From NCBI GenBank assembly GCA_011772205.1, contig WVZY01000011.1:62001-126000 (forward strand): a stretch of 64,000 bases of DNA. The letters are read 5' to 3'. A program made the position numbers and the translations under genes. The stretch comes from Candidatus Latescibacterota bacterium. GTDB lineage: Bacteria; Krumholzibacteriota; Krumholzibacteriia; WVZY01. How positions within the stretch are numbered: position 1 is the stretch's first letter; each line of letters opens with the position of its first letter. Below are positions 1 through 64,000 of the stretch, one piece after another. The notes beneath the pieces are model-generated. The model searched no databases. It had not been told where the DNA came from and saw only the letters and a list, made by a program, of their open reading frames with translations.

Positions 1-156
1 CGCACGCTGTTCAGCGAGTTGGCGCCCCCGGGCGAGTACACTGCTGAATGGAATGGTTTGGATGACCGCGGAGTTCTTGTCTCCTCCGGAGTTTATTACT
101 ACAGGTTGTCCGTTAGCGGATCATCGTTCTCCAGAAAACTAGTTTTTCTCAGGTAA
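1..156 (+). CDS. C-terminal fragment of a secreted protein with FlgD-like/type IX sorting-like domain
   Basis: Only the last 51 codons are in the window; the frame is open from base 1 and ends at TAA 154-156. The readable piece has the pattern of a FlgD-like Ig fold or type A sorting domain: a W-N-G-L-D-D-R-G turn, then S-G-V-Y-Y-Y-R-L and a final K-L-V-F-L-R strand. Such tails occur at the C-terminus of exported multidomain proteins in the Bacteroidetes group and related candidate phyla. The same type of tail ends the proteins at 4532, 11915 and 37493. What the rest of the protein does cannot be told. Confidence 0.75.
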   Translation, partial: RTLFSELAPPGEYTAEWNGLDDRGVLVSSGVYYYRLSVSGSSFSRKLVFLR

Positions 157-471
157 TGAAAGACTTGCGGTCGGAGGTCATCTATTCGATAAACGCTGTT
201 GCTCAACCACAGTAGCTTCTCATCTGGCGCATTTCTCGCACCGGTCGATGCTTTCTGGATAGAATTCGAGGTATATTTTTACTGGACACCCGCAGTGGGG
301 TCTTTTTTTAATTAGTATCGATTCGTCATTGGGTCGAGCCTTAGCGAGCAAAAAGAAATCGCCTCGACTTCCGCTCGAGACGACTAGCCATAGAGAGATT
401 GCGATCCTTATTTATTTTCAGCGCATCAAATCGAGCATGCGCTAACTGCATTCGAAGAAAGGGAATCGGAC
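157..471. other. Intergenic region before ppdK
   Basis: About 315 bases with no convincing gene. It holds one clear intrinsic terminator (285-309) that should end transcription of the upstream secreted-protein gene. Further on there is a small hairpin near 384-400. I found no well-spaced sigma-70 promoter and no tRNA. Confidence 0.5.
285..309 (+). terminator. Intrinsic terminator
   Basis: GAC-(bulged A)-CCC pairs with GGG-GTC across a GCAGT loop and is followed directly by seven T (303-309). It lies downstream of the gene ending at 156 and upstream of ppdK. Confidence 0.65.
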
Positions 472-3180
472 ATGGCCAAGAAATATGTGTACTTTTTTGG
501 GAACGGCAAGGCCGAAGGAAGTGCCGACATGCGGGAGCTTCTCGGAGGCAAAGGCGCGAACATTGCGGAGATGACCAACCTCGGGATACCCGTTCCGGCG
601 GGATTTACCATAACGACCGAAGCCTGCAATTATTTCATGAAGAACAACGAGACCTATCCCCCCGGGCTCGAAGCTGAGGTGAAGGATCACTTGAAAAAAT
701 TAGAGGATGCGATGGGTCGGAAGTTCAGCGATAGCGAGGACCCGCTCCTTGTTTCGGTACGTTCGGGCGCGCCCGCATCGATGCCGGGGATGATGGACAC
801 TGTTTTGAATCTCGGCTTGAACGAGAATGCCATCGAGGGTTTGATCAAGCGCACGAACAACCCGAGGTTCGCATACGACAGCTACCGGAGATTCATCCAG
901 ATGTACGGGCATGTTGTCTTGAGCATAAATCCCGGACTGTTCGATGAAAAACTATGGGGGAAAAAGGAACAGCTTGGCGTCAAACAAGACAACGCCATTG
1001 GAGTGGATGACCTGAAACAGCTGATCGCCGAATACAAAAGTATCGTAAAGCGCGAAACGGGCGCGCCTTTTCCCGAACTGCCCGAAGAACAGCTCTGGGG
1101 GGCCATTTCCGCTGTGTTCAAGTCATGGAACAACAAGAGGGCGATATCATACCGGAGGCTTCACAACATTCCCGAACATTGGGGAACCGGTGTGAACGTC
1201 CAGGCGATGGTGTTCGGAAACATGGGTGATGACTGCGCGACAGGCGTGGCCTTCACCAGGGATCCGGCAACGGGCGAGAAGCGGTTTTTCGGAGAGTATC
1301 TCCCGAATGCTCAGGGTGAAGACGTCGTTGCGGGGATCCGCACGCCGCTTCCGATCAGCGAGGAAGAGCGGAAAAAAGGAACCAGGGCCGGGCAGAAGAC
1401 GGATGCGAGCCTCGAGCTCAGAATGCCCGAGGCGTACAAGGAACTGGTCGACATCTATCAAAAGCTGGAGCGGCACTACAAGGATATGCAAGACATCGAG
1501 TTCACCATTCAGGAAAGCAAGCTTTGGATGCTTCAAACCCGCAACGGCAAGCGCACGGGGAGGGCGGCAATCCGCATCGCCATCGATATGGTGGAGGAAG
1601 GACTGATCGACGAAAAAGAGGCGATCACCCGGGTAGACCCCGATCAACTCGAGCAACTCCTCCACCCGATGCTGGATCCCGGTGTCGATCAAAAGCCGCT
1701 TGCCAAAGGGCTCCCTGCGTCTCCTGGCGCCGCATGCGGCAGGGCCGCTTTCACTGTTGACGAGGCGCTTCGCATCACAGGTTCGGGTGAGAAGGTGGTC
1801 CTCGTTCGTGTCGAAACTTCTCCCGAGGATATCGACGGCATGAAAGCAGCCGAAGCCATCCTTACAGCGAGGGGAGGCATGACCTCCCACGCGGCGGTAG
1901 TAGCCAGAGGAATGGGCAAGTGCTGCGTAGTTGGCTGCACTGATCTGCACATCGATACTGCCTCAGGGACATTCAAATTGGGCAGCGAAAGATTCGAAGT
2001 TGGATCGTACCTCACACTGGATGGGACCAGCGGAGGTGTCTATGCCGGAAAGCTCCCGCTCGTCGATCCTGTTCTGGACGAGTATTACCACCGCTTCATG
2101 AAATGGGTGGATAAGCACAGAAAGCTCCGCGTTCGCGCAAACGCCGATACGCCAGCGGATGCAAAGAAAGCGAGGGAGTTCGGTGCCGAAGGGATCGGTC
2201 TGGCGCGGACCGAGCACATGTTCTTCAAGGAGGACAGGATTCCCGTTGTGCGCGAAATGATCCTGGCATCGAACAAAGAAGAGCGCCTGGCTGCCCTCAA
2301 CAAGATTCTTCCGATGCAGCGGGAAGACTTCGTCGGTGTCTTCGAAGCAATGAACGGTTTGCCGGTCACTGTTAGGCTTCTCGATCCGCCTTTGCATGAA
2401 TTCCTCCCCAAGAGCGAAAAAGAGATTGCGGCTGTTGCAAAGCAGATGGACCGGCCCGTAGAAGAAGTAAGGAACACCGTTGAGTCGCTGCATGAGTTCA
2501 ACCCGATGCTGGGGCACAGGGGTTGCCGGCTGGGCGTGACTTATCCCGAAATCTATGAAATGCAAGCGCGCGCGATCTTAGAAGGTGCTTGCGATGCCAG
2601 GAGCGCCGGCGTGGACGTCATGCCGGAAATCATGATTCCTCTCGTGGGCACCAAAGCCGAACTGGCCATCATGCGGGAAATGATCGAACGAGTTGCCGAA
2701 GTCATTTTGAAAGATCGGGGGATGGAAATTCCCTACCTCATAGGGACGATGATCGAGGTGCCCCGCGCAGCTGTTTGTGCGGATCAAATTGCGGAAGTCG
2801 CGGATTTTTTCAGCTTTGGCACCAATGATCTCACCCAAATGGCATATGGCTACAGCAGAGACGATTCGGGCAAGTTCCTCAATGCGTATATCGAGGAAGG
2901 TATTTTGCCGAAAGATCCATTCGAAACCCTCGATGCGGACGGCGTCGGAGAACTCGTTCGCATTGCGGTGGAAAAAGGCCGGAAGGTCAATAAGATGCTG
3001 AAGCTCGGCATCTGCGGCGAACATGGAGGCGATCCCGAATCGGTCCACTTTTGCAGCCGCGTCGGATTGGACTATGTGAGCTGCTCACCCTTCAGGGTGC
3101 CGGTGGCAAGGCTTGCGGCGGCAAGAGCGGCGCTGCTGAAATCCGATTCTCCCGAATTGGAGATATCGAGATCGGCGTGA
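472..3180 (+). CDS. ppdK: Pyruvate, phosphate dikinase
   Basis: 902 residues, close to the usual bacterial length (about 870-900). The enzyme interconverts pyruvate, ATP and Pi with phosphoenolpyruvate, AMP and PPi in the cytoplasm, working in PPi-dependent glycolysis or gluconeogenesis. The N-terminal nucleotide-binding domain starts with G-G-K-G-A-N-I-A-E-M. The phospho-carrier histidine is His473 in the motif GGMTSHAAVVARGMGKCCV. The C-terminal PEP-binding barrel shows LARTEHMF, an F-S-F-G-T-N-D-L-T-Q segment and GICGEHGGDP near the end with the catalytic cysteine. The start ATG has a purine-rich AAAGGG stretch upstream. The next gene begins four bases after the stop, so it may be the first gene of the envelope operon, although the functions are unrelated. 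Confidence 0.97.
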   Translation: MAKKYVYFFGNGKAEGSADMRELLGGKGANIAEMTNLGIPVPAGFTITTEACNYFMKNNETYPPGLEAEVKDHLKKLEDAMGRKFSDSEDPLLVSVRSGAPASMPGMMDTVLNLGLNENAIEGLIKRTNNPRFAYDSYRRFIQMYGHVVLSINPGLFDEKLWGKKEQLGVKQDNAIGVDDLKQLIAEYKSIVKRETGAPFPELPEEQLWGAISAVFKSWNNKRAISYRRLHNIPEHWGTGVNVQAMVFGNMGDDCATGVAFTRDPATGEKRFFGEYLPNAQGEDVVAGIRTPLPISEEERKKGTRAGQKTDASLELRMPEAYKELVDIYQKLERHYKDMQDIEFTIQESKLWMLQTRNGKRTGRAAIRIAIDMVEEGLIDEKEAITRVDPDQLEQLLHPMLDPGVDQKPLAKGLPASPGAACGRAAFTVDEALRITGSGEKVVLVRVETSPEDIDGMKAAEAILTARGGMTSHAAVVARGMGKCCVVGCTDLHIDTASGTFKLGSERFEVGSYLTLDGTSGGVYAGKLPLVDPVLDEYYHRFMKWVDKHRKLRVRANADTPADAKKAREFGAEGIGLARTEHMFFKEDRIPVVREMILASNKEERLAALNKILPMQREDFVGVFEAMNGLPVTVRLLDPPLHEFLPKSEKEIAAVAKQMDRPVEEVRNTVESLHEFNPMLGHRGCRLGVTYPEIYEMQARAILEGACDARSAGVDVMPEIMIPLVGTKAELAIMREMIERVAEVILKDRGMEIPYLIGTMIEVPRAAVCADQIAEVADFFSFGTNDLTQMAYGYSRDDSGKFLNAYIEEGILPKDPFETLDADGVGELVRIAVEKGRKVNKMLKLGICGEHGGDPESVHFCSRVGLDYVSCSPFRVPVARLAAARAALLKSDSPELEISRSA

Positions 3181-3184
3181 GGAG

Positions 3185-4057
3185 ATGTTTTCCAAACAAG
3201 CGCTCGCCAGATTGGACTTGCGGGGGAGAAGCGCTTCCGCATACCTGGTTTATGCAAAAGAGTGCTTTCAAGAGTCGCTGGAGAACATGCGGCGGCATAG
3301 AACGATCGCTGCCTCACTGGGATCGTTCTCACTCGGCATCCAGGCGACTGCGTTGCTCGCACTGTCTCCGCTGTATCTCCCCTCCCGGGGAGATGCGTAT
3401 CTGGGTCTCCTCGTGGTGACACTGCTCGGAAACGCCGTCATCGTAGGGTGGCTGCTCCTCCACGTTGGACTGATGAGGGATCGGAACGACGCTGTTGTTG
3501 CGCTAAACCTCGCCAACAGGCTTACTATCGTCCGATTCGTCCTGATTCCTCCTTTGCTTTTCCTGATGTTGGACAACCGCCTTTGGCCCGCTCTGATCGT
3601 CTATATTCTCCTGGCGGGAACGGACATTATCGATGGTTTCGTCGCGAGGAGGAGGAATGAGCAGACGCAATTCGGTGTGGTCATGGACCCGCTGGCCGAT
3701 GTTTTCTCAACGGCCGCAGTATTCGCCGCCCTCATGCTAAAAAACCTCGTACCGCTGTGGGTTTTCATTGTACTTATGCTTAGATATGGGACTCTTATTG
3801 TAGGAACCACGGTTCTGTTTTTCGCAGTTGGGCCATTGACATTTCGCGCGACGACCGTCGGCAAAATTGTTGGCGTGCTCCAGGCATCCGCTGTTATAAT
3901 CATCGTCGGCGTCACCCTGGCCGGGATCGATGTGAAAACGGCGCTTGGGAAGTTTCTTTTTCCGTTTCTTGGGCTCATTTTTTGCTTTGTCATAATCTCC
4001 CAGCTGGTGTTCGGGATCGGATATGTCAGGAAAAGGACGGTGAAAGTTGGATCTTGA
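3185..4057 (+). CDS. CDP-alcohol phosphatidyltransferase family membrane protein (PgsA-like)
   Basis: 290 residues. The family signature D-x2-D-G-x2-A-R-x8-G-x3-D-x3-D is complete: D147, D150-G151, A154-R155, G164, D168 and D172. These enzymes use two metal ions to move a phosphatidyl group from CDP-diacylglycerol onto an alcohol in the inner membrane. The catalytic part is preceded by about 100 residues with two hydrophobic segments (about 42-65 and 72-95), longer at the N-terminus than typical PgsA, so the acceptor alcohol (glycerol phosphate, inositol phosphate or other) is not settled. It starts 4 bases after ppdK and overlaps the next gene by 11 bases. Confidence 0.88.
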   Translation: MFSKQALARLDLRGRSASAYLVYAKECFQESLENMRRHRTIAASLGSFSLGIQATALLALSPLYLPSRGDAYLGLLVVTLLGNAVIVGWLLLHVGLMRDRNDAVVALNLANRLTIVRFVLIPPLLFLMLDNRLWPALIVYILLAGTDIIDGFVARRRNEQTQFGVVMDPLADVFSTAAVFAALMLKNLVPLWVFIVLMLRYGTLIVGTTVLFFAVGPLTFRATTVGKIVGVLQASAVIIIVGVTLAGIDVKTALGKFLFPFLGLIFCFVIISQLVFGIGYVRKRTVKVGS

Positions 4058-4532
4058 GGGAAAGCTCAACGTCTTCGAGCCCACGACAGTGTTTCAGATG
4101 CTCAATCTTGCACAAATAACGGGCAGGCTGACACTGGATGCCAGGTTCAATTCGGCCCGAATATACTTCATCCTCGGCAACATTACTTATGCCGAGTTGT
4201 CGAACCGGCCTCTGAAACTGGGTGAGTACCTCGTACGGGAGGGATTGATCAACAGCGATCAGCTTGACAAGGCGCTGCGCAAGAAGGCAAAGGGGAAAAA
4301 GATCGGTACCATACTCGTCCAAAGCGGCGCTATAAGCGAGAACGAATTGAGGTGCGCCATCGAGAATCAAATCAAAGAAGTGGTGTACGAAGTGGTTCGC
4401 TGGCGCGAAGGCTGGTTCACATTCGAGGAAGGAAAGAAGCCCGACGCCCAGGATATCCTTATCGATATCCCCATCGACCACCTCATGCTCGAAGGTATGA
4501 AGAGAATGGATGAATTGGGAGAGAAATCCTGA
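4047..4532 (+). CDS. DUF4388 domain protein
   Basis: 161 residues, TTG start 4047 overlapping the upstream gene, with AGGACGG just upstream. The N-terminal half (L-E-G-K-L, F-Q-M-L-N-L-A-Q-I-T-G-R-L, then G-N-I-T-Y-A) matches the DUF4388/PATAN-like fold seen in signalling proteins of deltaproteobacteria and candidate phyla. The middle (L-G-E-Y-L-V-R-E-G-L-I, then I-G-T-I-L-V-Q-S-G-A-I) resembles the GspE/MshE N-terminal domain, which in some proteins binds cyclic di-GMP. No signal peptide; cytoplasmic. Its stop shares bases with the next start (TGATG), so translation is probably coupled. The exact role is unknown. Confidence 0.8.
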   Translation: MDLEGKLNVFEPTTVFQMLNLAQITGRLTLDARFNSARIYFILGNITYAELSNRPLKLGEYLVREGLINSDQLDKALRKKAKGKKIGTILVQSGAISENELRCAIENQIKEVVYEVVRWREGWFTFEEGKKPDAQDILIDIPIDHLMLEGMKRMDELGEKS

Positions 4533-5680
4533 TGACGCGACTGGCCGTTCTCTTCATTCTATTCCTCCTATCCCCCACCGCATCATTATCAACGACGTCT
4601 GATGACCTCAGATCGAGGATTGAGATCGATGGTCGAGCATCCGAGTACGAGCCGGATGAATGGGTGCTCGATCCGACTACGAATTTTCCAGAGCGGAAAG
4701 GTGATTCGAGATGGGGAAGGGACAACGATATCATAAGCATTGCTCTCACCTGGGATTTTCACAACGTTTACATCGTGATCCCTTGTGTTGCATCCAACAG
4801 CACACTGATGATCTTCATCGATACGGACTGCGGAGGTCCTAAGGGCCTGGAGCAAGCCGAGTTTTTTCGAAGGAACATCCGATTCGCAGATTTTTCTCCG
4901 AACCTTCTCTTTCAAGCCAAGGATTCGCCGCCTTTTGCGTTGGTGGGATTCGTCGATTGCGATCACCCCATTGACTTGGTGGATGAGGATCGTTTCGGTG
5001 CGTGGTTCCTGCAAGATGGTATCAATGGCGGCGCGCTGGAGGCGGCGATCCCGTGGGATCTGTTGGGACGTTTCGAGAAGACGAATGGAGCGGTGAGGAT
5101 ACCCGAGAATGGGGCGGTCCTCGGTCTTATCGCTGCTTTGACGGGTGGTCCGGGGACGGGGGCGGGGGATGCGGCACCGGATCCATCGACGGTTCTCGAG
5201 AGCGATTCCACTCGGATCGCCTTTCTCGACAACTCGATCCGGATCCCTCTCGATGCCGATGAGGACGGGTATCTGGATGTGGGCGTTTCACCGCGTGACG
5301 TCGCGACGTTCTCCTTGACACAGGGAAACACACAGCGGCAGGTGACGGAGCTACGGCTCGACCTGGAGGAGAAAGTCTTCTCTCCCGACGGCGGGGAAGT
5401 TCTCCGGTTCTTGGCCTCTCCGGAAAACGACACACCTCCGCTCCCCGTCTATCTCACGGCCCGTATTTACAGCACAACGGGTAAGCTCATTACCGTTATC
5501 TACGAGGATCTGCCGAGAAGCTTTGCCAGCGGCGCTCAACCGGTGTGGGATGTATGGGATGGGCGGGACTACGGGGGAAATGTCGTTCCGGGGGGAATAT
5601 ATATCCTTGTCGTGTCCGGAGGTCCGGCGCAAGGATCGACCACCAATGTGGCAAAAGCGTCTTTCGCGGTGATCCGCTAG
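4532..5680 (+). CDS. Secreted protein with FlgD-like C-terminal domain
   Basis: 382 residues. A signal peptide (M-T-R-L-A-V-L-F-I-L-F-L-L, cleavage near residue 20) is followed by a domain that looks like the CBM9/DOMON-type beta sandwich found at the start of many exported proteins (I-E-I-D-G-R-A, W-D-F-H-N-V-Y-I-V, F-I-D-T-D-C-G-G). The last 90 residues form a FlgD-like Ig domain with V-W-D-G-R-D-Y-G-G-N-V-V-P-G-G-I-Y. It is translationally coupled to the DUF4388 gene. A cell-surface or secreted role is likely; the substrate is unknown. Confidence 0.8.
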   Translation: MTRLAVLFILFLLSPTASLSTTSDDLRSRIEIDGRASEYEPDEWVLDPTTNFPERKGDSRWGRDNDIISIALTWDFHNVYIVIPCVASNSTLMIFIDTDCGGPKGLEQAEFFRRNIRFADFSPNLLFQAKDSPPFALVGFVDCDHPIDLVDEDRFGAWFLQDGINGGALEAAIPWDLLGRFEKTNGAVRIPENGAVLGLIAALTGGPGTGAGDAAPDPSTVLESDSTRIAFLDNSIRIPLDADEDGYLDVGVSPRDVATFSLTQGNTQRQVTELRLDLEEKVFSPDGGEVLRFLASPENDTPPLPVYLTARIYSTTGKLITVIYEDLPRSFASGAQPVWDVWDGRDYGGNVVPGGIYILVVSGGPAQGSTTNVAKASFAVIR

Positions 5681-5693
5681 TTATGGAGCCGAC

Positions 5694-6587
5694 GTGGACG
5701 GTATCAAGAAATCCGCTGCCTTCCTGGTCGCACTTACCACTGCCTCACTCATCGTTCCGGTGAGTGCAGGAGCTTATTTCGAAAGAATGCATGCTTCATC
5801 GCGGACGCTCTCCATGGGCGGAGCGTTCGTGGCCGTTGCGAGCGATCCGAGTGCCGCGATCGTGAATCCGGCGGGTCTCGCCCAGTGCAGAACCTTTTCC
5901 TTTCTTACATCCCTCAACGAGCCCTACGGGCTTTCGGATCTCGAAGAAAGTTACTTCGCCGTCGCACTCCCCGCGAAAATCGGCATCGTGGGATTGTCTT
6001 GGCACCGGTTTTCGCTCGAAGGCGTCAGTTCGGAAGATCTATTTTCACTTGCATTCGGACGCGATTATATCCGGACATCGCTCGATGCGTCTCTGTCGTT
6101 CGGCGGCAGCATCGATGTGGCTAGAATCAGCTATTCGGACCGGTTCGACGCTTCGGAGGCGATCGTGACGGGATCGCTTGGAGTTCTCCTCAGGCCGTTT
6201 CCGATCATCGGTGTGGGCTACTCCGTCCGGAATCTCGGGCAAGACTCGTTCGATTTTATCCCGGGTGGGGGCGGAACGCCTCTCAAGGTTCAGCACAATT
6301 GGGGGATCGCTTACCACTGGCAGCGTGTCTCGTTCGTTTACGAAAGGGAAAGAGGACAGGATCGCGGATGGAGGAACCGCATGGGCCTCGAGGTGCGGCT
6401 GCCCACGGGCCTCCGGATTCGCTCCGGTCTCAACCGTGGGGACGTTACCGGTGGTGTGGGGCTGCTGCTGTCCGGATTGAACGTGGATATCGGCGTATCG
6501 TCGCATGACGTCCTCGGCACGAGCTATATGATCTCGGTGGGCTATTCGTTGCCGCACAAGGGAGCAGTGGTTGAACCGAAACGCTAG
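5694..6587 (+). CDS. PorV/PorQ-like outer-membrane barrel protein (UPF0164 type)
   Basis: 297 residues, GTG start 5694 with GGAG upstream. After a signal peptide (about residues 1-24), the N-terminus has the family hallmark: S-S-R-T-L-S-M-G-G-A-F-V-A-V-A-S-D-P-S-A, then N-P-A-G-L-A. The rest alternates short amphipathic strands and turns, as in a 14-stranded FadL-like barrel, and ends on a strand (Y-M-I-S-V-G-Y-S-L). PorV in type IX secretion shuttles cargo on the surface; PorQ helps attach it. The nearby genes for proteins with FlgD/sorting-like tails fit such a role, but this protein alone does not prove a type IX system. Confidence 0.8.
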   Translation: MDGIKKSAAFLVALTTASLIVPVSAGAYFERMHASSRTLSMGGAFVAVASDPSAAIVNPAGLAQCRTFSFLTSLNEPYGLSDLEESYFAVALPAKIGIVGLSWHRFSLEGVSSEDLFSLAFGRDYIRTSLDASLSFGGSIDVARISYSDRFDASEAIVTGSLGVLLRPFPIIGVGYSVRNLGQDSFDFIPGGGGTPLKVQHNWGIAYHWQRVSFVYERERGQDRGWRNRMGLEVRLPTGLRIRSGLNRGDVTGGVGLLLSGLNVDIGVSSHDVLGTSYMISVGYSLPHKGAVVEPKR

Positions 6588-8064
6588 CATCTTACTGGCC
6601 GGAATGCTTGCATTCGCGGGCTCCGAGGCGCGCTCGCTGGAATTGAAATCGCCGGTTCCGGTCGAGATCGGCGGGCGCTTTCTGTACGACGTTCGGGTGT
6701 CGCGCCAAGGAGTGCGTTTCCCGTGGAATTACACGTCCAGCGCGGTGTCCGATAGAACCCGCCTGATGCTCGATTTGCGCATGGGCAATGCGGATTTTGG
6801 CGAGCTCTACCTGAAAGGCGCCGCCCTGCAGCGGACCGATCTGGGGCCTCGCGGTGAAAGGCGGTTCGATTTCGAGCAGGGAGATTATTTCTGGCAAGAC
6901 AAGGGCGAACGCACAAGGATTGGAGTTCGTCTATTCGCCAACGAGAGACGCTTCTTCACGCATGCTTTGATCGCCCCGATCGTCGAGGACGATCGAGTGA
7001 AAGGTTCGGGTAAAAACAGGGGTGCCAGAGTTGACGGCGATTTTTTCAAACGGCTCTCCATCACTGGACTATATTCAACGCTTGGCGACGACTTCGATGA
7101 CGGCAGCAGGATCGCTTACCTCAGGACGGCGTTCGCGCATGACCACTTTGCGATCTCGACGGCGTACCTCCATGAAGACCGTCCCGTCAGCGGTCTTCCC
7201 GACTTGGCCGTCTTCAAAACTGAGCTCACCGGATACTACAAACGGGCGAGCCTTCTCCTTTCTTACGAGCAGTCCGGTTTTGGCCGGGGATTTTTCTTTC
7301 CAAAGGATCGGTTTCATTTCGACCGTTTTGTCGGCGACAACTTCTCGACCGTGCTTCCGAACGCCGGGGCCTTTTTTGCCGAAGCCCGGCTCGTAGCGCT
7401 TCCTGTTCGAAAATTAGGAATCGTGAACCTCATCCACCGATATTTTGCAGTGAGAGAGGCGTTCAATTCGGGATTGGTGGGCAATGAGAGCGGCTCCGTC
7501 GGTTATACGACCGGTGCATACTTCACCGCTGACAGCATCAGCGTGAACGGAAGGATGGTCTATACCAAGCGGGTCCGCTCGGCATTCGAAACGGAAAGCG
7601 AAGAAAAGGTCGAGGCGAGCATCTGGGCGGCCCTCGAAAACGGTTCCGAAGTGTTCATCAGGGGCGGAATCGGTAGAACATCCGACGCCTTTCCCTTCGA
7701 AATTGAGGAGAATTTCATCCACACCGCACTGAAGTACCGCCTGAAAAAGCTGCAATCCGGTGTGCATTTCATGCTGAAAGACATCGATACGATTTTTTCC
7801 GAGCAGCGGGTTGCGTGGGAGTCCAGGGTTGCCTTCAGAGGGAACATTGCGATCTCCTGGCGGACCATCTTCACGAAGAACTTCACGACCAATGACGCCG
7901 TTCATGCCCGTCTGGAATACCGGCCGAGTTCGCACCTCTTTTTTGCCGTCAGCTACGGGAGGGCGTTCATCGGGGACGATCCGTTTCTCCTCGAAGATCC
8001 GGATATCAGCATCATCGGCACCGATACGCCCATTTATGGTTTTTGCGTCAGGGGAGATTTTTGA
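6571..8064 (+). CDS. Predicted outer-membrane beta-barrel protein
   Basis: 497 residues, TTG start with a good AGGGAG upstream, overlapping the previous stop. It has a short signal peptide (I-L-L-A-G-M-L-A-F-A-G-S-E-A-R-S). The body is a long run of alternating hydrophobic/aromatic strands and charged turns, and the last residues (P-I-Y-G-F-C-V-R-G-D-F) end on an aromatic, as outer-membrane barrels often do. I recognise no enzyme motif. Sharing an operon with a PorV-like and a CBM48-bearing barrel suggests an envelope complex. Confidence 0.75.
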   Translation: MNRNASILLAGMLAFAGSEARSLELKSPVPVEIGGRFLYDVRVSRQGVRFPWNYTSSAVSDRTRLMLDLRMGNADFGELYLKGAALQRTDLGPRGERRFDFEQGDYFWQDKGERTRIGVRLFANERRFFTHALIAPIVEDDRVKGSGKNRGARVDGDFFKRLSITGLYSTLGDDFDDGSRIAYLRTAFAHDHFAISTAYLHEDRPVSGLPDLAVFKTELTGYYKRASLLLSYEQSGFGRGFFFPKDRFHFDRFVGDNFSTVLPNAGAFFAEARLVALPVRKLGIVNLIHRYFAVREAFNSGLVGNESGSVGYTTGAYFTADSISVNGRMVYTKRVRSAFETESEEKVEASIWAALENGSEVFIRGGIGRTSDAFPFEIEENFIHTALKYRLKKLQSGVHFMLKDIDTIFSEQRVAWESRVAFRGNIAISWRTIFTKNFTTNDAVHARLEYRPSSHLFFAVSYGRAFIGDDPFLLEDPDISIIGTDTPIYGFCVRGDF

Positions 8065-10103
8065 AACGACGGTTGGTGATATGTGCTTCGTTCGTACTGG
8101 CCGCTGCGGCCGTTCACTTCGCCGCAACGGCGCAGGCGGGCATACGCATAGTGGAAGACGAGGTGATCTTTACACTCAATGCACCGGGTGCAAAGAGCGT
8201 GTATCTCGTCGGTGACTTTAACAATTGGAATCCGACCGTCGAGAAAATGGTGAAGGTCGATGACCACTTCGAGATCGGGCTCTTCCTCGTGGAAGGGGAC
8301 TACCGGTACAAGTTCGTCGTGGATGGGAAATGGATCAACGACCCGGACAATCCTCCGAGAGATCCTCTGAAGGGCTCTCCGCTTTTTCTCGCGGAGCGCG
8401 ATGAAATGATCGTGCTCAAGGATGCTTCTTTCGAAGGTTTGCCTCCAGGTGCGGTGCTGGAGCCGTCGGCGAGATACATCGGCGCGTTCAGGTGGGATGA
8501 TGGAGATTTTGAAGCCGATCAGGTGGTCGATGTCGACATCGGCGTCAAGGCTCGGGTGTTCACTTCATACGCCACTTTCAAATCCCTGGATGATTCGTGG
8601 AAGCTCTCTCCGTTGGAAACGGATGTGTTTCTCTATCGAGGACGCCTTGGAATTCAGCTCCGCAGGGCGCATATCACCGCATTCGAAAAGGACAGCGTAT
8701 GGACGTCATCCGATCCGTTCGGGCTGGTTGGCGGGATCGGCATTTACAATTATCGATTTGGATATGGCGAAAAAGGCGCGGCCCTCGATATCCCATTTTC
8801 GAAGAGCCTTCATTTTCGCGCCCTGTACGCGGATCGGCCTGGCGGCGGTATTCCATCAGCACCGGTTGTACCGGCAAATGCCGTGGCGGATTTCATGGCT
8901 TCCTCGAGCAGCGATACGTCGTTCTATGCGTTTCAGCCGGGCTATGGGGATGCGGATATTTTCGGCATGGAGGTCCGGCTGGAAGTCGGAGGATATGAAG
9001 TCGGCTATGTGAAGCGGAGCAACAGGGGTTTCAATCCGGGTTTGCTCAACCTCGTCGAAAAGCAGGACACGCTGTTCGAGATAACGACGTTCCAAACGCG
9101 CGAGCAATGGAGCTCCTATGCCGTGTGGGCGGGAGCGGATGTTGGCAGCTCGGTTCGCGCAACGGTGGGATACGCGGAAGGGAGCGGTTTTCTCAACCGT
9201 TTCTGGCGATCCACTTCGATTTACGATGATCTCGCCGAATTGAACATCGGCCGGGAAGCACAGCCCTGGGATTCGAAGGAGCTCATTCAAAGGAGCCGCC
9301 GGATACTGGGGCAGGTGGTGTTCGAGAAAGACCGGCTCGAGTGCGCGGTGAACACCGAGCAGGACATGGTCGACTTCAAAGGTGTTGCCTTCGATGACGC
9401 CGAAGCCGAACAGCTGCGATCAGAGCTGAGCGCCGAGTACGCGGGAAAAACGTGGGACGCTTCGGCGCGTATCGAATATACGGATCGAAAATATGGAAAT
9501 AGCCCGGCGCTTTTTCATTTCGATTCGCCCGCGAGAAATTTCTGGCTGGACAGCGGTGATCGATTTTGGCCGGAGACGATGGCAGGATTCGATTTGAAAT
9601 CCTATTCGCTGATTCGACTGGGATTCTCATGGCATCCGGCAGCGTCTTTGTCGGAAGAAGAACCTGATCGGGCACGGTTCTCTTACGGTGCCGAGGTGGG
9701 GGCCACAACTGATGGGGTGTTCGAATCGCTCGAGCACGGCTATGCGCGGTTATCCGTAGAAAGGTATCTCACCCGGTGGCTCTATCTTCAGGTGGATTCG
9801 AGAGGCTCCTTGTACGACAAGCCAATTTGGGGAGAAAGGAAAACCTTCCTGTCGGGGTATCTCGAAGCGGGCTACAGGAACAACTGGGCGGAGTTTAGCA
9901 TTGGATTCGGCTTTGACCCGATTGTCCTTGATCCGGTCCGGAACGAGTATTTTGATATAGGCAGGATCGAACACCTTCGTGGCGCCGTTCTGGGATCGCC
10001 CGACCGCGACAGCGCAGGGGAAATCGGGAAGAGGCTCCTCGATTTGGAACGGGAGCTGGAGAAAGACCGGTCGGTAAAGCTTGAATGCATTCTGCTGTTT
10101 TAG
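8061..10103 (+). CDS. Outer-membrane barrel with N-terminal CBM48/E-set glycan-binding-like domain
   Basis: I place the start at TTG 8061, which overlaps the previous stop (TTGA) and has GGGGAG at 8051-8056; an upstream in-frame TTG at 8043 has no ribosome site. About 680 residues. Signal peptide K-R-R-L-V-I-C-A-S-F-V-L-A-A-A. Mature residues about 25-110 form an E-set domain of the AMPK-beta/CBM48 type: V-Y-L-V-G-D-F-N-N-W-N-P, then Y-R-Y-K-F-V-V-D-G-K-W-I-N-D-P. The remaining 550 residues look like a beta barrel, with no catalytic motif seen. The same domain makes up the two lipoproteins downstream, so the three may bind one glycan at the surface. The sequence around its stop codon is repeated about 94 bases downstream. 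Confidence 0.8.
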   Translation: MKRRLVICASFVLAAAAVHFAATAQAGIRIVEDEVIFTLNAPGAKSVYLVGDFNNWNPTVEKMVKVDDHFEIGLFLVEGDYRYKFVVDGKWINDPDNPPRDPLKGSPLFLAERDEMIVLKDASFEGLPPGAVLEPSARYIGAFRWDDGDFEADQVVDVDIGVKARVFTSYATFKSLDDSWKLSPLETDVFLYRGRLGIQLRRAHITAFEKDSVWTSSDPFGLVGGIGIYNYRFGYGEKGAALDIPFSKSLHFRALYADRPGGGIPSAPVVPANAVADFMASSSSDTSFYAFQPGYGDADIFGMEVRLEVGGYEVGYVKRSNRGFNPGLLNLVEKQDTLFEITTFQTREQWSSYAVWAGADVGSSVRATVGYAEGSGFLNRFWRSTSIYDDLAELNIGREAQPWDSKELIQRSRRILGQVVFEKDRLECAVNTEQDMVDFKGVAFDDAEAEQLRSELSAEYAGKTWDASARIEYTDRKYGNSPALFHFDSPARNFWLDSGDRFWPETMAGFDLKSYSLIRLGFSWHPAASLSEEEPDRARFSYGAEVGATTDGVFESLEHGYARLSVERYLTRWLYLQVDSRGSLYDKPIWGERKTFLSGYLEAGYRNNWAEFSIGFGFDPIVLDPVRNEYFDIGRIEHLRGAVLGSPDRDSAGEIGKRLLDLERELEKDRSVKLECILLF

Positions 10104-10204
10104 TCCGGAAAGGGACAAGGTGGCGGCTCGGCGATTTGGATGTAATTTGAGAAAGGGCTCGAAAAGCATTGGTCGGTAAGGCTTGAATGCATTCTAATGT
10201 TCTA
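10077..10204 (+). repeat. Imperfect direct duplication of the gene's 3' end
   Basis: The last 27 bases of the barrel gene including its TAG (10077-10103; GCTTGAATGCATTCT core) recur at about 10170-10204 with a few changes. Upstream of both copies lie related GATTTGGA (10042, 10133) and GGTCGGTAA (10071, 10171) stretches. The second copy lies between this gene and the lipoprotein gene at 10218. Confidence 0.7.
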
Positions 10205-10217
10205 GGAAAATAGAAAG

Positions 10218-10655
10218 ATGAACGATTGTATGCGCTTTTGTCGGTTTGCTCTGGCACTTGCTGTTCTTTGTTCGATTGCGGTCGCATGCAGCTATTTCGC
10301 GCCCAGGAAAATCGCCGGTGGTCCGGCAATCGTCGAAAATGGGATACAGTTCCGCTTCTACGCTCCGGCGGCCAATCGTGTTCAGCTCGCCGGCGACTGG
10401 CCCGAGAACAACTGGGCGCGAGGTGATGGGAGCGTAGGGGAAGCGGATATCGGATTGATGGAAGACGGCGATGCGGATGGGTTGTGGGAGATTGTGGTGC
10501 CGCTGCCGCCGGGCAGGTATCGATATTTGTTTTGGGTGGATGAGAACACGTGGCGCCTCGATCCGGGAAATCCGGAAGAGGTTCGGGGTGGGCCTGTGAA
10601 CAAGTGTTCCCAGATCATCGTTGTGTCGCGAAACAACGCATTGGAGCTGCGCTGA
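10218..10655 (+). CDS. Small CBM48-like lipoprotein
   Basis: 145 residues. The N-terminus has a lipoprotein-type signal: a hydrophobic stretch ending I-A-V-A-C-S with the likely lipidated cysteine at residue 24. The rest is a single E-set domain: F-R-F-Y-A-P-A-A-N-R-V-Q-L-A-G-D-W, then P-G-R-Y-R-Y-L-F-W-V-D and W-R-L-D-P-G-N-P. This is the fold used to bind glycogen-like glucans in AMPK-beta and branching enzymes. No catalytic domain is attached. It probably sits on the periplasmic or outer face of the outer membrane. The first start (10218) is used; an in-frame ATG at 10230 is also possible. Confidence 0.8.
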   Translation: MNDCMRFCRFALALAVLCSIAVACSYFAPRKIAGGPAIVENGIQFRFYAPAANRVQLAGDWPENNWARGDGSVGEADIGLMEDGDADGLWEIVVPLPPGRYRYLFWVDENTWRLDPGNPEEVRGGPVNKCSQIIVVSRNNALELR

Positions 10656-10792
10656 GTGCACTGGCTTCATCCTTAAGCGGTGTGCTGGAATTGCATTGGA
10701 CGCACCGGAATTAAAGTGGAACAATGCATGGGAGCTGCGCTGGATGAACTGGAGTAACGCTGAAATGACTCGCTGGAGCTGCGCTAAATGAG
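10641..10792 (+). repeat. Degenerate tandem repeat with alternating 20/24-bp units (44-bp period)
   Basis: Units beginning TGGAG/CTGGA start at 10641, 10661, 10685, 10705, 10729, 10749 and 10773, alternating 20 and 24 bases. The best conserved core, GGAGCTGCGCT, occurs at 10643, 10731 and 10775. The first copy is the end of the upstream lipoprotein gene (codons E-L-R and the stop). The last supplies the ribosome-binding site and start of the next gene. Confidence 0.65.
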
Positions 10793-11207
10793 ATCATTAT
10801 TTTTGACGTTCAGTTTGGTATTGCTGCTTGCCGCGATCAGCTTGGCTTCCGGTTCCGGCTGCTCCCGGAGAGGGGGAGGCTTTTTCGGGGGCGGCGATGG
10901 TGGGCCGGAAATCGTCGAGGGTGGTGTGATTTTCCGCTACTACGACGATGAAGCGACGAAGGTCTACGTCGTCGGGGATTTCAACAACTGGACCCCTACC
11001 ACTGATCCCTTGACCGATAAAAATGGCGACGGCGAATGGACGCTGTTCTATCCCCTCAACCCCGGGAGCTATGAGTACAAGTTCGTTGTGGACGGCACGT
11101 ACTGGATAGCCGATCCCAGGAATCCGTTGAGTGTCTCCGACGGGTTCGAGGGCAGAAACTCGGTCGTCAAGGTGCCCGAAGCTGCGCCGAAGAAAGCTGT
11201 GGAATAG
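10788..11207 (+). CDS. Small CBM48-like lipoprotein
   Basis: 139 residues. Signal sequence followed by a probable lipobox (A-S-G-S-G-C, cysteine 25), then a glycine-rich linker (R-G-G-G-F-F-G-G-G). After this comes one E-set domain with V-Y-V-V-G-D-F-N-N-W-T-P and Y-E-Y-K-F-V-V-D-G-T-Y-W-I-A-D-P. The domain is very close to the N-terminal domain of the barrel at 8061, and both keep the G-D-F-N-N-W motif where carbohydrate-binding members carry a tryptophan. The short charged tail (P-E-A-A-P-K-K-A-V-E) is probably flexible. It likely anchors a glucan-binding module to a membrane. The ribosome site GGAG is provided by the repeat at 10775. Confidence 0.82.
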   Translation: MRSLFLTFSLVLLLAAISLASGSGCSRRGGGFFGGGDGGPEIVEGGVIFRYYDDEATKVYVVGDFNNWTPTTDPLTDKNGDGEWTLFYPLNPGSYEYKFVVDGTYWIADPRNPLSVSDGFEGRNSVVKVPEAAPKKAVE

Positions 11208-11233
11208 CCATATCCTCAGAGGGCCTCTGGAAT

Positions 11234-11620
11234 CGGTGCCCCTTCCGTTGTTTCCTGCTGGTGTGGCGGGGAGGTTCCGCCTCCGACTTGATGCGGTAGA
11301 TCGGTTCCTACAGCCCGTTGAATCTTCTCCTGATGTGGCGGGCAACTCCCCCCTATTTGATGTGGCAGAGCGGTTCCTACAGCCCGTTGATGCTTCTCCT
11401 GGTGTGGCGGGCAACTCCCCCCCTATTTGATGTGGCAGAGCGGTTCCTACAGCCCGTTGATGCTTCTCCTGGTGTGGCGGAGCAGCTCCCCGTTATTTGA
11501 TACTGCAGAGCGGTTCCTACAGCCCGTTGATGCTTCTCCTGATGTGGCTGGAGCAGCTCCCCCCTGTTTGATGTGGCGCGGCGGATTTCCCGAGCTCCCA
11601 TGTCTCTCCTGAAAAGCTGT
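11234..11620. repeat. 70-bp tandem repeat array
   Basis: CGGTTCCTACAGCCCGTTGA begins units at 11302, 11371, 11441 and 11511 (spacing 69, 70 and 70). Each continues with GCTTCTCCTGGTGTGGC and TTTGATGTGGCAGAG. Degenerate units start at about 11234 and 11582. The period is not a multiple of three and the frame shifts between units, so this is not a repeated protein domain. Confidence 0.9.
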
Positions 11621-11914
11621 CTCGAATGGGAACTTTCCCCCATCGCTTGCCCAGCCGGTAAAGGGCGTTCCTTGTTGCCTTTTCGGGGGATAGCTGGTAA
11701 AATTCCCCCAATTTCCCGCATTCCGGCTGAATAGTGGTTCGAGTCCTCGATCAGAAATTGGTAAATTCATTTAATGATAATAAGTTATAGCTGCACCTCA
11801 TGCGGTGCTGACGGGTGGCGGGGCATGGGACTTGCTGATTTATTCGGGCTTAGCACGAAGTGGGTTTCAGGACCCCCAAAAAGCTGTTAATATGGCCGCT
11901 TGAAGGTGATTGCT
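11621..11914. other. Intergenic region before the giant gene
   Basis: No gene seen. It contains an AT-rich stretch (11758-11790) that could hold a promoter and a small hairpin (GCACC 11793-11797 with GGTGC 11804-11808). A GGGT/ACCC hairpin lies near 11862-11876. I do not recognise a riboswitch class here. Confidence 0.4.
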
Positions 11915-14900
11915 TTGCGAAATCGTATTCTCCTCTTTGCACTCTCTGCAGTTTTTCTCCTCTTGTTCTCTTCCAGTCTTCACGCCGGCACTCCCGGCAG
12001 TGGGACAGCGACGATCGATCCTCCTTCAGACGTGACCGCCGGCTCGCAGGGAACATGGACGATTACATATACGGCCGAAGACTATTTTAACGCTGGAGTT
12101 GTGCTTATTACGATCCCGGTCGGCTGGACCGCTCCTCAGGATGGCGCACCGAATTCTCCTGGCTATATCACAGTCAGTACAGACGATCCAGCTTGCAGCC
12201 CGACGCTCTCGATTGGCGGTCAGGTCATCACTATAAATGCAGACACGCTGAATATCGGAAAGGTCTTGACGCTCGTATACGGTGATACTGCCGGCGAGGC
12301 CAACCCGAACGCCAAGGCGACGGCCCAGACAACGGCGGAGGACAGCGTGCAGTTCCTCGTCGAGAGCGACTCAGAAATGGGGAACAATCCCGCACTGATC
12401 GCGAGTTCGCCGACAATTGATGTGGTAGCGGGGCCAATCGTAAAGCTCGAGTTTATTTCGAGTCCGTTTACGTTCCCTTCGACGGGTGAGGCGGGGCCGC
12501 TCATTCTACAAACGCAGGACCAATATGGTAATCCCAGCGCCCCAATCGCCGATACGCAGATCAACCTCACGTCCACTTGCGCTGTTGCGATGTGCTCGCG
12601 TTTGGGCGGCGCTAGTTTCTCGGAAGTGGACAGCATTATCCAGGGTGCCGGTAATGATACGGTATCGTTTTACTACCGGGATACGGTTGTGGGGACGCCA
12701 ACAATCACCGCATCAGCTGAGGGGCAGTCTTGGACTGCCGCCCAGCAACAGCAGACGGTCGATCCGGGCCCAATAACGCAACTTGTTTTTATATCGGATC
12801 CGAACACTTTTGAATGCACTTCTGAAGCGGGTCCTATCGCTATTCAGACCCAGGATCAGAACGAGAATCCGAGCCTTGTATCTTCCAATCAACAAATCAA
12901 TCTGTCATCGACGTGTGCATTTGGGTGCTTCTCAGTTCTTGGAGGAGAGAACTTTTCGCCTGTTGACAGCATCGTCATGCCCGCCGGAACGCATACCACT
13001 AGTTTCTACTACAGGGATACGAGAACGGGAACGCCGACAATTACAGCTTCCGCACAGGGACAACCATGGGAAGACACCCAGCAGCAAATGGCTGAACCCG
13101 GACCGCCGCATCATTTGACGATTTCTCCATCGGATACCACGATGACGGCGGGGGATTTCATCGCTTACACAATAAGTGTGGTTGATTCGCTCGGGAATGC
13201 CACAGGGTTGCTGAATGATCGAGTTGTTCTCTTGGAAAGCGATCCATCAGGTGATTTCTATTTGCCTTCGGATCATTCGACACCAATTGCGCTTCTCATT
13301 ATCGCTGCCGGAGAGCAAGACACGCTCCTCGACTACAGGAATACGGATGCGAACGGTGGAATTGCACATATCCTAGATATTCGAACATTCGATCCTCTCT
13401 CGCCTACTCTGGTTGGCATAGACAGCGTCACAGTGGCACCGGCATCGGTGGATACTGCAGTCTCCACCATTAGCGCGACGACACCTGTGGTGGCCGATGG
13501 GAGTCCAAGCACTGTGACGGTTACAGTGAAAGATGCGTTCGCGAACCCGATTGACAGTGTGACGGTGACGCTCAGTGCGACTGGATCCGCGAGCGTCAAT
13601 GATCCAGCGGGCCCAACAAATCCGGATGGTGTAGCGGTTGGGTCGGGGACGAACCTAGTTGCGGAGACGGTAATCGTAAGAGCCGTGGCCGACGGCGATA
13701 CGCTGTCCGACAGTGCCACAGTTGTATTTGTACCGGGTGATGTGGATGCGGATTCGAGCCTCGTTGCGGCAACGAGTCCGGTGACGGCCGATGGGGTGGA
13801 TAAAAGCATCATTACGGTGACCGCGAGAGACGCCAACGGCAATCCGGTAAGCGGCGCCAGTGTGACATTGAGTGTTTCAAGCGAACAACCGGAAGATGTG
13901 CTAACTCAGCCCGGCGGTGTAACAGGCCCCAACGGACAGGTGCAAGGTGAACTTCGCAGCACCGTCACTGCGATGCCACGTTATGTGAAAGCGGTCATCA
14001 ATAGCGTAAGTATCGTGGATTCGGCGGAGGTTGTGTTCGAAGCAGGCCCGGCAGCGGAATTCGTTTGGACGCACGACGGCAACGTTGTAGCCGGCGTTTT
14101 TGAAGATGTGAATCTGGAAGTGCTGGATGCCCAGGGCAATCGCGTGATCGCTTATTCGGACAGCGTATTTTTGGAAACGACCACACAATGGGGCGAGGTG
14201 GAATGGGCATATGGGACAGGTGCGAAGGGGACGATTGTACCGCTGCCTACCGATACACTCTATGCGTTCGATGTGCTGGATAATGGAATTGTGAACCTTC
14301 GTGTAAAGAGCACCCTCATGGAAAGCATTCGGCTTAGGGCGTATCGTGGTTTGGCGTTTGGTGAGAGCGGACCGCTCAATGTGCACCACGCGGCTCCCGA
14401 CAGCCTTGTAATCGATTCCGGCAACAATCAAACGGCAGAAGTCAATACGGCGGTTGGATCGCCTCTCGTTGTCAAGGTGAAAGATGCATTCGGCAACTGG
14501 GTGGATACGACCGAAGTGACGTTTACCGTACTGGCCGGCGGGGGATTGGTCGATGTCGATACGACGGCCGGTGGCCCCCAGGACAGCGTGGCAGTGAGCG
14601 CAGCGAACGGGGAAGCCGTTTGTGAAAAGTGGGTGCTCGGTCAACAGAGCGGTTCGGACACCGTTCGTGCGCATATGCAGAGCGGGAGTGTAACGAGTGT
14701 TAATTTCTCTGCAACGGGCGTTGCGGGGACGGGGACGCAGATCGAGCTTACGCCCAGCAGTAAGGGCGTTACGGTCGGCTCGGGCACAGAGGTCACGGCG
14801 GTTCTCAAAGATCAATTTGATAATGTAGTGAGTGGGAAGCGGGTAGATATCTTTATTAAAGATAGTGTCGCCGACGGGACGTTGGAACCAAATCCAGCGG

Positions 14901-17900
14901 ACCCCAATCCGACGTATCCACTCACACAAACCGCACGCTATGGATTCACCGACAGTGCGGGTGAAATCAGCGTTGTATACAGAGCGCCGCTTGCAGCGGC
15001 TCTCATCGACAGTTTGGATGCGGAGGGTGATGGGGCTCCGCGCGACAGTGTTGATGATGTGGTGTACACCTCGACGGCAAGCGGGGCGACCGATTTAAAA
15101 ATCGTTTGGCTGAGCAGTGATACCGCACAAGCCGGGCAGAGTTTCCTGTTCAAGATCCAAGCCGTTGACGGTAACGACAACGTGGATACCGGTAATTCGA
15201 GCTTAGTGAATATCAGCGGACAAATGGGAAGTACTCTCGAATTCAGTGAGAATGACTTTGGCCCCACGATTACGCAGGTAACGCTCATCAATGGGGAAAA
15301 GCAGGTATACGGCCGTGGAACGCTGGTTGGAAGATGGGAAATCACAGCGAGCGATGATGCAAGCATTCTAGGTGATGGGACTGAATATGTCGTGATCGAG
15401 GATGCGGCTGTCGTGGATCACTATGTCGTTTCAACGGTAGATAGCGTCATGGCGGGTGCGAGCTTCAATGTGTCGGTTGAGGCGAGGGATGCTTATGGCA
15501 ACCGGGTGATGGGCGCGGGGAACAACATAGATCTCATTGCAGTAAGCCCGGCAGACAGTCTGCCCAGACCGGATACGCTGTTGGTTGGAACAGCCCCGCT
15601 TGTCGCCGGCCGGGCGATTGTCGGGGAAAACTACGTGCGCGCGGAGAATATCCTCGTCTGGGTGCGGGATGCATCTTTAAAAGAAGGCTTCAGCAATGTG
15701 CTCAAAGTAAAACCGGCCGGTGCGCACCAAATCGTGTATGTGAGCGGTGATTCAACGGGTGTCGTCGCAGGAAGCAGCGCGCTGCTCGTTTCCCGCGTTT
15801 GGGATGTTTACGAGAACAATGTTCCAGGCGTATCGGTAGTCTTCAGTGTGTTGAGCGGCGGAGGGAATGTGACGCCGGGTTCCGAGAACAGTGGATCGGA
15901 TGGCATGGTGACGGTGACACTCACGACGGGCGTTGCTGCAGGTGAGAATCGGGTACGGGGAACCATCGATGATGGAAATCCCCCGCACTTGGAAACTGTC
16001 GAATATACAGTACAGACTATTGCATCCAATATCCACCACTACACGGTAACGCCGGAAAAAACCACAATAGCAGCTGGTGAAGTGATCACAGTCGAAGTCA
16101 AGGCATTTGACATAAACAACAACCTCCTGGAAGAAGACAGCACGACAGGTGTGATTCTCGGAAGCACAACCGGAAATGCACAATATGGATCGGCAACAGA
16201 CACATTGGTAGGAGGTATTTACTCAACAACCGTTTGGGATACGGTCGCAGAGCCGGATTTGATCCTGACGGTGGACACGCAGGGGGGCGGCCCGAGCGAC
16301 AGCAGCGCAGTGGTCACCGTCACGAATGCGCCGGCTTACGAGCTCGCAGCAATAGCGGGAGATACCAGCGGAGTAGAGGTTGGATTCCGGCAGCGACTGT
16401 GGGTGGAAGTTCTGGATCAGTACGGCAACGTGGTGCCCGGTCAGGGAGTGAACTTCACGATCATCAATGACCCGGATGGGACGGCCGAGCTCAGGGATGC
16501 GCTGCCGGATACGACGGATGGGATCACGTCCACGAACTCAGCGGGTCGGGCATGGGTGGATCTGATAACGTCGAACGAAGCGGGAGACAATCTCGTCCGA
16601 GCCAGCATCCTCGATGGCACTCCACCAAATCTCGAAACGTATACGTTCATTGTGAGCACTCAAGCCGGTGAGATTGCGTATTACGCTGTCACACCTGATG
16701 CTACAGGAGGGACCGCGGGAGTTCCCATCGGTATCACAGTTAGAGCTTTCGATAGCAATGATAATCCAGTGCCGGATAATACTACGTCCGTTGAATTTTT
16801 TGTCGAGCCGCCAGATACAGGAACATTTGCGCCCTCCTCTCCAATCGTTCTCCAAGCTGGAACGCTCACGACGGCGGTCACTGTCACAGAAGTCGGTGAT
16901 TTTCAAGTCCGTGCGAGAACCGAGGGCGATACCGCCACTGCTGGGCTGAGTCCGCCGATTACGATCGGGCCAAATGTGCCTTGGGGCCTGATCACCGCTA
17001 CCGCTAGCCCCGAAACGATTACAGCGAACGGCGTGAGCACGTCCATTGTTACTTCCGATTCCATTACCGATGCGTACGGGAATGTCGTCAGCGAGGGGAC
17101 GTTTGTTACCGTTGCCATCACAGACGGTGCAATCATCTCTTCCGATCAAGATCCGGGGACTCCCGGCAACCAGCAAGAAACGGATGCTTTTGGAATCATT
17201 TCTTTCCAGGTTCAGTCGAGCACGACTCAAGGATTGGCTGCGATATCGATGAACAGCGTTGCGGGAAGCGCAAGCGGAGTCACCCAGGTTTATTTTGCGC
17301 AGCCACCGACGCTCGTTTGTCCGAGCCCTCCGATTCCCAGCGCCGTTGCGCCGGGTGATTCGGTTGCTTTCAGAATTTTTGTTCGGAACACCTCTCAAAC
17401 CAACGTGACCTTATCGACGGCCACCACATTCGACTTCACCGATGGGGCAGAGTCATTCTCTGCGCCTCTGGAATCTCCGATATTTATTGGCGCGGGCTTA
17501 ACCGACACGCTTCGTTTCGTGAAGCAATGGGTCCATGGCGATATGAATCCGGGAAGCTATTCGCCGGTCATCAACCTTGCCGGAACGGACCAGTATGGGG
17601 CCGTATATAGCGAACCATGTCTCCTGCCGCCGAATAGCCTTATCATCTCTTCGATCAGAATTGAGTCGATAACGGCCAAACCCTTTGTTAGCAGAGGAAC
17701 GACCGATACGGTCATCGTCGCTGTCAAGAATCTGGGTCCGCTCCCCGCAACTATCGAAACAGTGGATTTGACATTCAGCTTTGGGTCTTATGGGGTTCGC
17801 ACTGCGCTCGGCTTGCCCAGAGTTATCGGATTCAACGAGACGGCCCAAGTCACCGTTCTCGTGCCGATCGGTTCATCTTCTCCTATTGGAATGAGTACGA

Positions 17901-20900
17901 TCGATGCATTCGTATCCGGGCAAACAGGTGGTCAGACCGTTTTCGATCTGTCTCTTGCGCCTTATCTGCCGTTGCCTGAATGGACGATTCAAGCCGGAGC
18001 AACGATTGAGTATATAGCGGGGTCGCTGCAGGAACCGATCGTGTCGAGCGGAAATGTGTATGCCTTCTCTGTAGAGCTCAAGAACAGCGGAGATGCCACC
18101 GTTACGCTCGATACGCTCCTGACAAAGCTGTCTTTCACCGACGGCATCGAAACGTACGAGGCGTTGCTTGCTCAAACGGCGGCACTTGCTGGTGGTGCAA
18201 CCCAACGGGTCGAATTCGATTCTACCATGGTTCCACTCTCCTTCATTCCAGGTGATTACGACGTCGAAATTCATCTCGAAGGCGTGGAGAACGGAGGACC
18301 ATTCGTCGATTCAGTTAGAACATCCGATAAAACGGATTACCTGACGGTCGTGACACCGGCTTCAGTAAGCCCGGTTCTCGGTTCGCTGTCTCCGGACCGA
18401 GTCAGCAGATCCACCTCCGTGTTTTTCGAGATCGAAGTCCAAAACACAGGCGGGGCAAGTGTTGTTCTGAACCCCGATTCCACGCGGTTTTCCTTCGCCG
18501 CGGGCGCGCACGATGTACCTCTGGATGTCGATTTGAACACCGTTATAAGTAAATCTGGCTCCACGGTGCTCCGATTCAATCCCCAGATGGTAACGGCACC
18601 GGCAACGATCTATTTCCCTTCTGTGAGACTTTATGGCACTGAGAACGGGCTTCCCTTCGATGAAGCGTTCGTCCTTCAGGACACCCTCTACGTTCAGGAT
18701 GCCCCCGATATCAGCATTGTATTATTAGTGCCCTCACAACCTCGAATCACCGCCGATCGAAGCGCCGGAATCTCCATACGGATGGATGTGAGTAATTCCG
18801 GTCAGGCCACCGTAGATTTCGACAGCGCCAAGGTTCGCTTCATTTTAGGTGGCATCGATAGAACGGATGAATTCATCATCACGTCTCCTGTGTCATTCGA
18901 GGGCGGGATCAACCTCCCTGGTGACAGTACAGATTCTGTGTTGTTTGGAATATCGGACAATCCAAGCAATTTAATGAGCACAGGAAACATGACGATCGAA
19001 GGCACTCTCTGGGTAACTGATCCCAATGGTCCTACTGAGATCGTTGCGGACACCGATCTTGGCGGGAAGGGAAGCTTGATCGTCGAAAGTCCAGCGGTGC
19101 TCGCAATCGAATCGATTACGCCATCGCAGGATCCTGTTTCAGCCTTACAAACGAAGCCGTTCAAGATCCGCATGGCTGTCCGGAACGTTGGGGAGTCCGC
19201 AATAACCGTCGCCTTGGATCGAGACAGCACGTATTTGAGCTTCACGCCGTCTGGCGGCGGTTGGGAGTGGACGATTGAGGATACGCTTGCTGGCGGCGGA
19301 AGAACCATCGGCGGTGGCGAAGTTGATACAGTGAGATTCGATGTTTCGAAAGCCGGGGGTATCGCGGACTTGAATGTGATCGATGGTGTCGTCGAAGCCG
19401 AAGAGAAAAACAGCGGTTGGCATATCATACATGATACCAGCGATAATGGATCGGGAACGATTCTGGTGCAATCCCAGGCGGCAATCAGTATCACGAGTGT
19501 CACACCATCGCGCCCAACGGTGACACAGGAATCCGGAGCAGACTGGACAATCCGGATCGATGTAACGAACGCGGGCGAAGCGGAGCTCGCACTCACGCTC
19601 CCCGAGAGTTTGACGGTTACATTCCAGGATACGGTCGGCGGTACGGTTTATTCGAAACCGTCTACCTTCGAGGGAGGCGGAGTGAACTTGACCGGTGGAG
19701 CAAGCGGGGAACTGGTCGTCGACGTAGACAGTACAGGTGCCTTCAGCTCAAGGGGATCTAAAACCATCAGCGTCCGACTGGCTGGAGTTGAGCTGAACAG
19801 CGGGCGGCCTGTCTCGGGAATAGATTCTGGCAGCGTTACTGTACAAGCACAGCCCGACGTGGTGTATCTCCCCAATTCTCTGGATCCAGATACTGTTTCG
19901 AGCGGTTCCGTTGTAGGATTCCAAATAGGACTGGTCAACGTCGTACCCGACGGCGCAACGATCCATTTGGATCCAAGCCTTACGAAGATGCGCTTCGGGG
20001 CTGGGCTATTTGAAGCGTCACTTGATCCGTCCAGTATAGATCCGATCCCTGGAACTAAAGGAGACACTCTTGTTTTTGTGGCAACTACAATAGACACTCT
20101 CATCCCGCCGGGTCTTACGCCTATCGAGTTGGATCTGCATTGGACCGAGAACGGAGCAACCGGATCGAAATTGATTACTATATCCGGTGAGCTGCTCATC
20201 CAAGATGCTCCGAGACTCAATATCGTCCAGATCAGATCCAGCCAGCCAACAGTGACCGCCAATCAGGCGAAAACATGGCATATCACCATGATCCTCGAAA
20301 ACAACGGGGAAACCGGAGTGGATCTCGATCTTTCCGATGGCATGACAGACCTGACATTAAAGACGCTCGGAGATGTGGATGTGTCCAGCGAGTACATTAT
20401 CCCTCAGCCTACCGCTCTTGACGGGGTAGGGGGGACGATCTTGCCAGGAGATGCAACCGATTCGCTCATATTTGATGTCACTCAGACCGGAACCACACGG
20501 GGGCTGATCCTCATCTCCGGTGAAGCCACAGGCACGGACGTGATTTCCAGTGAGCCGGTTTTCGACGACACGTTCGATGGAGGGGCCGGAAACGTTACCG
20601 TTCAATCCGAAGCCATTTTGAACATTGCGGGTATCACTCCAGAGCAACCGACAGCCACAGCAGGACAGACGAGCGGTTACAAGATAAAGATGGCAGTTGA
20701 GAATCTCGGTGGTTCATCGGTCGATCTTTCGCTGGATTCGGTCAGCACGAAGCTGACCTTCTCAAAGCCTGGAGGGTGGAGTTGGACCATCGATTCCACG
20801 CTGGTCAGTGGTGGACGCATATTGGCCGGCGGCGCTACCGATACAGTTGTATTCAATATACAGCGTACCGGGGATTCGACGGACACCACTCTAATCGGCG

Positions 20901-23900
20901 GGCAGCTCAAGGGATTCGAGATAAACAGCGATCGTCTCGTCGATACTACCGAAGTGGATGTAGGATCGATTATCATTCAATCTCCAGCTTCCCTTGCTAT
21001 TAACAGTGTTGCGCCCTCACGCACAACGGTGACTGAAGATTCGCCCGTCGATTGGTCGATCACTGTGCAGGTGGAGAATACAGGTGGGTCGGATGTTTCG
21101 CTGATTCTTCCAGACGGTGCAACAGCCGCGATCGAAAGTGATACAAGCGGTACACTCATCCAGAAGCCATCGGAACTCCAAAGTGGGGGAACGCTCCTAC
21201 CTGGTGGTGGTGTTGGCGAGCTCGTATTCATTGTCGATCAAACAGGACTTTTCTCGGGATATGGATCGAAAGCAATTCAGGTCGACCTAATTGGAAGAGA
21301 ACTGAACAGCAATCAGAATGTTCCCGGAACGGGATTCGGTAATGTGACAATTCAAGCGGTCCCAACCGTGCAATATGTCTCGGGATCTCTTGAGCCAGAT
21401 TCCGTATCGAAAGGCGAAGAGGTACAATTCAAAGTCACAGTTAAGAATCCCAATTCTGATGCGGCAGCGATCCATCTTGATCCTCTCTCCACGAAACTCC
21501 AGTTTGCTGCTGGGCAATTCACTGCGTTGCTGGATCCATTGTCACCTGCCTCCATAGCAGGGGGCGATAGCGTAGAGCTTGTTTTCGATCCCACAACGAT
21601 TGATACGGCCATCTCAACAGGTCCTGAAACGGTTTCAGTCGAACTTCAATGGCTTGAGAATGGAAGGCCCGATTCCGATATACTCACAATTGATAACGAG
21701 CTGCTTATACAAGCTCCTTCCGACCTACAGATCACACAGATTTACACGAACCAGCCGACTGTCACCGCCCAGCAGTCGAAATCCTGGTTCATCTCGATGG
21801 TTGTGGCCAATAATGGCGGAGCGGGCATTATTTTAGATCTCGATGAGGCGGCGACTCACCCGAATTTTGAGCTGCTGGGCATCGGCGATGTGTCGGACGA
21901 GTACACGGTCAATTACCCGCCGACTGGCTTCCTCGAAGGGGATATTCTTAAAGGAGGAGTCGCCGATACGCTGGTTTTCGAAGTGAGCGGTACGGGGAGC
22001 TCGACTGGAACAATTCTAATTTCGGGAAGTGTCGAAGGACGGGATGTCAATACGAGCGAGATCATCAAAGATGAAGGCGGTAGCGCGCTGGTACTCGTTC
22101 AATCCAAAGCCGTTCTGAATATAGCGGGAATTACTACTCCATCCAAGGTTACAGAAGGTCAAACGGCTCCTTTCGAGATTACGATGGCCGTTCAAAATAT
22201 GGGCGAATCAGAGGTACGCGTTGCACTTCATAAAGACAGCACGAGTATTACCTTTGCTGAACCAGATGGTTGGATGTGGAACATAGAACCAGCTCTTGTC
22301 GGCGGAGGGGATGTTATAGCTGGCGGTGTCATCGACACAGTCATATTCAGCGTCCAAAGTACCGGTGACTCCACGGGCATGATATCGATAGATGGACGCG
22401 TGCAAGGCTTCGAGTTGAACAGCGATCGGTTTATCGATACTACTGTGGTTAATGTGGATTCGATTCTCGTTCAAACGAAGCCTCAGCTTGAGGTCACCTC
22501 GACAGTCCTCGCAGCGCCGAATCCGCCATATGTAAATACGAACCAGGATTTCCAAGTAGCCACGGTCATCACGAACAACGGCGAAGCCGAGGCAGAGAGC
22601 GTATACATTCATATCGAAAAGTCCGGTGGGAGCATCTTGCCGGAGACGCTTCGCGTCATCGCGAACCTGTCCGGCGGCGGTTCGACGGCCGCAGATACAT
22701 TTGCCGTCACGGCGGCTGCCGTGGCTGACACAGAAACGTTCACAGTTGTCGTCGATTCGGCTCTGGATGCGAACTCCGGTCAGGGTCTCTTTCAAATTAT
22801 AACGCCGGCTCTCGATGACACAGCTGTTGCATTCATACAAAATCCCGCTGTACTTGCAATTGATGGCGTATTTCCTAGTCAGGACAGGGTCACAAGACAG
22901 CAGACGACCGATTGGTCCATTACAATTGCCCTCCAAAACGGAGGTGATGCGGGACTGCAGCTCACTCCGGCGACAGCCGATGACATCGGCTTCTTCATCG
23001 GAACGCAGGAGCAGATCGGCTATGCCGTTCTGGCGCCGGATACGTTTTTATCTGGAGCGACGGATTGGCGCATAATGGGAGGAGCTACCGACACGCTTGT
23101 CTACACTGTTGCTTCTACAGGCAGCAACACGGGTACGGTCCGGATAGACGCCAACCTCACTGCGATCGATCTAAACAATCCCGGCGCGGGACTGCTTCAA
23201 GACTTAGACAGTTCGACCGTACAAGTTGAAGCTCCCTCCGGGCTGTTTATCGATTCGACGTACGCGGTGGCGCCGAACACACTTACCAATAGAGCATTTG
23301 TTAATACCAATCAACCTTACTCCATAAATGTAAAGATCAAGAATACAGGCGAGGCCGTTCACCGGGTTCGCGTGAGTTTGCGTTCCGATGGCTCAACCCT
23401 CCCCGTTCCCCAACTAAGCGATCCATTATCTCTCGCTACCGATGATAGCACCACGTATAGTTTCAGCGTGACAGCTGCTTCCAGCGCTGAGCCGTTCGAG
23501 ACCTTTACGGCGAAAATCGACTCGGCCACATCGGTAAACACCCAATTGCCCGTCAATCCCGGCCCCTCTGTCGATGATCAGGAGTTCGTCACAACTCAAG
23601 TTCCGGCTGATTTGCGCTTGTCATTCGACATCACAGCGCCCCTGGAAGCTACGGATGATACGTTAAGTACAAACCAGTCCTTCGATGTAACAGCTATCGT
23701 CTCGAATAATGGTGAAGCCGAAGTAGAAGGAACTGGACGGGTGAGAATTGAATATCCATCGAGTTTTGTCCTGATCGCGGGCGCTGCCATCCGCAATTAC
23801 TCTGAAGACGAATCCATCATTTGGACATTACGTGCCCCTAATACGGCATCGCTCGGGCAGGAGATTACGTGCACCATTATCGATACGCTTATCGACAGAA

Positions 23901-25513
23901 ACATCGACCAGCCGGCGTTTGTGTCCAAACGCGCTGACAAAATCACAGTGGATGTGCTCCCGGCGGCTACGCTGGCCAATCCTATTCTCAGCATAATTGA
24001 TCCTGGTGGAGCAACGGATAACACTATCAGCACTGATCAGGAATTCAAGGTAAGAGTGGAAGTAACGACAAACGCTCAGACAGAAAATATCGAAGCAAAG
24101 CTCATCCTTCCTGCTGTCTTCCAGCCTATCGGTCCAAGCACAAAATTACTTGGCGACGGGATCGATGGCCCCCCAATGGCGGCTACGTTCAGAGTCCTTG
24201 CTCCGTCTTCAGCATTCAACGACACAATCAAGGTGACATTCACAGGAATCGATGAAAACACCAGCGCTAATCTCGCTGCAACATCGCCCGGTTTATACGT
24301 CGTAGTAATAGAAAAAGCCAGTCTCACTTTAGCTGCGGATATCACTGCGCCGCCTGAAGCTCGAGATAATATTGTGACTATTGGCTCCTCGTTCACCATT
24401 GAGGCTACTGTTACAAACGCTTCTGGCCATGCGGGTATAAACACGTTAATAACAACTCCTCTCCTGAAGATGAGGCTTCAGGGCGGCTACACATTTGTCA
24501 ATCCTGCTGATTCGGTACAGAATTTCGACTTGGGCATCCCGGTCGCATGGGAAGTCAAAGCCCCCTCGGACCCGACCGGGCCGCAGCCGATAATCATCGA
24601 GATAGATTCTATCCCCGTGGACGAAAACAGTGAGTTGCCGGCCGAGGTAGCTGTCGGCCAGGTAACGATTCCAATTCAAACGGAGAGCGCGGTCGTCACG
24701 GTTGATGATGTTACAGAAGCGCTGAATTTCGAGACAAAAGTTGTTCAGGGTGGAGCACAAAACATTGGCCTATTCGGCATCGAGATCAGGAATCCTGGCG
24801 ATAAATCTGCACCGACTGCCGAAGTCGTATCAATTAGATTTACAGTGGAAGATGGAAATAGAAATCCGCTTAGTAGTCCGGATCGAACATTGAGCGGTTT
24901 CTCTGTCGATGTCGGTGGTGGTGCCGGCCAAATCATTGTATCTAATCTATCTGTAAATCCCATCGTTGTGGACTTTTCGGGCGCAGGTAACGCGAGATTC
25001 CTGCCACCAGGCGATAACACCAATATCGCTGTTAGCGTGAGTATCCTGAAGAATCCCGCGGACAGCGAGATCCGCTTGGTCATTCAGAGCGGCAGCCATA
25101 TCGAAGTGAGGGATACCTCATCCGGCGAGCTTCTCAGCGTAGTCGATAAAACCACCAATCAGCCGATCGGCGAGGGCGTCCTCAAGTCCCGACCACTCGT
25201 CATCCTATCGAGCCAGTTCTCCGAATACGCGCACAACTATCCGAATCCGTTCCGTGCGGGGAGCGAGGAGACCCGGATCGCGTATTTCCTCGACAGTCCC
25301 GGAGACGTCACCGTTCGCATTTTCTCATTAACAGGCGACCTCGTCTGGGAGCAGGCGTATCGTCAGCCCGATCCGCACACACAGGCCGGCCCTCAAGAGA
25401 TCCTGTGGGACGGCCGCAATCTCAAGAAAGAAGTGATAAGAAACGGCATCTACATATGCCGGATCCAAGCAGGACCAAACCAGGCGACGTTCAGAATCGC
25501 CGTTGCGAAATAA
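11915..25513 (+). CDS. Giant secreted multi-repeat protein with FlgD/type IX sorting-like C-terminal domain
   Basis: About 4,530 residues. I prefer TTG 11915, preceded by AAGGTGAT with suitable spacing; TTG 11900 is also in frame. Signal peptide R-N-R-I-L-L-F-A-L-S-A-V-F-L-L-L-F. Residues about 170-400 hold two near-identical segments, each with a close cysteine pair (S-T-C-A-V-A-M-C and S-T-C-A-F-G-C). Residues about 510-1,690 hold around a dozen bacterial Ig-like domains of the invasin/Big_1 type (V-K-D-A-F-G-N-W-V, A-R-D-A-Y-G-N-R-V). Residues about 1,800-4,140 are CARDB-like modules with N-N-G-E-A or N-T-G-G-S motifs. The last 95 residues (Y-P-N-P-F-R, I-L-W-D-G-R-N, R-N-G-I-Y-I-C-R-I) are a sorting-like domain. 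No enzyme is visible. It is probably a surface fibre, adhesin or S-layer-like scaffold. Confidence 0.88.
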   Translation: MRNRILLFALSAVFLLLFSSSLHAGTPGSGTATIDPPSDVTAGSQGTWTITYTAEDYFNAGVVLITIPVGWTAPQDGAPNSPGYITVSTDDPACSPTLSIGGQVITINADTLNIGKVLTLVYGDTAGEANPNAKATAQTTAEDSVQFLVESDSEMGNNPALIASSPTIDVVAGPIVKLEFISSPFTFPSTGEAGPLILQTQDQYGNPSAPIADTQINLTSTCAVAMCSRLGGASFSEVDSIIQGAGNDTVSFYYRDTVVGTPTITASAEGQSWTAAQQQQTVDPGPITQLVFISDPNTFECTSEAGPIAIQTQDQNENPSLVSSNQQINLSSTCAFGCFSVLGGENFSPVDSIVMPAGTHTTSFYYRDTRTGTPTITASAQGQPWEDTQQQMAEPGPPHHLTISPSDTTMTAGDFIAYTISVVDSLGNATGLLNDRVVLLESDPSGDFYLPSDHSTPIALLIIAAGEQDTLLDYRNTDANGGIAHILDIRTFDPLSPTLVGIDSVTVAPASVDTAVSTISATTPVVADGSPSTVTVTVKDAFANPIDSVTVTLSATGSASVNDPAGPTNPDGVAVGSGTNLVAETVIVRAVADGDTLSDSATVVFVPGDVDADSSLVAATSPVTADGVDKSIITVTARDANGNPVSGASVTLSVSSEQPEDVLTQPGGVTGPNGQVQGELRSTVTAMPRYVKAVINSVSIVDSAEVVFEAGPAAEFVWTHDGNVVAGVFEDVNLEVLDAQGNRVIAYSDSVFLETTTQWGEVEWAYGTGAKGTIVPLPTDTLYAFDVLDNGIVNLRVKSTLMESIRLRAYRGLAFGESGPLNVHHAAPDSLVIDSGNNQTAEVNTAVGSPLVVKVKDAFGNWVDTTEVTFTVLAGGGLVDVDTTAGGPQDSVAVSAANGEAVCEKWVLGQQSGSDTVRAHMQSGSVTSVNFSATGVAGTGTQIELTPSSKGVTVGSGTEVTAVLKDQFDNVVSGKRVDIFIKDSVADGTLEPNPADPNPTYPLTQTARYGFTDSAGEISVVYRAPLAAALIDSLDAEGDGAPRDSVDDVVYTSTASGATDLKIVWLSSDTAQAGQSFLFKIQAVDGNDNVDTGNSSLVNISGQMGSTLEFSENDFGPTITQVTLINGEKQVYGRGTLVGRWEITASDDASILGDGTEYVVIEDAAVVDHYVVSTVDSVMAGASFNVSVEARDAYGNRVMGAGNNIDLIAVSPADSLPRPDTLLVGTAPLVAGRAIVGENYVRAENILVWVRDASLKEGFSNVLKVKPAGAHQIVYVSGDSTGVVAGSSALLVSRVWDVYENNVPGVSVVFSVLSGGGNVTPGSENSGSDGMVTVTLTTGVAAGENRVRGTIDDGNPPHLETVEYTVQTIASNIHHYTVTPEKTTIAAGEVITVEVKAFDINNNLLEEDSTTGVILGSTTGNAQYGSATDTLVGGIYSTTVWDTVAEPDLILTVDTQGGGPSDSSAVVTVTNAPAYELAAIAGDTSGVEVGFRQRLWVEVLDQYGNVVPGQGVNFTIINDPDGTAELRDALPDTTDGITSTNSAGRAWVDLITSNEAGDNLVRASILDGTPPNLETYTFIVSTQAGEIAYYAVTPDATGGTAGVPIGITVRAFDSNDNPVPDNTTSVEFFVEPPDTGTFAPSSPIVLQAGTLTTAVTVTEVGDFQVRARTEGDTATAGLSPPITIGPNVPWGLITATASPETITANGVSTSIVTSDSITDAYGNVVSEGTFVTVAITDGAIISSDQDPGTPGNQQETDAFGIISFQVQSSTTQGLAAISMNSVAGSASGVTQVYFAQPPTLVCPSPPIPSAVAPGDSVAFRIFVRNTSQTNVTLSTATTFDFTDGAESFSAPLESPIFIGAGLTDTLRFVKQWVHGDMNPGSYSPVINLAGTDQYGAVYSEPCLLPPNSLIISSIRIESITAKPFVSRGTTDTVIVAVKNLGPLPATIETVDLTFSFGSYGVRTALGLPRVIGFNETAQVTVLVPIGSSSPIGMSTIDAFVSGQTGGQTVFDLSLAPYLPLPEWTIQAGATIEYIAGSLQEPIVSSGNVYAFSVELKNSGDATVTLDTLLTKLSFTDGIETYEALLAQTAALAGGATQRVEFDSTMVPLSFIPGDYDVEIHLEGVENGGPFVDSVRTSDKTDYLTVVTPASVSPVLGSLSPDRVSRSTSVFFEIEVQNTGGASVVLNPDSTRFSFAAGAHDVPLDVDLNTVISKSGSTVLRFNPQMVTAPATIYFPSVRLYGTENGLPFDEAFVLQDTLYVQDAPDISIVLLVPSQPRITADRSAGISIRMDVSNSGQATVDFDSAKVRFILGGIDRTDEFIITSPVSFEGGINLPGDSTDSVLFGISDNPSNLMSTGNMTIEGTLWVTDPNGPTEIVADTDLGGKGSLIVESPAVLAIESITPSQDPVSALQTKPFKIRMAVRNVGESAITVALDRDSTYLSFTPSGGGWEWTIEDTLAGGGRTIGGGEVDTVRFDVSKAGGIADLNVIDGVVEAEEKNSGWHIIHDTSDNGSGTILVQSQAAISITSVTPSRPTVTQESGADWTIRIDVTNAGEAELALTLPESLTVTFQDTVGGTVYSKPSTFEGGGVNLTGGASGELVVDVDSTGAFSSRGSKTISVRLAGVELNSGRPVSGIDSGSVTVQAQPDVVYLPNSLDPDTVSSGSVVGFQIGLVNVVPDGATIHLDPSLTKMRFGAGLFEASLDPSSIDPIPGTKGDTLVFVATTIDTLIPPGLTPIELDLHWTENGATGSKLITISGELLIQDAPRLNIVQIRSSQPTVTANQAKTWHITMILENNGETGVDLDLSDGMTDLTLKTLGDVDVSSEYIIPQPTALDGVGGTILPGDATDSLIFDVTQTGTTRGLILISGEATGTDVISSEPVFDDTFDGGAGNVTVQSEAILNIAGITPEQPTATAGQTSGYKIKMAVENLGGSSVDLSLDSVSTKLTFSKPGGWSWTIDSTLVSGGRILAGGATDTVVFNIQRTGDSTDTTLIGGQLKGFEINSDRLVDTTEVDVGSIIIQSPASLAINSVAPSRTTVTEDSPVDWSITVQVENTGGSDVSLILPDGATAAIESDTSGTLIQKPSELQSGGTLLPGGGVGELVFIVDQTGLFSGYGSKAIQVDLIGRELNSNQNVPGTGFGNVTIQAVPTVQYVSGSLEPDSVSKGEEVQFKVTVKNPNSDAAAIHLDPLSTKLQFAAGQFTALLDPLSPASIAGGDSVELVFDPTTIDTAISTGPETVSVELQWLENGRPDSDILTIDNELLIQAPSDLQITQIYTNQPTVTAQQSKSWFISMVVANNGGAGIILDLDEAATHPNFELLGIGDVSDEYTVNYPPTGFLEGDILKGGVADTLVFEVSGTGSSTGTILISGSVEGRDVNTSEIIKDEGGSALVLVQSKAVLNIAGITTPSKVTEGQTAPFEITMAVQNMGESEVRVALHKDSTSITFAEPDGWMWNIEPALVGGGDVIAGGVIDTVIFSVQSTGDSTGMISIDGRVQGFELNSDRFIDTTVVNVDSILVQTKPQLEVTSTVLAAPNPPYVNTNQDFQVATVITNNGEAEAESVYIHIEKSGGSILPETLRVIANLSGGGSTAADTFAVTAAAVADTETFTVVVDSALDANSGQGLFQIITPALDDTAVAFIQNPAVLAIDGVFPSQDRVTRQQTTDWSITIALQNGGDAGLQLTPATADDIGFFIGTQEQIGYAVLAPDTFLSGATDWRIMGGATDTLVYTVASTGSNTGTVRIDANLTAIDLNNPGAGLLQDLDSSTVQVEAPSGLFIDSTYAVAPNTLTNRAFVNTNQPYSINVKIKNTGEAVHRVRVSLRSDGSTLPVPQLSDPLSLATDDSTTYSFSVTAASSAEPFETFTAKIDSATSVNTQLPVNPGPSVDDQEFVTTQVPADLRLSFDITAPLEATDDTLSTNQSFDVTAIVSNNGEAEVEGTGRVRIEYPSSFVLIAGAAIRNYSEDESIIWTLRAPNTASLGQEITCTIIDTLIDRNIDQPAFVSKRADKITVDVLPAATLANPILSIIDPGGATDNTISTDQEFKVRVEVTTNAQTENIEAKLILPAVFQPIGPSTKLLGDGIDGPPMAATFRVLAPSSAFNDTIKVTFTGIDENTSANLAATSPGLYVVVIEKASLTLAADITAPPEARDNIVTIGSSFTIEATVTNASGHAGINTLITTPLLKMRLQGGYTFVNPADSVQNFDLGIPVAWEVKAPSDPTGPQPIIIEIDSIPVDENSELPAEVAVGQVTIPIQTESAVVTVDDVTEALNFETKVVQGGAQNIGLFGIEIRNPGDKSAPTAEVVSIRFTVEDGNRNPLSSPDRTLSGFSVDVGGGAGQIIVSNLSVNPIVVDFSGAGNARFLPPGDNTNIAVSVSILKNPADSEIRLVIQSGSHIEVRDTSSGELLSVVDKTTNQPIGEGVLKSRPLVILSSQFSEYAHNYPNPFRAGSEETRIAYFLDSPGDVTVRIFSLTGDLVWEQAYRQPDPHTQAGPQEILWDGRNLKKEVIRNGIYICRIQAGPNQATFRIAVAK
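18364..22482 (+). repeat. Higher-order ~500-residue repeat inside the giant gene
   Basis: Four distinct modules (a, b, c, d; each about 120-130 residues) recur in the same order. Module a starts near 18364, 19852 and 21358; b near 18708, 20210 and 21718; c near 19090, 20611 and 22105; d near 19480 and 20987. Matched codons in module a (18380, 19874, 21383) are 1,494 and 1,509 bases apart. The third round stops after c. Confidence 0.8.
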
Positions 25514-25557
25514 ATTTTAAAAACGCCGTGCTGAGCACCCTGCAAAAAAGTGAGCGC

Positions 25558-27498
25558 ATGATGATGAGGTGGAACGAACATAGGAATCCAACAAGGCACA
25601 GCCGCTTGTTCCTGGGCGCGGCACTTCTTGCTGCCTTCGTTGCCCTGACGGTTCCGGTCAATCAAGCCGCCAACGCCGAAGAAGGTGACGGCGGCACGCG
25701 GAGTGTCTTTTCCATTGGCGCCGGCTCCCGCGCGATCTCGCTGGGGAGGGCATTCGTGAGCATCGCCGATGACGCGAGCGCCGTTTACTGGAATCCCGCG
25801 GCACTCCGAAACGTCCAGGACAAGCAGATCATGGGAATGTACATGCCCGTCTTTGGTGATTTCACCGGAGCGGACTTCACGTTTTTCGGCGCGGCGTATC
25901 CGACGTTGAGCGCCGGTGTGTTCGGACTTGGTTTCATGCGTGTCGGAACGACCTTCCAGGGTTTTGACGCGGACAGCCGCCCCACGGGTGAAGGCGACTA
26001 CTCGGAGAGCCAGTTCATGATTGCTTACGCCATCGAGCGGCATTCACGGTTCTTTTTGGGCTCCCTCGCCACGGGTGTGTCGTTCAAAATTGCGAACCAG
26101 AAGGTCTCGCCGTATTCGAGCACGGCTCCCGGACTCGATCTCGGCTTTCGGCTGATACCGGATGCCGCCAAGTCGATCTCGATCGGCGTGAACCTCCAGG
26201 ACCTATCCGGGCCGCGGCACAAGCTGGCCCTGGATGCGGATCGCACATACCGCACGATCATGGCTGGCATGGGATACACGAAAGTCTTTTCCAGCGGCTC
26301 CGCCATCAGGCTGAACATCCAAACGGACTTCCCCGAAAAAGCCGACCGCGAGTTCCACGTGGGCGCCGAATACGCCCATTCGAAGTATCTCGCCCTCCGG
26401 ATCGGCATGGACCGGAGCGATTTCACGTTCGGAATCGGTGTGAATGTGGCCGGTTTCGGCTTCGATTATGCAATGCTCTCCAGGGATGAACCGGGGTCCT
26501 CGCACCCCGTTACATTCACAACTCATTTTGGCAAAACGCTTTACGAGCAGCGAGAGATTCTCGCCGATGAGCGCCGTAGAGAACAGGAGGATGCCGTCCG
26601 GCGCGCATTTGCCAGCCGCGTGGAGGAGCACCGCAACAAGGCGAAAGCCCACGAGGCGGAGGGCAATTTCCCGCTTGCACTCGACGAGTGGAAGATCGTT
26701 CTTGAATATATGCCGGGCGATGCAGAGGCGGAGGCGCATGTGAGAGACGCGACGCAGCAGCTGGTCCGCGAGCAGGAAGCGGCGAACCGGGATATCGAGA
26801 AACAAGCGGTCATCAGCACGCATTTCTCGCAGGGCCTCTCCTTCTATCAGCAGAACGATTACGTGCGGGCCCGCGACGAATGGCGGGCGATTCTTGCGAT
26901 CGATTCGACGCACGCGGAGGCCCGTGAGTATCTCCTGAGAACGCGGGAGAAGATCGACGAGCGCATCTCGACCCATTTGCAGCGGGCCAACTCGCTCGAG
27001 AGACAGAACCGGTTGACCGAGGCGTATGGCGAATGGACGTACATCCAGCTTCTCGACGCGGCGAATCGAGAAGCGGAACAGGCAATACGCCGGATCCAGC
27101 GGAAGATAGAAACGCAGTCGCAGGATCTGGAAGTCGTTTCCCGGAGGCTCAGGATCGTCAACCTGTACAGCGACGCACTCAGAAAGTACAACCAGGGCGA
27201 ATACGAGTCCTGCGTGAAAGATCTCGAACAGATCCTCCGTCTGCAGCCTTCGCATGAGGAGGCTAAGACACTCTTGGCAATGGCGAAGCGGAAGATCACT
27301 CCGCTGACAACAGAAGAGGAGCAAAGGATCCAGAAGCTCTACCTCAAGGGCATGCAGTACTTCTCCAAAGATCAGTATGCGGAAGCGATCGCCGAGTGGG
27401 AGAAGATACTCGAGATCGATCCCGGGAACGAAAGCGTCCGCAGAAACATCGAAGAAGCCCGGGAGCGTCTCAGGCAGCTCGAGCGGCAATCGAAATAA
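25558..27498 (+). CDS. PorV/PorQ-like barrel fused to C-terminal TPR domain
   Basis: 646 residues from ATG 25558 (ATGATGATG run; 25561 and 25564 are alternatives). The open frame extends further upstream, but into the end of the giant gene. A signal peptide (L-F-L-G-A-A-L-L-A-A-F-V-A-L) precedes the PorV-type motif G-S-R-A-I-S-L-G-R-A-F-V-S-I-A-D-D-A-S-A followed by W-N-P-A-A-L. The barrel-like part runs to about residue 320. A charged helical linker follows, then several TPR units (for example F-P-L-A-L-D-E-W-K-I-V-L-E and Y-A-E-A-I-A-E-W-E-K-I-L-E-I-D-P-G-N). It follows the giant gene by 44 bases, so it may help export or anchor that protein. Confidence 0.82.
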   Translation: MMMRWNEHRNPTRHSRLFLGAALLAAFVALTVPVNQAANAEEGDGGTRSVFSIGAGSRAISLGRAFVSIADDASAVYWNPAALRNVQDKQIMGMYMPVFGDFTGADFTFFGAAYPTLSAGVFGLGFMRVGTTFQGFDADSRPTGEGDYSESQFMIAYAIERHSRFFLGSLATGVSFKIANQKVSPYSSTAPGLDLGFRLIPDAAKSISIGVNLQDLSGPRHKLALDADRTYRTIMAGMGYTKVFSSGSAIRLNIQTDFPEKADREFHVGAEYAHSKYLALRIGMDRSDFTFGIGVNVAGFGFDYAMLSRDEPGSSHPVTFTTHFGKTLYEQREILADERRREQEDAVRRAFASRVEEHRNKAKAHEAEGNFPLALDEWKIVLEYMPGDAEAEAHVRDATQQLVREQEAANRDIEKQAVISTHFSQGLSFYQQNDYVRARDEWRAILAIDSTHAEAREYLLRTREKIDERISTHLQRANSLERQNRLTEAYGEWTYIQLLDAANREAEQAIRRIQRKIETQSQDLEVVSRRLRIVNLYSDALRKYNQGEYESCVKDLEQILRLQPSHEEAKTLLAMAKRKITPLTTEEEQRIQKLYLKGMQYFSKDQYAEAIAEWEKILEIDPGNESVRRNIEEARERLRQLERQSK

Positions 27499-27562
27499 AC
27501 CGGAGCCGACGGCAACGGCCAACGGCGATCGAAATAAGCAAGAGCCGTCGCAGACAGCAAAG
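27483..27562 (+). repeat. Duplicated 3' end of the PorV-TPR gene
   Basis: GGC-A/G-ATCGAAATAA, which contains the stop codon of the upstream gene, is present at 27485 and again near 27523. In both copies it is followed by related GAGCCG-rich sequence (period about 38). This fills part of the 130-base gap before the next gene. Confidence 0.6.
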
Positions 27563-27628
27563 ACAGCGACAGCCAAACTCAGCTGGAGTGACGATCAAAA
27601 TAGACTCGAGCGGCAAAGAGATTGAATC

Positions 27629-30600
27629 ATGGCCGAGGTAGCTAGGATACCAGAACAGCCCGTAAAGATCCTCGAATTGAGCGTACCCGCAGACGATAGC
27701 CAACTCAGCCGCGTCCGGGACTTCGTGGTCGACGCATGCCAGTCGGCCGGTCTTTCCCTGAGGGAGACCAACAACACAAAACTCGCCGTCGACGAAGCCT
27801 GCACGAACATCATCAAGCACGCCTACGTTAAACAATCGGGAGACATCAAAATCAGGGCGGAGATCTTCCCCGACGAGGTTCAGATCACGCTCCATGATAC
27901 CGGAGAGCACTTCGACTTCGCCAGTATCGAAGATCCGGACCTGGACGAGTACGTCGAATCGGGGAAGAAAGGCGGCCTCGGTGTTTATCTGATCAATCGG
28001 CTAATGGACACGGTCGAGTATCACGCAATCCCCGGCGGTAACGAGCTCGTTCTCACCAAGAAAGGTCAGGCGGCAGCGGCCAAAGCCCTCCCGGGCGTAG
28101 TCTCCTGGAGAAATTCGCTACGGTTCAAATTCACACTCAGGGCGGCTCTGGGACTGTTTATTCTCGTCACTGCGATCTGGGCGTTCATCTTTGTCCGCCA
28201 GACGGGCAGTATCAACGACCAGAGGAACATGCAATGGGTCGAGAAAAAAAGGATCGCGGCAAACCTCGCGAGCAGGAGTAAAGATCTTCTTCTCCAACCG
28301 GAAGCGTTTTCCGTCGAGCAGACGAACCTGGGAGTTTATCTCGCGAAGCTCCTATCCAGCGACAACAGCCTCGCGTACGTTCGAGTCCTCGATCCCACAG
28401 GAAAAATTCTTTCTTCGGGAAACGTCGATGAGATCTTTTCCCAGTATCAGGAACCCGAGAGTGTTTCTCTACTCACCGAAGAAAGCGGAGTCGCATGGAC
28501 GCAAATGCGTGTCGGCGGGCAGGCTGTCCGCAATATCTTTTTTCCGGTCGTTGTGCGGAGTGCCGAATCGGAAAAGACTATCACGCTCGGCGGCGTCCAC
28601 GTGGGTGTTTACGAGAACGCCGTTGAGGGCGCGATCAATGATCCGAGGTTCTCCACCGCATTGCTGATCATCGGCATTCTGCTCGTCGGCGTTTTGCTGA
28701 TCATGGGACTCGTTTCCGTATTCGTGCGACCGATCCAGGTGCTCACAGACGGTGTCCGGGCAATCGGAGAGGGGGCTCTGGACGGCGAGATCGCCGTGCA
28801 CGGCCCTGCTGAGATCGGAGCGATAGCCGCCGTTTTCAACGAGATCACGCAAAAATTCAAGAAGGCGCAGGAAAGCGTCCTCGAGCAGGAAAAACTCCAG
28901 AAGGAAATGGAGGTTGCCAAGCAGATCCAGCACTCGCTGCTGCCGAAGCGATTGCCGGACGTCAGCGGGTACGACATTGCCCCTTACTACCAGGCGGCGG
29001 CGGAAGTCGGCGGGGATTACTACGATTTCGTTCAGGTGGACGACGACACGGTGGGAATCGTTGTGGCCGATGTTTCCGGTAAAGGCGTGCCGGGCTCTCT
29101 GGTCATGACAATGATCCGGACGGCGCTCAGAATGGAGGCAAGGGGCAACAAGAACGCTTCCGATGTGATGGCGAAGATGAACGACTTCGTAACGGATGAT
29201 ATGCGGAAAGGCATGTTCGTCACGATGTTCTACGTGATTCTCGACTCCAAGAACCGGATCGTGAGCTATGCCAGCGCGGGTCACAATCCTATGGTTCTGT
29301 ACCGGCGCGAGGCGAACGAAACGTATTTCCTCAATCCGAAAGGTTTCCCGGTTGGCATCAGTCTCCCCGACGAGTCGCTGTTCAGAAGATCGATCTCGCT
29401 CGAGAAAATTAAGCTCAAAAAGGATGATATGCTCCTCATATATACGGATGGTGTAACGGAAGCGATGGATCCGCAGAGGGAGCAATACGGTGAGGACCGG
29501 ATGCTCCGGCTGATCAAACGGTACGGTCATCTCCACCCGAAGGAGTTCATCTCGAAATTGGAGGCCGACATCAGGACTTTCACCGGCGGCCAACCACAAA
29601 ACGACGATATCACCGTTGTCGCAATAAAAGAAAAGCTCACCGCCGACGAGGTGCTCTCCGGTCTGCGTAAGAAGCTCATCGATCTTGTCGAGGTCGGGGG
29701 GCTGAGCGTCAAAGAAGCCTGCGCGCGCATGAGAGTGTCCCCCGCCACTTACTACCGCTACAAGAAACGGCTGGAGATGCTGGGTGAAAGAGGGCTCAAG
29801 GACAAGATCCTGCGGCAGGACGTGGAACTCAGGCGGGTAAGCCTCGAAGATCGCCAAGAGATCATTGCAATCATCCAGAGACATCCCGAGTACGGTGCGA
29901 AGCGGATTACCGCCGAATTCAACACCGGCAAGGATCCGAACAAGAAGCTGACGGTGAGAATGGTTTACGACGAACTCAAACGCCTTGGCCTCAATACGAA
30001 ACAACTGCGGCTCGATTACCTGAGACGTCATCGTCTCCTTGATGAGGAGGAGCTGCGGGAGAAAGAGAAGGAAATGGTGGAAGAGCTCCTTCGGGAAGTC
30101 ACGGCTGCAGGTACAGAAGCGGAGCTCGCCAGGGAAAAGGCCGTTGCGGGCGCCGATGCGGATCAGGTCGTGGAATTCGAAGCAGTGGGTGATCTGGCGG
30201 TTTCATTCAGAAAAGCGGATGGGGACGTCACGGTGCTCCAAATCGAAGGCCACTTGGATTCCGTCTCGTCCTCCTCTCTGGAAAAGAAGCTCAAAGAAAT
30301 GATCTCCGGTGGCAATTTCAAAATCGCCGTAGATCTTTCCAGAGTCTCTTATGTTTCGAGCGGTGGTTGGGGGATCTTCGCTGGAGAAGTAAGAAGATTG
30401 AGAGAATCAGGAGGAGACGTCGTTCTTGTTGGAATGTCGAGTGAAGTATTCGACGTGTATGATCTCCTCGGCTTTTCCGATCTGCTTCATGCTTTTCCGG
30501 ATATGAACGGAGCCATCCAGTTCTTCAGGTTGCCCCCTGAGGAGCGTATCAAAGCGGCAAAGGAGCTCGCTGCGGACCAAGTAACCGAAACGCCCGTACT

Positions 30601-32035
30601 CGGCCCCGCAGACGGCGAGGTCGTCGAAGTTATTCCCGGGGAGAGCTATGTCCCCGAGTGGGAGAGCTTGGAGATAGAAGCCACGACCGTCGGGGACGCC
30701 GGAGATATCGCTGTTCTATCCTTGAGGGGGATCATCGATACGGTCAGCGCCGAAAATCTCCGAAGAGCCCTGGACCGTGTGATCGCAAGCGGGCGCAACA
30801 AGATCGTTATCGACTTGTCTCTCATCGAGTACGTGTCGAGCGGCGGGTGGGGCGCATTTACCGAGCGATTGCGGGAAGTGCGGCGCGCGGGCGGCGACAT
30901 CAAGCTCTTCGGAATGGACGCGGATGTTTATTATGTGTTCACCATGCTCGGTTTCAACATCGTGCTGTCGTCTTTCGACATCCTTGCCGATGCCATCGAG
31001 GATTTCAAGCGCGAGCCTGGAAGACAAACGGTAGTGCCGGGTTCCCGGCTGCCTGCTGAAGCTCCTCATGGAGGAGAAGACATGGGATCGGCGGAGGAAG
31101 ATGACAGGATTGCGAGATCCGAAATGGACCTCGAGTTCGATCGGCGTGCTCCTGCGGGCTACGATGTTACAGATGCACGGGCTCGGGAGAAGCTCGTTTC
31201 ATGGGAGGCCCCGGTCGAAGGTGTTCTGATCTCGCGTCTCCATGGTTCTATCGAAGCATCCGCGGTGGCGATTCTGGACGGTGAAATCGAGTCACATCTG
31301 GTGGACCAGCCGAACGTCGTCCTGTTCGATCTCGAAGACGTCCATTATGCATCCAGTGCCGGATGGGGACTTTTCGCAAAATGTCTCGACCTGTGCGCCG
31401 CGTGGGGAGGCATTGTGGCACTCTGTTCACTCAATGAGGATCTCTACGAGATTTACCAGTATCTCGAATTACAGCCGCTTATTCCTGCTTACTCATCGAG
31501 GAATGAGGCGCTGCATCAGATAGAAGCCTTGAAGCAAAAGCGCGCCGAAGCCAGCAGACCTGTGGAGCATCCGCCCAGAGATGAGCCGTCCATCGCGTAC
31601 GGGGAACCAGCGGTCGCGGATCGTGAGCAGCCCGTCGAAGGGGAAGTGTCGTCAGTAGACGACGTGCTCGGTCGTGAGCAACAACCGAAGGACGGTGTTT
31701 CGAAGAGCGACCTTCAGGAGACAGCGGGTGAGGTGCCATCCAGTGACGCGGGCAAGGGCGCCTGGCCGGAGATGGCGCCTCGCAAGGATATTCCGCCGGA
31801 GCCGGAGGAGCCCGTGTCGCCTGCTTCGCCCCCTCGGCCTCGCGAAGATGCACCGGATCAGCGGGAGGACGTCGTTTTTGAAGAAGAGCCCCATGCAGTG
31901 GATGTTCAATCATCCGCCACGACCGACAAGCACGTTGCGGAAGACGATAGACTTCGCGATATGGGATGGGAAAAGTACGGTGAGGAGCTAAAACGCAGCC
32001 TGAGACGCAAAAAGAATAAAAAGGAAAATTCGTGA
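27629..32035 (+). CDS. Partner-switching mega-protein: HATPase kinase, membrane HAMP sensor, PP2C phosphatase, HTH and three STAS domains
   Basis: 1,468 residues. Residues 10-146: RsbW/SpoIIAB-type GHKL ATPase (D-E-A-C-T-N-I-I-K-H-A 55-65; G-G-L-G-V-Y-L-I 115-122). Residues 166-190 and 344-366: membrane segments around an extracytoplasmic domain of about 150 residues; HAMP to about 420. Residues 425-669: SpoIIE/RsbU PP2C phosphatase (G-G-D-Y-Y-D-F 461, D-V-S-G-K-G-V-P-G 481, Y-T-D-G-V-T-E-A 605, N-D-D-I-T-V-V 658). Residues 670-800: two helix-turn-helix domains like those at the N-terminus of IS3/IS481 transposases. STAS domains at 856-970, 1015-1128 and 1190-1303 carry V-S-S-G-G-W-G, V-S-S-G-G-W-G and A-S-S-A-G-W-G, keeping the serine pair where RsbV-type antagonists are phosphorylated. 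The last 165 residues are charged and probably disordered. The opposing enzymes and their usual substrate lie in one chain. Confidence 0.93.
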   Translation: MAEVARIPEQPVKILELSVPADDSQLSRVRDFVVDACQSAGLSLRETNNTKLAVDEACTNIIKHAYVKQSGDIKIRAEIFPDEVQITLHDTGEHFDFASIEDPDLDEYVESGKKGGLGVYLINRLMDTVEYHAIPGGNELVLTKKGQAAAAKALPGVVSWRNSLRFKFTLRAALGLFILVTAIWAFIFVRQTGSINDQRNMQWVEKKRIAANLASRSKDLLLQPEAFSVEQTNLGVYLAKLLSSDNSLAYVRVLDPTGKILSSGNVDEIFSQYQEPESVSLLTEESGVAWTQMRVGGQAVRNIFFPVVVRSAESEKTITLGGVHVGVYENAVEGAINDPRFSTALLIIGILLVGVLLIMGLVSVFVRPIQVLTDGVRAIGEGALDGEIAVHGPAEIGAIAAVFNEITQKFKKAQESVLEQEKLQKEMEVAKQIQHSLLPKRLPDVSGYDIAPYYQAAAEVGGDYYDFVQVDDDTVGIVVADVSGKGVPGSLVMTMIRTALRMEARGNKNASDVMAKMNDFVTDDMRKGMFVTMFYVILDSKNRIVSYASAGHNPMVLYRREANETYFLNPKGFPVGISLPDESLFRRSISLEKIKLKKDDMLLIYTDGVTEAMDPQREQYGEDRMLRLIKRYGHLHPKEFISKLEADIRTFTGGQPQNDDITVVAIKEKLTADEVLSGLRKKLIDLVEVGGLSVKEACARMRVSPATYYRYKKRLEMLGERGLKDKILRQDVELRRVSLEDRQEIIAIIQRHPEYGAKRITAEFNTGKDPNKKLTVRMVYDELKRLGLNTKQLRLDYLRRHRLLDEEELREKEKEMVEELLREVTAAGTEAELAREKAVAGADADQVVEFEAVGDLAVSFRKADGDVTVLQIEGHLDSVSSSSLEKKLKEMISGGNFKIAVDLSRVSYVSSGGWGIFAGEVRRLRESGGDVVLVGMSSEVFDVYDLLGFSDLLHAFPDMNGAIQFFRLPPEERIKAAKELAADQVTETPVLGPADGEVVEVIPGESYVPEWESLEIEATTVGDAGDIAVLSLRGIIDTVSAENLRRALDRVIASGRNKIVIDLSLIEYVSSGGWGAFTERLREVRRAGGDIKLFGMDADVYYVFTMLGFNIVLSSFDILADAIEDFKREPGRQTVVPGSRLPAEAPHGGEDMGSAEEDDRIARSEMDLEFDRRAPAGYDVTDARAREKLVSWEAPVEGVLISRLHGSIEASAVAILDGEIESHLVDQPNVVLFDLEDVHYASSAGWGLFAKCLDLCAAWGGIVALCSLNEDLYEIYQYLELQPLIPAYSSRNEALHQIEALKQKRAEASRPVEHPPRDEPSIAYGEPAVADREQPVEGEVSSVDDVLGREQQPKDGVSKSDLQETAGEVPSSDAGKGAWPEMAPRKDIPPEPEEPVSPASPPRPREDAPDQREDVVFEEEPHAVDVQSSATTDKHVAEDDRLRDMGWEKYGEELKRSLRRKKNKKENS

Positions 32036-32769
32036 GAAAGATTGCGATCATTACATCCAAGGGGGGAACGGGGAAAACGACCACGGCAATCAATCTCGGG
32101 CACGGGCTCGCGCTGTGTGGCAAGCGGGTACTGATCATCGATTGCGATGCCCAGCGAAACATTGGCATTGCTTTTGATGTAAAAGCCGAGAAGACGCTTT
32201 GCGACCTCCTGCAGTACGGCGATGTGGATGTGGTCGAAGTCCGGAAGAACCTGTACATGATCGATTCGGGCGGACGGGATCTTGCCGAGCTTGAAATGAT
32301 ACTCGCAGGTCAGTCAAAGAGGGAACGGCGCCTGGAACGGGCGCTAGAAAATCTCAGCGGGTGCGACGTGGTACTGTGTGACTGTTCTCCGACGATTAAC
32401 TTGATCAATATAAATGCGATTACCTATGCGGAGGAAGTGATCATCCCTATTAGCATGGATTATCTTGCCCAGGCTGGAGCGCGCCAGACCATACAGATCA
32501 TCGATGAAGTCAATTCGTACACGAACTCCGGCACGCAGGTGATGGGTATTCTCGGCACGTTTTATGATGGGAGAACCCGGCTATCGAAAGAGGTGCTGGA
32601 GACGCTGCGAAAACATTTTCCGGATACGCTCCTCGATACCGTCATTCGTATCAACACCTCGCTTCGGGAAGCACCGAGCTTCAACCGGACGATATTCGAG
32701 CACTCACCCATGTCACGGGGGGCGTTTGATTATTACCAATTGACAGAGGAGTTTCTGAGACGTGGATAA
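32032..32769 (+). CDS. ParA/Soj-family ATPase
   Basis: 245 residues, GTG start overlapping the upstream TGA by four bases, so translation is coupled to the mega-protein. The deviant Walker A motif K-G-G-T-G-K-T-T-T lies at residues 10-18, followed by I-I-D-C-D-A-Q and V-V-L-C-D-C-S-P-T (the switch and Walker B region). ParA proteins form ATP-dependent dimers that bind DNA non-specifically and position chromosomes, plasmids or protein clusters. The small downstream protein may be its activator. No ParB with a CTP-binding domain and no parS cluster is visible, so positioning of a protein complex is as likely as DNA segregation. Confidence 0.92.
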   Translation: MRKIAIITSKGGTGKTTTAINLGHGLALCGKRVLIIDCDAQRNIGIAFDVKAEKTLCDLLQYGDVDVVEVRKNLYMIDSGGRDLAELEMILAGQSKRERRLERALENLSGCDVVLCDCSPTINLININAITYAEEVIIPISMDYLAQAGARQTIQIIDEVNSYTNSGTQVMGILGTFYDGRTRLSKEVLETLRKHFPDTLLDTVIRINTSLREAPSFNRTIFEHSPMSRGAFDYYQLTEEFLRRG

Positions 32770-33034
32770 GTCTAAGAGATCACTCGGACGGGATGCATTC
32801 GAGGATTCGAACGAAGCAGGCGGTTCGAAATCCCTGAAAAAGCTCATTAGAGGCTCAGGGCCCAAGAACCAGCCGGAGGCGAGAGAGGTCGAGGTGAGAG
32901 TCAAGCTTACCCCTTCTAATATAAAGCACCTGGACAATCTTATCGCAGAACTCAAGAAGCAGGGTAAAGGATCGTTTACGAGAAGCGAACTCATTCGGGT
33001 TGCAATAACCCTTCTGGGATCCTCAGACTTTTGA
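32762..33034 (+). CDS. Small ribbon-helix-helix-like protein, probable ParA partner
   Basis: 90 residues, GTG start overlapping parA by eight bases. The first 40 residues are basic and probably flexible (S-K-R-S-L-G-R, S-K-S-L-K-K-L-I-R); such basic tails often stimulate ParA ATPase activity. Residues about 43-88 (V-R-V-K-L-T-P, I-K-H-L-D-N-L-I-A-E-L, F-T-R-S-E-L-I-R-V-A-I) match a strand-helix-helix layout of the CopG/MetJ type. I infer a DNA-binding ParB-like adaptor; the alternative is a linker between ParA and the TPR or STAS proteins. Confidence 0.75.
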   Translation: MDKSKRSLGRDAFEDSNEAGGSKSLKKLIRGSGPKNQPEAREVEVRVKLTPSNIKHLDNLIAELKKQGKGSFTRSELIRVAITLLGSSDF

Positions 33035-33059
33035 CCCAGCGGGGAAATTGTTGTAAAAT
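33031..33059 (+). promoter_or_regulatory. Predicted sigma-70 promoter for the TPR gene
   Basis: TTGACC (33031-33036), 17-base spacer, TAAAAT (33054-33059). It overlaps the stop codon of the upstream gene. A start site near 33066 would coincide with ATG 33067 of a 19-codon reading frame that ends at 33126, across the start of the TPR gene. Confidence 0.6.
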
Positions 33060-33106
33060 AGAAGCCATGAAGATAGGTACCGAGGCCGACGGCAAATGCC
33101 AGGGTG

Positions 33107-34231
33107 ATGAACGTGCAAAGCTATGAGCTCAGCAGTGAGATTCTGGCGAAGGGACATAAGTATTATGTCCAGACGACTCTTATCTCTTCCCAGAACCGGG
33201 TTGTAACCTCGCTCTTTCACGAAGGCAATCTCCTGTCAAAGCAGGTGGAGAGTTACGATCCTTTGAGCTCTTCCGAAGCGGTGCTGTCCTTGGCGCGCCG
33301 GTGTCATGAAGAACGGAAAAGCCGGATCAGCTCTCTCCTCGAGGTCAGCACGAAGCTCAGCAAAATGGAGGACGCGCGCGCCCATCTGAAGCTTGGAGAG
33401 GCGCTCTATCACCAATATCTCCTCAAAGAGGCAATGGCCGAAGTGGTTCGAGCGATCAAGCTCGGTGTGAAGGACTCGACCGCCTTTTCGATCCTTGGAA
33501 ATTGTCTGCTCGATCTGGGTGATCACGATCGGGCGCTCCGTGCGTTCCAGCACGGGCTCGAGATCAGTCCCAAATACCCCGATCTCCACAACGACCTGGG
33601 TCGTACGTACCTAGGCCTCAAGCGTTGCAGGAATGCGGTAAACGAGTTCGAGAAAGCGATCGATCTCAACAAGTATTACGTCGAAGCGTACATGAACCTG
33701 GCCATGGCTCTGTGTTTGAATGTGATCGAAAAGGATGATTTCGAGCTGTCAAAGGAACTGCCGAGTAGGCTGGTGAAAATCCTCCAAATGGTTGTGCAGC
33801 TCAAGCCCTCTTTGGATGTCGCTGAGTTCAACGAAGCGTTGGCTGCAGCCAAGGACGGGCAGTACGACAAAGTCTGGGAGATACTCTCAAAGATCCAGGA
33901 GGAGAGTTCGAAGTTCATAACGGACAACCTCTCTCTCGACCTCTACCTGATTTTGAAGTTCGACTCGGAGAATCTCACCGAAGAGGACATCGACCGGTAT
34001 ATCGACAAGACTCAGCGGGCGCTGGAAGCGAACCCCAATTTTGCAGACCTGCGGAATGATCTTGGCGTTTTGTACACTGCAAAATGCAAGCTCTTTATCG
34101 ATAAGGCGAATTTATCCTTCAAGGAGGCTCTCAAAATAAATAAAGACTTCAAAAAAGCCGAGAAAAACCTGAAACTATCCGAGAACGACAGGCAGGGAAT
34201 CCACCTTCTTCTGAGGGCACTTCTGGACTAA
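33107..34231 (+). CDS. TPR protein with distinct N-terminal domain
   Basis: 374 residues from ATG 33107. GTG 33104 and GTG 33113 are alternatives; the latter has AGGGTGAT four bases upstream. No signal peptide. Residues 1-50 form a small beta-rich domain (G-H-K-Y-Y-V-Q-T-T-L-I, V-V-T-S-L-F-H-E-G-N-L-L) that I do not recognise. Residues about 80-220 contain TPR units (A-H-L-K-L-G-E-A-L-Y-H-Q-Y-L, A-F-S-I-L-G-N-C-L-L-D-L-G, L-H-N-D-L-G-R-T-Y-L-G-L). One more TPR-like pair lies near the C-terminus. It probably acts as a scaffold between the ParA pair and the STAS proteins. Confidence 0.8.
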   Translation: MNVQSYELSSEILAKGHKYYVQTTLISSQNRVVTSLFHEGNLLSKQVESYDPLSSSEAVLSLARRCHEERKSRISSLLEVSTKLSKMEDARAHLKLGEALYHQYLLKEAMAEVVRAIKLGVKDSTAFSILGNCLLDLGDHDRALRAFQHGLEISPKYPDLHNDLGRTYLGLKRCRNAVNEFEKAIDLNKYYVEAYMNLAMALCLNVIEKDDFELSKELPSRLVKILQMVVQLKPSLDVAEFNEALAAAKDGQYDKVWEILSKIQEESSKFITDNLSLDLYLILKFDSENLTEEDIDRYIDKTQRALEANPNFADLRNDLGVLYTAKCKLFIDKANLSFKEALKINKDFKKAEKNLKLSENDRQGIHLLLRALLD

Positions 34232-34266
34232 CTTTTGCATCTATTCCGGTTAGCTCCAGGACTATT

Positions 34267-34656
34267 ATGGAAAAGCTGATAATTTCAGAAGAAAAGCTTA
34301 ATGGCAAAGTGCCGGTGGCCCTCATCACCCTCAAGGGTTCGATCGAGACCACGAATGCTGCGACGCTCGAGGAAGCCATCGAGCGCGTTATCAACGACAG
34401 GTGCTACCAGATCGTCGTTGATCTCGGCGGGGTGAACTATATCAGCTCAGCAGGTTGGGGGATCTTCATTAGCGAGATCAAACGCGTTCGGCGAAACGGT
34501 GGGGATATCAAACTGGCGAAGATGAACCCCGCAGTGAGGGAAGTCTTTGAGATTCTCGAGTTCCACAACATCCTCAAACCTTACTCTTCAAAGGAAGATG
34601 CGCTTCGTGATTTCATGAGCGGTGTGGAGAAAGGTCCTGAAACGAAGAGGAAATAG
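34267..34656 (+). CDS. Stand-alone STAS protein (RsbV/SpoIIAA-like anti-sigma antagonist)
   Basis: 129 residues, one STAS domain. The loop N-Y-I-S-S-A-G-W-G keeps two serines (60 and 61) at the position phosphorylated in SpoIIAA/RsbV, and I-V-V-D-L-G-G-V is the typical preceding strand. In partner switching the unphosphorylated form binds an RsbW-type kinase. The loop and the following helix (I-F-I-S-E-I-K-R-V-R-R-N-G-G-D-I-K-L) closely resemble STAS domains 1 and 2 of the mega-protein, so that protein is its likely kinase and phosphatase. AGGA lies five bases before the ATG. Confidence 0.9.
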   Translation: MEKLIISEEKLNGKVPVALITLKGSIETTNAATLEEAIERVINDRCYQIVVDLGGVNYISSAGWGIFISEIKRVRRNGGDIKLAKMNPAVREVFEILEFHNILKPYSSKEDALRDFMSGVEKGPETKRK

Positions 34657-34693
34657 GTTACCAAGGACTTCCGAACGGTGAAAGAGGGATCGG

Positions 34694-35071
34694 ATGACAG
34701 TCGACGGCATCGTAGTTAGCGTCATATCCGGTAAGGATCACGGAGAAGTCTCGATTCTGCAGGTCAGCGGCTATCTGGATACCACAACCGCCGGCGAGCT
34801 GGAGAATGCGCTGTACAACTTGCTGAAAAGAGACCAGTATAAGATCGTCGTCGACCTGTCCGGCGTTACCTATATTAGTTCGGCGGGTTGGGGGATATTT
34901 ATCGGCGAAATCAAGGAGATCCGGAGCAACGGTGGGGACCTGAAACTCGCAGGAATGATAGGGGACGTCCATGAAGTGTTCCAGCTTCTCGAGTTCCACT
35001 CGATCCTCGAAAGCTATCCGGACACCAAGTCGGCTGTAACAGCATTCAAGCAGGTCTCTATGCCGGATTAA
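34694..35071 (+). CDS. Second stand-alone STAS protein
   Basis: 125 residues, paralogue of the gene 37 bases upstream. Serines 62 and 63 sit in T-Y-I-S-S-A-G-W-G-I-F-I-G-E-I-K. The C-terminal helices (H-E-V-F-Q-L-L-E-F-H-S-I-L) match the neighbour (R-E-V-F-E-I-L-E-F-H-N-I-L). GAGGGA lies before the ATG. The two copies may be alternative outputs of the same kinase and phosphatase. Confidence 0.9.
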   Translation: MTVDGIVVSVISGKDHGEVSILQVSGYLDTTTAGELENALYNLLKRDQYKIVVDLSGVTYISSAGWGIFIGEIKEIRSNGGDLKLAGMIGDVHEVFQLLEFHSILESYPDTKSAVTAFKQVSMPD

Positions 35072-35188
35072 CCAGGCACTTCAATTCGAGAAACCGCTTA
35101 ATCTTTTCGATCCTCCCCTTTATATTTACAACGAACGGGAACCGTCGGCATTAACGCGCATTCTGTCGCGCGGTGTCACCTTTTCTCG

Positions 35189-37420
35189 ATGTTCTCGCTT
35201 TGGAAGGAGCCTAGATATATACCGCCCATGCACGCGACCGTACTCGCATCCATTGGTTTTGCTTTTCAATACTGGGTGCTCATCGTTGCGCTGGTTCTGC
35301 TTCTCATCGCTCAGCTCGCCTATTACCGGACGACCCCATCGTTGTCGGGCTGGCTGAGGGCAGTTCTAACCTCACTGCGGAGTGCAGCGTTTCTGGTACT
35401 CATCGTTCTGTTGATGGATCCCAGATGCATCCGTCGAGGCGAGAAAACAGAGCCGGGCTGGGTCATTGCGCTCATCGATCGATCGGCGAGCATGTCGCTG
35501 CCCGCGGACGGCTGGGAACCCGGCATAGGACCGACGAGGTTCAAGGCTGCTCTGGACCTATCAGCGCATATGAAACGGAGCGTCGAGGAGCGGGGCGGCC
35601 TCTACCAGGAGGTCTTCTTCGCCGGCGACCTGGTACCGTCGCGCGGCGACTCCCTTTCCCCGGATGGGCAAGGGACAAGCATCGTCCGGTCGCTGCAGCA
35701 AGCCTATGAAAAGTATGAAGGTGAAAACGTCTCTGCGCTCGTCCTGATTACGGACGGTGTGGAAACGGACAAACGGCTTCTGCGTCGTTCCCTCCCTCCA
35801 GTACCTGTTTTTGCTTTGGGTGTTGGCGACACGGCATCCCCGGATGACGTCCGCATCAGGGAAGTCTCGTACCCTACTGTGGTGCGGACACCGTCCCGTT
35901 CATCCATCGACGCCATGCTCTTTTACTCGGGTGATGGAATGAAACGGATCCAGCTGCGGCTCCTGGAGGGTGGAACGGTAGTTTTCAAAAAGGACTCGGT
36001 AGTGAGTTCAGTCAATCGAGAAATCACCGAAAAGATACCGCTGGAATTTCCCGAGCAGGGGAGGCGCCATTTCGTTCTGGAAGTTGGAGTGGATGGGTAT
36101 GACGCGGAGCTGGAAAACAACCGCCGGGACATCGTCATAGAAGCGGAGAAAGCCGAAGTGAAGGTACTCATTGTAGACCTGCGGCCGGACTGGGAGCTGC
36201 ATTTTCTCACAGACCTCCTCCGCAAGGACGAGAGTCTCGATTTCGTTGTGATTGCTTTCGAAGGGCGGGCTTCCCCTCCCTCGGGGAAGATCCTGCCGCC
36301 GGATCGTTTTCTCTCCCATTTGAACGAGAGCGACGCGCTGGTCATCGGGTCCGTTTCGGACAGATTCCTCAGCGAATCTACTGCCGCCGCGATCGAGCGG
36401 TTTGTGAGGGAAAGAGGCGGCGGGCTGCTCGTACTGCCGGGGCCGTCGTCGCTCTTTTCGACACCCCTGGCTTGGAGGCGTCTGGAACGTGTGCTCCCGG
36501 TGAGGGGCACACTCCCGTTCCATTTTGATCTTCGTTACACCAGCTTGGCACTCGGCCCGCAGGCCGGAACCAACCCGATTACCGCCCAGCTGCTCCCGCT
36601 TCTGGGGCAGAAAGACTGGCAGGAACGCAGCCCGCTCCTCGGTTCGTTCATACCGTTGTTGCCGAAGACGGGTGCGGAAGTGCTGTTGGAAACGATGGAA
36701 CGCAGGACGCCCGCCGTTTCATACCAAACGCTCGGGAAAGGCCGCGTGGCCGTCGTCAGTGCAGGGCCGCTGTGGCGATGGAAATTTCTGTCGGACGGTA
36801 ATACGGTATACGACGAGGTGATGTCCCGGCTGCTCGACGTGCTGGCCAGGGGCGAGGAAACCGAGCGGTTCTTTCTGACGGCTAAGAAAAACGTGTTCGA
36901 TGCCGGGGAGAGTCCCGTGTTTGTGGCCGAAGTGTTCAATGAAAAAATGCAGCCGGTCACCGGGGTTCCGATAAAGCTCGAAGTGTCGCGGTTCGGTGAA
37001 AACGGCCAGGAAGTGCCTCTCGAGCGTTTTTCGATGGGACGCGAAAGCGTGCAGAGCACGCGCTTCCGTGCGGAGATATCCACGCTTCCTCCGGGCCGGT
37101 ATCTTGTCCGCGGAGAGGCGGAGCTTCCCGAGCGAACGATCACGAGTCGTCCGGTCGAGGTGAGGATATCGGATGTTTCCGTCGAGTTCCGCGACGTTCG
37201 GCAGGACCGGGCGGCACTGTCTGCGCTGTCGAGGAGGTCGGGGGGAGCGCACGGAAAAGCCGAAGATTTCGAAGCGCTCACGGAAGAAATTCCGCTGCGA
37301 TCACGAAAGGTGGCGTCGATTTCCGAACTGTCTGCTAGAACGACGATCCTGGCATTTACGATCATCGTGCTGTTGTTGAGTGTGGAGTGGATCATCAGAA
37401 AGCGGGTGGGAATGATTTAA
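35189..37420 (+). CDS. VWA and glutamine-amidotransferase-like domain membrane protein
   Basis: 743 residues. Two N-terminal membrane segments (about 14-36 and 50-71) precede a von Willebrand A domain with the metal-binding motif D-R-S-A-S-M and the later L-I-T-D-G-V-E-T. Residues about 325-430 (V-K-V-L-I-V-D-L-R-P-D-W-E, F-V-R-E-R-G-G-G-L-L-V-L-P-G-P) form the class I amidotransferase-like fold common in such proteins, without an obvious catalytic triad. One membrane segment closes the protein (about 716-735). BatA-like architecture; function unknown. There is no clear ribosome site at ATG 35189, and ATG 35228 is possible. Confidence 0.85.
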   Translation: MFSLWKEPRYIPPMHATVLASIGFAFQYWVLIVALVLLLIAQLAYYRTTPSLSGWLRAVLTSLRSAAFLVLIVLLMDPRCIRRGEKTEPGWVIALIDRSASMSLPADGWEPGIGPTRFKAALDLSAHMKRSVEERGGLYQEVFFAGDLVPSRGDSLSPDGQGTSIVRSLQQAYEKYEGENVSALVLITDGVETDKRLLRRSLPPVPVFALGVGDTASPDDVRIREVSYPTVVRTPSRSSIDAMLFYSGDGMKRIQLRLLEGGTVVFKKDSVVSSVNREITEKIPLEFPEQGRRHFVLEVGVDGYDAELENNRRDIVIEAEKAEVKVLIVDLRPDWELHFLTDLLRKDESLDFVVIAFEGRASPPSGKILPPDRFLSHLNESDALVIGSVSDRFLSESTAAAIERFVRERGGGLLVLPGPSSLFSTPLAWRRLERVLPVRGTLPFHFDLRYTSLALGPQAGTNPITAQLLPLLGQKDWQERSPLLGSFIPLLPKTGAEVLLETMERRTPAVSYQTLGKGRVAVVSAGPLWRWKFLSDGNTVYDEVMSRLLDVLARGEETERFFLTAKKNVFDAGESPVFVAEVFNEKMQPVTGVPIKLEVSRFGENGQEVPLERFSMGRESVQSTRFRAEISTLPPGRYLVRGEAELPERTITSRPVEVRISDVSVEFRDVRQDRAALSALSRRSGGAHGKAEDFEALTEEIPLRSRKVASISELSARTTILAFTIIVLLLSVEWIIRKRVGMI

Positions 37421-37435
37421 CGCGACACTTTTTTC

Positions 37436-37463
37436 TTGCTTCTGAAATTCCGGGCGGTATAAT
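37436..37463 (+). promoter_or_regulatory. Predicted sigma-70 promoter
   Basis: TTGCTT (37436-37441), 16-base spacer, perfect TATAAT (37458-37463). A start site near 37470 gives a short leader with GGGAGGTGG (37479-37487) five bases before ATG 37493. Confidence 0.6.
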
Positions 37464-37492
37464 GCTCGGGATTGGGTTGGGAGGTGGTGTGG

Positions 37493-39265
37493 ATGTGGAA
37501 CCCTTCTCTTTTCTTTCCTCCCACGACACGGCTGTTTATCTTCATCTGCATTCTGCGGCGGCATTCGCGTATGCCCCTCGTGCTTGCCGTCTGCTTTTCT
37601 TTCGTTCTATCGATTTTTCCTTTCGGAGCGCCAGGCGCCGTTCGGATCAACGAACTCTACTACGACCACCCCGGGAAGGACGCTGGGCACGAATTCATCG
37701 AGCTGATACAAACCGATTCGATTCCGCTCGGCCTCGATGGATACGCAATCGAGTTTCACAACGGAGCCGGTTCGGGCTGGGAGTCAATTTGGCAGGCCGG
37801 ACCGCTGGATTCTATTGCGCCCGGGGGACTTTTTGTGATCGGCGGAGGAGCGGTTACGCCACGCCCCGACGCCGTGCTCGAGTTGAATCTGCAGAACGGT
37901 CCTGATGCCGTTCGTCTTATCGCTCCCACCGGGCCCATGGATCTCCTCGGCTACGGGGATCTCGATGATCCGGAATACGTGGAGGGAGAAAGCGCTCCAG
38001 GAGTATCCGCAGGGGAGAGCCTCGGAAGAAAACCGGACGGCAGGGATACGGACAACAATCGAGCGGATTTCCATTCGATGGTGCCTTCGCCGGGGCGCTT
38101 CAATGTTCCGAGAAAAGACGTTTCGCTCGCCCTTGCCAAAGGAGTGGATCCCCGCGCCGTGGTGGAAGAGGGGGCCGTTGAAGATGTCCGGTTCGTTCTA
38201 AGAAACGACGGCGTGGAACCGGTCGGAGAGCATGCCGTCCAAATTCAGTTATGGGATTCGACCGGGGCCGCTCTCGTGCTTGCAGGCCAATCTTCGAATG
38301 CAGAGGCAATCCCGCCTGCAGCGGAAATCGAAATCGGTTTCACCATCGATCTCGCAGGCGGCTATCACTATCTGCGTGTGAACGCTCTCTATCCGGCGGA
38401 CGAGCGGACCGGGAACAATGTCCTGAACCTCGTACGACGAGCGGGGACTCCTGGCGTGCTGATCAGTGAGGTGATGAGCTGTCCGAAGGATATCTGCCCT
38501 CAATATGTCGAACTGTACAACGCGGGCACCGAGCCCTACGACATCGGCGGACATTACCTGAGAGATCGAGCCCACACATTTTCCCTCGTTTTGTCGGAGT
38601 CGAACATCCTCGATCCCGGCGGTTATCTGGTGCTCACACCTGATAGGGACGCGCTGGTGTCCTGTTTTCCATCCCTCTCTTTTTCCCTGGCCGTGGAGGT
38701 CGAGGGGGCCTGGCCAACCCTCAACCGGTCCGGGAGCGGTGGGGTGGCCGATTCGGTGATTATTGGTGATGCATGGCGGCTTCCAGTGGATGCCGTCGCA
38801 TACCCGCCGCAACCTTCGGATACCCGAGGGAAAAGCCTCGAGCGCGTGGACCTCTTTCCAGGTAGCGCCACGGCGGTGTGGATCCTCTCGCGAGATCCTG
38901 CCGGGGGAACGCCCGGCCGCAACAACTCCGCAGGTCTCACTGAACGTCCCCGCAAGGGAACGGTGTCGCTAACTCCGAATCCCTTCGTTCCCATCGAGGG
39001 CGAGAAGCTAATGATCACGGTAAATCCGGAAACGGCCGTTACGCGCGCCGTCGTCGTCGCCTTCGATATCGAAGGCCGGAAGCTCAAGACAATCGGTGCA
39101 GCGTCCGATTTTCCGCATGTGTTCGCTTGGGATGGAACCCGCGATGGGGAACGCATCGTTACTCCGGGCTTTTACATCGTTGCTTGCGAGTTTTATTCCG
39201 CTCAGGGTGCAAGGATTGGCGTGGAAAAGGTGGTGGTGGGATGTGGAAGCAAGCGCCGGAACTAA
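37493..39265 (+). CDS. Secreted lamin-tail-domain protein with FlgD-like C-terminal domain
   Basis: 590 residues from ATG 37493, chosen for the strong ribosome site. The N-terminus is long before the signal core (M-P-L-V-L-A-V-C-F-S-F-V-L), so ATG 37571 is an alternative. Two lamin-tail domains are visible: V-R-I-N-E-L-Y-Y-D, then E-F-I-E-L-I-Q near the start, and V-L-I-S-E-V-M-S, then Q-Y-V-E-L-Y-N-A-G in the middle. A CARDB-like segment lies between them. The last 95 residues (L-T-P-N-P-F-V-P, F-A-W-D-G-T-R-D-G, T-P-G-F-Y-I-V) form a FlgD/sorting-like domain. Likely exported to the surface. Confidence 0.85.
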   Translation: MWNPSLFFPPTTRLFIFICILRRHSRMPLVLAVCFSFVLSIFPFGAPGAVRINELYYDHPGKDAGHEFIELIQTDSIPLGLDGYAIEFHNGAGSGWESIWQAGPLDSIAPGGLFVIGGGAVTPRPDAVLELNLQNGPDAVRLIAPTGPMDLLGYGDLDDPEYVEGESAPGVSAGESLGRKPDGRDTDNNRADFHSMVPSPGRFNVPRKDVSLALAKGVDPRAVVEEGAVEDVRFVLRNDGVEPVGEHAVQIQLWDSTGAALVLAGQSSNAEAIPPAAEIEIGFTIDLAGGYHYLRVNALYPADERTGNNVLNLVRRAGTPGVLISEVMSCPKDICPQYVELYNAGTEPYDIGGHYLRDRAHTFSLVLSESNILDPGGYLVLTPDRDALVSCFPSLSFSLAVEVEGAWPTLNRSGSGGVADSVIIGDAWRLPVDAVAYPPQPSDTRGKSLERVDLFPGSATAVWILSRDPAGGTPGRNNSAGLTERPRKGTVSLTPNPFVPIEGEKLMITVNPETAVTRAVVVAFDIEGRKLKTIGAASDFPHVFAWDGTRDGERIVTPGFYIVACEFYSAQGARIGVEKVVVGCGSKRRN

Positions 39266-40148
39266 ATCGAGTGCAGCGCTGGTTCGCTCTGCCGCTCCAA
39301 GCGGCGGCTGCAGCGGACGGCGTTCCGTAACTGCCAAGCCGCCAACTGCGAGATCTCTTCATTTGGTGATGCTCGTTGTGGCGGCAGTGATGATGGGTGA
39401 GCTGCTCGCTGGAGAAGCGAGTGGGATGACGAGGACCCGCTTTCAAAATGCGGAAGAACGCGTATTGGGGACGATCGGCGTGTTCGCTCGTGATCGGTCG
39501 CTGCCGGCGACGGAGCCGTCGAGCCGCATCGCGCTCGAAGCGGGAGAAATCCAGCTCTATGGGATCCCGGATTTGCGCCTGGACGGCTTGCGGTTCACCT
39601 TCGAAGGCGCGCGGATGGGACTGGCGCTGTCCGGAGCGTTTCTGTCCGCGCCCATCGGTGTCCTCAAGAGCGCAGGTGTCACTGCTTTTTTTGAGCTCCC
39701 GGGTGACATTCTGCTCGCCGGGACGCTCGATGGATCCGTTGTGGATGTTGCCCGAATGGAGCAGGTGAGCATCGCAACGGTGACAGGGTATATGCTGGCC
39801 GCTCTCTCCCGGAGCGTCTCGCTCGGTTGGTCGATCGAGAACTTGCGTGTGTACGGACATCCGGTCCCAGGCGCGGACATGTCGGTTTGCTTCGCTGCAA
39901 AACCGGCCCGCTTTTTCTCCGCTTTATCATCCTGCCACCTGGATCGGTGGGGGACGGTAAGTGTGGGATTCGGTGCCTCCGTTTATCTCGGATGGCTGTG
40001 CTCGGGGTCGCTGGGATACGACGATGCAACGGAACAGGTAAAAGCCGCCGTGTCGATCGGCGGCAGCTCGCTTAATTGCGACGTCTGCGTGCTGTTCCAC
40101 CCAGTGCTCGGTGTCTCCAAAGGGGTGTTTGTGAAGTGGAGGCGTTAG
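39243..40148 (+). CDS. Hypothetical exported envelope protein
   Basis: About 301 residues from GTG 39243, which overlaps the previous gene by 23 bases and has AAGGTGG upstream. The open frame extends further 5', and 39363/39366/39369 are alternative starts directly before the signal sequence (V-M-L-V-V-A-A-V-M-M-G-E-L-L-A). The mature part alternates short hydrophobic strands with glycine-rich turns (G-A-R-M-G-L-A-L-S-G-A-F, S-V-G-F-G-A-S-V-Y-L-G), like a small PorV/FadL-type barrel, but without the usual N-P-A-G motif. I do not recognise the family. Confidence 0.65.
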   Translation: MEASAGTKSSAALVRSAAPSGGCSGRRSVTAKPPTARSLHLVMLVVAAVMMGELLAGEASGMTRTRFQNAEERVLGTIGVFARDRSLPATEPSSRIALEAGEIQLYGIPDLRLDGLRFTFEGARMGLALSGAFLSAPIGVLKSAGVTAFFELPGDILLAGTLDGSVVDVARMEQVSIATVTGYMLAALSRSVSLGWSIENLRVYGHPVPGADMSVCFAAKPARFFSALSSCHLDRWGTVSVGFGASVYLGWLCSGSLGYDDATEQVKAAVSIGGSSLNCDVCVLFHPVLGVSKGVFVKWRR

Positions 40149-40149
40149 G

Positions 40150-41868
40150 ATGGGGAAACCGATTTGTTTTTTTGTAAGCATTGGCATTTATCTGCTGTTG
40201 TCGGTTGGGTGTGCAGGTCCGCTCGGTTCGACCGCGCGGAACGCAAGCCTGACGGAAACAGGCGGCAGTTCGCTGCGTCTCGAGCGCCGTCCGTTTGCCG
40301 CCACCGCGGAAGATTCGGTCGCACAGGTCGAGCATGCGGTCGCTGCGGCCGGGTCCTCTGTCGATGAGGAAATACTCTTTGAGGAACCGCCGGGCTATTC
40401 GGATCGACCTTCTTCCGGGATACGGCTCGCAAAAAAAGAGCGGGATGCATCCATACAAGATCTCGCGCACGGCCGTGCGCAGGCAGGGTCTCCTGAAGCA
40501 TCACGTCTTTCGGCGATGTCGAAAGTCCTTCGTTGCCTGCAAGCCGAGGGCGTTTGGGGCTACCGCTCCGATGTCAAAGCGACCCTCGAATTCGAAACGC
40601 TACTATCCATGGGATTCAGAAGAAGCGAGGAGCAGGCGATCGGATTCGCCCGGGTGGGCGATCTCGGGCCGGTGGAGACGATTGCCGTGGGGAACCTCAG
40701 GGCGACGTTCGGCGAAGGGCTCGTGCTCGGAAGGAGGGACCCTGATGCAGCTCCGCGCTGCTTTGGAAAGCGCTGGGGAACGTTCAGGGCGGCACCCTCG
40801 CTGTCGCGTTGGGAACAAACCAAAGCTGCTGCGATACAAGTTAACCCCGGAGTGATCCATGTCGGCGCGCTTACTTGGCGGCGCCCGGATGCCGAGACGG
40901 GAGCGAGGCGGGATGAGTGCTGGCTCTCCGTGTCGCTTCCGCTAAGGGGGTGGTGGGTGGGACTCGCAGGAGGGATGGAACTGCCCAACATGAGGGCGGG
41001 AAGTGCCAATGATGCCGTGCCGGCGGCCGTATCGGTTGCGCTGGGAACACGGCGGCCTGGAAAACTGTCGGGTGGAAAAGCCGGGATCGAGGGTTTCTCA
41101 GGAGAAATGGCACTGCTGGGAGGTCAATTGTGTTTTGTTGCGGGAGCTGCAGTAAGGAGCGGCGGTGAATGGTGGATCCGTTTGTTCAACCAGCCTGCTC
41201 CGAAAGGATTCGGCAGTTCGGTCAACGGGCTGCTGAGGGTGTCGAAGATGCTTCAAGGAGGGACCCTCCGGTGGGGAAAGCGAATCGGCCGTGTCAAGGC
41301 GATCTTATCGGTCCATGACAGGTCGCTCCGGAGAGCGGCCGGCGTGACCCGCTACCGGCGGTGCTCTCTATTTTTTCGCGTGCGCAGGAAAAACGCTCAG
41401 ATTTGGGAAGGATCGGTGTCGCATGTCGAGGCGTGGAAAACCGCGTTCGGGTCGGCCAAGTTGGAAACTGCACCCGCCGTGAACGCATCGAGCGAAAGCC
41501 GCCTCCGCCTCCGGTGGGCATACGATCCAAGGGGAGCGCTGACCCACAATCTCCGCGTGAACCTGAGAATTGGGCCGGGAGGAAGGATCAGCGGCATTCT
41601 GATTGCAGCAGGCGCCAGGCTCTCATGGAGGCGGTTCGAAGCCATATGGAGGGCGTCGAACTACACGCTGGCTTCCGGGCGGAGCGCGTTCGTCTCCCGT
41701 CCGGGCATAGGAGCCTTCGAGTATCTCGCGATGGTCTATCGGGATGGCTCGGATGTATCTCTGCGTGTTGTGATCAAAGCTTCCTCCTCCTGCGAGATAC
41801 TGGGCTACTACGGAAAGCCCTGGGAGAAAGAGGCCCGATTATACGTGGGAATGCGCTGGAGGGGGTGA
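40150..41868 (+). CDS. Exported lipoprotein-like barrel resembling ComEA-associated outer-membrane proteins
   Basis: 572 residues, starting two bases after the previous stop. The signal sequence ends in a lipobox-like L-S-V-G-C. Around residues 120-195 a helical segment is followed by V-G-N-L-R-A-T-F-G-E-G-L-V-L-G-R. That motif recalls the conserved G-D-Y-R-x-x-F-G-Q-G-L-x-x of Bacteroidetes helix-hairpin-helix outer-membrane proteins. A recognisable HhH motif itself is not evident. The C-terminal 370 residues look like a barrel rich in arginine (many R-R pairs), ending in R-L-Y-V-G-M-R-W-R-G. Assignment is tentative. Confidence 0.6.
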   Translation: MGKPICFFVSIGIYLLLSVGCAGPLGSTARNASLTETGGSSLRLERRPFAATAEDSVAQVEHAVAAAGSSVDEEILFEEPPGYSDRPSSGIRLAKKERDASIQDLAHGRAQAGSPEASRLSAMSKVLRCLQAEGVWGYRSDVKATLEFETLLSMGFRRSEEQAIGFARVGDLGPVETIAVGNLRATFGEGLVLGRRDPDAAPRCFGKRWGTFRAAPSLSRWEQTKAAAIQVNPGVIHVGALTWRRPDAETGARRDECWLSVSLPLRGWWVGLAGGMELPNMRAGSANDAVPAAVSVALGTRRPGKLSGGKAGIEGFSGEMALLGGQLCFVAGAAVRSGGEWWIRLFNQPAPKGFGSSVNGLLRVSKMLQGGTLRWGKRIGRVKAILSVHDRSLRRAAGVTRYRRCSLFFRVRRKNAQIWEGSVSHVEAWKTAFGSAKLETAPAVNASSESRLRLRWAYDPRGALTHNLRVNLRIGPGGRISGILIAAGARLSWRRFEAIWRASNYTLASGRSAFVSRPGIGAFEYLAMVYRDGSDVSLRVVIKASSSCEILGYYGKPWEKEARLYVGMRWRG

Positions 41869-41933
41869 TGGACCCGGGGAATGAAGAGCCCATCGGGAGG
41901 GGATGGACCAGAGGAAGCGAGGAGCCTCTTGAG
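41859..41933 (+). repeat. 38-bp imperfect tandem repeat spanning a stop codon
   Basis: Unit 1 (41859-41896) begins GAGGGGGTGATGGACC and contains the TGA of the upstream gene; unit 2 (41897-41933) begins GAGGGGATGGACC. Both continue with GGAA and GAGCC. Confidence 0.6.
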
Positions 41934-42140
41934 AGTCAAGAACCTTTCGGGAGTTCAGCGCCTGTGGGATTGAAAGCCTCCCGGACGCGGTGGCAGCACG
42001 GCAATTGATTTCAGAAGTGAATTCAACGGATGGCAGCGGTCCCGAAGGGGAGCATGCCGCGAGAAGCTCCAACCCTGGCGGGCGCCTTCAACCGGCTGAT
42101 ATACTGTCGATTGCAGGCATCTTGCTATTGAATTGATAGT
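41934..42140. other. Gap before the aminotransferase promoter
   Basis: No gene, hairpin or repeat that I can support in this stretch. The full gap between genes runs from 41869 to 42310 and also includes the repeat, promoter and leader listed separately. Confidence 0.4.
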
Positions 42141-42169
42141 TTGACAAAGAAATATCATCCTGCTACGCT
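42141..42169 (+). promoter_or_regulatory. Predicted sigma-70 promoter of the aminotransferase operon
   Basis: Perfect TTGACA (42141-42146), 17-base spacer, TACGCT (42164-42169; 3 of 6 to consensus). Transcription would start near 42176, giving a leader of about 135 bases. Confidence 0.55.
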
Positions 42170-42184
42170 CAAGGCTCGGGGAGA

Positions 42185-42262
42185 GTGGCGTGCGGGGCAT
42201 GCCACGATAGCGCGCGCGACCGATGCGCTTTTTCTTTTTCGGTGCCGGGGAGCTCCCGGCTC
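42185..42262 (+). promoter_or_regulatory. Structured leader with terminator-like hairpin (possible attenuator)
   Basis: GTGGCGTGC (42185-42193) pairs with GCATGCCAC (42197-42205) over a GGG loop. Next, AGCGC (from about 42209) can pair with GCGCT, which runs straight into TTTTCTTTTT (about 42230-42240), as in an intrinsic terminator. A third hairpin, CCGGG-GAGCT-CCCGG, follows at about 42245-42260. No known riboswitch consensus was recognised. Confidence 0.5.
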
Positions 42263-42310
42263 CGACAATAGGCATTTTTATAGCTTTGAAAAGCCGAAGA
42301 GGAGACGAAA

Positions 42311-43477
42311 GTGGGCAAGAGAGTATTTGCAAAGAGAATGGACGATCTCGGGACGGAAACGGCATTTCTCGTGCTGGCCCGCGCCAAAGAACTGGAAGCC
42401 GAGGGCCGCGAGATCATCCACCTCGAAATCGGCGAACCGGATTTCGACACACCCGATAACATAAAAGAAGCGGCCGTCCGGGCGCTCAAAGAGGGATACA
42501 CCCATTACGGCCCGTCTGCCGGGCTGCCTCAAGCGAGAGAGGCCTTCGCTGAGTACGTTGCCAAAAATCGAGGGGTTGATACTTCACCAGATCAGATAGT
42601 CATTACTCCCGGCGCCAAACCGATCATGTTTTTCACCATGCTCGCTCTGGTCGATCCAGGGGACGAAGTGATTTATCCGAATCCCGGTTTCCCCATCTAT
42701 GAAAGCATGATCAATTATGTAGGAGGCAAACCCGTTCCGATTCCTCTAGAAGAGGAAAAGGGATTCTCGTTCGATTTGGATAAGTTCAAATCTCTTGTGA
42801 CAGAGAAGACCAAGCTCTGCATCATCAACTCCCCGCAGAATCCAACGGGGGGTGTCCTCTCGAGGGAGATTCTCGAGGGGATCGCTGAAGCCGCAATGGA
42901 GAACGGCTTCTATGTCTTGTCCGATGAAGTGTATTCGAAGATCATCTACGAAGAGAAACACGAGAGCATCTACACGATACCGGGGATGCCCGAGCGGACC
43001 ATTATGATTGAAGGCCACTCGAAAACGTATGCAATGACCGGGTGGCGGCTCGGCTTTGGCGTGATTCCGGAGAACATTGCACCCGATATCGCAAAGCTCC
43101 AGACGAACTCGAACAGCTGCACGTGCTCTTTCACGCAGATGGCCGGGATCGAGGCCGTTAGAGGCCCACAGCATGCTACCAAGGCCATGGTGGAGGAGTT
43201 CAGGGTGAGGCGGGATCTCATTGTGGAAGGTTTGAACAAGATCCCTGGATTTCGCTGTCATTTGCCCTTGGGTTCGTTTTATGTGTTTCCGAATATTCAG
43301 GGGACGAAAAGAGGATCGAAAGAACTCGAAACCATGCTGATGGAGGAAGCCGGCGTGGCGGTTTTGAGCGGCACGTCTTTTGGTGCATTTGGGGAAGGTT
43401 ACATCCGTCTTTCATACGCGAACTCACAGGATAACATCCGCAGGGCGCTGGAAAAGATCGCCAAGGTGCTTGGTTAA
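42311..43477 (+). CDS. Class I/II pyridoxal-phosphate aminotransferase (AspC-like)
   Basis: 388 residues, GTG start with AGAGGAGA upstream. The enzyme moves amino groups between an amino acid and a 2-oxo acid in the cytoplasm. The cofactor lysine is Lys238 in H-S-K-T-Y-A-M-T-G-W-R-L-G-F. Also visible are Y-G-P-S-A-G-L-P-Q-A-R, the N-S-P-Q-N-P-T-G-G cofactor loop and the late R-L-S-Y-A substrate-arginine motif. Length and motifs fit the aspartate/alanine aminotransferase subgroup Ib; substrate choice cannot be read from sequence. It heads a metabolic series with carbamate kinase and a LarA homologue, and its leader may be regulated by attenuation. Confidence 0.93.
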   Translation: MGKRVFAKRMDDLGTETAFLVLARAKELEAEGREIIHLEIGEPDFDTPDNIKEAAVRALKEGYTHYGPSAGLPQAREAFAEYVAKNRGVDTSPDQIVITPGAKPIMFFTMLALVDPGDEVIYPNPGFPIYESMINYVGGKPVPIPLEEEKGFSFDLDKFKSLVTEKTKLCIINSPQNPTGGVLSREILEGIAEAAMENGFYVLSDEVYSKIIYEEKHESIYTIPGMPERTIMIEGHSKTYAMTGWRLGFGVIPENIAPDIAKLQTNSNSCTCSFTQMAGIEAVRGPQHATKAMVEEFRVRRDLIVEGLNKIPGFRCHLPLGSFYVFPNIQGTKRGSKELETMLMEEAGVAVLSGTSFGAFGEGYIRLSYANSQDNIRRALEKIAKVLG

Positions 43478-43535
43478 ACGAGCCCCTTAGCGGTCCGTTT
43501 CGAGTATCCAGCCGAATCCGGAGATATCGAGCAAC

Positions 43536-44477
43536 ATGGAAAAACTGGACGTCATCGCATTGGGAGGGAACGCGATTCTTCCCGCAGGCTCGGGGGGGAC
43601 GATTACCGAGCAGTTTTCGATTACGCAGCGAACGATGGATCAGATCGCTGATCTCATCGAGAGCGGGCGGAATGTCGTTCTGACGCACGGGAACGGTCCG
43701 ATCGTTGGAAACATCGTTGTGCGGAACGAAGCGGCGAAAGACATCATCCCACCAATGCCTCTGGATGTCTGTGGTGCCGATTCTCAGGGCGGCATCGGTT
43801 ACATGATCCAACAAACGCTGCGAAATATACTCGAGCGGAGAAATGTTCGGAGGGAAGTTGTCTCCCTGATCACTCAGGTCCTGGTGAGCGCGGACGATCA
43901 GGCTTTCAAAAAGCCCGTGAAGCCTATCGGTCCCTTTTATTCGAAAGAAGAAGCCATCGAGCTGGAAAGGGAAAAGGATTGGAGCGTGGTTGACGACGGC
44001 GTGAAGGGATACCGGCGCGTCGTTCCAAGCCCCCGGCCACTGGAGATCATCGAGTTGCCCGTCGTCCAAAAGTTGATCGAAGCCGGGATGATTGTCATCA
44101 CTGTCGGAGGGGGAGGGATCCCTGTCATCAGAAAGAAGAACCGGCTTCTCGGCACAGAAGCGGTCATCGACAAGGATCTCGCATCTTCCGTTCTCGCCAG
44201 GGACCTGCGTGCCGAGCGATTACTCATATTGACGGACGTCGACGCCGTATATAAGGGCTATGGAACGCCGAACGCTCAACCGCTCCGGGATATTTCTGTG
44301 GATGAGGCGGCCGGTCTATTGCAAGACGGCGAGTTTCCTCCCGGGAGCATGGGCTCGAAGATAGAGGCGGCCGTGGAGTTCCTTCGATCGGGCGGCAAAA
44401 CCGTATTGATCTGTCGGTCCGGCGATCTGAGCGCTGCACTCGAAGGGGAGAAAGGGACCCGCATCGCGGGAACCTAA
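43536..44477 (+). CDS. arcC: Carbamate kinase
   Basis: 313 residues, the normal length. The enzyme makes ATP from carbamoyl phosphate and ADP, or the reverse. Family motifs are present: G-G-N-A-I-L at the start, T-H-G-N-G-P-I-V-G, and D-V-C-G-A-D-S-Q-G-G-I-G-Y-M. Further on come V-G-G-G-G-I-P-V-I, A-V-I-D-K-D-L-A-S and P-P-G-S-M-G-S-K-I-E-A near the end. It usually sits with arginine deiminase or ornithine/other carbamoyltransferase genes; none is in this window, so the source of carbamoyl phosphate is unknown here. Confidence 0.95.
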   Translation: MEKLDVIALGGNAILPAGSGGTITEQFSITQRTMDQIADLIESGRNVVLTHGNGPIVGNIVVRNEAAKDIIPPMPLDVCGADSQGGIGYMIQQTLRNILERRNVRREVVSLITQVLVSADDQAFKKPVKPIGPFYSKEEAIELEREKDWSVVDDGVKGYRRVVPSPRPLEIIELPVVQKLIEAGMIVITVGGGGIPVIRKKNRLLGTEAVIDKDLASSVLARDLRAERLLILTDVDAVYKGYGTPNAQPLRDISVDEAAGLLQDGEFPPGSMGSKIEAAVEFLRSGGKTVLICRSGDLSAALEGEKGTRIAGT

Positions 44478-44480
44478 AAC

Positions 44481-45764
44481 ATGTTCTTTGACCTTCCATA
44501 CGGCAAAGAGCGAATATCGGTGAGGATTCCTGACGGTGTGCATGTGGATTTCCTCACTCCGAAAGAAATCGTTCCTCTCGACGACGCCGAAGGAGCATTG
44601 CGGCAAGCCTGCGCCGACCCCATTGATTCGCCCCCCCTCGAAAGTTGCGTCAAGAGGGCGAACAACGTTTTAATTCTAGTTTCAGATCTCACCCGCGGCG
44701 GCGGCACAAAGCGAATCCTCCCGTTGTGCGTCCGGCACCTGAAAGATATCGGTCTAACGCCCAACCGCATCAAGGTGCTCGTAGCAAGGGGTACTCATAG
44801 AAAACTCACCAAGGAAGAGAAGCAGTTTTTCAAAACGAAGGATTTCGTTGGGATCACCGTAGAGGAACACGACTGCAACGATAATTCAGTAATGAGCGCG
44901 CTGGTGCTTACGTCGCGCAAAACACCTGTGCGCGTCAATCGCTCAATCAAAGAAGCGGGCCTGGTGCTGCTCGTCGCACCCGTATCGTTTCACTATTTCG
45001 CCGGATTCGGCGGCGGGCGAAAACTGATTCTCCCAGGATGTTCGGATCGAGCGTCGATCCTCGCCAATCACAGGTTGAGTCTTCTCGATTCTTCCCCTGT
45101 AAAACTCAATCCGCTTTGCAAGCCCGGTTCGCTGGAGAAGAATCCCATCCACGAGGACATGTGCGAGGCGCTGGCCCCGTTGAGCGGACTGTTTGCGATC
45201 AATTTTTTTAGCGACCACCTGGGCAACATAGCCTTCATAAATACCGGATCGCCGCTGAGATCGCATGTTGAGGCGTGCGATAAGTACGCTTCGCTTTATA
45301 CGTGTTCGATTGATGAACCGTACCGCGTGGTTGTCCTCAGCCCGGGCGGATTCCCATACGATATCAATTTGCTCCAGAGCCACAAAGCTCTGAAACACGC
45401 GTCTTCGGCGGTTACAGAAAAAGGTTCCGTGCTGTTTATCACCGAGTGCTCCGAAGGGGTGGGATCGGAAGGCCTCGAAAAAGCGTTTGATATGCCGAGG
45501 AATGAATTCCTCAAAATCGCGTACAAAAAGTACGAAGGAAACTACCAAACAGCCGTTTCCCTGCATGGATTGATGGATAGATTCAGGATCGGCATGGTCT
45601 CGAAGTTGGACAGGGGTATTTTAGATAAATTCGGATTCGAGCCGTGTGAAAACATCGAAGTATTCATCGCGGGAGCGCTCGAAACCCTACGTGCAACGAA
45701 GATTGGTCTTATTCCCTATGGGAGCAGTACGCTGATCAAAGCTCAGCAAGGAGGAAGAACGTGA
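44481..45764 (+). CDS. LarA-family (nickel-pincer lactate racemase-like) enzyme
   Basis: 427 residues; LarA of Lactobacillus is 424. LarA racemises lactate with a nickel-pincer nucleotide bound to a lysine. The catalytic set is retained: Asp69 in V-S-D-L-T-R, His106 in R-G-T-H-R, His171 and Lys181 in H-Y-F-A-G-F-G-G-G-R-K, and His197 in N-H-R. The spacings His-Lys (10) and Lys-His (16) equal those of LarA H174/K184/H200. The cofactor genes larB, larC and larE are not in the window. Members of this family act on several 2-hydroxy acids, so the substrate is open. It starts 4 bases after arcC and overlaps purD. Confidence 0.88.
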   Translation: MFFDLPYGKERISVRIPDGVHVDFLTPKEIVPLDDAEGALRQACADPIDSPPLESCVKRANNVLILVSDLTRGGGTKRILPLCVRHLKDIGLTPNRIKVLVARGTHRKLTKEEKQFFKTKDFVGITVEEHDCNDNSVMSALVLTSRKTPVRVNRSIKEAGLVLLVAPVSFHYFAGFGGGRKLILPGCSDRASILANHRLSLLDSSPVKLNPLCKPGSLEKNPIHEDMCEALAPLSGLFAINFFSDHLGNIAFINTGSPLRSHVEACDKYASLYTCSIDEPYRVVVLSPGGFPYDINLLQSHKALKHASSAVTEKGSVLFITECSEGVGSEGLEKAFDMPRNEFLKIAYKKYEGNYQTAVSLHGLMDRFRIGMVSKLDRGILDKFGFEPCENIEVFIAGALETLRATKIGLIPYGSSTLIKAQQGGRT

Positions 45765-47035
45765 AAGTCCTTATCGTTGGCGGCGGCGGGCGCGAACACG
45801 CTCTGGGATGGGCGGTGTCCAAGTCCCCGGAGCTCAGCGCTCTATACACTGCACCGGGCAACGGAGGGACTGCGGTTCTCGGGGAGAATCCTCCTATCGA
45901 TCCAGCCGACATCGAATCGTTGGTTGGGTTTGCAAAGGAGAACTCGGTGGACCTGACCATCGTCGGTCCTGAGGCGCCTCTCGTTGCCGGCATCGTTGAT
46001 CGGTTCACCGGGGAGGGCCTGAGATGTTTCGGCCCTTCCGCGCTTGCAGCCCGTCTCGAGGGCAGCAAGGTGTTCGCCAAACAGTTTATGAGACGACATG
46101 GTATTCCTACAGCCGATTTCGAAATATTCGACGACCCGGATGCGGCCGAGCGATTTCTGGATAAAAAGGCACCGCCGCTGGTCGTAAAAGCGGATGGTCT
46201 CGCGGCGGGGAAAGGAGTTATTGTCGCCCAATCCCGCGAGGAGGCCTCGAATGCCATCCATGGAATCATGAGAGAGAAGAAGTTTGGTGCCAGCGGGGAC
46301 CGGATTGTGATCGAATCATGTCTGGAAGGCGAGGAGGCCTCGATACACGCAATTTGTAGTGGCGAAAAAGCACTGATGCTGCCACCGTCGCAGGATCACA
46401 AGCGGATTCATGACGGCGACAGGGGTCCCAACACGGGAGGAATGGGCGCTTATGCTCCCGTGCCCCGTTTGAAAGACGCAGAGGTATCCTTGATTCTCGA
46501 AACGGTCGTCAAACCCACCCTCCAGGGAATGGAGATGGAAGGGACTCCCTTCAAAGGATTGCTGTATGCGGGTCTCATGCTGACTTCCGAAGGCCCTAAA
46601 GTGCTCGAGTTCAACGTGAGGTTCGGGGATCCGGAGACGCAGGCGGTTGTCCCGCTGATCGCCGACGATCTCCTCAACGTGCTGTACAATGCCTCCTCGG
46701 ACGAACTGCAGGAAGGGATCGCGATCCACGGAGATCGTGCCGCAGCGACCGTTGTGGTTGCTTCGGCAGGTTATCCAGGGAGCTACGAAAAAGGATTTGT
46801 TATCGAAGGACTCGCTGCGGTGGACGATGAGGACCGAGTGGTGTTCCATGCCGGAACGGCTGAAAAAGAGGGCCGCCTTGTCACATCGGGAGGGAGGGTT
46901 TTCGCTGTTACGGCTTGGGCGCCCGGGCTCGAGCAAGCACTGGCGCGGGCGTACGATGGGATCGAAAAAACGAGGTTCGAGGGCGCCTACTGGCGAAAAG
47001 ACATTGGGTACCGTGCCGTTCAGGGTACAATTTGA
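45761..47035 (+). CDS. purD: Phosphoribosylamine-glycine ligase
   Basis: 424 residues, GTG start with AAGGAGG upstream, overlapping the previous stop by four bases. It joins glycine to 5-phosphoribosylamine with ATP in purine synthesis. The N-terminal G-G-G-G-R-E-H-A-L-G-W, the ATP-grasp segment V-V-K-A-D-G-L-A-A-G-K-G-V, the loop H-D-G-D-R-G-P-N-T-G-G-M-G-A-Y, and V-L-E-F-N-V-R-F-G-D-P-E-T-Q are all typical. PurE follows 88 bases downstream. Confidence 0.97.
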   Translation: MKVLIVGGGGREHALGWAVSKSPELSALYTAPGNGGTAVLGENPPIDPADIESLVGFAKENSVDLTIVGPEAPLVAGIVDRFTGEGLRCFGPSALAARLEGSKVFAKQFMRRHGIPTADFEIFDDPDAAERFLDKKAPPLVVKADGLAAGKGVIVAQSREEASNAIHGIMREKKFGASGDRIVIESCLEGEEASIHAICSGEKALMLPPSQDHKRIHDGDRGPNTGGMGAYAPVPRLKDAEVSLILETVVKPTLQGMEMEGTPFKGLLYAGLMLTSEGPKVLEFNVRFGDPETQAVVPLIADDLLNVLYNASSDELQEGIAIHGDRAAATVVVASAGYPGSYEKGFVIEGLAAVDDEDRVVFHAGTAEKEGRLVTSGGRVFAVTAWAPGLEQALARAYDGIEKTRFEGAYWRKDIGYRAVQGTI

Positions 47036-47123
47036 GAGGTTGATCCGAGCTCCAATTTGATCGATTCGAGGACGGTTCGGGCCGGCACTTTGGTACGGAC
47101 AGCAAACGAAAGGGAAAAGGAAA

Positions 47124-47594
47124 ATGGCCGCCGACAAGCCGCTGGTCGCCGTTGTAATGGGGAGCAAGAGCGATGAAGAGCATTTGAAAAACCTCTTCCT
47201 CCAATTGGACTCCCTTGGGATTCCTTGGGAAAAGAGAGTGCTCTCAGCGCATCGCCAACCGAAAAAGCTGAGCGCCTATGTCAAAGATGCCGAGCAGAAA
47301 GGGATTCTGTTATTTATTGCAGCGGCCGGTCTCAGCGCTGCGCTGCCCGGGGTGCTCGCGTCACTGACGCTTCGCCCGGTGATTGGGATTCCAGTACCAG
47401 CGGGGCCTCTACAAGGAGTAGATGCCCTGCTGGCGATCGTGCAGATGCCGGGGGGAGTGCCGGTGGCGACCGTGGGTTTGGGCTCGAACGGACCCCAAAA
47501 TGCTGCACACCTCGCCGCGAGGATACTGGCGCTCGGCGATGAGGCGCTCTCCATAAAGCTTCGGGAGTTTCGGGACGCGCAGGAATCCGGTTGA
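47124..47594 (+). CDS. purE: PurE-family 5-(carboxyamino)imidazole ribonucleotide mutase / AIR carboxylase
   Basis: 156 residues. It makes the carboxylated imidazole ribonucleotide CAIR in purine synthesis. Motifs: V-M-G-S-K-S-D near the start, S-A-H-R-Q-P with the catalytic-type His43, and S-I/A-I-V-Q-M-P-G-G-V-P-V. One variation is notable: the usual A-H-L-P-G loop reads A-A-L-P-G, with Ala73 in place of the histidine. Which of the two PurE reactions it uses is uncertain. No purK lies next to it. Confidence 0.9.
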   Translation: MAADKPLVAVVMGSKSDEEHLKNLFLQLDSLGIPWEKRVLSAHRQPKKLSAYVKDAEQKGILLFIAAAGLSAALPGVLASLTLRPVIGIPVPAGPLQGVDALLAIVQMPGGVPVATVGLGSNGPQNAAHLAARILALGDEALSIKLREFRDAQESG

Positions 47595-47648
47595 TAATGG
47601 TCAAGCGGAATACCCACTTGAAAAGCTCCCCGCTACTCCACCTTCATC

Positions 47649-48245
47649 GTGGAAACAAAGAGAATGAATATGGATGATGAGGGCGCGCACGCGCAGATCG
47701 TTTCCGCCCTTCGGTCCGGCCAGGTGATCATTCTGCCAAGCGACACGCTGTACGGATTCAGCGCGCTCCTTACCAGCAAAGATGGCTTCTATCGGATCGT
47801 CTCGATCAAAGGGAACGGTGAGGAGCGAAAGTTTCTTCATCTTGCGAGCGGGATCGCGATGGTGGAACGATACATCGCCTCGTGGGGGTGCGCGGATAAA
47901 GACCTTCTCGACAGTACCTGGCCCGCTCCTTTCACCGCAATATTACCGGCCGGTGACAACTGTCCTGAGTGGGTTGGCGACACGATAGCGCTCCGCATCC
48001 CTTATTTCCCGCCCCTGCTTCCGATCATCGAGGAAGCGGGCGAGCCGGTTATCTCCACCAGCGTGAACCGGGTGGGGGAACCGCCGCTTCGAGATATCGA
48101 AGAGATTGCTCGGAATTTCGGGAAGAAGGTCGATTTGATCGTGACTTCGGAGGAAGTTCCTCAAACCTTTTCCTCTACGATCGTCGATTTCACAGGGGAT
48201 ATACCGGTGCTGGTGAGGGAGGGGAGCTATCCCTGGGAGGCGTAG
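47649..48245 (+). CDS. Sua5/YciO/YrdC (TsaC-type) threonylcarbamoyl-AMP synthase family protein
   Basis: 198 residues from GTG 47649; ATG 47664 and 47670 are possible starts and none has a strong ribosome site. The family makes threonylcarbamoyl-AMP from threonine, bicarbonate and ATP for the t6A modification of tRNA. Motifs: I-I-L-P-S-D-T-L-Y-G-F (normally P-T-D-T-x-Y-G), W-P-A-P-F-T-A-I-L (normally W-P-G-P-x-T), A-L-R-I-P, and I-S-T-S-V-N-R-V-G. It lacks the extra Sua5 domain, so it is of TsaC length. Its last 19 bases overlap the convergent radical SAM gene. Confidence 0.88.
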   Translation: METKRMNMDDEGAHAQIVSALRSGQVIILPSDTLYGFSALLTSKDGFYRIVSIKGNGEERKFLHLASGIAMVERYIASWGCADKDLLDSTWPAPFTAILPAGDNCPEWVGDTIALRIPYFPPLLPIIEEAGEPVISTSVNRVGEPPLRDIEEIARNFGKKVDLIVTSEEVPQTFSSTIVDFTGDIPVLVREGSYPWEA

Positions 48246-49090
48246 GAGGGGAAACCCTCGAACTCGCGATCTTTGTACGCGTCGCACCGCGAGCAGAGAA
48301 GAATCTGATCGCGCCTGCCTTCCGCGAGCAGGCTTCGGAAACGCCTGTTGATCGCGCCGGTCCAGATATCCAGCGTGTGCTCCCGGGTCACATCGCCAAT
48401 GATTGCCCTTTCGTGTGTATCCCAGCAGCAGAGCGTCGCCTTACCATTGACCAGGAAAAACATTTCCTTGAGAACCTTGATGCAGGGGAGCTGTACACTC
48501 CGAACGCCCGGTTCCCAAGGCCAATGATACAGTGTGGTAATCACCGGTTCCGCTCCTGCCTTCTTCCAGAACTTTTTGAAGTCATCGATTTCTGGGCGCG
48601 TCTCCTCTGTCTCGATCATTCGGACCTCGATCCGATTGGCTCCGTTGCGCTCGCGCGCCAAACGAACGAAGTCCAGCGTTCGGTCGATCGTTTTCCGAAA
48701 ATCGAGACCGATTCGTGCTCGTGAGAACGTTTCCTCCGAGTAACCATCGATCGAAAAACGCATCACATCGATTCCCGCATCGAGGATCTCCAGCGCGAAC
48801 TCGCGGTCCAGCAGTTCGCCGTTCGTGTTGAGCTCGATTTTCGCGGTATCGTCCCGCCGGATGTAGCGCATGATCTCGCCGAGGCGCCTGTCCGTGAGGG
48901 GCTCGTTCACGAGAAACGGGCGGTAGGTGATCCCGAGCCCTCTCGTCTCGTCGACGATCTTTTTCCACACATCGTTCCGCATCGTTTTGGGGCGGCGCAC
49001 CAGCTCGTTCTGCGGACAGAACGGGCATTCTGCGTTGCACGCGACGTTCGTCTCGATTTGGATATAATCAGGATGCGCGGGTATATCCAA
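48227..49090 (-). CDS. Radical SAM protein with SPASM-like C-terminal region
   Basis: 287 residues from TTG at 49090 on the minus strand, preceded by GGGAG seven bases away; the open frame continues upstream but shows no conserved sequence there. The iron-sulfur motif C-x3-C-x2-C is Cys18, Cys22 and Cys25 (C-N-A-E-C-P-F-C), placed directly after the first strand. L-N-T-N-G-E and R-F-S-I-D-G follow in the barrel. Towards the end, L-C-C-W-D, I-G-D-V and L-C-S-R-C resemble a SPASM domain that binds extra clusters. Substrate unknown. It lies downstream of LPS genes on the same strand. Confidence 0.88.
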   Translation of the reverse strand: MDIPAHPDYIQIETNVACNAECPFCPQNELVRRPKTMRNDVWKKIVDETRGLGITYRPFLVNEPLTDRRLGEIMRYIRRDDTAKIELNTNGELLDREFALEILDAGIDVMRFSIDGYSEETFSRARIGLDFRKTIDRTLDFVRLARERNGANRIEVRMIETEETRPEIDDFKKFWKKAGAEPVITTLYHWPWEPGVRSVQLPCIKVLKEMFFLVNGKATLCCWDTHERAIIGDVTREHTLDIWTGAINRRFRSLLAEGRRDQILLCSRCDAYKDREFEGFPSYASQG

Positions 49091-49260
49091 GAACTTGCTC
49101 CCAATTAAAGTCCTATTCCTTGTGCCAGCGGAGGATATACGGCACCGGGCATGGCGGGCTCGCCCGAGCGGGCAATGGTCCATACCGTTGGCCGTCACGT
49201 TGGGCGGCAAAAAGCATCGGAGCCAACGAGACTTTATACATACTCCAATTGCAGGGAAAG

Positions 49261-50553
49261 TCAAAGGTATTCTGCGATGGCCTCCATACACCGCTCTGTG
49301 GCGCCGAGTTGCGATTGCACATAGGATCTCGCCGCATCCCCCATCGAAGAGCGCTTCTCGGTGTTGGAGACCAAGGATGAGACCGTCTCGTAGACCTCTT
49401 CGGGGCCCATCACCGCAGCGGCGCCGCCGCATCGTAGGAGCTCGAGGGCTTCGAGGGAGTTGCTGTGAACCGGACCGAAAAGGACGGGTATCCCCATAAT
49501 GGCCGGTTCAATCACGCTGTGAACCCCTGTCGAGAAGCTGCCCCCCACATAAGCCATATCGCACCGGGAGTACAGTTCGGCCAGGATCCCCACAGAATCT
49601 ATAACCGTCACCCGGCGGTTCGTGTCACCGCCTCGGCTCAATGCATCGGCACTGAGCTCGTTCTCCGCAGCCCATGAAATCAGCGAGCATACCCGCTCGG
49701 TCGTGGGTTCGTGAGGGGCGATGATCAGGCAGAGACCACCATTTTCTTTTAGAATCCGGGCGAGGCTTCCGAGAATCTGCGCTTCGTCCTTTGGCCATGT
49801 GCTCCCCGCGAGGATCCGGAGTCCCGGTCCCTCGGGAAGATCGACATCGAGCGAGATGCTTGCCTTTCGCCTCTCCATAACCCTGTCGAACCTCGTATCG
49901 CCGGCAATCGACACGCCGGGATGCCCCGGCGCCGAGGTGAGAAACCTGTCCGCGTCCGCAGCGCCGATTGCAAGGATTTTGTCGATGTGGTCGTAGACGG
50001 CGCGGTAGAACCGGCGCCCGATGCCGGTGTGCCGGCGTGAGGACGCGCTGAGAGTCGCATCGATCAGGACTGTTGGGATCCCTCGGGAATTTGCCTCCCA
50101 GATCACGTTGGGCCACAGGTCGAATTTCACGAATACGATCAAGCGAGGATTCAAGAGGCGGATGCAAAGCTGGGCGTTCCCTCTCGTATCAATGGGGAGG
50201 TAATCGATGAGCTTGATGTTGTTGTCGTAATCGAGCGATTCTCTTTTGAGGGCGAAACGATAGCCGGATGGGGAGCAAAAGGTGAGCACAACGGGAATGT
50301 CCGGAAAATCTCTCTTGAGCGCCGATATAACGGGTCTGGCTTGCTCATACTCCCCGACACTCGAGACGTGGCACCAGACAGGCTGCCTGGAAAACCCGCT
50401 TGCCGCTTGCCGCCAACGGCTTTTCCAGCCCTTCCTTCCATGGAGTGCGTCGCGGATCTTGCTTTGAAAGGGAGAGGCAGCCAGGGCGCCCGCCCTCGCC
50501 AGCGGGAGAGCCACGGCGTTGTACAGTGCTTTTGAAACCGGGTGCGCCATCAC
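49261..50553 (-). CDS. waaA: 3-deoxy-D-manno-octulosonic acid (Kdo) transferase
   Basis: About 430 residues. I take GTG 50553 (eight bases after GGAG) as start; ATG 50550 and GTG 50562 are neighbours in frame. WaaA adds Kdo to lipid IVA on the cytoplasmic face of the inner membrane. A short N-terminal hydrophobic anchor (A-L-P-L-A-R-A-G-A-L-A) precedes H-V-S-S-V-G-E-Y-E, whose glutamate aligns with the catalytic base. Then come F-V-K-F-D-L-W-P-N and I-A-G-D-T-R-F-D-R-V, and near the end P-A-I-M-G-I-P-V-L-F-G-P. Its start lies just after the stop of the heptosyltransferase gene. Confidence 0.93.
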   Translation of the reverse strand: MMAHPVSKALYNAVALPLARAGALAASPFQSKIRDALHGRKGWKSRWRQAASGFSRQPVWCHVSSVGEYEQARPVISALKRDFPDIPVVLTFCSPSGYRFALKRESLDYDNNIKLIDYLPIDTRGNAQLCIRLLNPRLIVFVKFDLWPNVIWEANSRGIPTVLIDATLSASSRRHTGIGRRFYRAVYDHIDKILAIGAADADRFLTSAPGHPGVSIAGDTRFDRVMERRKASISLDVDLPEGPGLRILAGSTWPKDEAQILGSLARILKENGGLCLIIAPHEPTTERVCSLISWAAENELSADALSRGGDTNRRVTVIDSVGILAELYSRCDMAYVGGSFSTGVHSVIEPAIMGIPVLFGPVHSNSLEALELLRCGGAAAVMGPEEVYETVSSLVSNTEKRSSMGDAARSYVQSQLGATERCMEAIAEYL

Positions 50554-50577
50554 TCGAAACACTCCAACGAGACATGC

Positions 50578-51600
50578 TCAGGGAAGCACGTACCTCCGGG
50601 GCCCCTCACCACGAAGCAAATCGTGAAACGCGCCTTCCACCGCATCCACCGGAATCTCTCGCAGGCATTCCTGCGTGCCTTTGAAACACCAGCGCGAGCC
50701 ATTTCGCGAGCAGGGCCGACAAGAAAGATTGCGCTCGCATACCTTGCTCTCCGGTAGCGAGGGGTAATACCCGAATGCCTCGACCGTCGGCCCGAACAGC
50801 GCGATCACCGGGACCTTCATGATCTCGGCAAGATGCATGAGGCCCGAATCGTTGCCGATAAAACATATTGATCGTTCGATGAAGCCGGCCGCTTCAAGAA
50901 TCCCGGTCCGGCCCGTGAGATTGAGCACCTTGGGTCCAATAGCCCACTCGATCGCCAGCGAGACTGCCTCGTCCGTGTCATCCCCCAGAAGCATCACATT
51001 GAATCCATGCTGGTCGCAGATTCTTTTCAACAATTCGGTGTAACGATCCTCGGGCCACCGTTTCATCGGCCACCGGCTGCCGGGAGCGACCGCAATGAAG
51101 TCGCCTTCGTATGGGGCGAGGATCTCGGATACCCGTTGCTCGACCGAGGCAGGAAGCTCCAACTGTCCCTGATCACCGTGCATTGCCGGAAGGCTCAAAA
51201 ATCTCCCGAGATCACTGTAACGCTCCTTCACCGAGGGAATATCCGCCCTCCATTTGAAAAGGATCAAGCCGACCCGGGCCCCGTAATACTTTCGGATGCG
51301 TGCCGACGCGCCGCCCAGCTGCCGGGACAGGAACCGGCTCCTCCAGTTGTTATGAGCGTCGATTACAACGTAATCTCTTGATTTATAAGAGATTGCGATC
51401 TGGATGAGGCCTCGCATACCCCCATTCTTGCCCAGACCGACGACCCGATCCACACCGGGAACGGCCGAAAAAAGCTCGACATTCTGGGCTTTTGTGACGA
51501 TCGTGACGTCACTAGCCCCTTGAGCCTTCAGATGGGAGAGAAACGGGCAGAGGAGAACGCAATCCCCGAGTGAACTGAAACGAATCACTAGAACTTTCAT
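50578..51600 (-). CDS. Glycosyltransferase family 9 (heptosyltransferase-like)
   Basis: 340 residues from ATG 51600 (M-K-V-L-V-I-R-F-S-S-L-G-D); the open frame extends 25 codons further but that part is AT-rich and unlike the family. GT9 enzymes add heptose to the LPS inner core in the cytoplasm. Seen: the N-terminal R-F-S-S-L-G-D loop, V-A-P-G-S-R-W-P-M-K-R-W-P, and the sugar-nucleotide region F-I-G-N-D-S-G-L-M-H-L-A, followed by A-L-F-G-P-T. A cysteine-rich stretch (L-S-C-R-P-C-S-R-N) lies near the end, as in many members. It forms an LPS-core operon with waaA. Confidence 0.93.
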   Translation of the reverse strand: MKVLVIRFSSLGDCVLLCPFLSHLKAQGASDVTIVTKAQNVELFSAVPGVDRVVGLGKNGGMRGLIQIAISYKSRDYVVIDAHNNWRSRFLSRQLGGASARIRKYYGARVGLILFKWRADIPSVKERYSDLGRFLSLPAMHGDQGQLELPASVEQRVSEILAPYEGDFIAVAPGSRWPMKRWPEDRYTELLKRICDQHGFNVMLLGDDTDEAVSLAIEWAIGPKVLNLTGRTGILEAAGFIERSICFIGNDSGLMHLAEIMKVPVIALFGPTVEAFGYYPSLPESKVCERNLSCRPCSRNGSRWCFKGTQECLREIPVDAVEGAFHDLLRGEGPRRYVLP

Positions 51601-51920
51601 AATAGATCTTGAAAATAGAGTGGAGATAGAGTATCTTTTTATCCGCAATAGATGATTAGTCCACTCTCCGAACAATGGCTCTTTGGATTGATTTTAATCA
51701 AGTAACTACCGTTCATTAATCATTTTGTCGCATGTATGTGTAAAAAATTGATTATTTTTTCAACATTATATAAAAATATCTTTATTATGTTATTTTCTTC
51801 TTGATTCCAGAATGCGATTTACTTACCATGGTCTTAATTAAAGTTGAAATTACGTTGAAACTCGTGGTAGCGCCTGACGGCGCGCTTTTTTAATGGCCCA
51901 TAACCCAAGGAGCTGGCGAT
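51601..51920. other. AT-rich divergent intergenic region
   Basis: About 320 bases between the minus-strand heptosyltransferase and the plus-strand XRE-cupin gene, clearly richer in A+T than the genes around it. It contains a palindrome, TTGATT-TT-AATCAA (51688-51701), that could be an operator. There are promoter-like sequences near 51748-51775 (TTGATT and TATAAA with a short spacer of about 15) and an intrinsic terminator at 51870-51891. No gene is evident. Confidence 0.5.
51870..51891 (+). terminator. Intrinsic terminator upstream of the XRE-cupin gene
   Basis: GCGCC (51870-51874) pairs with GGCGC (51879-51883) over TGAC, followed by GC and six T. It lies only 30 bases before the next start codon and points towards it, so it would end a short upstream transcript or act as an attenuator. 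Confidence 0.6.
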
Positions 51921-52481
51921 ATGCCGAATAAAAAAGAATTGGGCGAAAGGATCAAACGATTTCGTCTGGAGAGAAACCTTACGTTAAAAGACGTGGAACT
52001 CAAAGCAAAAGTTTCTGCCACACACGTCTCGGAGATCGAGCGCGGCATGACCTCTCCCACTGTGGGTGCGCTGTCAAAAATCGCGAAAGCGCTGGGGAGC
52101 GAGCCTTCCTACTTCCTGAGCAGCAATTCGCTGCCCCCAGTGTCCATGGTGAGAAAGGACAACCGCAAGGTGCTCTCTTACAGAGATTGGGGTGCGAAAA
52201 TCAATTGTCTCTCCCGCGGCATCCGGAGCAGCACGATGTCGTTTCTCGAGCTGGAACTCGAACCCGGAATTCAAAACGACCTCGAACCATTGACGCACAC
52301 AGGCGAAGAGTTCATGCACATCCTGAAAGGCGTCGTTGAGATTTATGTAGGTTTGGAAAGGCATCGGTTGAAAGAGGGGGACAGCATCCATTTCAAATCG
52401 CATGAGCCCCATACCATTCGTAACATCGGCGATGCGCAGGCGAAACTCCTCTGGGTCGCCTTGCCACCGTTTCATCTATAA
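51921..52481 (+). CDS. XRE-family regulator with C-terminal cupin domain
   Basis: 186 residues, AAGGAG eight bases before the ATG. Residues 5-65 are a Cro/C1-type helix-turn-helix (G-E-R-I-K-R-F-R, then S-A-T-H-V-S-E-I-E-R-G-M-T-S-P-T-V). Residues about 110-182 are a cupin barrel (E-P-L-T-H-T-G-E-E-F-M-H-I-L-K-G, G-D-S-I-H-F-K-S-H-E-P-H), which in this family senses a small ligand. Such regulators commonly control amine, amino-acid or stress pathways. It has a paralogue directly downstream and may regulate its own promoter through the palindrome at 51688. Confidence 0.92.
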   Translation: MPNKKELGERIKRFRLERNLTLKDVELKAKVSATHVSEIERGMTSPTVGALSKIAKALGSEPSYFLSSNSLPPVSMVRKDNRKVLSYRDWGAKINCLSRGIRSSTMSFLELELEPGIQNDLEPLTHTGEEFMHILKGVVEIYVGLERHRLKEGDSIHFKSHEPHTIRNIGDAQAKLLWVALPPFHL

Positions 52482-52518
52482 AAACCATTGATGGATATCA
52501 TTGCAAAGGAGTAAGCAG

Positions 52519-53079
52519 ATGCTCGACAAAGCCGAACTTGGAAAACGGATAAAGAAAGTGCGAGAGAGCAAGCACCTGACTCTCAAAAATATCGAAGCAG
52601 CGGCGGGAATCTCTGCAACGCACATCTCTGAGATCGAACGAGGAAAAACTTCGCCAACGCTCGGCGCGCTCATGAAAATTTCAAAAGCGCTCGGTAAGGA
52701 TCCGGCGCATTTCATAGAGGAAGTGGAACTGAACGATGTCTCCCTCGTGACTCTCGAGGATCGCATTGTGGAAAAACTCGGCAGCGCTGGAACGATGGAG
52801 AATCTCACCACTTCGATACCTGGAGGTAAGCTTCAGGCCCGATTCATCCGGCTCTCTCCGGGCAAGACGCTGGACGAGCACCCTCACACCCATTATGGAA
52901 ATGAAGCAGCCCTCGTCCTGTCCGGAAAAATTCTATTTACGGTTGACGGTGAGAAGTATGAAACTTCGCAGGGAGATGCGGTCTATTACAACGGTCTCGA
53001 GGAGCACTCATACGAGAACATTTCGAAAAAAGATGACGCAACGATGCTGTGGGTGAGCACCGAGAGGGGCGTCAGCTAA
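52519..53079 (+). CDS. Second XRE-cupin regulator
   Basis: 186 residues from ATG 52519, chosen because AAAGGAG lies seven bases upstream; an earlier in-frame TTG (52501) lacks this. Clear paralogue of the gene 37 bases before it: S-A-T-H-I-S-E-I-E-R-G-K-T-S-P-T-L in the recognition region and a cupin with D-E-H-P-H-T-H-Y-G-N-E-A and G-D-A-V-Y-Y-N-G-L-E-E-H. The metal-ligand histidine set is more complete here (H-x-H) than in the first copy. The pair probably forms a small operon ended by the terminator at 53108. Confidence 0.92.
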   Translation: MLDKAELGKRIKKVRESKHLTLKNIEAAAGISATHISEIERGKTSPTLGALMKISKALGKDPAHFIEEVELNDVSLVTLEDRIVEKLGSAGTMENLTTSIPGGKLQARFIRLSPGKTLDEHPHTHYGNEAALVLSGKILFTVDGEKYETSQGDAVYYNGLEEHSYENISKKDDATMLWVSTERGVS

Positions 53080-53107
53080 CAGGATCATCTTCCACAGATC
53101 GACGGAG

Positions 53108-53137
53108 AACCCGTCCTCGTAGAGGGCGGGTTTTTTT
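53108..53137 (+). terminator. Strong intrinsic terminator
   Basis: AACCCGTCCTC (53108-53118) pairs with GAGGGCGGGTT (53122-53132) over a GTA loop, with one G-T pair, inside a run of seven T (53131-53137). It ends the XRE-cupin pair. Confidence 0.9.
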
Positions 53138-53139
53138 CT

Positions 53140-53169
53140 TTGACAGGTTCTCACGGAGGAACCTATGAT
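53140..53169 (+). promoter_or_regulatory. Strong predicted sigma-70 promoter with inverted repeat in the spacer
   Basis: Perfect TTGACA (53140-53145), 18-base spacer, TATGAT (53164-53169). The spacer is GGTTC-TCACGGAG-GAACC, an inverted repeat that could be an operator. It drives the DUF1844 gene and perhaps the OmpA-family gene. Confidence 0.7.
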
Positions 53170-53232
53170 TCTCGGAACCAACGGGTAGAGTCTCTTTGCA
53201 CGTGAGAACTTCTTCATCGCTGGAAGGTTGTC

Positions 53233-53706
53233 ATGGAGGATAGAACAAACGAGGGCATGGAGAGAGACGTGCTCTTCATCCATCTCGTGACGATGTTTCA
53301 TGTCGCGGCAATGCAGCAGCTGGGAAAAGTAATGAATCCAGTGACGCAAAAAATTGAGCGCGATCTGGATCAAGCGAAGTTTGCCATAGACACGCTCGAT
53401 ATGGTTAAGGAAAAGACGAAGGGAAACCTGTCCAAGGAGGAAGAAGATTTTCTGAACAAAACTCTGTTTGAACTCCACATGAACTATTTGGACGAAATCA
53501 GCAGGGCGGAAAAGGGAGAAAAAGAGGCCGAAAAAGAGGAGGAGGCGTCTCAGCCCGGCGGCGAGGGCGAAGCTGGAATGGAAGCTCGGCGCGAGCCGTC
53601 CCCAGAAGAAAAGGGCAAGGGAAAAGGGAAGGCTGCTCGTTCTCGAGCCAAGGGGAAAAAGCGTGCCGCAAAGAAGAAAGAGGCGGGTCCGGATAAGCCC
53701 TCATAG
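53233..53706 (+). CDS. DUF1844 family protein
   Basis: 157 residues. The first 95 match the small helical DUF1844 family: H-L-V-T-M-F-H-V-A-A-M-Q-Q-L-G-K, N-P-V-T, D-L-D-Q-A-K-F-A-I-D-T-L-D-M-V, K-T-K-G-N-L-S-K-E-E. Function of the family is unknown. The last 60 residues are a highly charged tail, glutamate-rich then lysine/arginine-rich (G-K-G-K-G-K-A-A-R-S-R-A-K-G-K-K-R-A-A-K-K-K), longer than in usual members. The basic end could bind nucleic acid. Cytoplasmic. Confidence 0.85.
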   Translation: MEDRTNEGMERDVLFIHLVTMFHVAAMQQLGKVMNPVTQKIERDLDQAKFAIDTLDMVKEKTKGNLSKEEEDFLNKTLFELHMNYLDEISRAEKGEKEAEKEEEASQPGGEGEAGMEARREPSPEEKGKGKGKAARSRAKGKKRAAKKKEAGPDKPS

Positions 53707-53811
53707 CAGCAATTTACCGCGGATTTTTTTTTCGCCCGAGGATGTGGAATTCTTCTTGCTTAAAGCTCTTAGGTTTATACCAGGGAGCTGGAAAGAAAGG
53801 AGACAGTTCTG

Positions 53812-55707
53812 ATGAAACGATGGACGGTTTTGATCCTCTTTGCTGCATTGGTGTTCGCGAGCCTGCCTGCGCATGCGGGTTTGTCCTATAACGGCACGAG
53901 AGGGCTCATCCGGACGAGGACCGCGGACACGATCGGTAAAGGAGTGCTCAGTTTTCAAGTTTTGACCCAGTATCACATGTTCGGAGACTCGCTCCGGGAA
54001 GGGGTTTTCAGCTTCGGTGATGGCCAACCAGGCGGCGCCACCGTTGATTACCACTTCTTCGTCACCCGTGTGAATCTCACCTACGGATTGAACGAGTACT
54101 TCGAGATCGGCGCGGGCGTCAGCGGCCGCAGCTGGATCCGAAGACCTGATGATAAGGGGAACCATGCAGATCTCGAGACGTTCACGCGTGGCGGGCTTGG
54201 AGATACCGAGGTCCTCGGGAAGGTGTCGGTGCCTCTCCCTACGCCGCATATCAGGCTGGGGGCCGTTGGCGGTGCCAGCTTTGCTTCGGGCAGTGAGAAG
54301 AGAGGATTTACCACCAATTCGACCGATTTCTTCCTCGAGGGCATTGCTACCGTCGATTTTACGGACCTCGAGAGCTTCGTACCCACGCGGATTCACCTGA
54401 ACTCCGGCTACAAGTGGAACCGGAACGAGGACCATGGCTATGGGATCTTCTGGAGTGACAAGCCAGATTCGTCAGGTTTCTGGCCACCGGCATATCCCGC
54501 AGTTCCGCCGGGTCTGGAGACCTCATTCAACGACGCATTCCTGTTCAATGCGGCGATCGAATTCCCATCACCACAGGTGACGTTCTTTGTCGAATTCGAT
54601 TGGGAGCAGCTGTTCAACCTGGAGGCGCATCCTGATTTGGATCCGACGACCAGAATCCTGGCGTACGATGCGGATAGTTACAGCAAAAGTACGGTGACGC
54701 TGACGCCCGGTCTCGCACTGACGTCGAAGAGCGGCACCGAACTCAAGATCGCCGGCGATATCAATCTGAATTCGGGTGACAAGCCCCCGCTGAGCGGCGC
54801 CCCCGACTGGGGCCTGTGGCTGTCCGTCTCTCACAGCGGAACGATCATTCCCAAAGATACGGATAAAGACGGAATAAAAGACAAAGCGGACCAATGTCCC
54901 GATCAGCCGGAGGACCTCGATGGGTACCAGGATGAGGATGGATGTCCCGATATCGATAATGACGGCGACGGGATCCCCGACCTGGAGGACAAGTGTCCGG
55001 ATTTAGCCGAGGATATCGACGGATTCGAGGATCTGGACGGCTGCCCCGATTTGGATAACGATCAGGACGGCATACCGGACGCTGACGACAGATGCCCGAA
55101 TGAGCCGGAGGATTTCGACGGCGAGGAAGATCAGGATGGATGCCCGGACCTCGTGAAGGACAGCGATAATGATAGCGTGCCGGATGATATCGACCGGTGT
55201 CCGCTTCAGCCCGAAGACGTCGATGGCTTCCAAGATGAGGATGGATGCCCGGATCTGGATAACGATCTCGACGGCATTCCCGACGCCGACGATAGCTGCC
55301 CCAATGCTCCGGAAACGTTCAACGGGTACGAAGATGAGGACGGATGCCCCGATGAGAGACCGATCGAAAAAGAATTCGTCCTGAAGGGCGTCCACTTCGA
55401 GAGCGGCAGTGCGGCGCTCACGCCCGACTCTTACCCGATTCTCGACGATGTGATCCGCTCGCTTCTCGCCTATCCCGAGGTGTCGGTGGAGATTCGCGGT
55501 TACACGGACAGCCAGGGACCGGCGAGCTTCAACCAGGATCTATCCCAGCGCCGCGCCGAATCGGTGAAGCAATATCTCGTAAACGCCGGCATCGACCCAG
55601 CGAGGTTGGTTGCCAAGGGCTTTGGCGAGGCGGATCCGATTGCGAGCAACGCAACGCCTCAGGGACGTGCGCAGAACCGCCGAATCGAGTTCCGGCGCTT
55701 GAACTAG
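53812..55707 (+). CDS. OmpA-family outer-membrane protein with thrombospondin type 3 repeats
   Basis: 631 residues, AAAGGAG before the ATG. Signal peptide about residues 1-22 (ending P-A-H-A). Residues to about 345 look like a beta barrel. Residues about 348-518 are calcium-binding thrombospondin type 3 repeats with D-x-D-x-D-G and C-P-D units (for example D-G-C-P-D-L-D-N-D-Q-D-G-I-P-D). The last 105 residues are an OmpA peptidoglycan-binding domain (V-H-F-E-S-G-S-A-A-L-T, I-R-G-Y-T-D-S-Q-G, L-S-Q-R-R-A-E-S-V-K, G-F-G-E-A-D-P-I-A, N-R-R-I-E-F). It links the outer membrane to the cell wall. A terminator follows. Confidence 0.95.
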   Translation: MKRWTVLILFAALVFASLPAHAGLSYNGTRGLIRTRTADTIGKGVLSFQVLTQYHMFGDSLREGVFSFGDGQPGGATVDYHFFVTRVNLTYGLNEYFEIGAGVSGRSWIRRPDDKGNHADLETFTRGGLGDTEVLGKVSVPLPTPHIRLGAVGGASFASGSEKRGFTTNSTDFFLEGIATVDFTDLESFVPTRIHLNSGYKWNRNEDHGYGIFWSDKPDSSGFWPPAYPAVPPGLETSFNDAFLFNAAIEFPSPQVTFFVEFDWEQLFNLEAHPDLDPTTRILAYDADSYSKSTVTLTPGLALTSKSGTELKIAGDINLNSGDKPPLSGAPDWGLWLSVSHSGTIIPKDTDKDGIKDKADQCPDQPEDLDGYQDEDGCPDIDNDGDGIPDLEDKCPDLAEDIDGFEDLDGCPDLDNDQDGIPDADDRCPNEPEDFDGEEDQDGCPDLVKDSDNDSVPDDIDRCPLQPEDVDGFQDEDGCPDLDNDLDGIPDADDSCPNAPETFNGYEDEDGCPDERPIEKEFVLKGVHFESGSAALTPDSYPILDDVIRSLLAYPEVSVEIRGYTDSQGPASFNQDLSQRRAESVKQYLVNAGIDPARLVAKGFGEADPIASNATPQGRAQNRRIEFRRLN

Positions 55708-55750
55708 TTCGCGAAGACGCGCTTCCGGCGGTCCCGCAGGGAACAAAATA

Positions 55751-55782
55751 GGGGAAGTCACTCCGTGGCTTCCCCCTTTTTT
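55751..55782 (+). terminator. Intrinsic terminator of the OmpA-family gene
   Basis: GGGGAAGTCAC (55751-55761) pairs with GTGGCTTCCCC (55765-55775) over a TCC loop with one G-T pair, followed by C and six T. Confidence 0.9.
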
Positions 55783-55883
55783 GCTCACTTGTTCTGGCGC
55801 GTATGGTTGGCGATCGAGCGGCGAAGGAACGTCGTCCGGTCCAATCGCCATATGCAGCTCTGCTAGGAGTCAGCGTTGCATCA

Positions 55884-56684
55884 TTATTCAGCGTTTTTTA
55901 CTTTGTCCCAGTATGCATCCATCTCCTCGAGAGTCGTCGCTTCCAGCGTTTTTCCGTCTCGGTGAATCATTTTTTCCATTTTGCGGAAACGGTCCAAGAA
56001 TTTGGCGTTCGCTGTTTCGAGTGTTCTCTCGCTGCTGATATCCAGAAACCGGCTGAGGTTCACTATGGAAAAGAACAGGTCGCCGATTTCCGCTGCGATA
56101 TGTTCTCTCGGTCCTTCCCCAAGGCACCGGTCGATCTCGCCCAGCTCTTCGCGAAGCTTTTCGATGATGCCGGTGGCGTCCGGCCAATCGAATCCGACTT
56201 TTGCTGCATGTCGCTGGAGCGTTTCAGCCCTTCGGATAGGGGAGAGATGATCGGGAATATCGGCGAGCGCGCTTTCATCCGGTGCCCTTTCCTCCCTCTC
56301 TTTCTCCTTCATCCGGTTCCAGTGAACAAGACTTTCTTCCGTGCTGGCTGCTTTCTTATCCCCGAAGACATGAGGGTGGCGCCGTTTGATCTTCTCGTAC
56401 GCCCTGGAGGCGATCTGTTCGACGGTCACGCTCCGGTCTTCTTCATGAAGGATCGCTACGGCGAAGCAAACAAGGAAGAAAACATCCCCAAGCTCTTCGA
56501 GAACCTCTTCCTGGGATCGCCTCGCGTTCGCCCATTGGAGTTCATAGGCCTCCTCGATGATCGATGGGAGAACGTCGTCGAACGTTTGCTCCTTGTCCCA
56601 GGGACAACCATTATCCCCGCGGAGGGTTTCGATGAGCCGCGTAAGCCGTTCGACGGGATGAGGCTTATCCGTGTCGTGATCCAT
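55884..56684 (-). CDS. mazG: Nucleoside triphosphate pyrophosphohydrolase MazG
   Basis: About 266 residues from ATG 56684; an upstream TTG at 56720 would add 12 residues. MazG hydrolyses NTPs to NMP and PPi, clearing damaged nucleotides and tuning (p)ppGpp. Two MazG domains: the first with C-P-W-D-K-E-Q-T, E-E-A-Y-E-L and E-E-L-G-D-V-F-F; the second with V-G-F-D-W-P-D and E-E-L-G-E-I, then A-E-I-G-D-L-F-F-S-I-V-N. The E-x2-E and E-x2-D metal motifs are intact in the first domain. R-R-H-P-H-V-F-G separates them. The gene faces ompA convergently and shares a short divergent region with uvrA. Confidence 0.95.
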   Translation of the reverse strand: MDHDTDKPHPVERLTRLIETLRGDNGCPWDKEQTFDDVLPSIIEEAYELQWANARRSQEEVLEELGDVFFLVCFAVAILHEEDRSVTVEQIASRAYEKIKRRHPHVFGDKKAASTEESLVHWNRMKEKEREERAPDESALADIPDHLSPIRRAETLQRHAAKVGFDWPDATGIIEKLREELGEIDRCLGEGPREHIAAEIGDLFFSIVNLSRFLDISSERTLETANAKFLDRFRKMEKMIHRDGKTLEATTLEEMDAYWDKVKNAE

Positions 56685-56734
56685 GCGGCGATCATATCCG
56701 TACCGGAGCAGCGAATGCAAGCTCCGATTGATCC

Positions 56735-56763
56735 TTGAATAAATGATCCTTTCGATTTAATAT
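56735..56763 (+). promoter_or_regulatory. Predicted sigma-70 promoter of uvrA
   Basis: TTGAAT (56735-56740), 17-base spacer, TAATAT (56758-56763), 27 bases before ATG 56791. No LexA-like box was recognised. Confidence 0.5.
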
Positions 56764-56790
56764 GTTTGTTTACCCTGCAATAGGTCCTCA

Positions 56791-59580
56791 ATGGCTCAGG
56801 AAAGGACGATCCGCATGCTCGATCGCATCGTCGTAAGGGGCGCGAGACAGCACAACCTGAAGAATATCGACCTCGATATACCGCACGGTCAGCTCACCGT
56901 CATTACGGGTGTGTCGGGTTCGGGAAAATCCACGCTCGCCTTCGATACGCTGTATGCCGAAGGACAGCGGAGATATATCGAATCGCTGTCCACCTATACG
57001 AAACAATTCCTCGAACGCATCGCGCGGCCCGATGTCGACGAAGTGTCAGGGATCAATCCTTCTATCGCCATCCAGCAGAAAAACACGGCTCGAAGCGCCC
57101 GGTCGACCGTCGGTACAACGACGGAAATCTACGACTACCTTCGCCTCTTGTTCGCCAGGGTTGGGCGCACTTACTGCCCGAACTGCGGTATCCCCGTGGT
57201 GAAGCAATCGGCCGACGAGGTCATCGATCACATGGTGGACGCGCACGAAGGGGAGCGGTTCTATATCGTTGCTACGATTTCTACGGAGGACCGCAAACCC
57301 TCGGAACTCCTCGCCGAGCTGCAAAAGGAAGGATACTCCAGGATATTGCACAACGGAGATGTGATGAGAATCGATCCTCCACCCCGGGGGCTTCGCCTGA
57401 AAGGCCGTTCCTTGAATCTCGTTCTCGACCGCTTGACAATCGAGAACTCCCGCCGTGCACGGCTTCTCGAAGCCATCGAATCGGCGTACAATCTGGCCGA
57501 TGGATTCGTTCGGTTCGCGTCACCCGATTCAAATATCACGCTCGATTTCACCCACCACCTCGTGTGCACGTCATGCAAGAAAAGTTTCGAGGAGCCGCGG
57601 CCACTGCTTTTCTCGTTCAACACTCCTTACGGCGCGTGTTCCCACTGCCGTGGATTCGGAAATCGAATGGAGTTCGACGAGCGGTTGATCGTTCCCGATC
57701 CGTCCCGTTCGATACGCGGTCAGGCCGTCGAACCTTGGGCATCGGAGAAGTTCGAGTACTATTACAACCGCTTGATCCGTTTCTGCCGTCAGAGCCGTAT
57801 TCCGCTGGACAAACCGTTTAGAGCCCTCGATCCCAAACATAAGGCGGCGATACTCGAAGGGAATGATGCGTTTTTTGGCGTGATCCCGTTTCTCGAGGAA
57901 CTGCGCGAGAAGAGCTACAAAAAGTACGCGCGGTTTTATACGAGGCGGTATCTCACGTTCAGGGAATGCCGGCAGTGCAAAGGCGGCCGGCTCCGGCAGG
58001 AAGCCTATTACGTTCGTTTGAGCGGGCAGAGCATTCGTGAGGTGGCGCGGATGACACCCGGCGAGGCGCTGGCGTTCGTTGAGAGCCTCGAGCTTGCGCC
58101 CAGGGAAGAAGAGATCGCAGAAGACATCGTTCTCGAGCTGCGATCGAGACTCAAGTTCCTCCTCGATGTTGGGCTCTATTATGTCACGCTCGATCGTCTC
58201 ACGAGGACGCTCTCCGGAGGCGAAGCACAGAGAATCAATCTGGCGAACTCGCTCGGGGCGAATCTCCTCGGCGTGCTGTACGTTCTCGATGAGCCGAGCA
58301 TCGGATTGCATCCGAGGGATACCGAGAACCTCGTCAAAGTGCTGTCAGAGCTGAGAAACCGGGGGAACACGGTGGTGGTGGTCGAGCACGATCTCGACAT
58401 CATCCAGAAAGCCGATTACCTGGTCGATCTCGGGCCGGGCGCCGGCGAAAACGGCGGGGAGGTGCTTTATCAAGGGGCGCTCGAGGAGGCGTCGAGCCCG
58501 AGGTCGAAAACGATCAAGTATCTGCGGGAAGGTCTTCCTCTCGAAGATTCCAAGCCCATGCCGTCGCGATGCGAAGGAGAGATTCGTCTGAGCGGGATTA
58601 CCGAACACAATCTCAAGAACATCGATGTCAGTTTTCCTCTCGGTGTATTCAGCGCCGTTACCGGTGTGTCGGGTTCGGGGAAGAGCACCCTGGTGAGCGA
58701 CGTGCTGTACAATGCGCTCACCGTAGGTGAAGCGAACTACACGCACGCATACAAAGGCATCAAGGGCAGGGATAAGGTAAAGAAGACGATGCTGGTCGAC
58801 CAGTCGCCGATCGGAAAAACGCCGCGTTCCAATCCGATCACGTACATCAAAGCGTTTTCGTTTATCCGGGACATCTTCGCTTCGCAGCGGCTGGCCGTGA
58901 AACGCGGTTACGCGTCCGGCCGATTCAGTTTCAACGTTCCCGGCGGCAGGTGCAACCGGTGTCAGGGCATGGGATACGAGCGGGTAGAAATGCATTTCAT
59001 GGCCGACATGTTCATCCCGTGCTCGGAATGCGAGGGCAAACGGTACGGAAAGGAGACGCTCGAGGTCACTTTCCGCGGAAAAAATCTTGCCGATGTGCTC
59101 GAGCTCAGCGTAAATGAAGCGATCGAGCTGTTCGCGGATCACCGCGCACTGGCCCAGCGGTTGACGACGTTGAAGAAAGTCGGGCTCGGGTACCTCCGTC
59201 TCGGTCAGCCATCGACCACGCTGTCCGGGGGCGAATCACAAAGGATCAAGATCGCGCGAGAGCTGGCAGAAAACATCGAGGGAGGATGTTTCTACATTCT
59301 GGACGAACCTACGACAGGCCTTCATGTCGACGATGTGGCAACGCTCCTCCGCGTCTTGAGGGAGCTGGTCGACAGGGGAAATACGGTTGTGGTCGTGGAG
59401 CACAATCCGCAGGTGATCCGCCAGGCCGATCATATTATTGACCTGGGACCCGGAGGAGGCGATGATGGTGGGTGGGTGACGGCCGAGGGGACGCCGGCTG
59501 AAATCGCGCGGTCGCCTCGTTCGCACACGGGTGCGTTTCTTAAAAAACTGATGAGGAAATCGGCGAAAGGAGCGGCATGA
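56791..59580 (+). CDS. uvrA: Excinuclease ABC subunit A
   Basis: 929 residues, normal length. UvrA dimers find bulky DNA lesions and load UvrB in nucleotide excision repair. Two ABC ATPase modules: Walker A G-V-S-G-S-G-K-S-T-L near residues 41 and 630; signatures L-S-G-G-E-A-Q-R and L-S-G-G-E-S-Q-R; Walker B regions ending L-D-E-P. Zinc-finger cysteine pairs are C-T-S-C with C-S-H-C, and C-N-R-C with C-S-E-C. N-P-S-I-A-I-Q-Q-K and T-E-I-Y-D-Y-L-R-L-L-F-A-R-V-G are typical of standard UvrA. galE overlaps its stop by four bases. Confidence 0.97.
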   Translation: MAQERTIRMLDRIVVRGARQHNLKNIDLDIPHGQLTVITGVSGSGKSTLAFDTLYAEGQRRYIESLSTYTKQFLERIARPDVDEVSGINPSIAIQQKNTARSARSTVGTTTEIYDYLRLLFARVGRTYCPNCGIPVVKQSADEVIDHMVDAHEGERFYIVATISTEDRKPSELLAELQKEGYSRILHNGDVMRIDPPPRGLRLKGRSLNLVLDRLTIENSRRARLLEAIESAYNLADGFVRFASPDSNITLDFTHHLVCTSCKKSFEEPRPLLFSFNTPYGACSHCRGFGNRMEFDERLIVPDPSRSIRGQAVEPWASEKFEYYYNRLIRFCRQSRIPLDKPFRALDPKHKAAILEGNDAFFGVIPFLEELREKSYKKYARFYTRRYLTFRECRQCKGGRLRQEAYYVRLSGQSIREVARMTPGEALAFVESLELAPREEEIAEDIVLELRSRLKFLLDVGLYYVTLDRLTRTLSGGEAQRINLANSLGANLLGVLYVLDEPSIGLHPRDTENLVKVLSELRNRGNTVVVVEHDLDIIQKADYLVDLGPGAGENGGEVLYQGALEEASSPRSKTIKYLREGLPLEDSKPMPSRCEGEIRLSGITEHNLKNIDVSFPLGVFSAVTGVSGSGKSTLVSDVLYNALTVGEANYTHAYKGIKGRDKVKKTMLVDQSPIGKTPRSNPITYIKAFSFIRDIFASQRLAVKRGYASGRFSFNVPGGRCNRCQGMGYERVEMHFMADMFIPCSECEGKRYGKETLEVTFRGKNLADVLELSVNEAIELFADHRALAQRLTTLKKVGLGYLRLGQPSTTLSGGESQRIKIARELAENIEGGCFYILDEPTTGLHVDDVATLLRVLRELVDRGNTVVVVEHNPQVIRQADHIIDLGPGGGDDGGWVTAEGTPAEIARSPRSHTGAFLKKLMRKSAKGAA

Positions 59581-60554
59581 AGCTCTGCGTGACTGGAGGG
59601 GCTGGTTATATTGGTTCCGTCGTCATCGAACGGCTTCTGGAAAAGGGCCATGACATCACCGTCGTCGACGACCTGATCACCGGACACCGGGATGCAGTAC
59701 CCGAGTCGTGTCGATTCGTAGAGGGAGACATCCGGGATGAGTCGGTGCTGAAAAAGGCTTTCGAGTCGCCGATGGATGCAGTGCTCCACTTCGCCGCAAA
59801 GAGCATCGTGTCGGAATCCGTCTCCAATCCTCTGGATTATTTCGACAACAACATCGGCGGCGCAGTCTCGCTCCTAAAGGCGATGCGCGACCGGGATGTG
59901 AAGAAAATTATCTTTTCATCGAGCGCGGCCGTTTATGGTAATCCGCAGCGGCTGCCGATCGAAGAATCGGATCCGTGCAATCCGGAGAATCCTTACGGAA
60001 GGACCAAACGGATGATCGAGGTCATCCTGGAGTGCAGCCGCATCGCTTGGCAGTTGGGTTTCGTTTCGCTCCGTTATTTCAATGCGGCGGGCAGCACGGA
60101 ACAATTCGGCGAAGATCACCGCCCGGAAACGCACCTCCTCCCGATCGTCCTGGATGTGGCGTTGGGAAGAACAGAAGAGCTCACGATCTTTGGGGACGAC
60201 TATGATACGCCGGACGGAACCTGCATCCGTGACTATATCCATGTCATCGATCTGGCAGAAGCGCATGTACTCGCGCTGGAAGCGTGCAATGATGGTTTCT
60301 CGGGCGTGCTGAACCTGGGAAGCGACAAGCCTCACAGTGTCCTGGAGGTTGTGCAAGCTGTCGAACGGGTAACGGGTAAGAAGGTGAACTACCGGATCGG
60401 TCCGAGGCGGCGCGGCGATCCCCCTGCGCTCCTGGCTTCCTCCAAGCAAGCTGAAAAAGTACTCGGGTGGCGCAAGCGTCACAGCAAGCTGGACGACATC
60501 ATCCGGTCGGCACATGCATGGCGGCTGAAACACCCCTCGGGATACTCTCGATAA
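59577..60554 (+). CDS. galE: UDP-glucose 4-epimerase
   Basis: 325 residues, overlapping uvrA (ATGA). It interconverts UDP-glucose and UDP-galactose with bound NAD for surface polysaccharide. The Rossmann motif G-G-A-G-Y-I-G-S lies at residues 7-14. The catalytic serine region is S-S-S-A-A-V-Y-G (114-121) and the Tyr140-x3-Lys144 pair is in N-P-Y-G-R-T-K. Later come R-Y-F-N-A-A-G, D-G-T-C-I-R-D-Y-I-H-V-I-D-L-A and R-R-R-G-D-P. Related UDP-sugar epimerases cannot be excluded, but all core GalE motifs are present. Confidence 0.95.
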   Translation: MKLCVTGGAGYIGSVVIERLLEKGHDITVVDDLITGHRDAVPESCRFVEGDIRDESVLKKAFESPMDAVLHFAAKSIVSESVSNPLDYFDNNIGGAVSLLKAMRDRDVKKIIFSSSAAVYGNPQRLPIEESDPCNPENPYGRTKRMIEVILECSRIAWQLGFVSLRYFNAAGSTEQFGEDHRPETHLLPIVLDVALGRTEELTIFGDDYDTPDGTCIRDYIHVIDLAEAHVLALEACNDGFSGVLNLGSDKPHSVLEVVQAVERVTGKKVNYRIGPRRRGDPPALLASSKQAEKVLGWRKRHSKLDDIIRSAHAWRLKHPSGYSR

Positions 60555-60616
60555 TGCCCCCTTGGTCATCGATAGCTGGCGTGCTTTGAGCGTTCCTCGG
60601 GAGTAGTCCTTGTTGC

Positions 60617-60869
60617 GGAAGGCTCCGTGGGGGCTCCTCACCAGGCTCCCGCTTCGCTCGGCTATCCGCCTGCGTATGGCTCTTCACACTTTCGGTAACA
60701 GTCTGGCAGGATAGTGATGTGAAAACAAACACCGATCCTGCCGAAAGGAGACTGTTACCATGACAAAATCTAGCATGTGGGCTATGACGAGTAAATGGCT
60801 GCTTGTGGTGGAAGAATATGAAAGAGTTAAGCAAAAGCGTAACGGTTCGTCATCCCCACGGAGCCTTCC
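60617..60869. mobile_element. Short element with 16-bp perfect terminal inverted repeats
   Basis: GGAAGGCTCCGTGGGG (60617-60632) and its exact reverse complement (60854-60869) bound 253 bases. Inside, GGTAACAGTC and GGCAGGAT (60694-60712) recur inverted as ATCCTGCC and GACTGTTACC (60735-60759). Directly after comes ATG 60760 with a ribosome site within the second arm. The layout suggests an insertion-sequence remnant or a MITE. Confidence 0.55.
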
Positions 60870-60954
60870 TATTTGCTTCCGTGCATTGGTTCGCCGCCCC
60901 AACGGCAACTCCCTAATCTCCTGCACCTGGTTTCATCTGCCGGCCCCCTGCTAA
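60760..60954 (+). pseudogene. Probable 5' fragment of a transposase gene
   Basis: ATG 60760 with AAAGGAG upstream opens a 64-codon frame. The first 27 residues (M-W-A-M-T-S-K-W-L-L-V-V-E-E-Y-E-R-V-K-Q-K) have the look of the helical start of an insertion-sequence transposase. After the lysine-rich stretch the frame runs into the right inverted repeat and becomes proline/cysteine-rich without any domain. I infer a transposase truncated by deletion; identity to a named family is not established. Confidence 0.4.
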
Positions 60955-61108
60955 GAGGCTGCCCCGTAAGGTAATGACATATCGCCTCTTGTCTCATGAC
61001 CCGGAACATTGGTGGCACGAAGATTGCGTATCTGAGGGAGATATCCACCGGGTACCGTCAATAATTTGGGCCCACTAAGCGCCTTCCCAAGATGCAAGGA
61101 AACCGTTG

Positions 61109-63094
61109 ATGGAAAAGACGGATAGCGCCGCTACCGAACTGTCGTTTCTGCTCCGCATGCTTCAAGCGATTCCCGATGCAGGGAGTGTCGAGAAAATCTA
61201 TCGGATGCTGCTCGCCCTCACGACAGGTGGGCGGGACATTGGCTTCGACAGGGCGATGTTGTTCCTCGTGAGCTCGGAAGAAGGAGTGATCAAGGGGCAT
61301 CTCGGCATCGAGCAGGATTTCTGGCAGACCGCGGGAGATGCCGCCGAGGGCTCGCGTTCCGAAGTCGGCGCTGGCGCGCGGTCACAGGAGCGAGCGAACT
61401 CCCGCAAGGCAAATCAGGAAAGCAAATCTTCCGAGGCGATCTCGTATGAGGATATGGCTAAAAAAGTGTTCGATGCATATGAGCGGATCGATGCCAGCGA
61501 TCTGACGCTCAAGCTCAGGACGTACTCGGTGCCGTTCGGCTGGCATCGGAGCGCACTCGTTAAAGCGGCGAGGACATCGTATCCCGTCCTCGCTGAAGGA
61601 AAACTCTCGGAGTACGCTACAGATCCCTTTTTCGAATATTTCGAAACGCAGAACTATGTCGCCATTCCCCTCAAGGTCAACGAGGATATCCGCGCCGTTC
61701 TCGCTGCCGACAACTCCCTCCGCAAGAAGCCGATCGATGTGGACGACATTTCTCTTCTATACAGCCTATGCCAGCAGGCCTGCCAGGCGATCGAGAACCT
61801 CATCGCTATCACGGAGAACGAACGGAGGTTTCGGATTCTTCTCAAACTCGAGCAGGCCCTCCAGTATGCCGACACCAGGGAAAAAATCGACGAGGCAATC
61901 AAGCTGTCGTTGGTGATGCTAAGCAGAGCCGTTGGCGGATCCGGTTCATTGCTCAAGGATTTCATCCGGAACAAAACCGTTCACGTGAAGTCCGTTACCG
62001 GATATTCCCTCGATGCGGATGAGGACGACGTCGCGATCGCCCAATGTTTTGGTAAGATATTGGACAAGGTTGCCGGAGGTACAGAATCGCTCAGCGGAGA
62101 CGGGGGACACGCGCTCGTGGACGATTCCGTAGCGGACGTGCTGGGGCATTTCTTTGCGTGTCCGTTATCGAAGACCGGGGATGTCAGCGGTGTCCTGGCC
62201 GTATATGTGGCAAACAAGGAGGGAAAACGCGAGCGAAAGGCGTTTTCCACGAGTGAGAGAAAGTTCCTCGAACTGTGCGCCGGAATCATCGCGCTGAAAC
62301 TGGATAACCGTAAGAAGGACGAGCGTCTCAATCGTCAAGAGCAATTCCTCGAAGAGGCCCGCTCGAATCTCGCCAGGGAGCGGGGGCGCAGCCGGATCGG
62401 CGAGATGGGAATCGAGTATTACCAGAAGATCGAGGATGAGACCCGCCGGATATGGAGAGAGCTCCAATCTGAGACACCCGTGGAAAAGCGCGTTGCTCGC
62501 ATCGAGGACATCCTGCGGGATATCGAACGGGATTCCATGGCGTACAAGTCGGAGTTCACGCTTCCCGATTCACATTACCAGATGATCGACATCTTCAAGG
62601 TCGTTAGGGAAGTGGTCAACGAATGGAAGCCAAAAGCAGAGGATGACGGGATCGACGTCATCGTTCGGATTCCGCCGCGGGGCCCCGAGCTGTTGATGGA
62701 TCAAGAGAAGATTTCGCTTGCGATTGGAAACATTCTGAGGAGCGTCTCTTCCTCGCTCAGGCCGGAGGAAAAAGTTCTCGTCGAGGCAACGACGACGGAC
62801 GACAGAGTCTTTATCGTGTTTGCCGATACAGGGCTCGGCCTGCCGGGCAACATTCTCTCCCGGCTGTTCATGCCGTTTGCGGAAATCGGTTCCCGCGATG
62901 AGCGGAAGCGGTCGCTATCGCTGGCCGGAGAGATCCTCCACACCCATGCCGGCGAGATCAAAGTAAAAACCTCACAAAACTGGAAAACGATTCTCGAATT
63001 GAGTTTTGCAAAAATGGGCAATTTGGATCGCAGAAGGGGACGCCGTGACAGGCGGAAGCGGACATCGGACAGGCGCGTGCCACTCAAGCGGTGA
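61109..63094 (+). CDS. GAF-domain sensor with degenerate histidine-kinase core
   Basis: About 661 residues from ATG 61109 (AAGGA eight bases upstream). Cytoplasmic. Two GAF-like domains: about residues 20-230, interrupted by a low-complexity insert, and 245-415. A coiled coil (E-Q-F-L-E-E-A-R-S-N-L-A-R-E-R-G-R) follows, then a GHKL ATPase-like domain (I-S-L-A-I-G-N-I-L-R, F-A-D-T-G-L-G-L-P, then A-G-E-I-L-H-T-H-A-G-E-I-K). The usual H-box with a phosphorylatable histidine is not evident, and the N-box lacks its normal asparagine pattern. It may sense and partner with the kinase downstream. The C-terminus is very basic (R-R-R-G-R-R-D-R-R-K-R). Confidence 0.8.
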   Translation: MEKTDSAATELSFLLRMLQAIPDAGSVEKIYRMLLALTTGGRDIGFDRAMLFLVSSEEGVIKGHLGIEQDFWQTAGDAAEGSRSEVGAGARSQERANSRKANQESKSSEAISYEDMAKKVFDAYERIDASDLTLKLRTYSVPFGWHRSALVKAARTSYPVLAEGKLSEYATDPFFEYFETQNYVAIPLKVNEDIRAVLAADNSLRKKPIDVDDISLLYSLCQQACQAIENLIAITENERRFRILLKLEQALQYADTREKIDEAIKLSLVMLSRAVGGSGSLLKDFIRNKTVHVKSVTGYSLDADEDDVAIAQCFGKILDKVAGGTESLSGDGGHALVDDSVADVLGHFFACPLSKTGDVSGVLAVYVANKEGKRERKAFSTSERKFLELCAGIIALKLDNRKKDERLNRQEQFLEEARSNLARERGRSRIGEMGIEYYQKIEDETRRIWRELQSETPVEKRVARIEDILRDIERDSMAYKSEFTLPDSHYQMIDIFKVVREVVNEWKPKAEDDGIDVIVRIPPRGPELLMDQEKISLAIGNILRSVSSSLRPEEKVLVEATTTDDRVFIVFADTGLGLPGNILSRLFMPFAEIGSRDERKRSLSLAGEILHTHAGEIKVKTSQNWKTILELSFAKMGNLDRRRGRRDRRKRTSDRRVPLKR

Positions 63095-63354
63095 TAGGGG
63101 GAAAAATTTGCCACTTTACGGTTGTCCCAGGCATGTCATTTACCAGTCCTGTCTGCCGGTCGCTGGCGGGCTGCTGAGGCAGTCACGCTCTAACTCGTTG
63201 CCCGATGTTCGATTGCTGATCTTTTGAAAGACGAATCTGATATGTTCGTTTGCCCCGTGCTTGGCACGCCCCTTGCCGGAGGTACTGGAAAGGGGAAAGC
63301 CACAGCGCAGTGGCATGCGGTTTTCCCCCTACGCCCAGAAGGGGCAAAGGAAAG
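63095..63354. other. Gap between two sensor genes with hairpin
   Basis: The stop region of the previous gene (GTGCCACTC... near 63077) has a weak echo at 63108 (TTGCCACTT). Close to the next gene GGGGAAA (about 63291) can pair with TTTTCCCC (about 63321), with an inner CCAC/GTGG pair, a stem ending about 25 bases before the start codon. No gene seen. Confidence 0.4.
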
Positions 63355-64000
63355 ATGAACCGCTCACATCTCTGTGCAGAACTCTGCGTGCACATCCTCG
63401 ATGCCATTCGGGATCCGATTTTAATTGTCGACGGGCAGGCGAACATCATCCTATCCAACCGATCCGCCGGGAGCGCCTTCAATTTGAGGGCATCGGACAA
63501 CATCGCTTCGCTCGAAGCGCTGGATGCGTGCTTCGAATTCGATGTGATGGACGTGCTCGGGCTTTTAAAGCGCATCGGCTCGGGATCGGGCATTGAACAG
63601 CGGCAGGGCCCGCCGGAGAACATTTACAACCACCAGCTGAAAAATGAAACGGGGCACGAAGTACCCGTTTATGTGGATATCGTAAACATCGTAAACAACG
63701 CCAGCGGCGGTTACGACGTGAAACATGATCGGAGCGAAGACGCCTCCGAGTTCGCGGACAAACTACCTTCGGAAGCGACGGATCTCAAGCTCCTGCGGTT
63801 CAAGGATCTTTCCTTTTTCCGGAAAAGCGAGAAATGGCGGGACGAGTCGATCTCGATGATCTCTCACGATATCCGCAATCCGCTCTCCGCAATCCGGAAT
63901 TCGATGAGCTTGCTCCTCTCCGGCATGCCCGATCCACTCACTCCCATTCAGGAGCAGTTTTTGAAAACGGCCGTTCGGAGCATCGATCGATTGACGCACC
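63355..64000 (+). CDS. PAS-domain sensor histidine kinase (3' end outside the window)
   Basis: 215 codons visible from ATG 63355, with AAAGGA just upstream; the frame is open to the window end. Residues about 10-125 look like a PAS domain (I-L-D-A-I-R-D-P-I-L-I-V-D-G-Q-A-N-I-I-L-S-N). The HisKA H-box follows with His171 in S-M-I-S-H-D-I-R-N-P-L-S-A-I. No membrane segment is visible. The ATPase domain should lie beyond base 64000. The preceding gene lacks an H-box, so the two may work as a pair. Confidence 0.88.
   Translation, partial: MNRSHLCAELCVHILDAIRDPILIVDGQANIILSNRSAGSAFNLRASDNIASLEALDACFEFDVMDVLGLLKRIGSGSGIEQRQGPPENIYNHQLKNETGHEVPVYVDIVNIVNNASGGYDVKHDRSEDASEFADKLPSEATDLKLLRFKDLSFFRKSEKWRDESISMISHDIRNPLSAIRNSMSLLLSGMPDPLTPIQEQFLKTAVRSIDRLTH

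Follow-up and report, generated by a model that had tools for sequence, protein, structure and literature searches.

The window analysed here (64,000 nucleotides of contig WVZY01000011.1, from a Candidatus Latescibacterota bacterium) contains six consecutive forward-strand genes specifying a composite partner-switching protein, a ParA ATPase, an RHH-like protein, a TPR protein and two free STAS proteins. All six lie where an earlier sequence-only reading had placed them (Table 1); the composite and ParA genes overlap by 4 nt and the ParA and RHH-like genes by 8 nt, and the TPR gene and the two free STAS genes follow downstream, as that reading had described. The locus is flanked by genes for a PorV/PorQ-family outer-membrane protein and a VWA-like membrane protein. 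Relatives of the latter are present in 36 of 38 genomes, and one orthologue (L068) matches VWA_2 with E=0.01. The same cluster encodes a type IX secretion (T9SS) client of 4,537 aa bearing a T9SS type A sorting domain; SprA, the T9SS translocon, was found in all 38 genomes searched. No sigma factor was found among the neighbouring genes scanned in the window, in agreement with the earlier reading.

Table 1. Features of the locus; nucleotide positions are those of the window and aa positions those of the composite protein
Feature	Position	Strand	Evidence or remarks
PorV/PorQ-family outer-membrane protein, C-terminal TPRs	25405..27498	+	NF033709 1.3e-23, slightly below the curated cut-off; synteny
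Composite partner-switching protein	27629..32035	+	1468 aa; single ORF
RsbW-type GHKL serine kinase, cytoplasmic	27683..28060, aa 19-144	+	HATPase_c_2 Pfam 9e-30
Transmembrane segment 1	28124..28204, aa 166-192	+	Hydropathy
Periplasmic single-Cache sensor	28244..28642, aa 206-338	+	sCache_3_2 2.8e-6, slightly below the curated cut-off
Transmembrane segment 2 (aa 338-374) and HAMP (aa 364-406)	28640..28846	+	Hydropathy; HAMP 1.2e-7
SpoIIE/RsbU-type PP2C phosphatase	29039..29629, aa 471-667	+	Pfam 1.7e-49
Bipartite HTH, transposase/paired-domain type	29630..30073, aa 668-815	+	NCBIfam IS481 transposase 2.9e-15
STAS 1, predicted acceptor Ser S911	30218..30505, aa 864-959	+	Pfam; alignment
STAS 2, predicted acceptor Ser S1071	30686..31018, aa 1020-1130	+	Pfam; alignment
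STAS 3, predicted acceptor Ser S1243, most divergent	31196..31528, aa 1190-1300	+	Pfam; alignment
Conserved C-terminal peptide, GWxxYG and basic end; candidate ParA-binding	31925..32032	+	Alignment
ParA ATPase	32032..32769	+	245 aa; AAA_31/ParA Pfam 1e-37
RHH-like protein	32762..33034	+	KRSLGRD at N-terminus; RHH_1 E=0.011 over 11 residues, sub-threshold
TPR protein	33104..34231	+	Pfam TPR; distinct N-terminal domain; conserved C-terminus
Free STAS protein a	34267..34656	+	Pfam STAS 1.5e-19; acceptor within YISSAGWG
Free STAS protein b	34694..35071	+	Pfam STAS 1.7e-19; acceptor within YISSAGWG
VWA-like membrane protein	35189..37420	+	Conserved neighbour

A promoter/terminator scan did not locate the boundary of the operon: promoter-like sites occurred at chance level, and terminator-like sites at about twice the shuffled mean on both strands. 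One degenerate 39-bp tandem repeat lies at 27484-27561. No centromere-like repeat array was detected near the ParA and RHH-like genes. PADLOC returned no match for the composite protein and a weak match for ParA; a defence-system reading was discarded, nothing beyond this generic ParA-type match having been obtained. The N-terminus of the TPR protein shows weak RomY_Nterm similarity, RomY being a polarity regulator. The matches scored 13-21 bits where the cut-off is 50, and two of 14 control genomes matched as well; homology to RomY was rejected and the similarity kept as a lead only.

The composite protein joins kinase, sensor and phosphatase

From its N- to its C-terminus, the composite protein comprises the kinase, a transmembrane segment, the Cache domain, a second transmembrane segment, HAMP, a linker, the PP2C domain, an HTH, STAS 1-3, an acidic linker and a basic C-terminal peptide. 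Pfam searches thus bore out the claim that an RsbW-type kinase, an RsbU/SpoIIE-type phosphatase, three STAS domains and a transmembrane HAMP sensor are united in one chain. In the PDB, the kinase domain matched RsbW (6m36; 4.5e-17) and the PP2C domain aligned best with Rv1364c (3ke6; 4.8e-13). When the window protein was aligned with 18 orthologues, the kinase N-box (E56/N60) and G-boxes (D90xG92 and GGLG115-118) were invariant in intact orthologues, as were the metal-binding motifs of the phosphatase (GGDYYD at 461, DVSGKG, TDGVTE and DD659-660). This invariance argues against the domain set being a product of chance. To judge from these residues, the composite holds a complete and apparently active set of kinase, phosphatase and STAS domains, and the catalytic set supports a kinase/phosphatase pair that would act on the STAS serine residues. 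The order of the domains and the position of the transmembrane segments place kinase and phosphatase in the cytoplasm, with a single transmembrane sensor between them in the chain. The Cache domain is the least conserved folded part of the protein (18-48% identity between orthologues).

The HTH noted in the sequence-only reading is present, but its description had to be revised: it is a bipartite domain resembling the N-terminus of IS481 transposases. Its AlphaFold2 model (mean pLDDT 86) contains nine helices in two groups, and the top Foldseek matches, none of which reached E<=0.001, were DNA-binding domains of paired-domain proteins (Pax5, Pax6) and transposases (TnsB, Tc3, Hsmar1). A domesticated transposase was considered and rejected, the recognisable part being the DNA-binding portion alone. 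The HTH is 51-65% identical to that of orthologues (40% in genome G023), and occurs in every composite examined, including the short forms without ParA described below (G003, G023 and Eisenbacteria bin56/L123).

The three STAS stretches, taken together from aa 864, matched Pfam at 2e-44, and the predicted acceptor serine of each does not vary among the sequences that have the domain in intact form. The earlier reading had described five STAS loops, three fused and two free, with a serine pair and W-G in place of the usual L-G. Both features are real in all five, although their meaning changes on alignment with SpoIIAA. When YISSAGWG is set against FMDSSGLG of SpoIIAA, the second serine of the pair corresponds to Ser58, and is therefore the predicted acceptor, while the first replaces Asp57; the second serine of D-S-S-G in SpoIIAA has become G, A, S or T in these loops. 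W-G is also found in the STAS genes beside the VWA gene in families f3 and f7, which lack the composite, and is missing from two other STAS genes checked in the same genome (ISSAGIG and ISSAGLG), so that it is best taken as a signature of this STAS lineage.

Distribution of the locus and probable order of assembly

The relatives examined belong to Candidatus Krumholzibacteriota/Krumholzibacteriia, some being filed as Latescibacterota or UBP1, and all records of this phylum used here are metagenome-assembled genomes. An HTH-bearing composite was found in 30 of 80 Krumholzibacteriota genomes (families f1, f2, f4 and f8, plus one f7 genome) and a shorter form in one Eisenbacteria metagenome-assembled genome. 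The kinase-to-HTH part (the first 800 aa) is ~50-70% identical between orthologues. Linkage to ParA in related genomes, the point on which the earlier reading could have failed, was kept: ParA is the next gene after the full-length composite in all 24 loci whose contig reaches past the end of the composite, beginning -4 to +15 nt from its stop codon in the 14 genomes measured. Where the contig continues, the downstream genes specify the TPR protein, two free STAS proteins, a VWA-like membrane protein and, as a rule, an LTD protein, and a gene for a PorV/PorQ-family TPR protein lies upstream.

In three cases the composite stops after the HTH and has no STAS 1-3, namely in G003 (in which the HTH lies on a separate ORF), G023 and the Eisenbacteria locus L123. 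Neither ParA nor the TPR gene was found near any of these three. The association of ParA with the STAS tail is therefore 24:0 against 0:3, counts that stand for few independent evolutionary events. In genome G004 the composite is split into two distant loci; this was discarded as an assembly artefact, since each of the two breakpoints falls within a stretch of N.

Simpler versions of the locus were also found. Families f5 and f6 have VWA-LTD only, f3 and f7 have STAS-VWA-LTD, and G023 and L123 have PorV/TPR-core-STAS-VWA-LTD. To this, f1, f2, f4 and f8 add STAS 1-3, the C-terminal peptide, ParA, TPR and the second free STAS gene, f1 and f2 additionally bearing the RHH-like gene. This series (STAS-VWA only, core without ParA, full, full plus RHH) gives the probable order in which the parts were added. 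Among the partners of the free STAS protein, the VWA membrane protein is the oldest, not ParA. In an unrooted tree of the core, G023 and L123 group together between f1/f2 and f4/f8, and the G003 sequence falls within f1/f2. This tree is compatible with a single gain followed by a single joint loss; other rootings would need different counts.

ParA and its candidate partners

The ParA is Soj-like (T. thermophilus Soj, 1wcv; 1.2e-43), with an invariant deviant Walker A motif (KGGTGKTT). It is an orphan, the canonical Soj-ParB pair of the genome being encoded elsewhere (contig C12). Where canonical Soj has a PRN motif (VIPRNVRL in 1wcv, IIPRNVKL in the canonical Soj of this genome), the orphan ParA has RIN/RVN, so that its binding to the nucleoid is plausible, not certain.

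The last ~36 residues of the composite, which the sequence-only reading had overlooked, form a conserved peptide with the pattern D-x-x-[IL]-[KR]-x-x-G-W-x-x-Y-G-x-x-L, behind which lies a basic stretch. Its D, G, W, Y, G and L are invariant in 15 sequences, while the long acidic linker that precedes it is barely conserved. A profile of the peptide matched in 17 of 38 genomes, once in each and always in the composite, and these 17 are precisely the ones with a full-length composite and ParA; the peptide is absent together with ParA in G003 and G023, and is also absent from L123. STAS tail, peptide and ParA hence co-occur exactly. The peptide does not match the LG[KR]GL motif of ParB. Partners of ParA/MinD ATPases act via short basic disordered terminal peptides (PMC7993993; PMC10241942), which makes this peptide a natural candidate for the contact with ParA. 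Its C-terminal position is the weakest step of the argument, known ParA-activating peptides being N-terminal.

The RHH-like protein offers a further candidate partner in part of the group. Its N-terminus, KRSLGRD, resembles the ParA-activating N-terminus of ParB; the genome's own ParB begins VPKRALGKGLEAL, in which KRALGKGLEAL comes close to it. The AlphaFold2 model contains helices at 51-66 and 74-89 behind an unformed strand, and a fold search with it gave no significant match (the RHH domain of ParD ranked second). With a sub-threshold profile match, the RHH call rests on helix topology, conservation and the ParB-like N-terminal motif. The gene is confined to the order of the window (families f1/f2, five genomes) and absent from 19 full-length f4/f8 loci. 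It was accordingly rejected as a conserved component, contrary to its inclusion in the system by the sequence-only reading, and, being so confined, it cannot be the general output. Within f1/f2, its more ParB-like peptide means that it could be the real partner of ParA there.

Comparison with known systems

The kinase, phosphatase and STAS domains had been described as normally separate proteins. This does not hold for Rv1364c, in which they share one chain, or for SypE, which joins kinase and phosphatase. Rv1364c of Mycobacterium tuberculosis, an entire sigma-F toolbox in a single polypeptide (PMC9138534), resembles the composite in combining PP2C, RsbW-type kinase and STAS; it differs in being soluble, with a PAS sensor, the order PAS-PP2C-kinase-STAS, a single STAS domain and sigma F as target, and it lacks the HTH, membrane sensor and ParA that are all found at the composite locus. 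In the SypE/SypA pair of Vibrio fischeri, as in the composite, kinase and phosphatase reside in one protein, with a separate STAS substrate; unlike here, the output is biofilm formation and there is no ParA. The SypE chain is not known to contain a STAS domain, an HTH or a transmembrane sensor. The target of the STAS protein SypA is not among the known sigma factors (PMC8256260). The CapK/CapS system (EMBO J 2026; PMC13373217) combines kinase, STAS and HTH with a sigma-free DNA-binding output, in the form of an HTH-STAS-kinase protein paired with a STAS-wHTH protein, ahead of an immune operon. Its domain order differs from that of the composite, it has no phosphatase, membrane sensor or ParA, and it is linked to immune operons. 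BtrU/BtrV/BtrW of Bordetella likewise link partner switching to a secretion system (PMC8256260), but as three separate proteins and with type III secretion.

On the ParA side, the locus resembles PomX/PomZ, McdA/McdB, PpfA/TlpT and ParC, in which an orphan ParA lies beside a partner with a short basic terminal peptide. In ParA/MinD systems the partner is, or holds, the cargo, the role proposed below for the composite; here, however, the candidate peptide is C-terminal and its bearer, the presumed partner, is a signalling enzyme of the membrane. The f1/f2 locus also recalls type Ib partition (ParF-ParG type), in that a small ParA lacking an N-terminal HTH precedes a small RHH-like protein, but it is a chromosomal operon with a Soj-like ParA and no centromere-like array, and most relatives lack the RHH-like gene.

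One-chain partner switching, kinase-phosphatase fusion, sigma-free HTH output and a link to secretion are known parts; what is new is the combination of membrane sensor, HTH, STAS triplet and conserved ParA wiring. In the literature searched, neither a transmembrane form that has an HTH together with three STAS domains nor a conserved ParA link was described. If partner switching is indeed wired directly to a Walker-type positioning motor at this locus, it would to our knowledge be the first such case.

A partner-switching sensor as possible ParA cargo

The explanation preferred here, tentatively, is that the composite is a membrane-anchored, bifunctional partner-switching sensor that is also the cargo of its own ParA. 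The periplasmic Cache domain, the two transmembrane helices and HAMP would set the balance between the N-terminal kinase and the PP2C phosphatase. The kinase would phosphorylate, and the phosphatase dephosphorylate, the same serine, acting in cis or between protomers on the three fused STAS domains and in trans on the pair of free STAS proteins. These free proteins would be the likely signal carriers, with no sigma factor involved, passing the signal most likely to the co-encoded surface/type IX-secretion functions (the VWA protein, the PorV/PorQ-family protein and the giant T9SS client) and/or by way of the HTH. The basic C-terminal peptide would bind and stimulate the adjacent orphan ParA, which would cluster or position the sensor complex; in f1/f2 the RHH-like protein, with its ParB-like N-terminus, could be a second, DNA-bound ParA partner. 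The narrower proposition, that a C-terminal activating peptide tethers the partner-switching enzyme to ParA, so that sigma-free STAS signalling takes place at, or is coupled to, a ParA-defined place, is advanced with more doubt.

The sequence-only reading had proposed instead that the output of the circuit is ParA-driven positioning or HTH-bound DNA. With ParA as the output, dephosphorylated STAS domains, free or fused, would bind ParA or the TPR protein to switch the positioning of a cargo such as secretion or adhesin machinery. ParA, TPR and STAS 1-3 are indeed present or absent together, T9SS client and PorV/PorQ-family genes adjoin the ParA locus, and the TPR N-terminus is weakly RomY-like, though far below the curated cut-off. 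However, no STAS-ParA contact is known, nor was any predicted at this locus, and families without ParA still have a free STAS gene there. ParA as the output is considered unlikely. The co-variation of ParA with both the STAS tail and the peptide favours a ParA that places or clusters the composite over one that is the final output, and a ParA acting on the composite fits the data at least as well.

Positioning does not account for the HTH, which is retained even where ParA is missing. That it is kept in every form, with or without the STAS tail, could indicate that the composite is a membrane-tethered transcription regulator in which STAS phosphorylation alters the availability or dimerisation of the HTH, and thereby controls the surface-protein operon, with ParA a later accessory. 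The resemblance of its profile and fold to transposase/paired DNA-binding domains agrees with this, as does the ending of the Eisenbacteria free STAS protein in a second-HTH-like segment. CapK/CapS speaks on both sides: there, STAS phosphorylation directly controls an HTH repressor without a sigma factor, but deletion of the HTH of CapK had no effect (PMC13373217). Anchored to a membrane sensor, the HTH would moreover have to reach its promoter, and no operator for the HTH was identified at the locus beyond the degenerate repeat mentioned above. This reading, with the HTH as the output of a tethered regulator, is regarded as rather unlikely. Sigma regulation of a cryptic kind, in which the STAS proteins would act as in RsbU/V/W on an anti-sigma factor encoded at another site of the genome, the part of ParA being limited to localising the sensor, is very unlikely. 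It is the classical role of all three domain types, and contig C6 carries a further HATPase/STAS gene pair; against it stand the lack of a sigma factor among the window genes scanned and the YISSAGWG loop of the free STAS proteins, which differs from the ISSAGIG and ISSAGLG loops elsewhere in the genome and argues for a dedicated partner. Since other partner-switching outputs are known, a missing sigma factor does not exclude a partner-switching mechanism.

If the sensor is indeed the cargo of its ParA, Ser/Thr partner switching and ParA positioning, each a large toolkit of bacteria, would be joined in one operon, and a sigma-free partner-switching output would be tied to surface/type IX-secretion genes. 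The short, defined peptide would then offer a handle for testing the link between partner switching and ParA.

Genes flanking the composite gene

The TPR protein encoded downstream of the composite gene has an N-terminal domain that matched the NCBIfam model RomY_Nterm in four of the eight orthologues scanned, always in the same register, with E-values (0.0018–0.08) that place these matches far below the cut-off. In Myxococcus, RomY is a component of the MglA polarity GAP. The VWA-like membrane protein has relatives in 36 of 38 genomes; the window copy gave no family match in Pfam or NCBIfam. In loci of the Krumholzibacteriota family f7 that lack the composite, a small protein resembling, by eye, a DUF4388/PATAN-type domain is encoded directly 5′ of the STAS-VWA-LTD cluster.

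Upstream, the PorV/PorQ-family gene is preceded by one specifying a repeat-rich secreted protein that bears a T9SS type A sorting domain (TIGR04183) at its C-terminus. Most of a degenerate 39-bp tandem duplication (74% identity) falls in the gap separating the PorV/PorQ-family gene from the composite; it may be an operator, or the leftover of a coding repeat.

Shortened and broken loci

At locus L056 (genome G003) the composite is broken within the HTH by in-frame stops, the HTH lying on a separate ORF, and STAS1-3, ParA and the TPR protein have been lost alongside it; this locus may represent a decaying circuit. The C-terminal segment of the free STAS protein in the Eisenbacteria bin56 MAG resembles, by eye, the composite's second HTH subdomain, as though STAS and sensor had a module for docking or DNA binding in common.

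Coordinates of the features discussed
Feature	Position	Remarks
Repeat-rich secreted protein	window 11900-25513	4,537 aa
Tandem duplication	window 27484-27561	
TPR-protein N-terminus, RomY_Nterm match	window 33104-33390	likewise L054, L057, L066
VWA-like membrane protein	window 35189-37420	
Free STAS protein, Eisenbacteria bin56	L123:10474-11622	382 aa ORF
DUF4388/PATAN-like small protein	L177:13900-14424	by eye
DUF4388/PATAN-like small protein	L178:13964-14479	by eye

Follow-up and report, generated by a model that had tools for sequence, protein, structure and literature searches.

A conserved partner-switching phosphatase of a surface-protein operon carries an IS481 transposase-like helix-turn-helix segment, a putative DNA anchor

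Results and Discussion

Gene content and upstream region of the operon

The window analysed in this study, the whole 64,000-nucleotide stretch of contig WVZY01000011.1 of a Candidatus Latescibacterota bacterium, contains an operon on the forward strand headed by the gene of a giant surface protein of 4537 amino acids with a T9SS-type C-terminal sorting domain (11900–25513). The gene of a PorV/PorQ-like outer-membrane protein with TPR repeats (25405–27498) lies directly upstream of that of a membrane signalling protein of 1468 amino acids (27629–32035), here called the phosphatase. The phosphatase stop and the start of a ParA-family ATPase gene (32032–32769) overlap, and genes for a TPR protein (33104–34231) and two single STAS proteins (34267–34656 and 34694–35071) lie further along the same strand. 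The gene order, conserved within the phylum, runs: giant surface protein, PorV/TPR protein, phosphatase with its helix-turn-helix (HTH) segment, ParA, TPR protein, STAS, a 743-amino-acid protein (with a weak VWA match in a relative) and an LTD protein. Across phyla, the giant protein, PorV/TPR protein, phosphatase and STAS are kept, with ParA present in some. Contigs often stop inside homologs of the giant surface protein. In the giant-gene region of genome G017 (L132, 5640–8018), a 303-bp tandem repeat of 7.9 copies with 97% identity was found, which probably represents a recent expansion.

A motif search located GGGCATGGGACTTGCT, a sigma-54-type promoter, ahead of the operon head (11821–11836, forward strand). 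The motif GGCAYN5TTGC occurred at this place in 21 of the 24 phylum loci (the window, L132, L133 and L147–L167), and two further loci carried TGGTATATACCTTGCC, with one mismatch; no second sigma-54-type motif match was found in the 24 loci on either strand. A gene for RpoN is present in the genome. Sigma-54 has been described as controlling genes of the cell exterior (PMC3162934), which fits the occurrence of such a site at a surface-protein operon. Sigma-54 control as a general trait of the system was not supported, the site being absent in most operons outside the phylum. Apart from the sigma-54-type site, the sequences preceding the operon head yielded no shared operator. A 70-bp tandem repeat (11258–11577; 4.5 copies, unique in the genome) lies about 250–560 bases upstream of the promoter and is absent upstream of the operon in relatives. 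The Rfam search gave no match within positions 10000–36000 of the window.

Domain organization of the phosphatase

The order of domains according to Pfam was HATPase, transmembrane stretch, sCache, transmembrane stretch, HAMP, PP2C, HTH1, HTH2 and three STAS domains. The N-terminal kinase domain is an RsbW-like HATPase_c_2 (27683–28060; residues 19–144; E 9.2e-30), which RsbW models matched at 1e-21 to 1e-24, under their whole-protein cut-offs, and in which the N-box residues E56 and N60 were invariant wherever homologues aligned. Two hydrophobic stretches (28124–28750; residues 166–195 and 338–374) flank a weak match to the sCache_3_2 sensor (residues 206–338), and a HAMP domain (28718–28846; residues 364–406) is directly followed by a conserved coil (residues 407–470). 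The SpoIIE/PP2C phosphatase domain comes next (29039–29629; residues 471–667; E 1.7e-49); the PP2C acidic residues D463, D481, D607 and D659 were conserved in all members covering the site.

The stretch at 29636–30040, corresponding to residues 670–804, includes a segment homologous to the DNA-binding N-terminus of IS481 transposases (29666–30010; residues 680–794). It consists of HTH1 (29666–29809; residues 680–727), recognized by HTH_28, HTH_29 and HTH_23, and HTH2 (29846–30028; residues 740–800), a weak HTH_21/HTH_32 match inside the IS481 match. An acidic, fast-evolving linker (30029–30193; residues 801–855) separates it from the three STAS domains (30218–31498; residues 864–959, 1021–1118 and 1196–1290; Pfam). 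At the position aligned with Ser58 of SpoIIAA, where a phosphorylatable serine would be expected, STAS1 had Gly in all members, STAS2 mostly Ala or Ser, and STAS3 Ser in 17 of 23; a Ser one position earlier was conserved in the STAS domains. With a phosphatase, an RsbW-like kinase and clear STAS domains all present, the protein has several features of a partner-switching hub of the RsbU/RsbW/RsbV type.

Transposase homology of the HTH segment

A preliminary description of this DNA had recognized, at residues 670–800, two HTH units of the kind found in IS3/IS481 transposases, located between phosphatase and STAS domains without a DDE catalytic domain. The IS481 transposase model NF033577 (NCBIfam) indeed gave one match spanning both units (profile positions 2–109 of 284, E 6.7e-17), with a score of 61.9 bits that did not reach the curated whole-protein cut-off of 224 bits. 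The same model matched all ten family members tried. IS3 matched the segment as well, with IS481 the nearest family. An hhalign comparison of the segment with IS481 transposases of the same genome and one relative returned a probability of 98.6 (E 1.2e-15, 103 columns, 27% identity), and the best matches among plasmid records were annotated IS481 family transposases and integrase-core proteins with 30–34% identity. The homology of the HTH segment to the end of IS481 transposases is thus confirmed to be far above chance.

The individual units differed in their scores against the Pfam families. In the isolated segment, HTH1 exceeded the curated cut-offs of HTH_28 (31.8 vs. 25), HTH_29 (31.6 vs. 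28.1) and HTH_23 (28.4 vs. 24.6), whereas HTH2 alone stayed under those of HTH_21 (19.3 vs. 28.1) and HTH_32 (23.8 vs. 33.7). The position between phosphatase and STAS domains agreed with the Pfam order, and no rve/DDE domain was found by Pfam in the 1468-amino-acid protein. Because the IS481 match ends at position 109 of 284, before the DDE domain, rve is missing, and an acidic linker and STAS domains follow, the protein is not a transposase. Both N-terminal HTH units are shared with IS481 family transposases at the same spacing and about 27–34% identity, but in the window protein they lie inside a phosphatase that is encoded in single copy in a conserved operon. On these comparisons the segment is probably a captured IS481-type two-part DNA-binding domain devoid of DDE, for which we infer the direction of capture. 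The genome also carries a number of IS481/IS3-type matches; a source would thus be at hand, yet the fusion to the phosphatase is old (see below).

Predicted structure of the segment

An AlphaFold2 model of the segment, made from three usable sequences, had a pLDDT of 74 (about 80–89 in the cores), and its helices sit where two HTH units would be expected. The preliminary description had proposed structure prediction as a check on the HTH fold, and the predicted helices were HTH-like in both units. The top-ranked folds included paired domains (Pax, Prd) and the DNA-binding domains of Tc3 and TnsB; these structural matches were of intermediate quality (Foldseek E values of 0.14 or worse and Z below 7), and searching solved structures by sequence turned up no convincing match to the HTH pair. 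Two HTH units in series are shared with the paired domains of Pax6, Pax5 and Prd and with the bipartite domain of Tc3, at 12–18% sequence identity and with scores that are not significant alone. The model supports an HTH fold, short of proof.

Conservation and selection within the phylum

The HTH segment was present in 30 of the 80 genomes of the phylum, in the same host protein wherever the reading frame was complete. Every ortholog found in the phylum carries it, and no orthologs without it were found; sampled genomes lacking the segment have only paralogs of approximately 30% identity. Mean pairwise identity was 82% for SpoIIE, 72% for HTH1, 58% for HTH2, and 64% for STAS1, and fell to 23% in the linker that follows HTH2. 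The dN/dS ratios of the closest pairs, some with dS near saturation, were about 0.02–0.25 for HTH1, 0.06–0.33 for HTH2 and 0.24–0.94 for the linker, and the HTH units had lower values than the linker in every pair that gave values for both. The segment is under purifying selection. The net charge of the HTH region was +5 to +15 in all 26 members, the remaining domains of the window protein being neutral or acidic, and the recognition-helix motif VSPSTYYRYKKR was nearly invariant in most members; such a motif in a strongly basic region is expected for DNA contact.

At one locus (L060, genome G003), the phosphatase gene is interrupted by stop codons, located shortly ahead of the HTH segment and within it, and the fused STAS domains, ParA and TPR protein are absent downstream, indicating either a decayed copy or an assembly error. 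Apparent rearrangements within the gene in G004 (L061, L062) and G005 (L040) were discarded, since the interruptions consist of N runs and so represent assembly gaps in single-contig assemblies.

Distribution beyond the phylum and age of the fusion

A profile search over 387 genomes detected the fusion outside the phylum in G215/G352, G131, G375, G293/G152, G283, G123 and G268, so that it is found in the same operon in at least seven further families. All nine out-of-phylum proteins have an RsbW-like kinase, a PP2C domain that retains the acidic residues, and the HTH segment, the latter with 41–46% mean identity to that of the window, and the IS481 model matched six of the seven such proteins tested. 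In the phylum of G293, the segment was present in 37 of 40 genomes, including 23 of 23 good genomes, with one copy each. The fusion is an old, conserved component of the operon in several phyla and not a local accident.

Outside the phylum of the window, STAS is encoded by a separate gene and the tail beyond the HTH pair is short or ends in TPR repeats. Fused STAS domains were seen only within the window's own phylum, where G023 has a separate STAS gene as well. As STAS is unfused elsewhere, the HTH segment and the phosphatase form the old pair; the oldest core was likely kinase, sensor, phosphatase and HTH, with the STAS fusion a derived, later addition in the window's own phylum.

Possible functions of the HTH pair

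The HTH pair, formerly DNA-binding, could now act in protein contact or dimerisation, regulating PP2C or docking STAS or ParA partners, which we consider somewhat unlikely. Two distant out-of-phylum proteins (L180 and L181, which end in TPR repeats) retain the segment with an HTH1 that has no Pfam HTH match and a charge down to +4; direct DNA contact may therefore not be universal, and the pair may instead have a protein-contact role. The HTH pair also adjoins PP2C, an enzyme whose activity depends on dimer geometry (PMC12143880), and the operator search upstream of the operon came up empty. This reading is opposed by the near-invariance of VSPSTYYRYKKR and the strongly basic character of the region in most members and, as far as docking of ParA is concerned, by several operons that retain the HTH pair without ParA.

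Instead of regulating a promoter, the HTH pair and the neighbouring ParA could also constitute a positioning system linking the membrane complex or the surface structure to the nucleoid. Most of the phylum and G215, G352 and G375 encode ParA in a gene that overlaps that of the phosphatase or comes right after it, and HTH1 of the model superposes on the HTH domains of ParB/Noc over about 58 residues (Z 5.6–6.5). However, HTH folds are common and these Z values lie within the background range, and no adjacent ParA gene was found in the examined members of the G293 phylum or in G123, G268 and G131, where the HTH pair is nevertheless kept, which makes such a system improbable. That the segment is a mere helical linker resembling HTH units by chance, as the sub-threshold scores of HTH2 alone and the weak fold matches might suggest, is extremely improbable, chance resemblance being ruled out at the sequence level by the IS481 model match over both units, found in all ten family members tried, and by the hhalign result.

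Direct DNA contact by a membrane-anchored partner-switching hub through its HTH pair, already suggested in the preliminary description, is the reading we favour with some confidence, although it is from sequence that we infer DNA binding, target and effect on transcription. The degenerate HTH1 of L180 and L181 and the stop codons in G003 call for the most caution here, and the modest structural scores and the empty operator search also weigh against it. The Cache domain would read an outside signal, and HAMP and the coil would relay it to the phosphatase domain in the manner of RsbU-type phosphatases, for which activation through the linker has been described (PMC12143880). The phosphatase and the RsbW-like kinase would then determine whether the STAS domains and STAS proteins are phosphorylated, and the basic HTH pair, facing the cytoplasm, would tether the complex to specific DNA; the most likely site is a promoter of the protein's own surface-structure operon. 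Signal state and transcription would thereby be coupled at the membrane.

Comparison with known systems

The closest solved PP2C by sequence was that of Rv1364c of Mycobacterium tuberculosis (3ke6, E 2.8e-7), which likewise combines PP2C, RsbW-like (anti-sigma) and STAS (anti-anti-sigma) domains in one chain; it differs in having a PAS sensor and another domain order, and its description includes neither a Cache/HAMP membrane sensor nor an HTH pair (PMC12143880). SiaA-type membrane PP2C phosphatases (NF038263) share the HAMP and SpoIIE part (E 8e-19), but the score was 67.6 against a cut-off of 700, and the match stops short of the kinase, HTH and STAS domains of the window protein. An enzyme joined to a transposase DNA-binding domain is known from SETMAR, a SET methylase fused to the Hsmar1 transposase, in which the transposase domain targets the enzyme to DNA (PMC6326780); unlike the fusion described here, SETMAR is eukaryotic, mariner-type and about 50 million years old.

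No description of a SpoIIE/HTH fusion or of this operon was found in the open-licence literature searched. The fusion is real and conserved and, as far as that literature goes, undescribed, and its sequence suggests a partner-switching hub with a putative DNA anchor. Partner-switching phosphatases normally reach DNA only indirectly, via anti-sigma and sigma factors. The end of a transposase that binds DNA, placed beside a phosphatase and kept with it as one gene in several phyla, suggests that this protein may carry a surface signal straight to DNA. Tentatively, and with the balance slightly against it, this may be an ancient multi-phylum system in which one membrane protein senses the outside, switches serine phosphorylation and binds DNA through a domesticated IS481 domain, acting on a promoter of the giant surface-protein operon with no need for a separate transcription factor. 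If true, this would constitute a one-protein route from an outside signal to a promoter and, for bacteria, a very old example of transposase domestication. The conserved operon of giant surface protein, PorV-like protein, hub, ParA and STAS marks out the system and gives a direct experimental handle.
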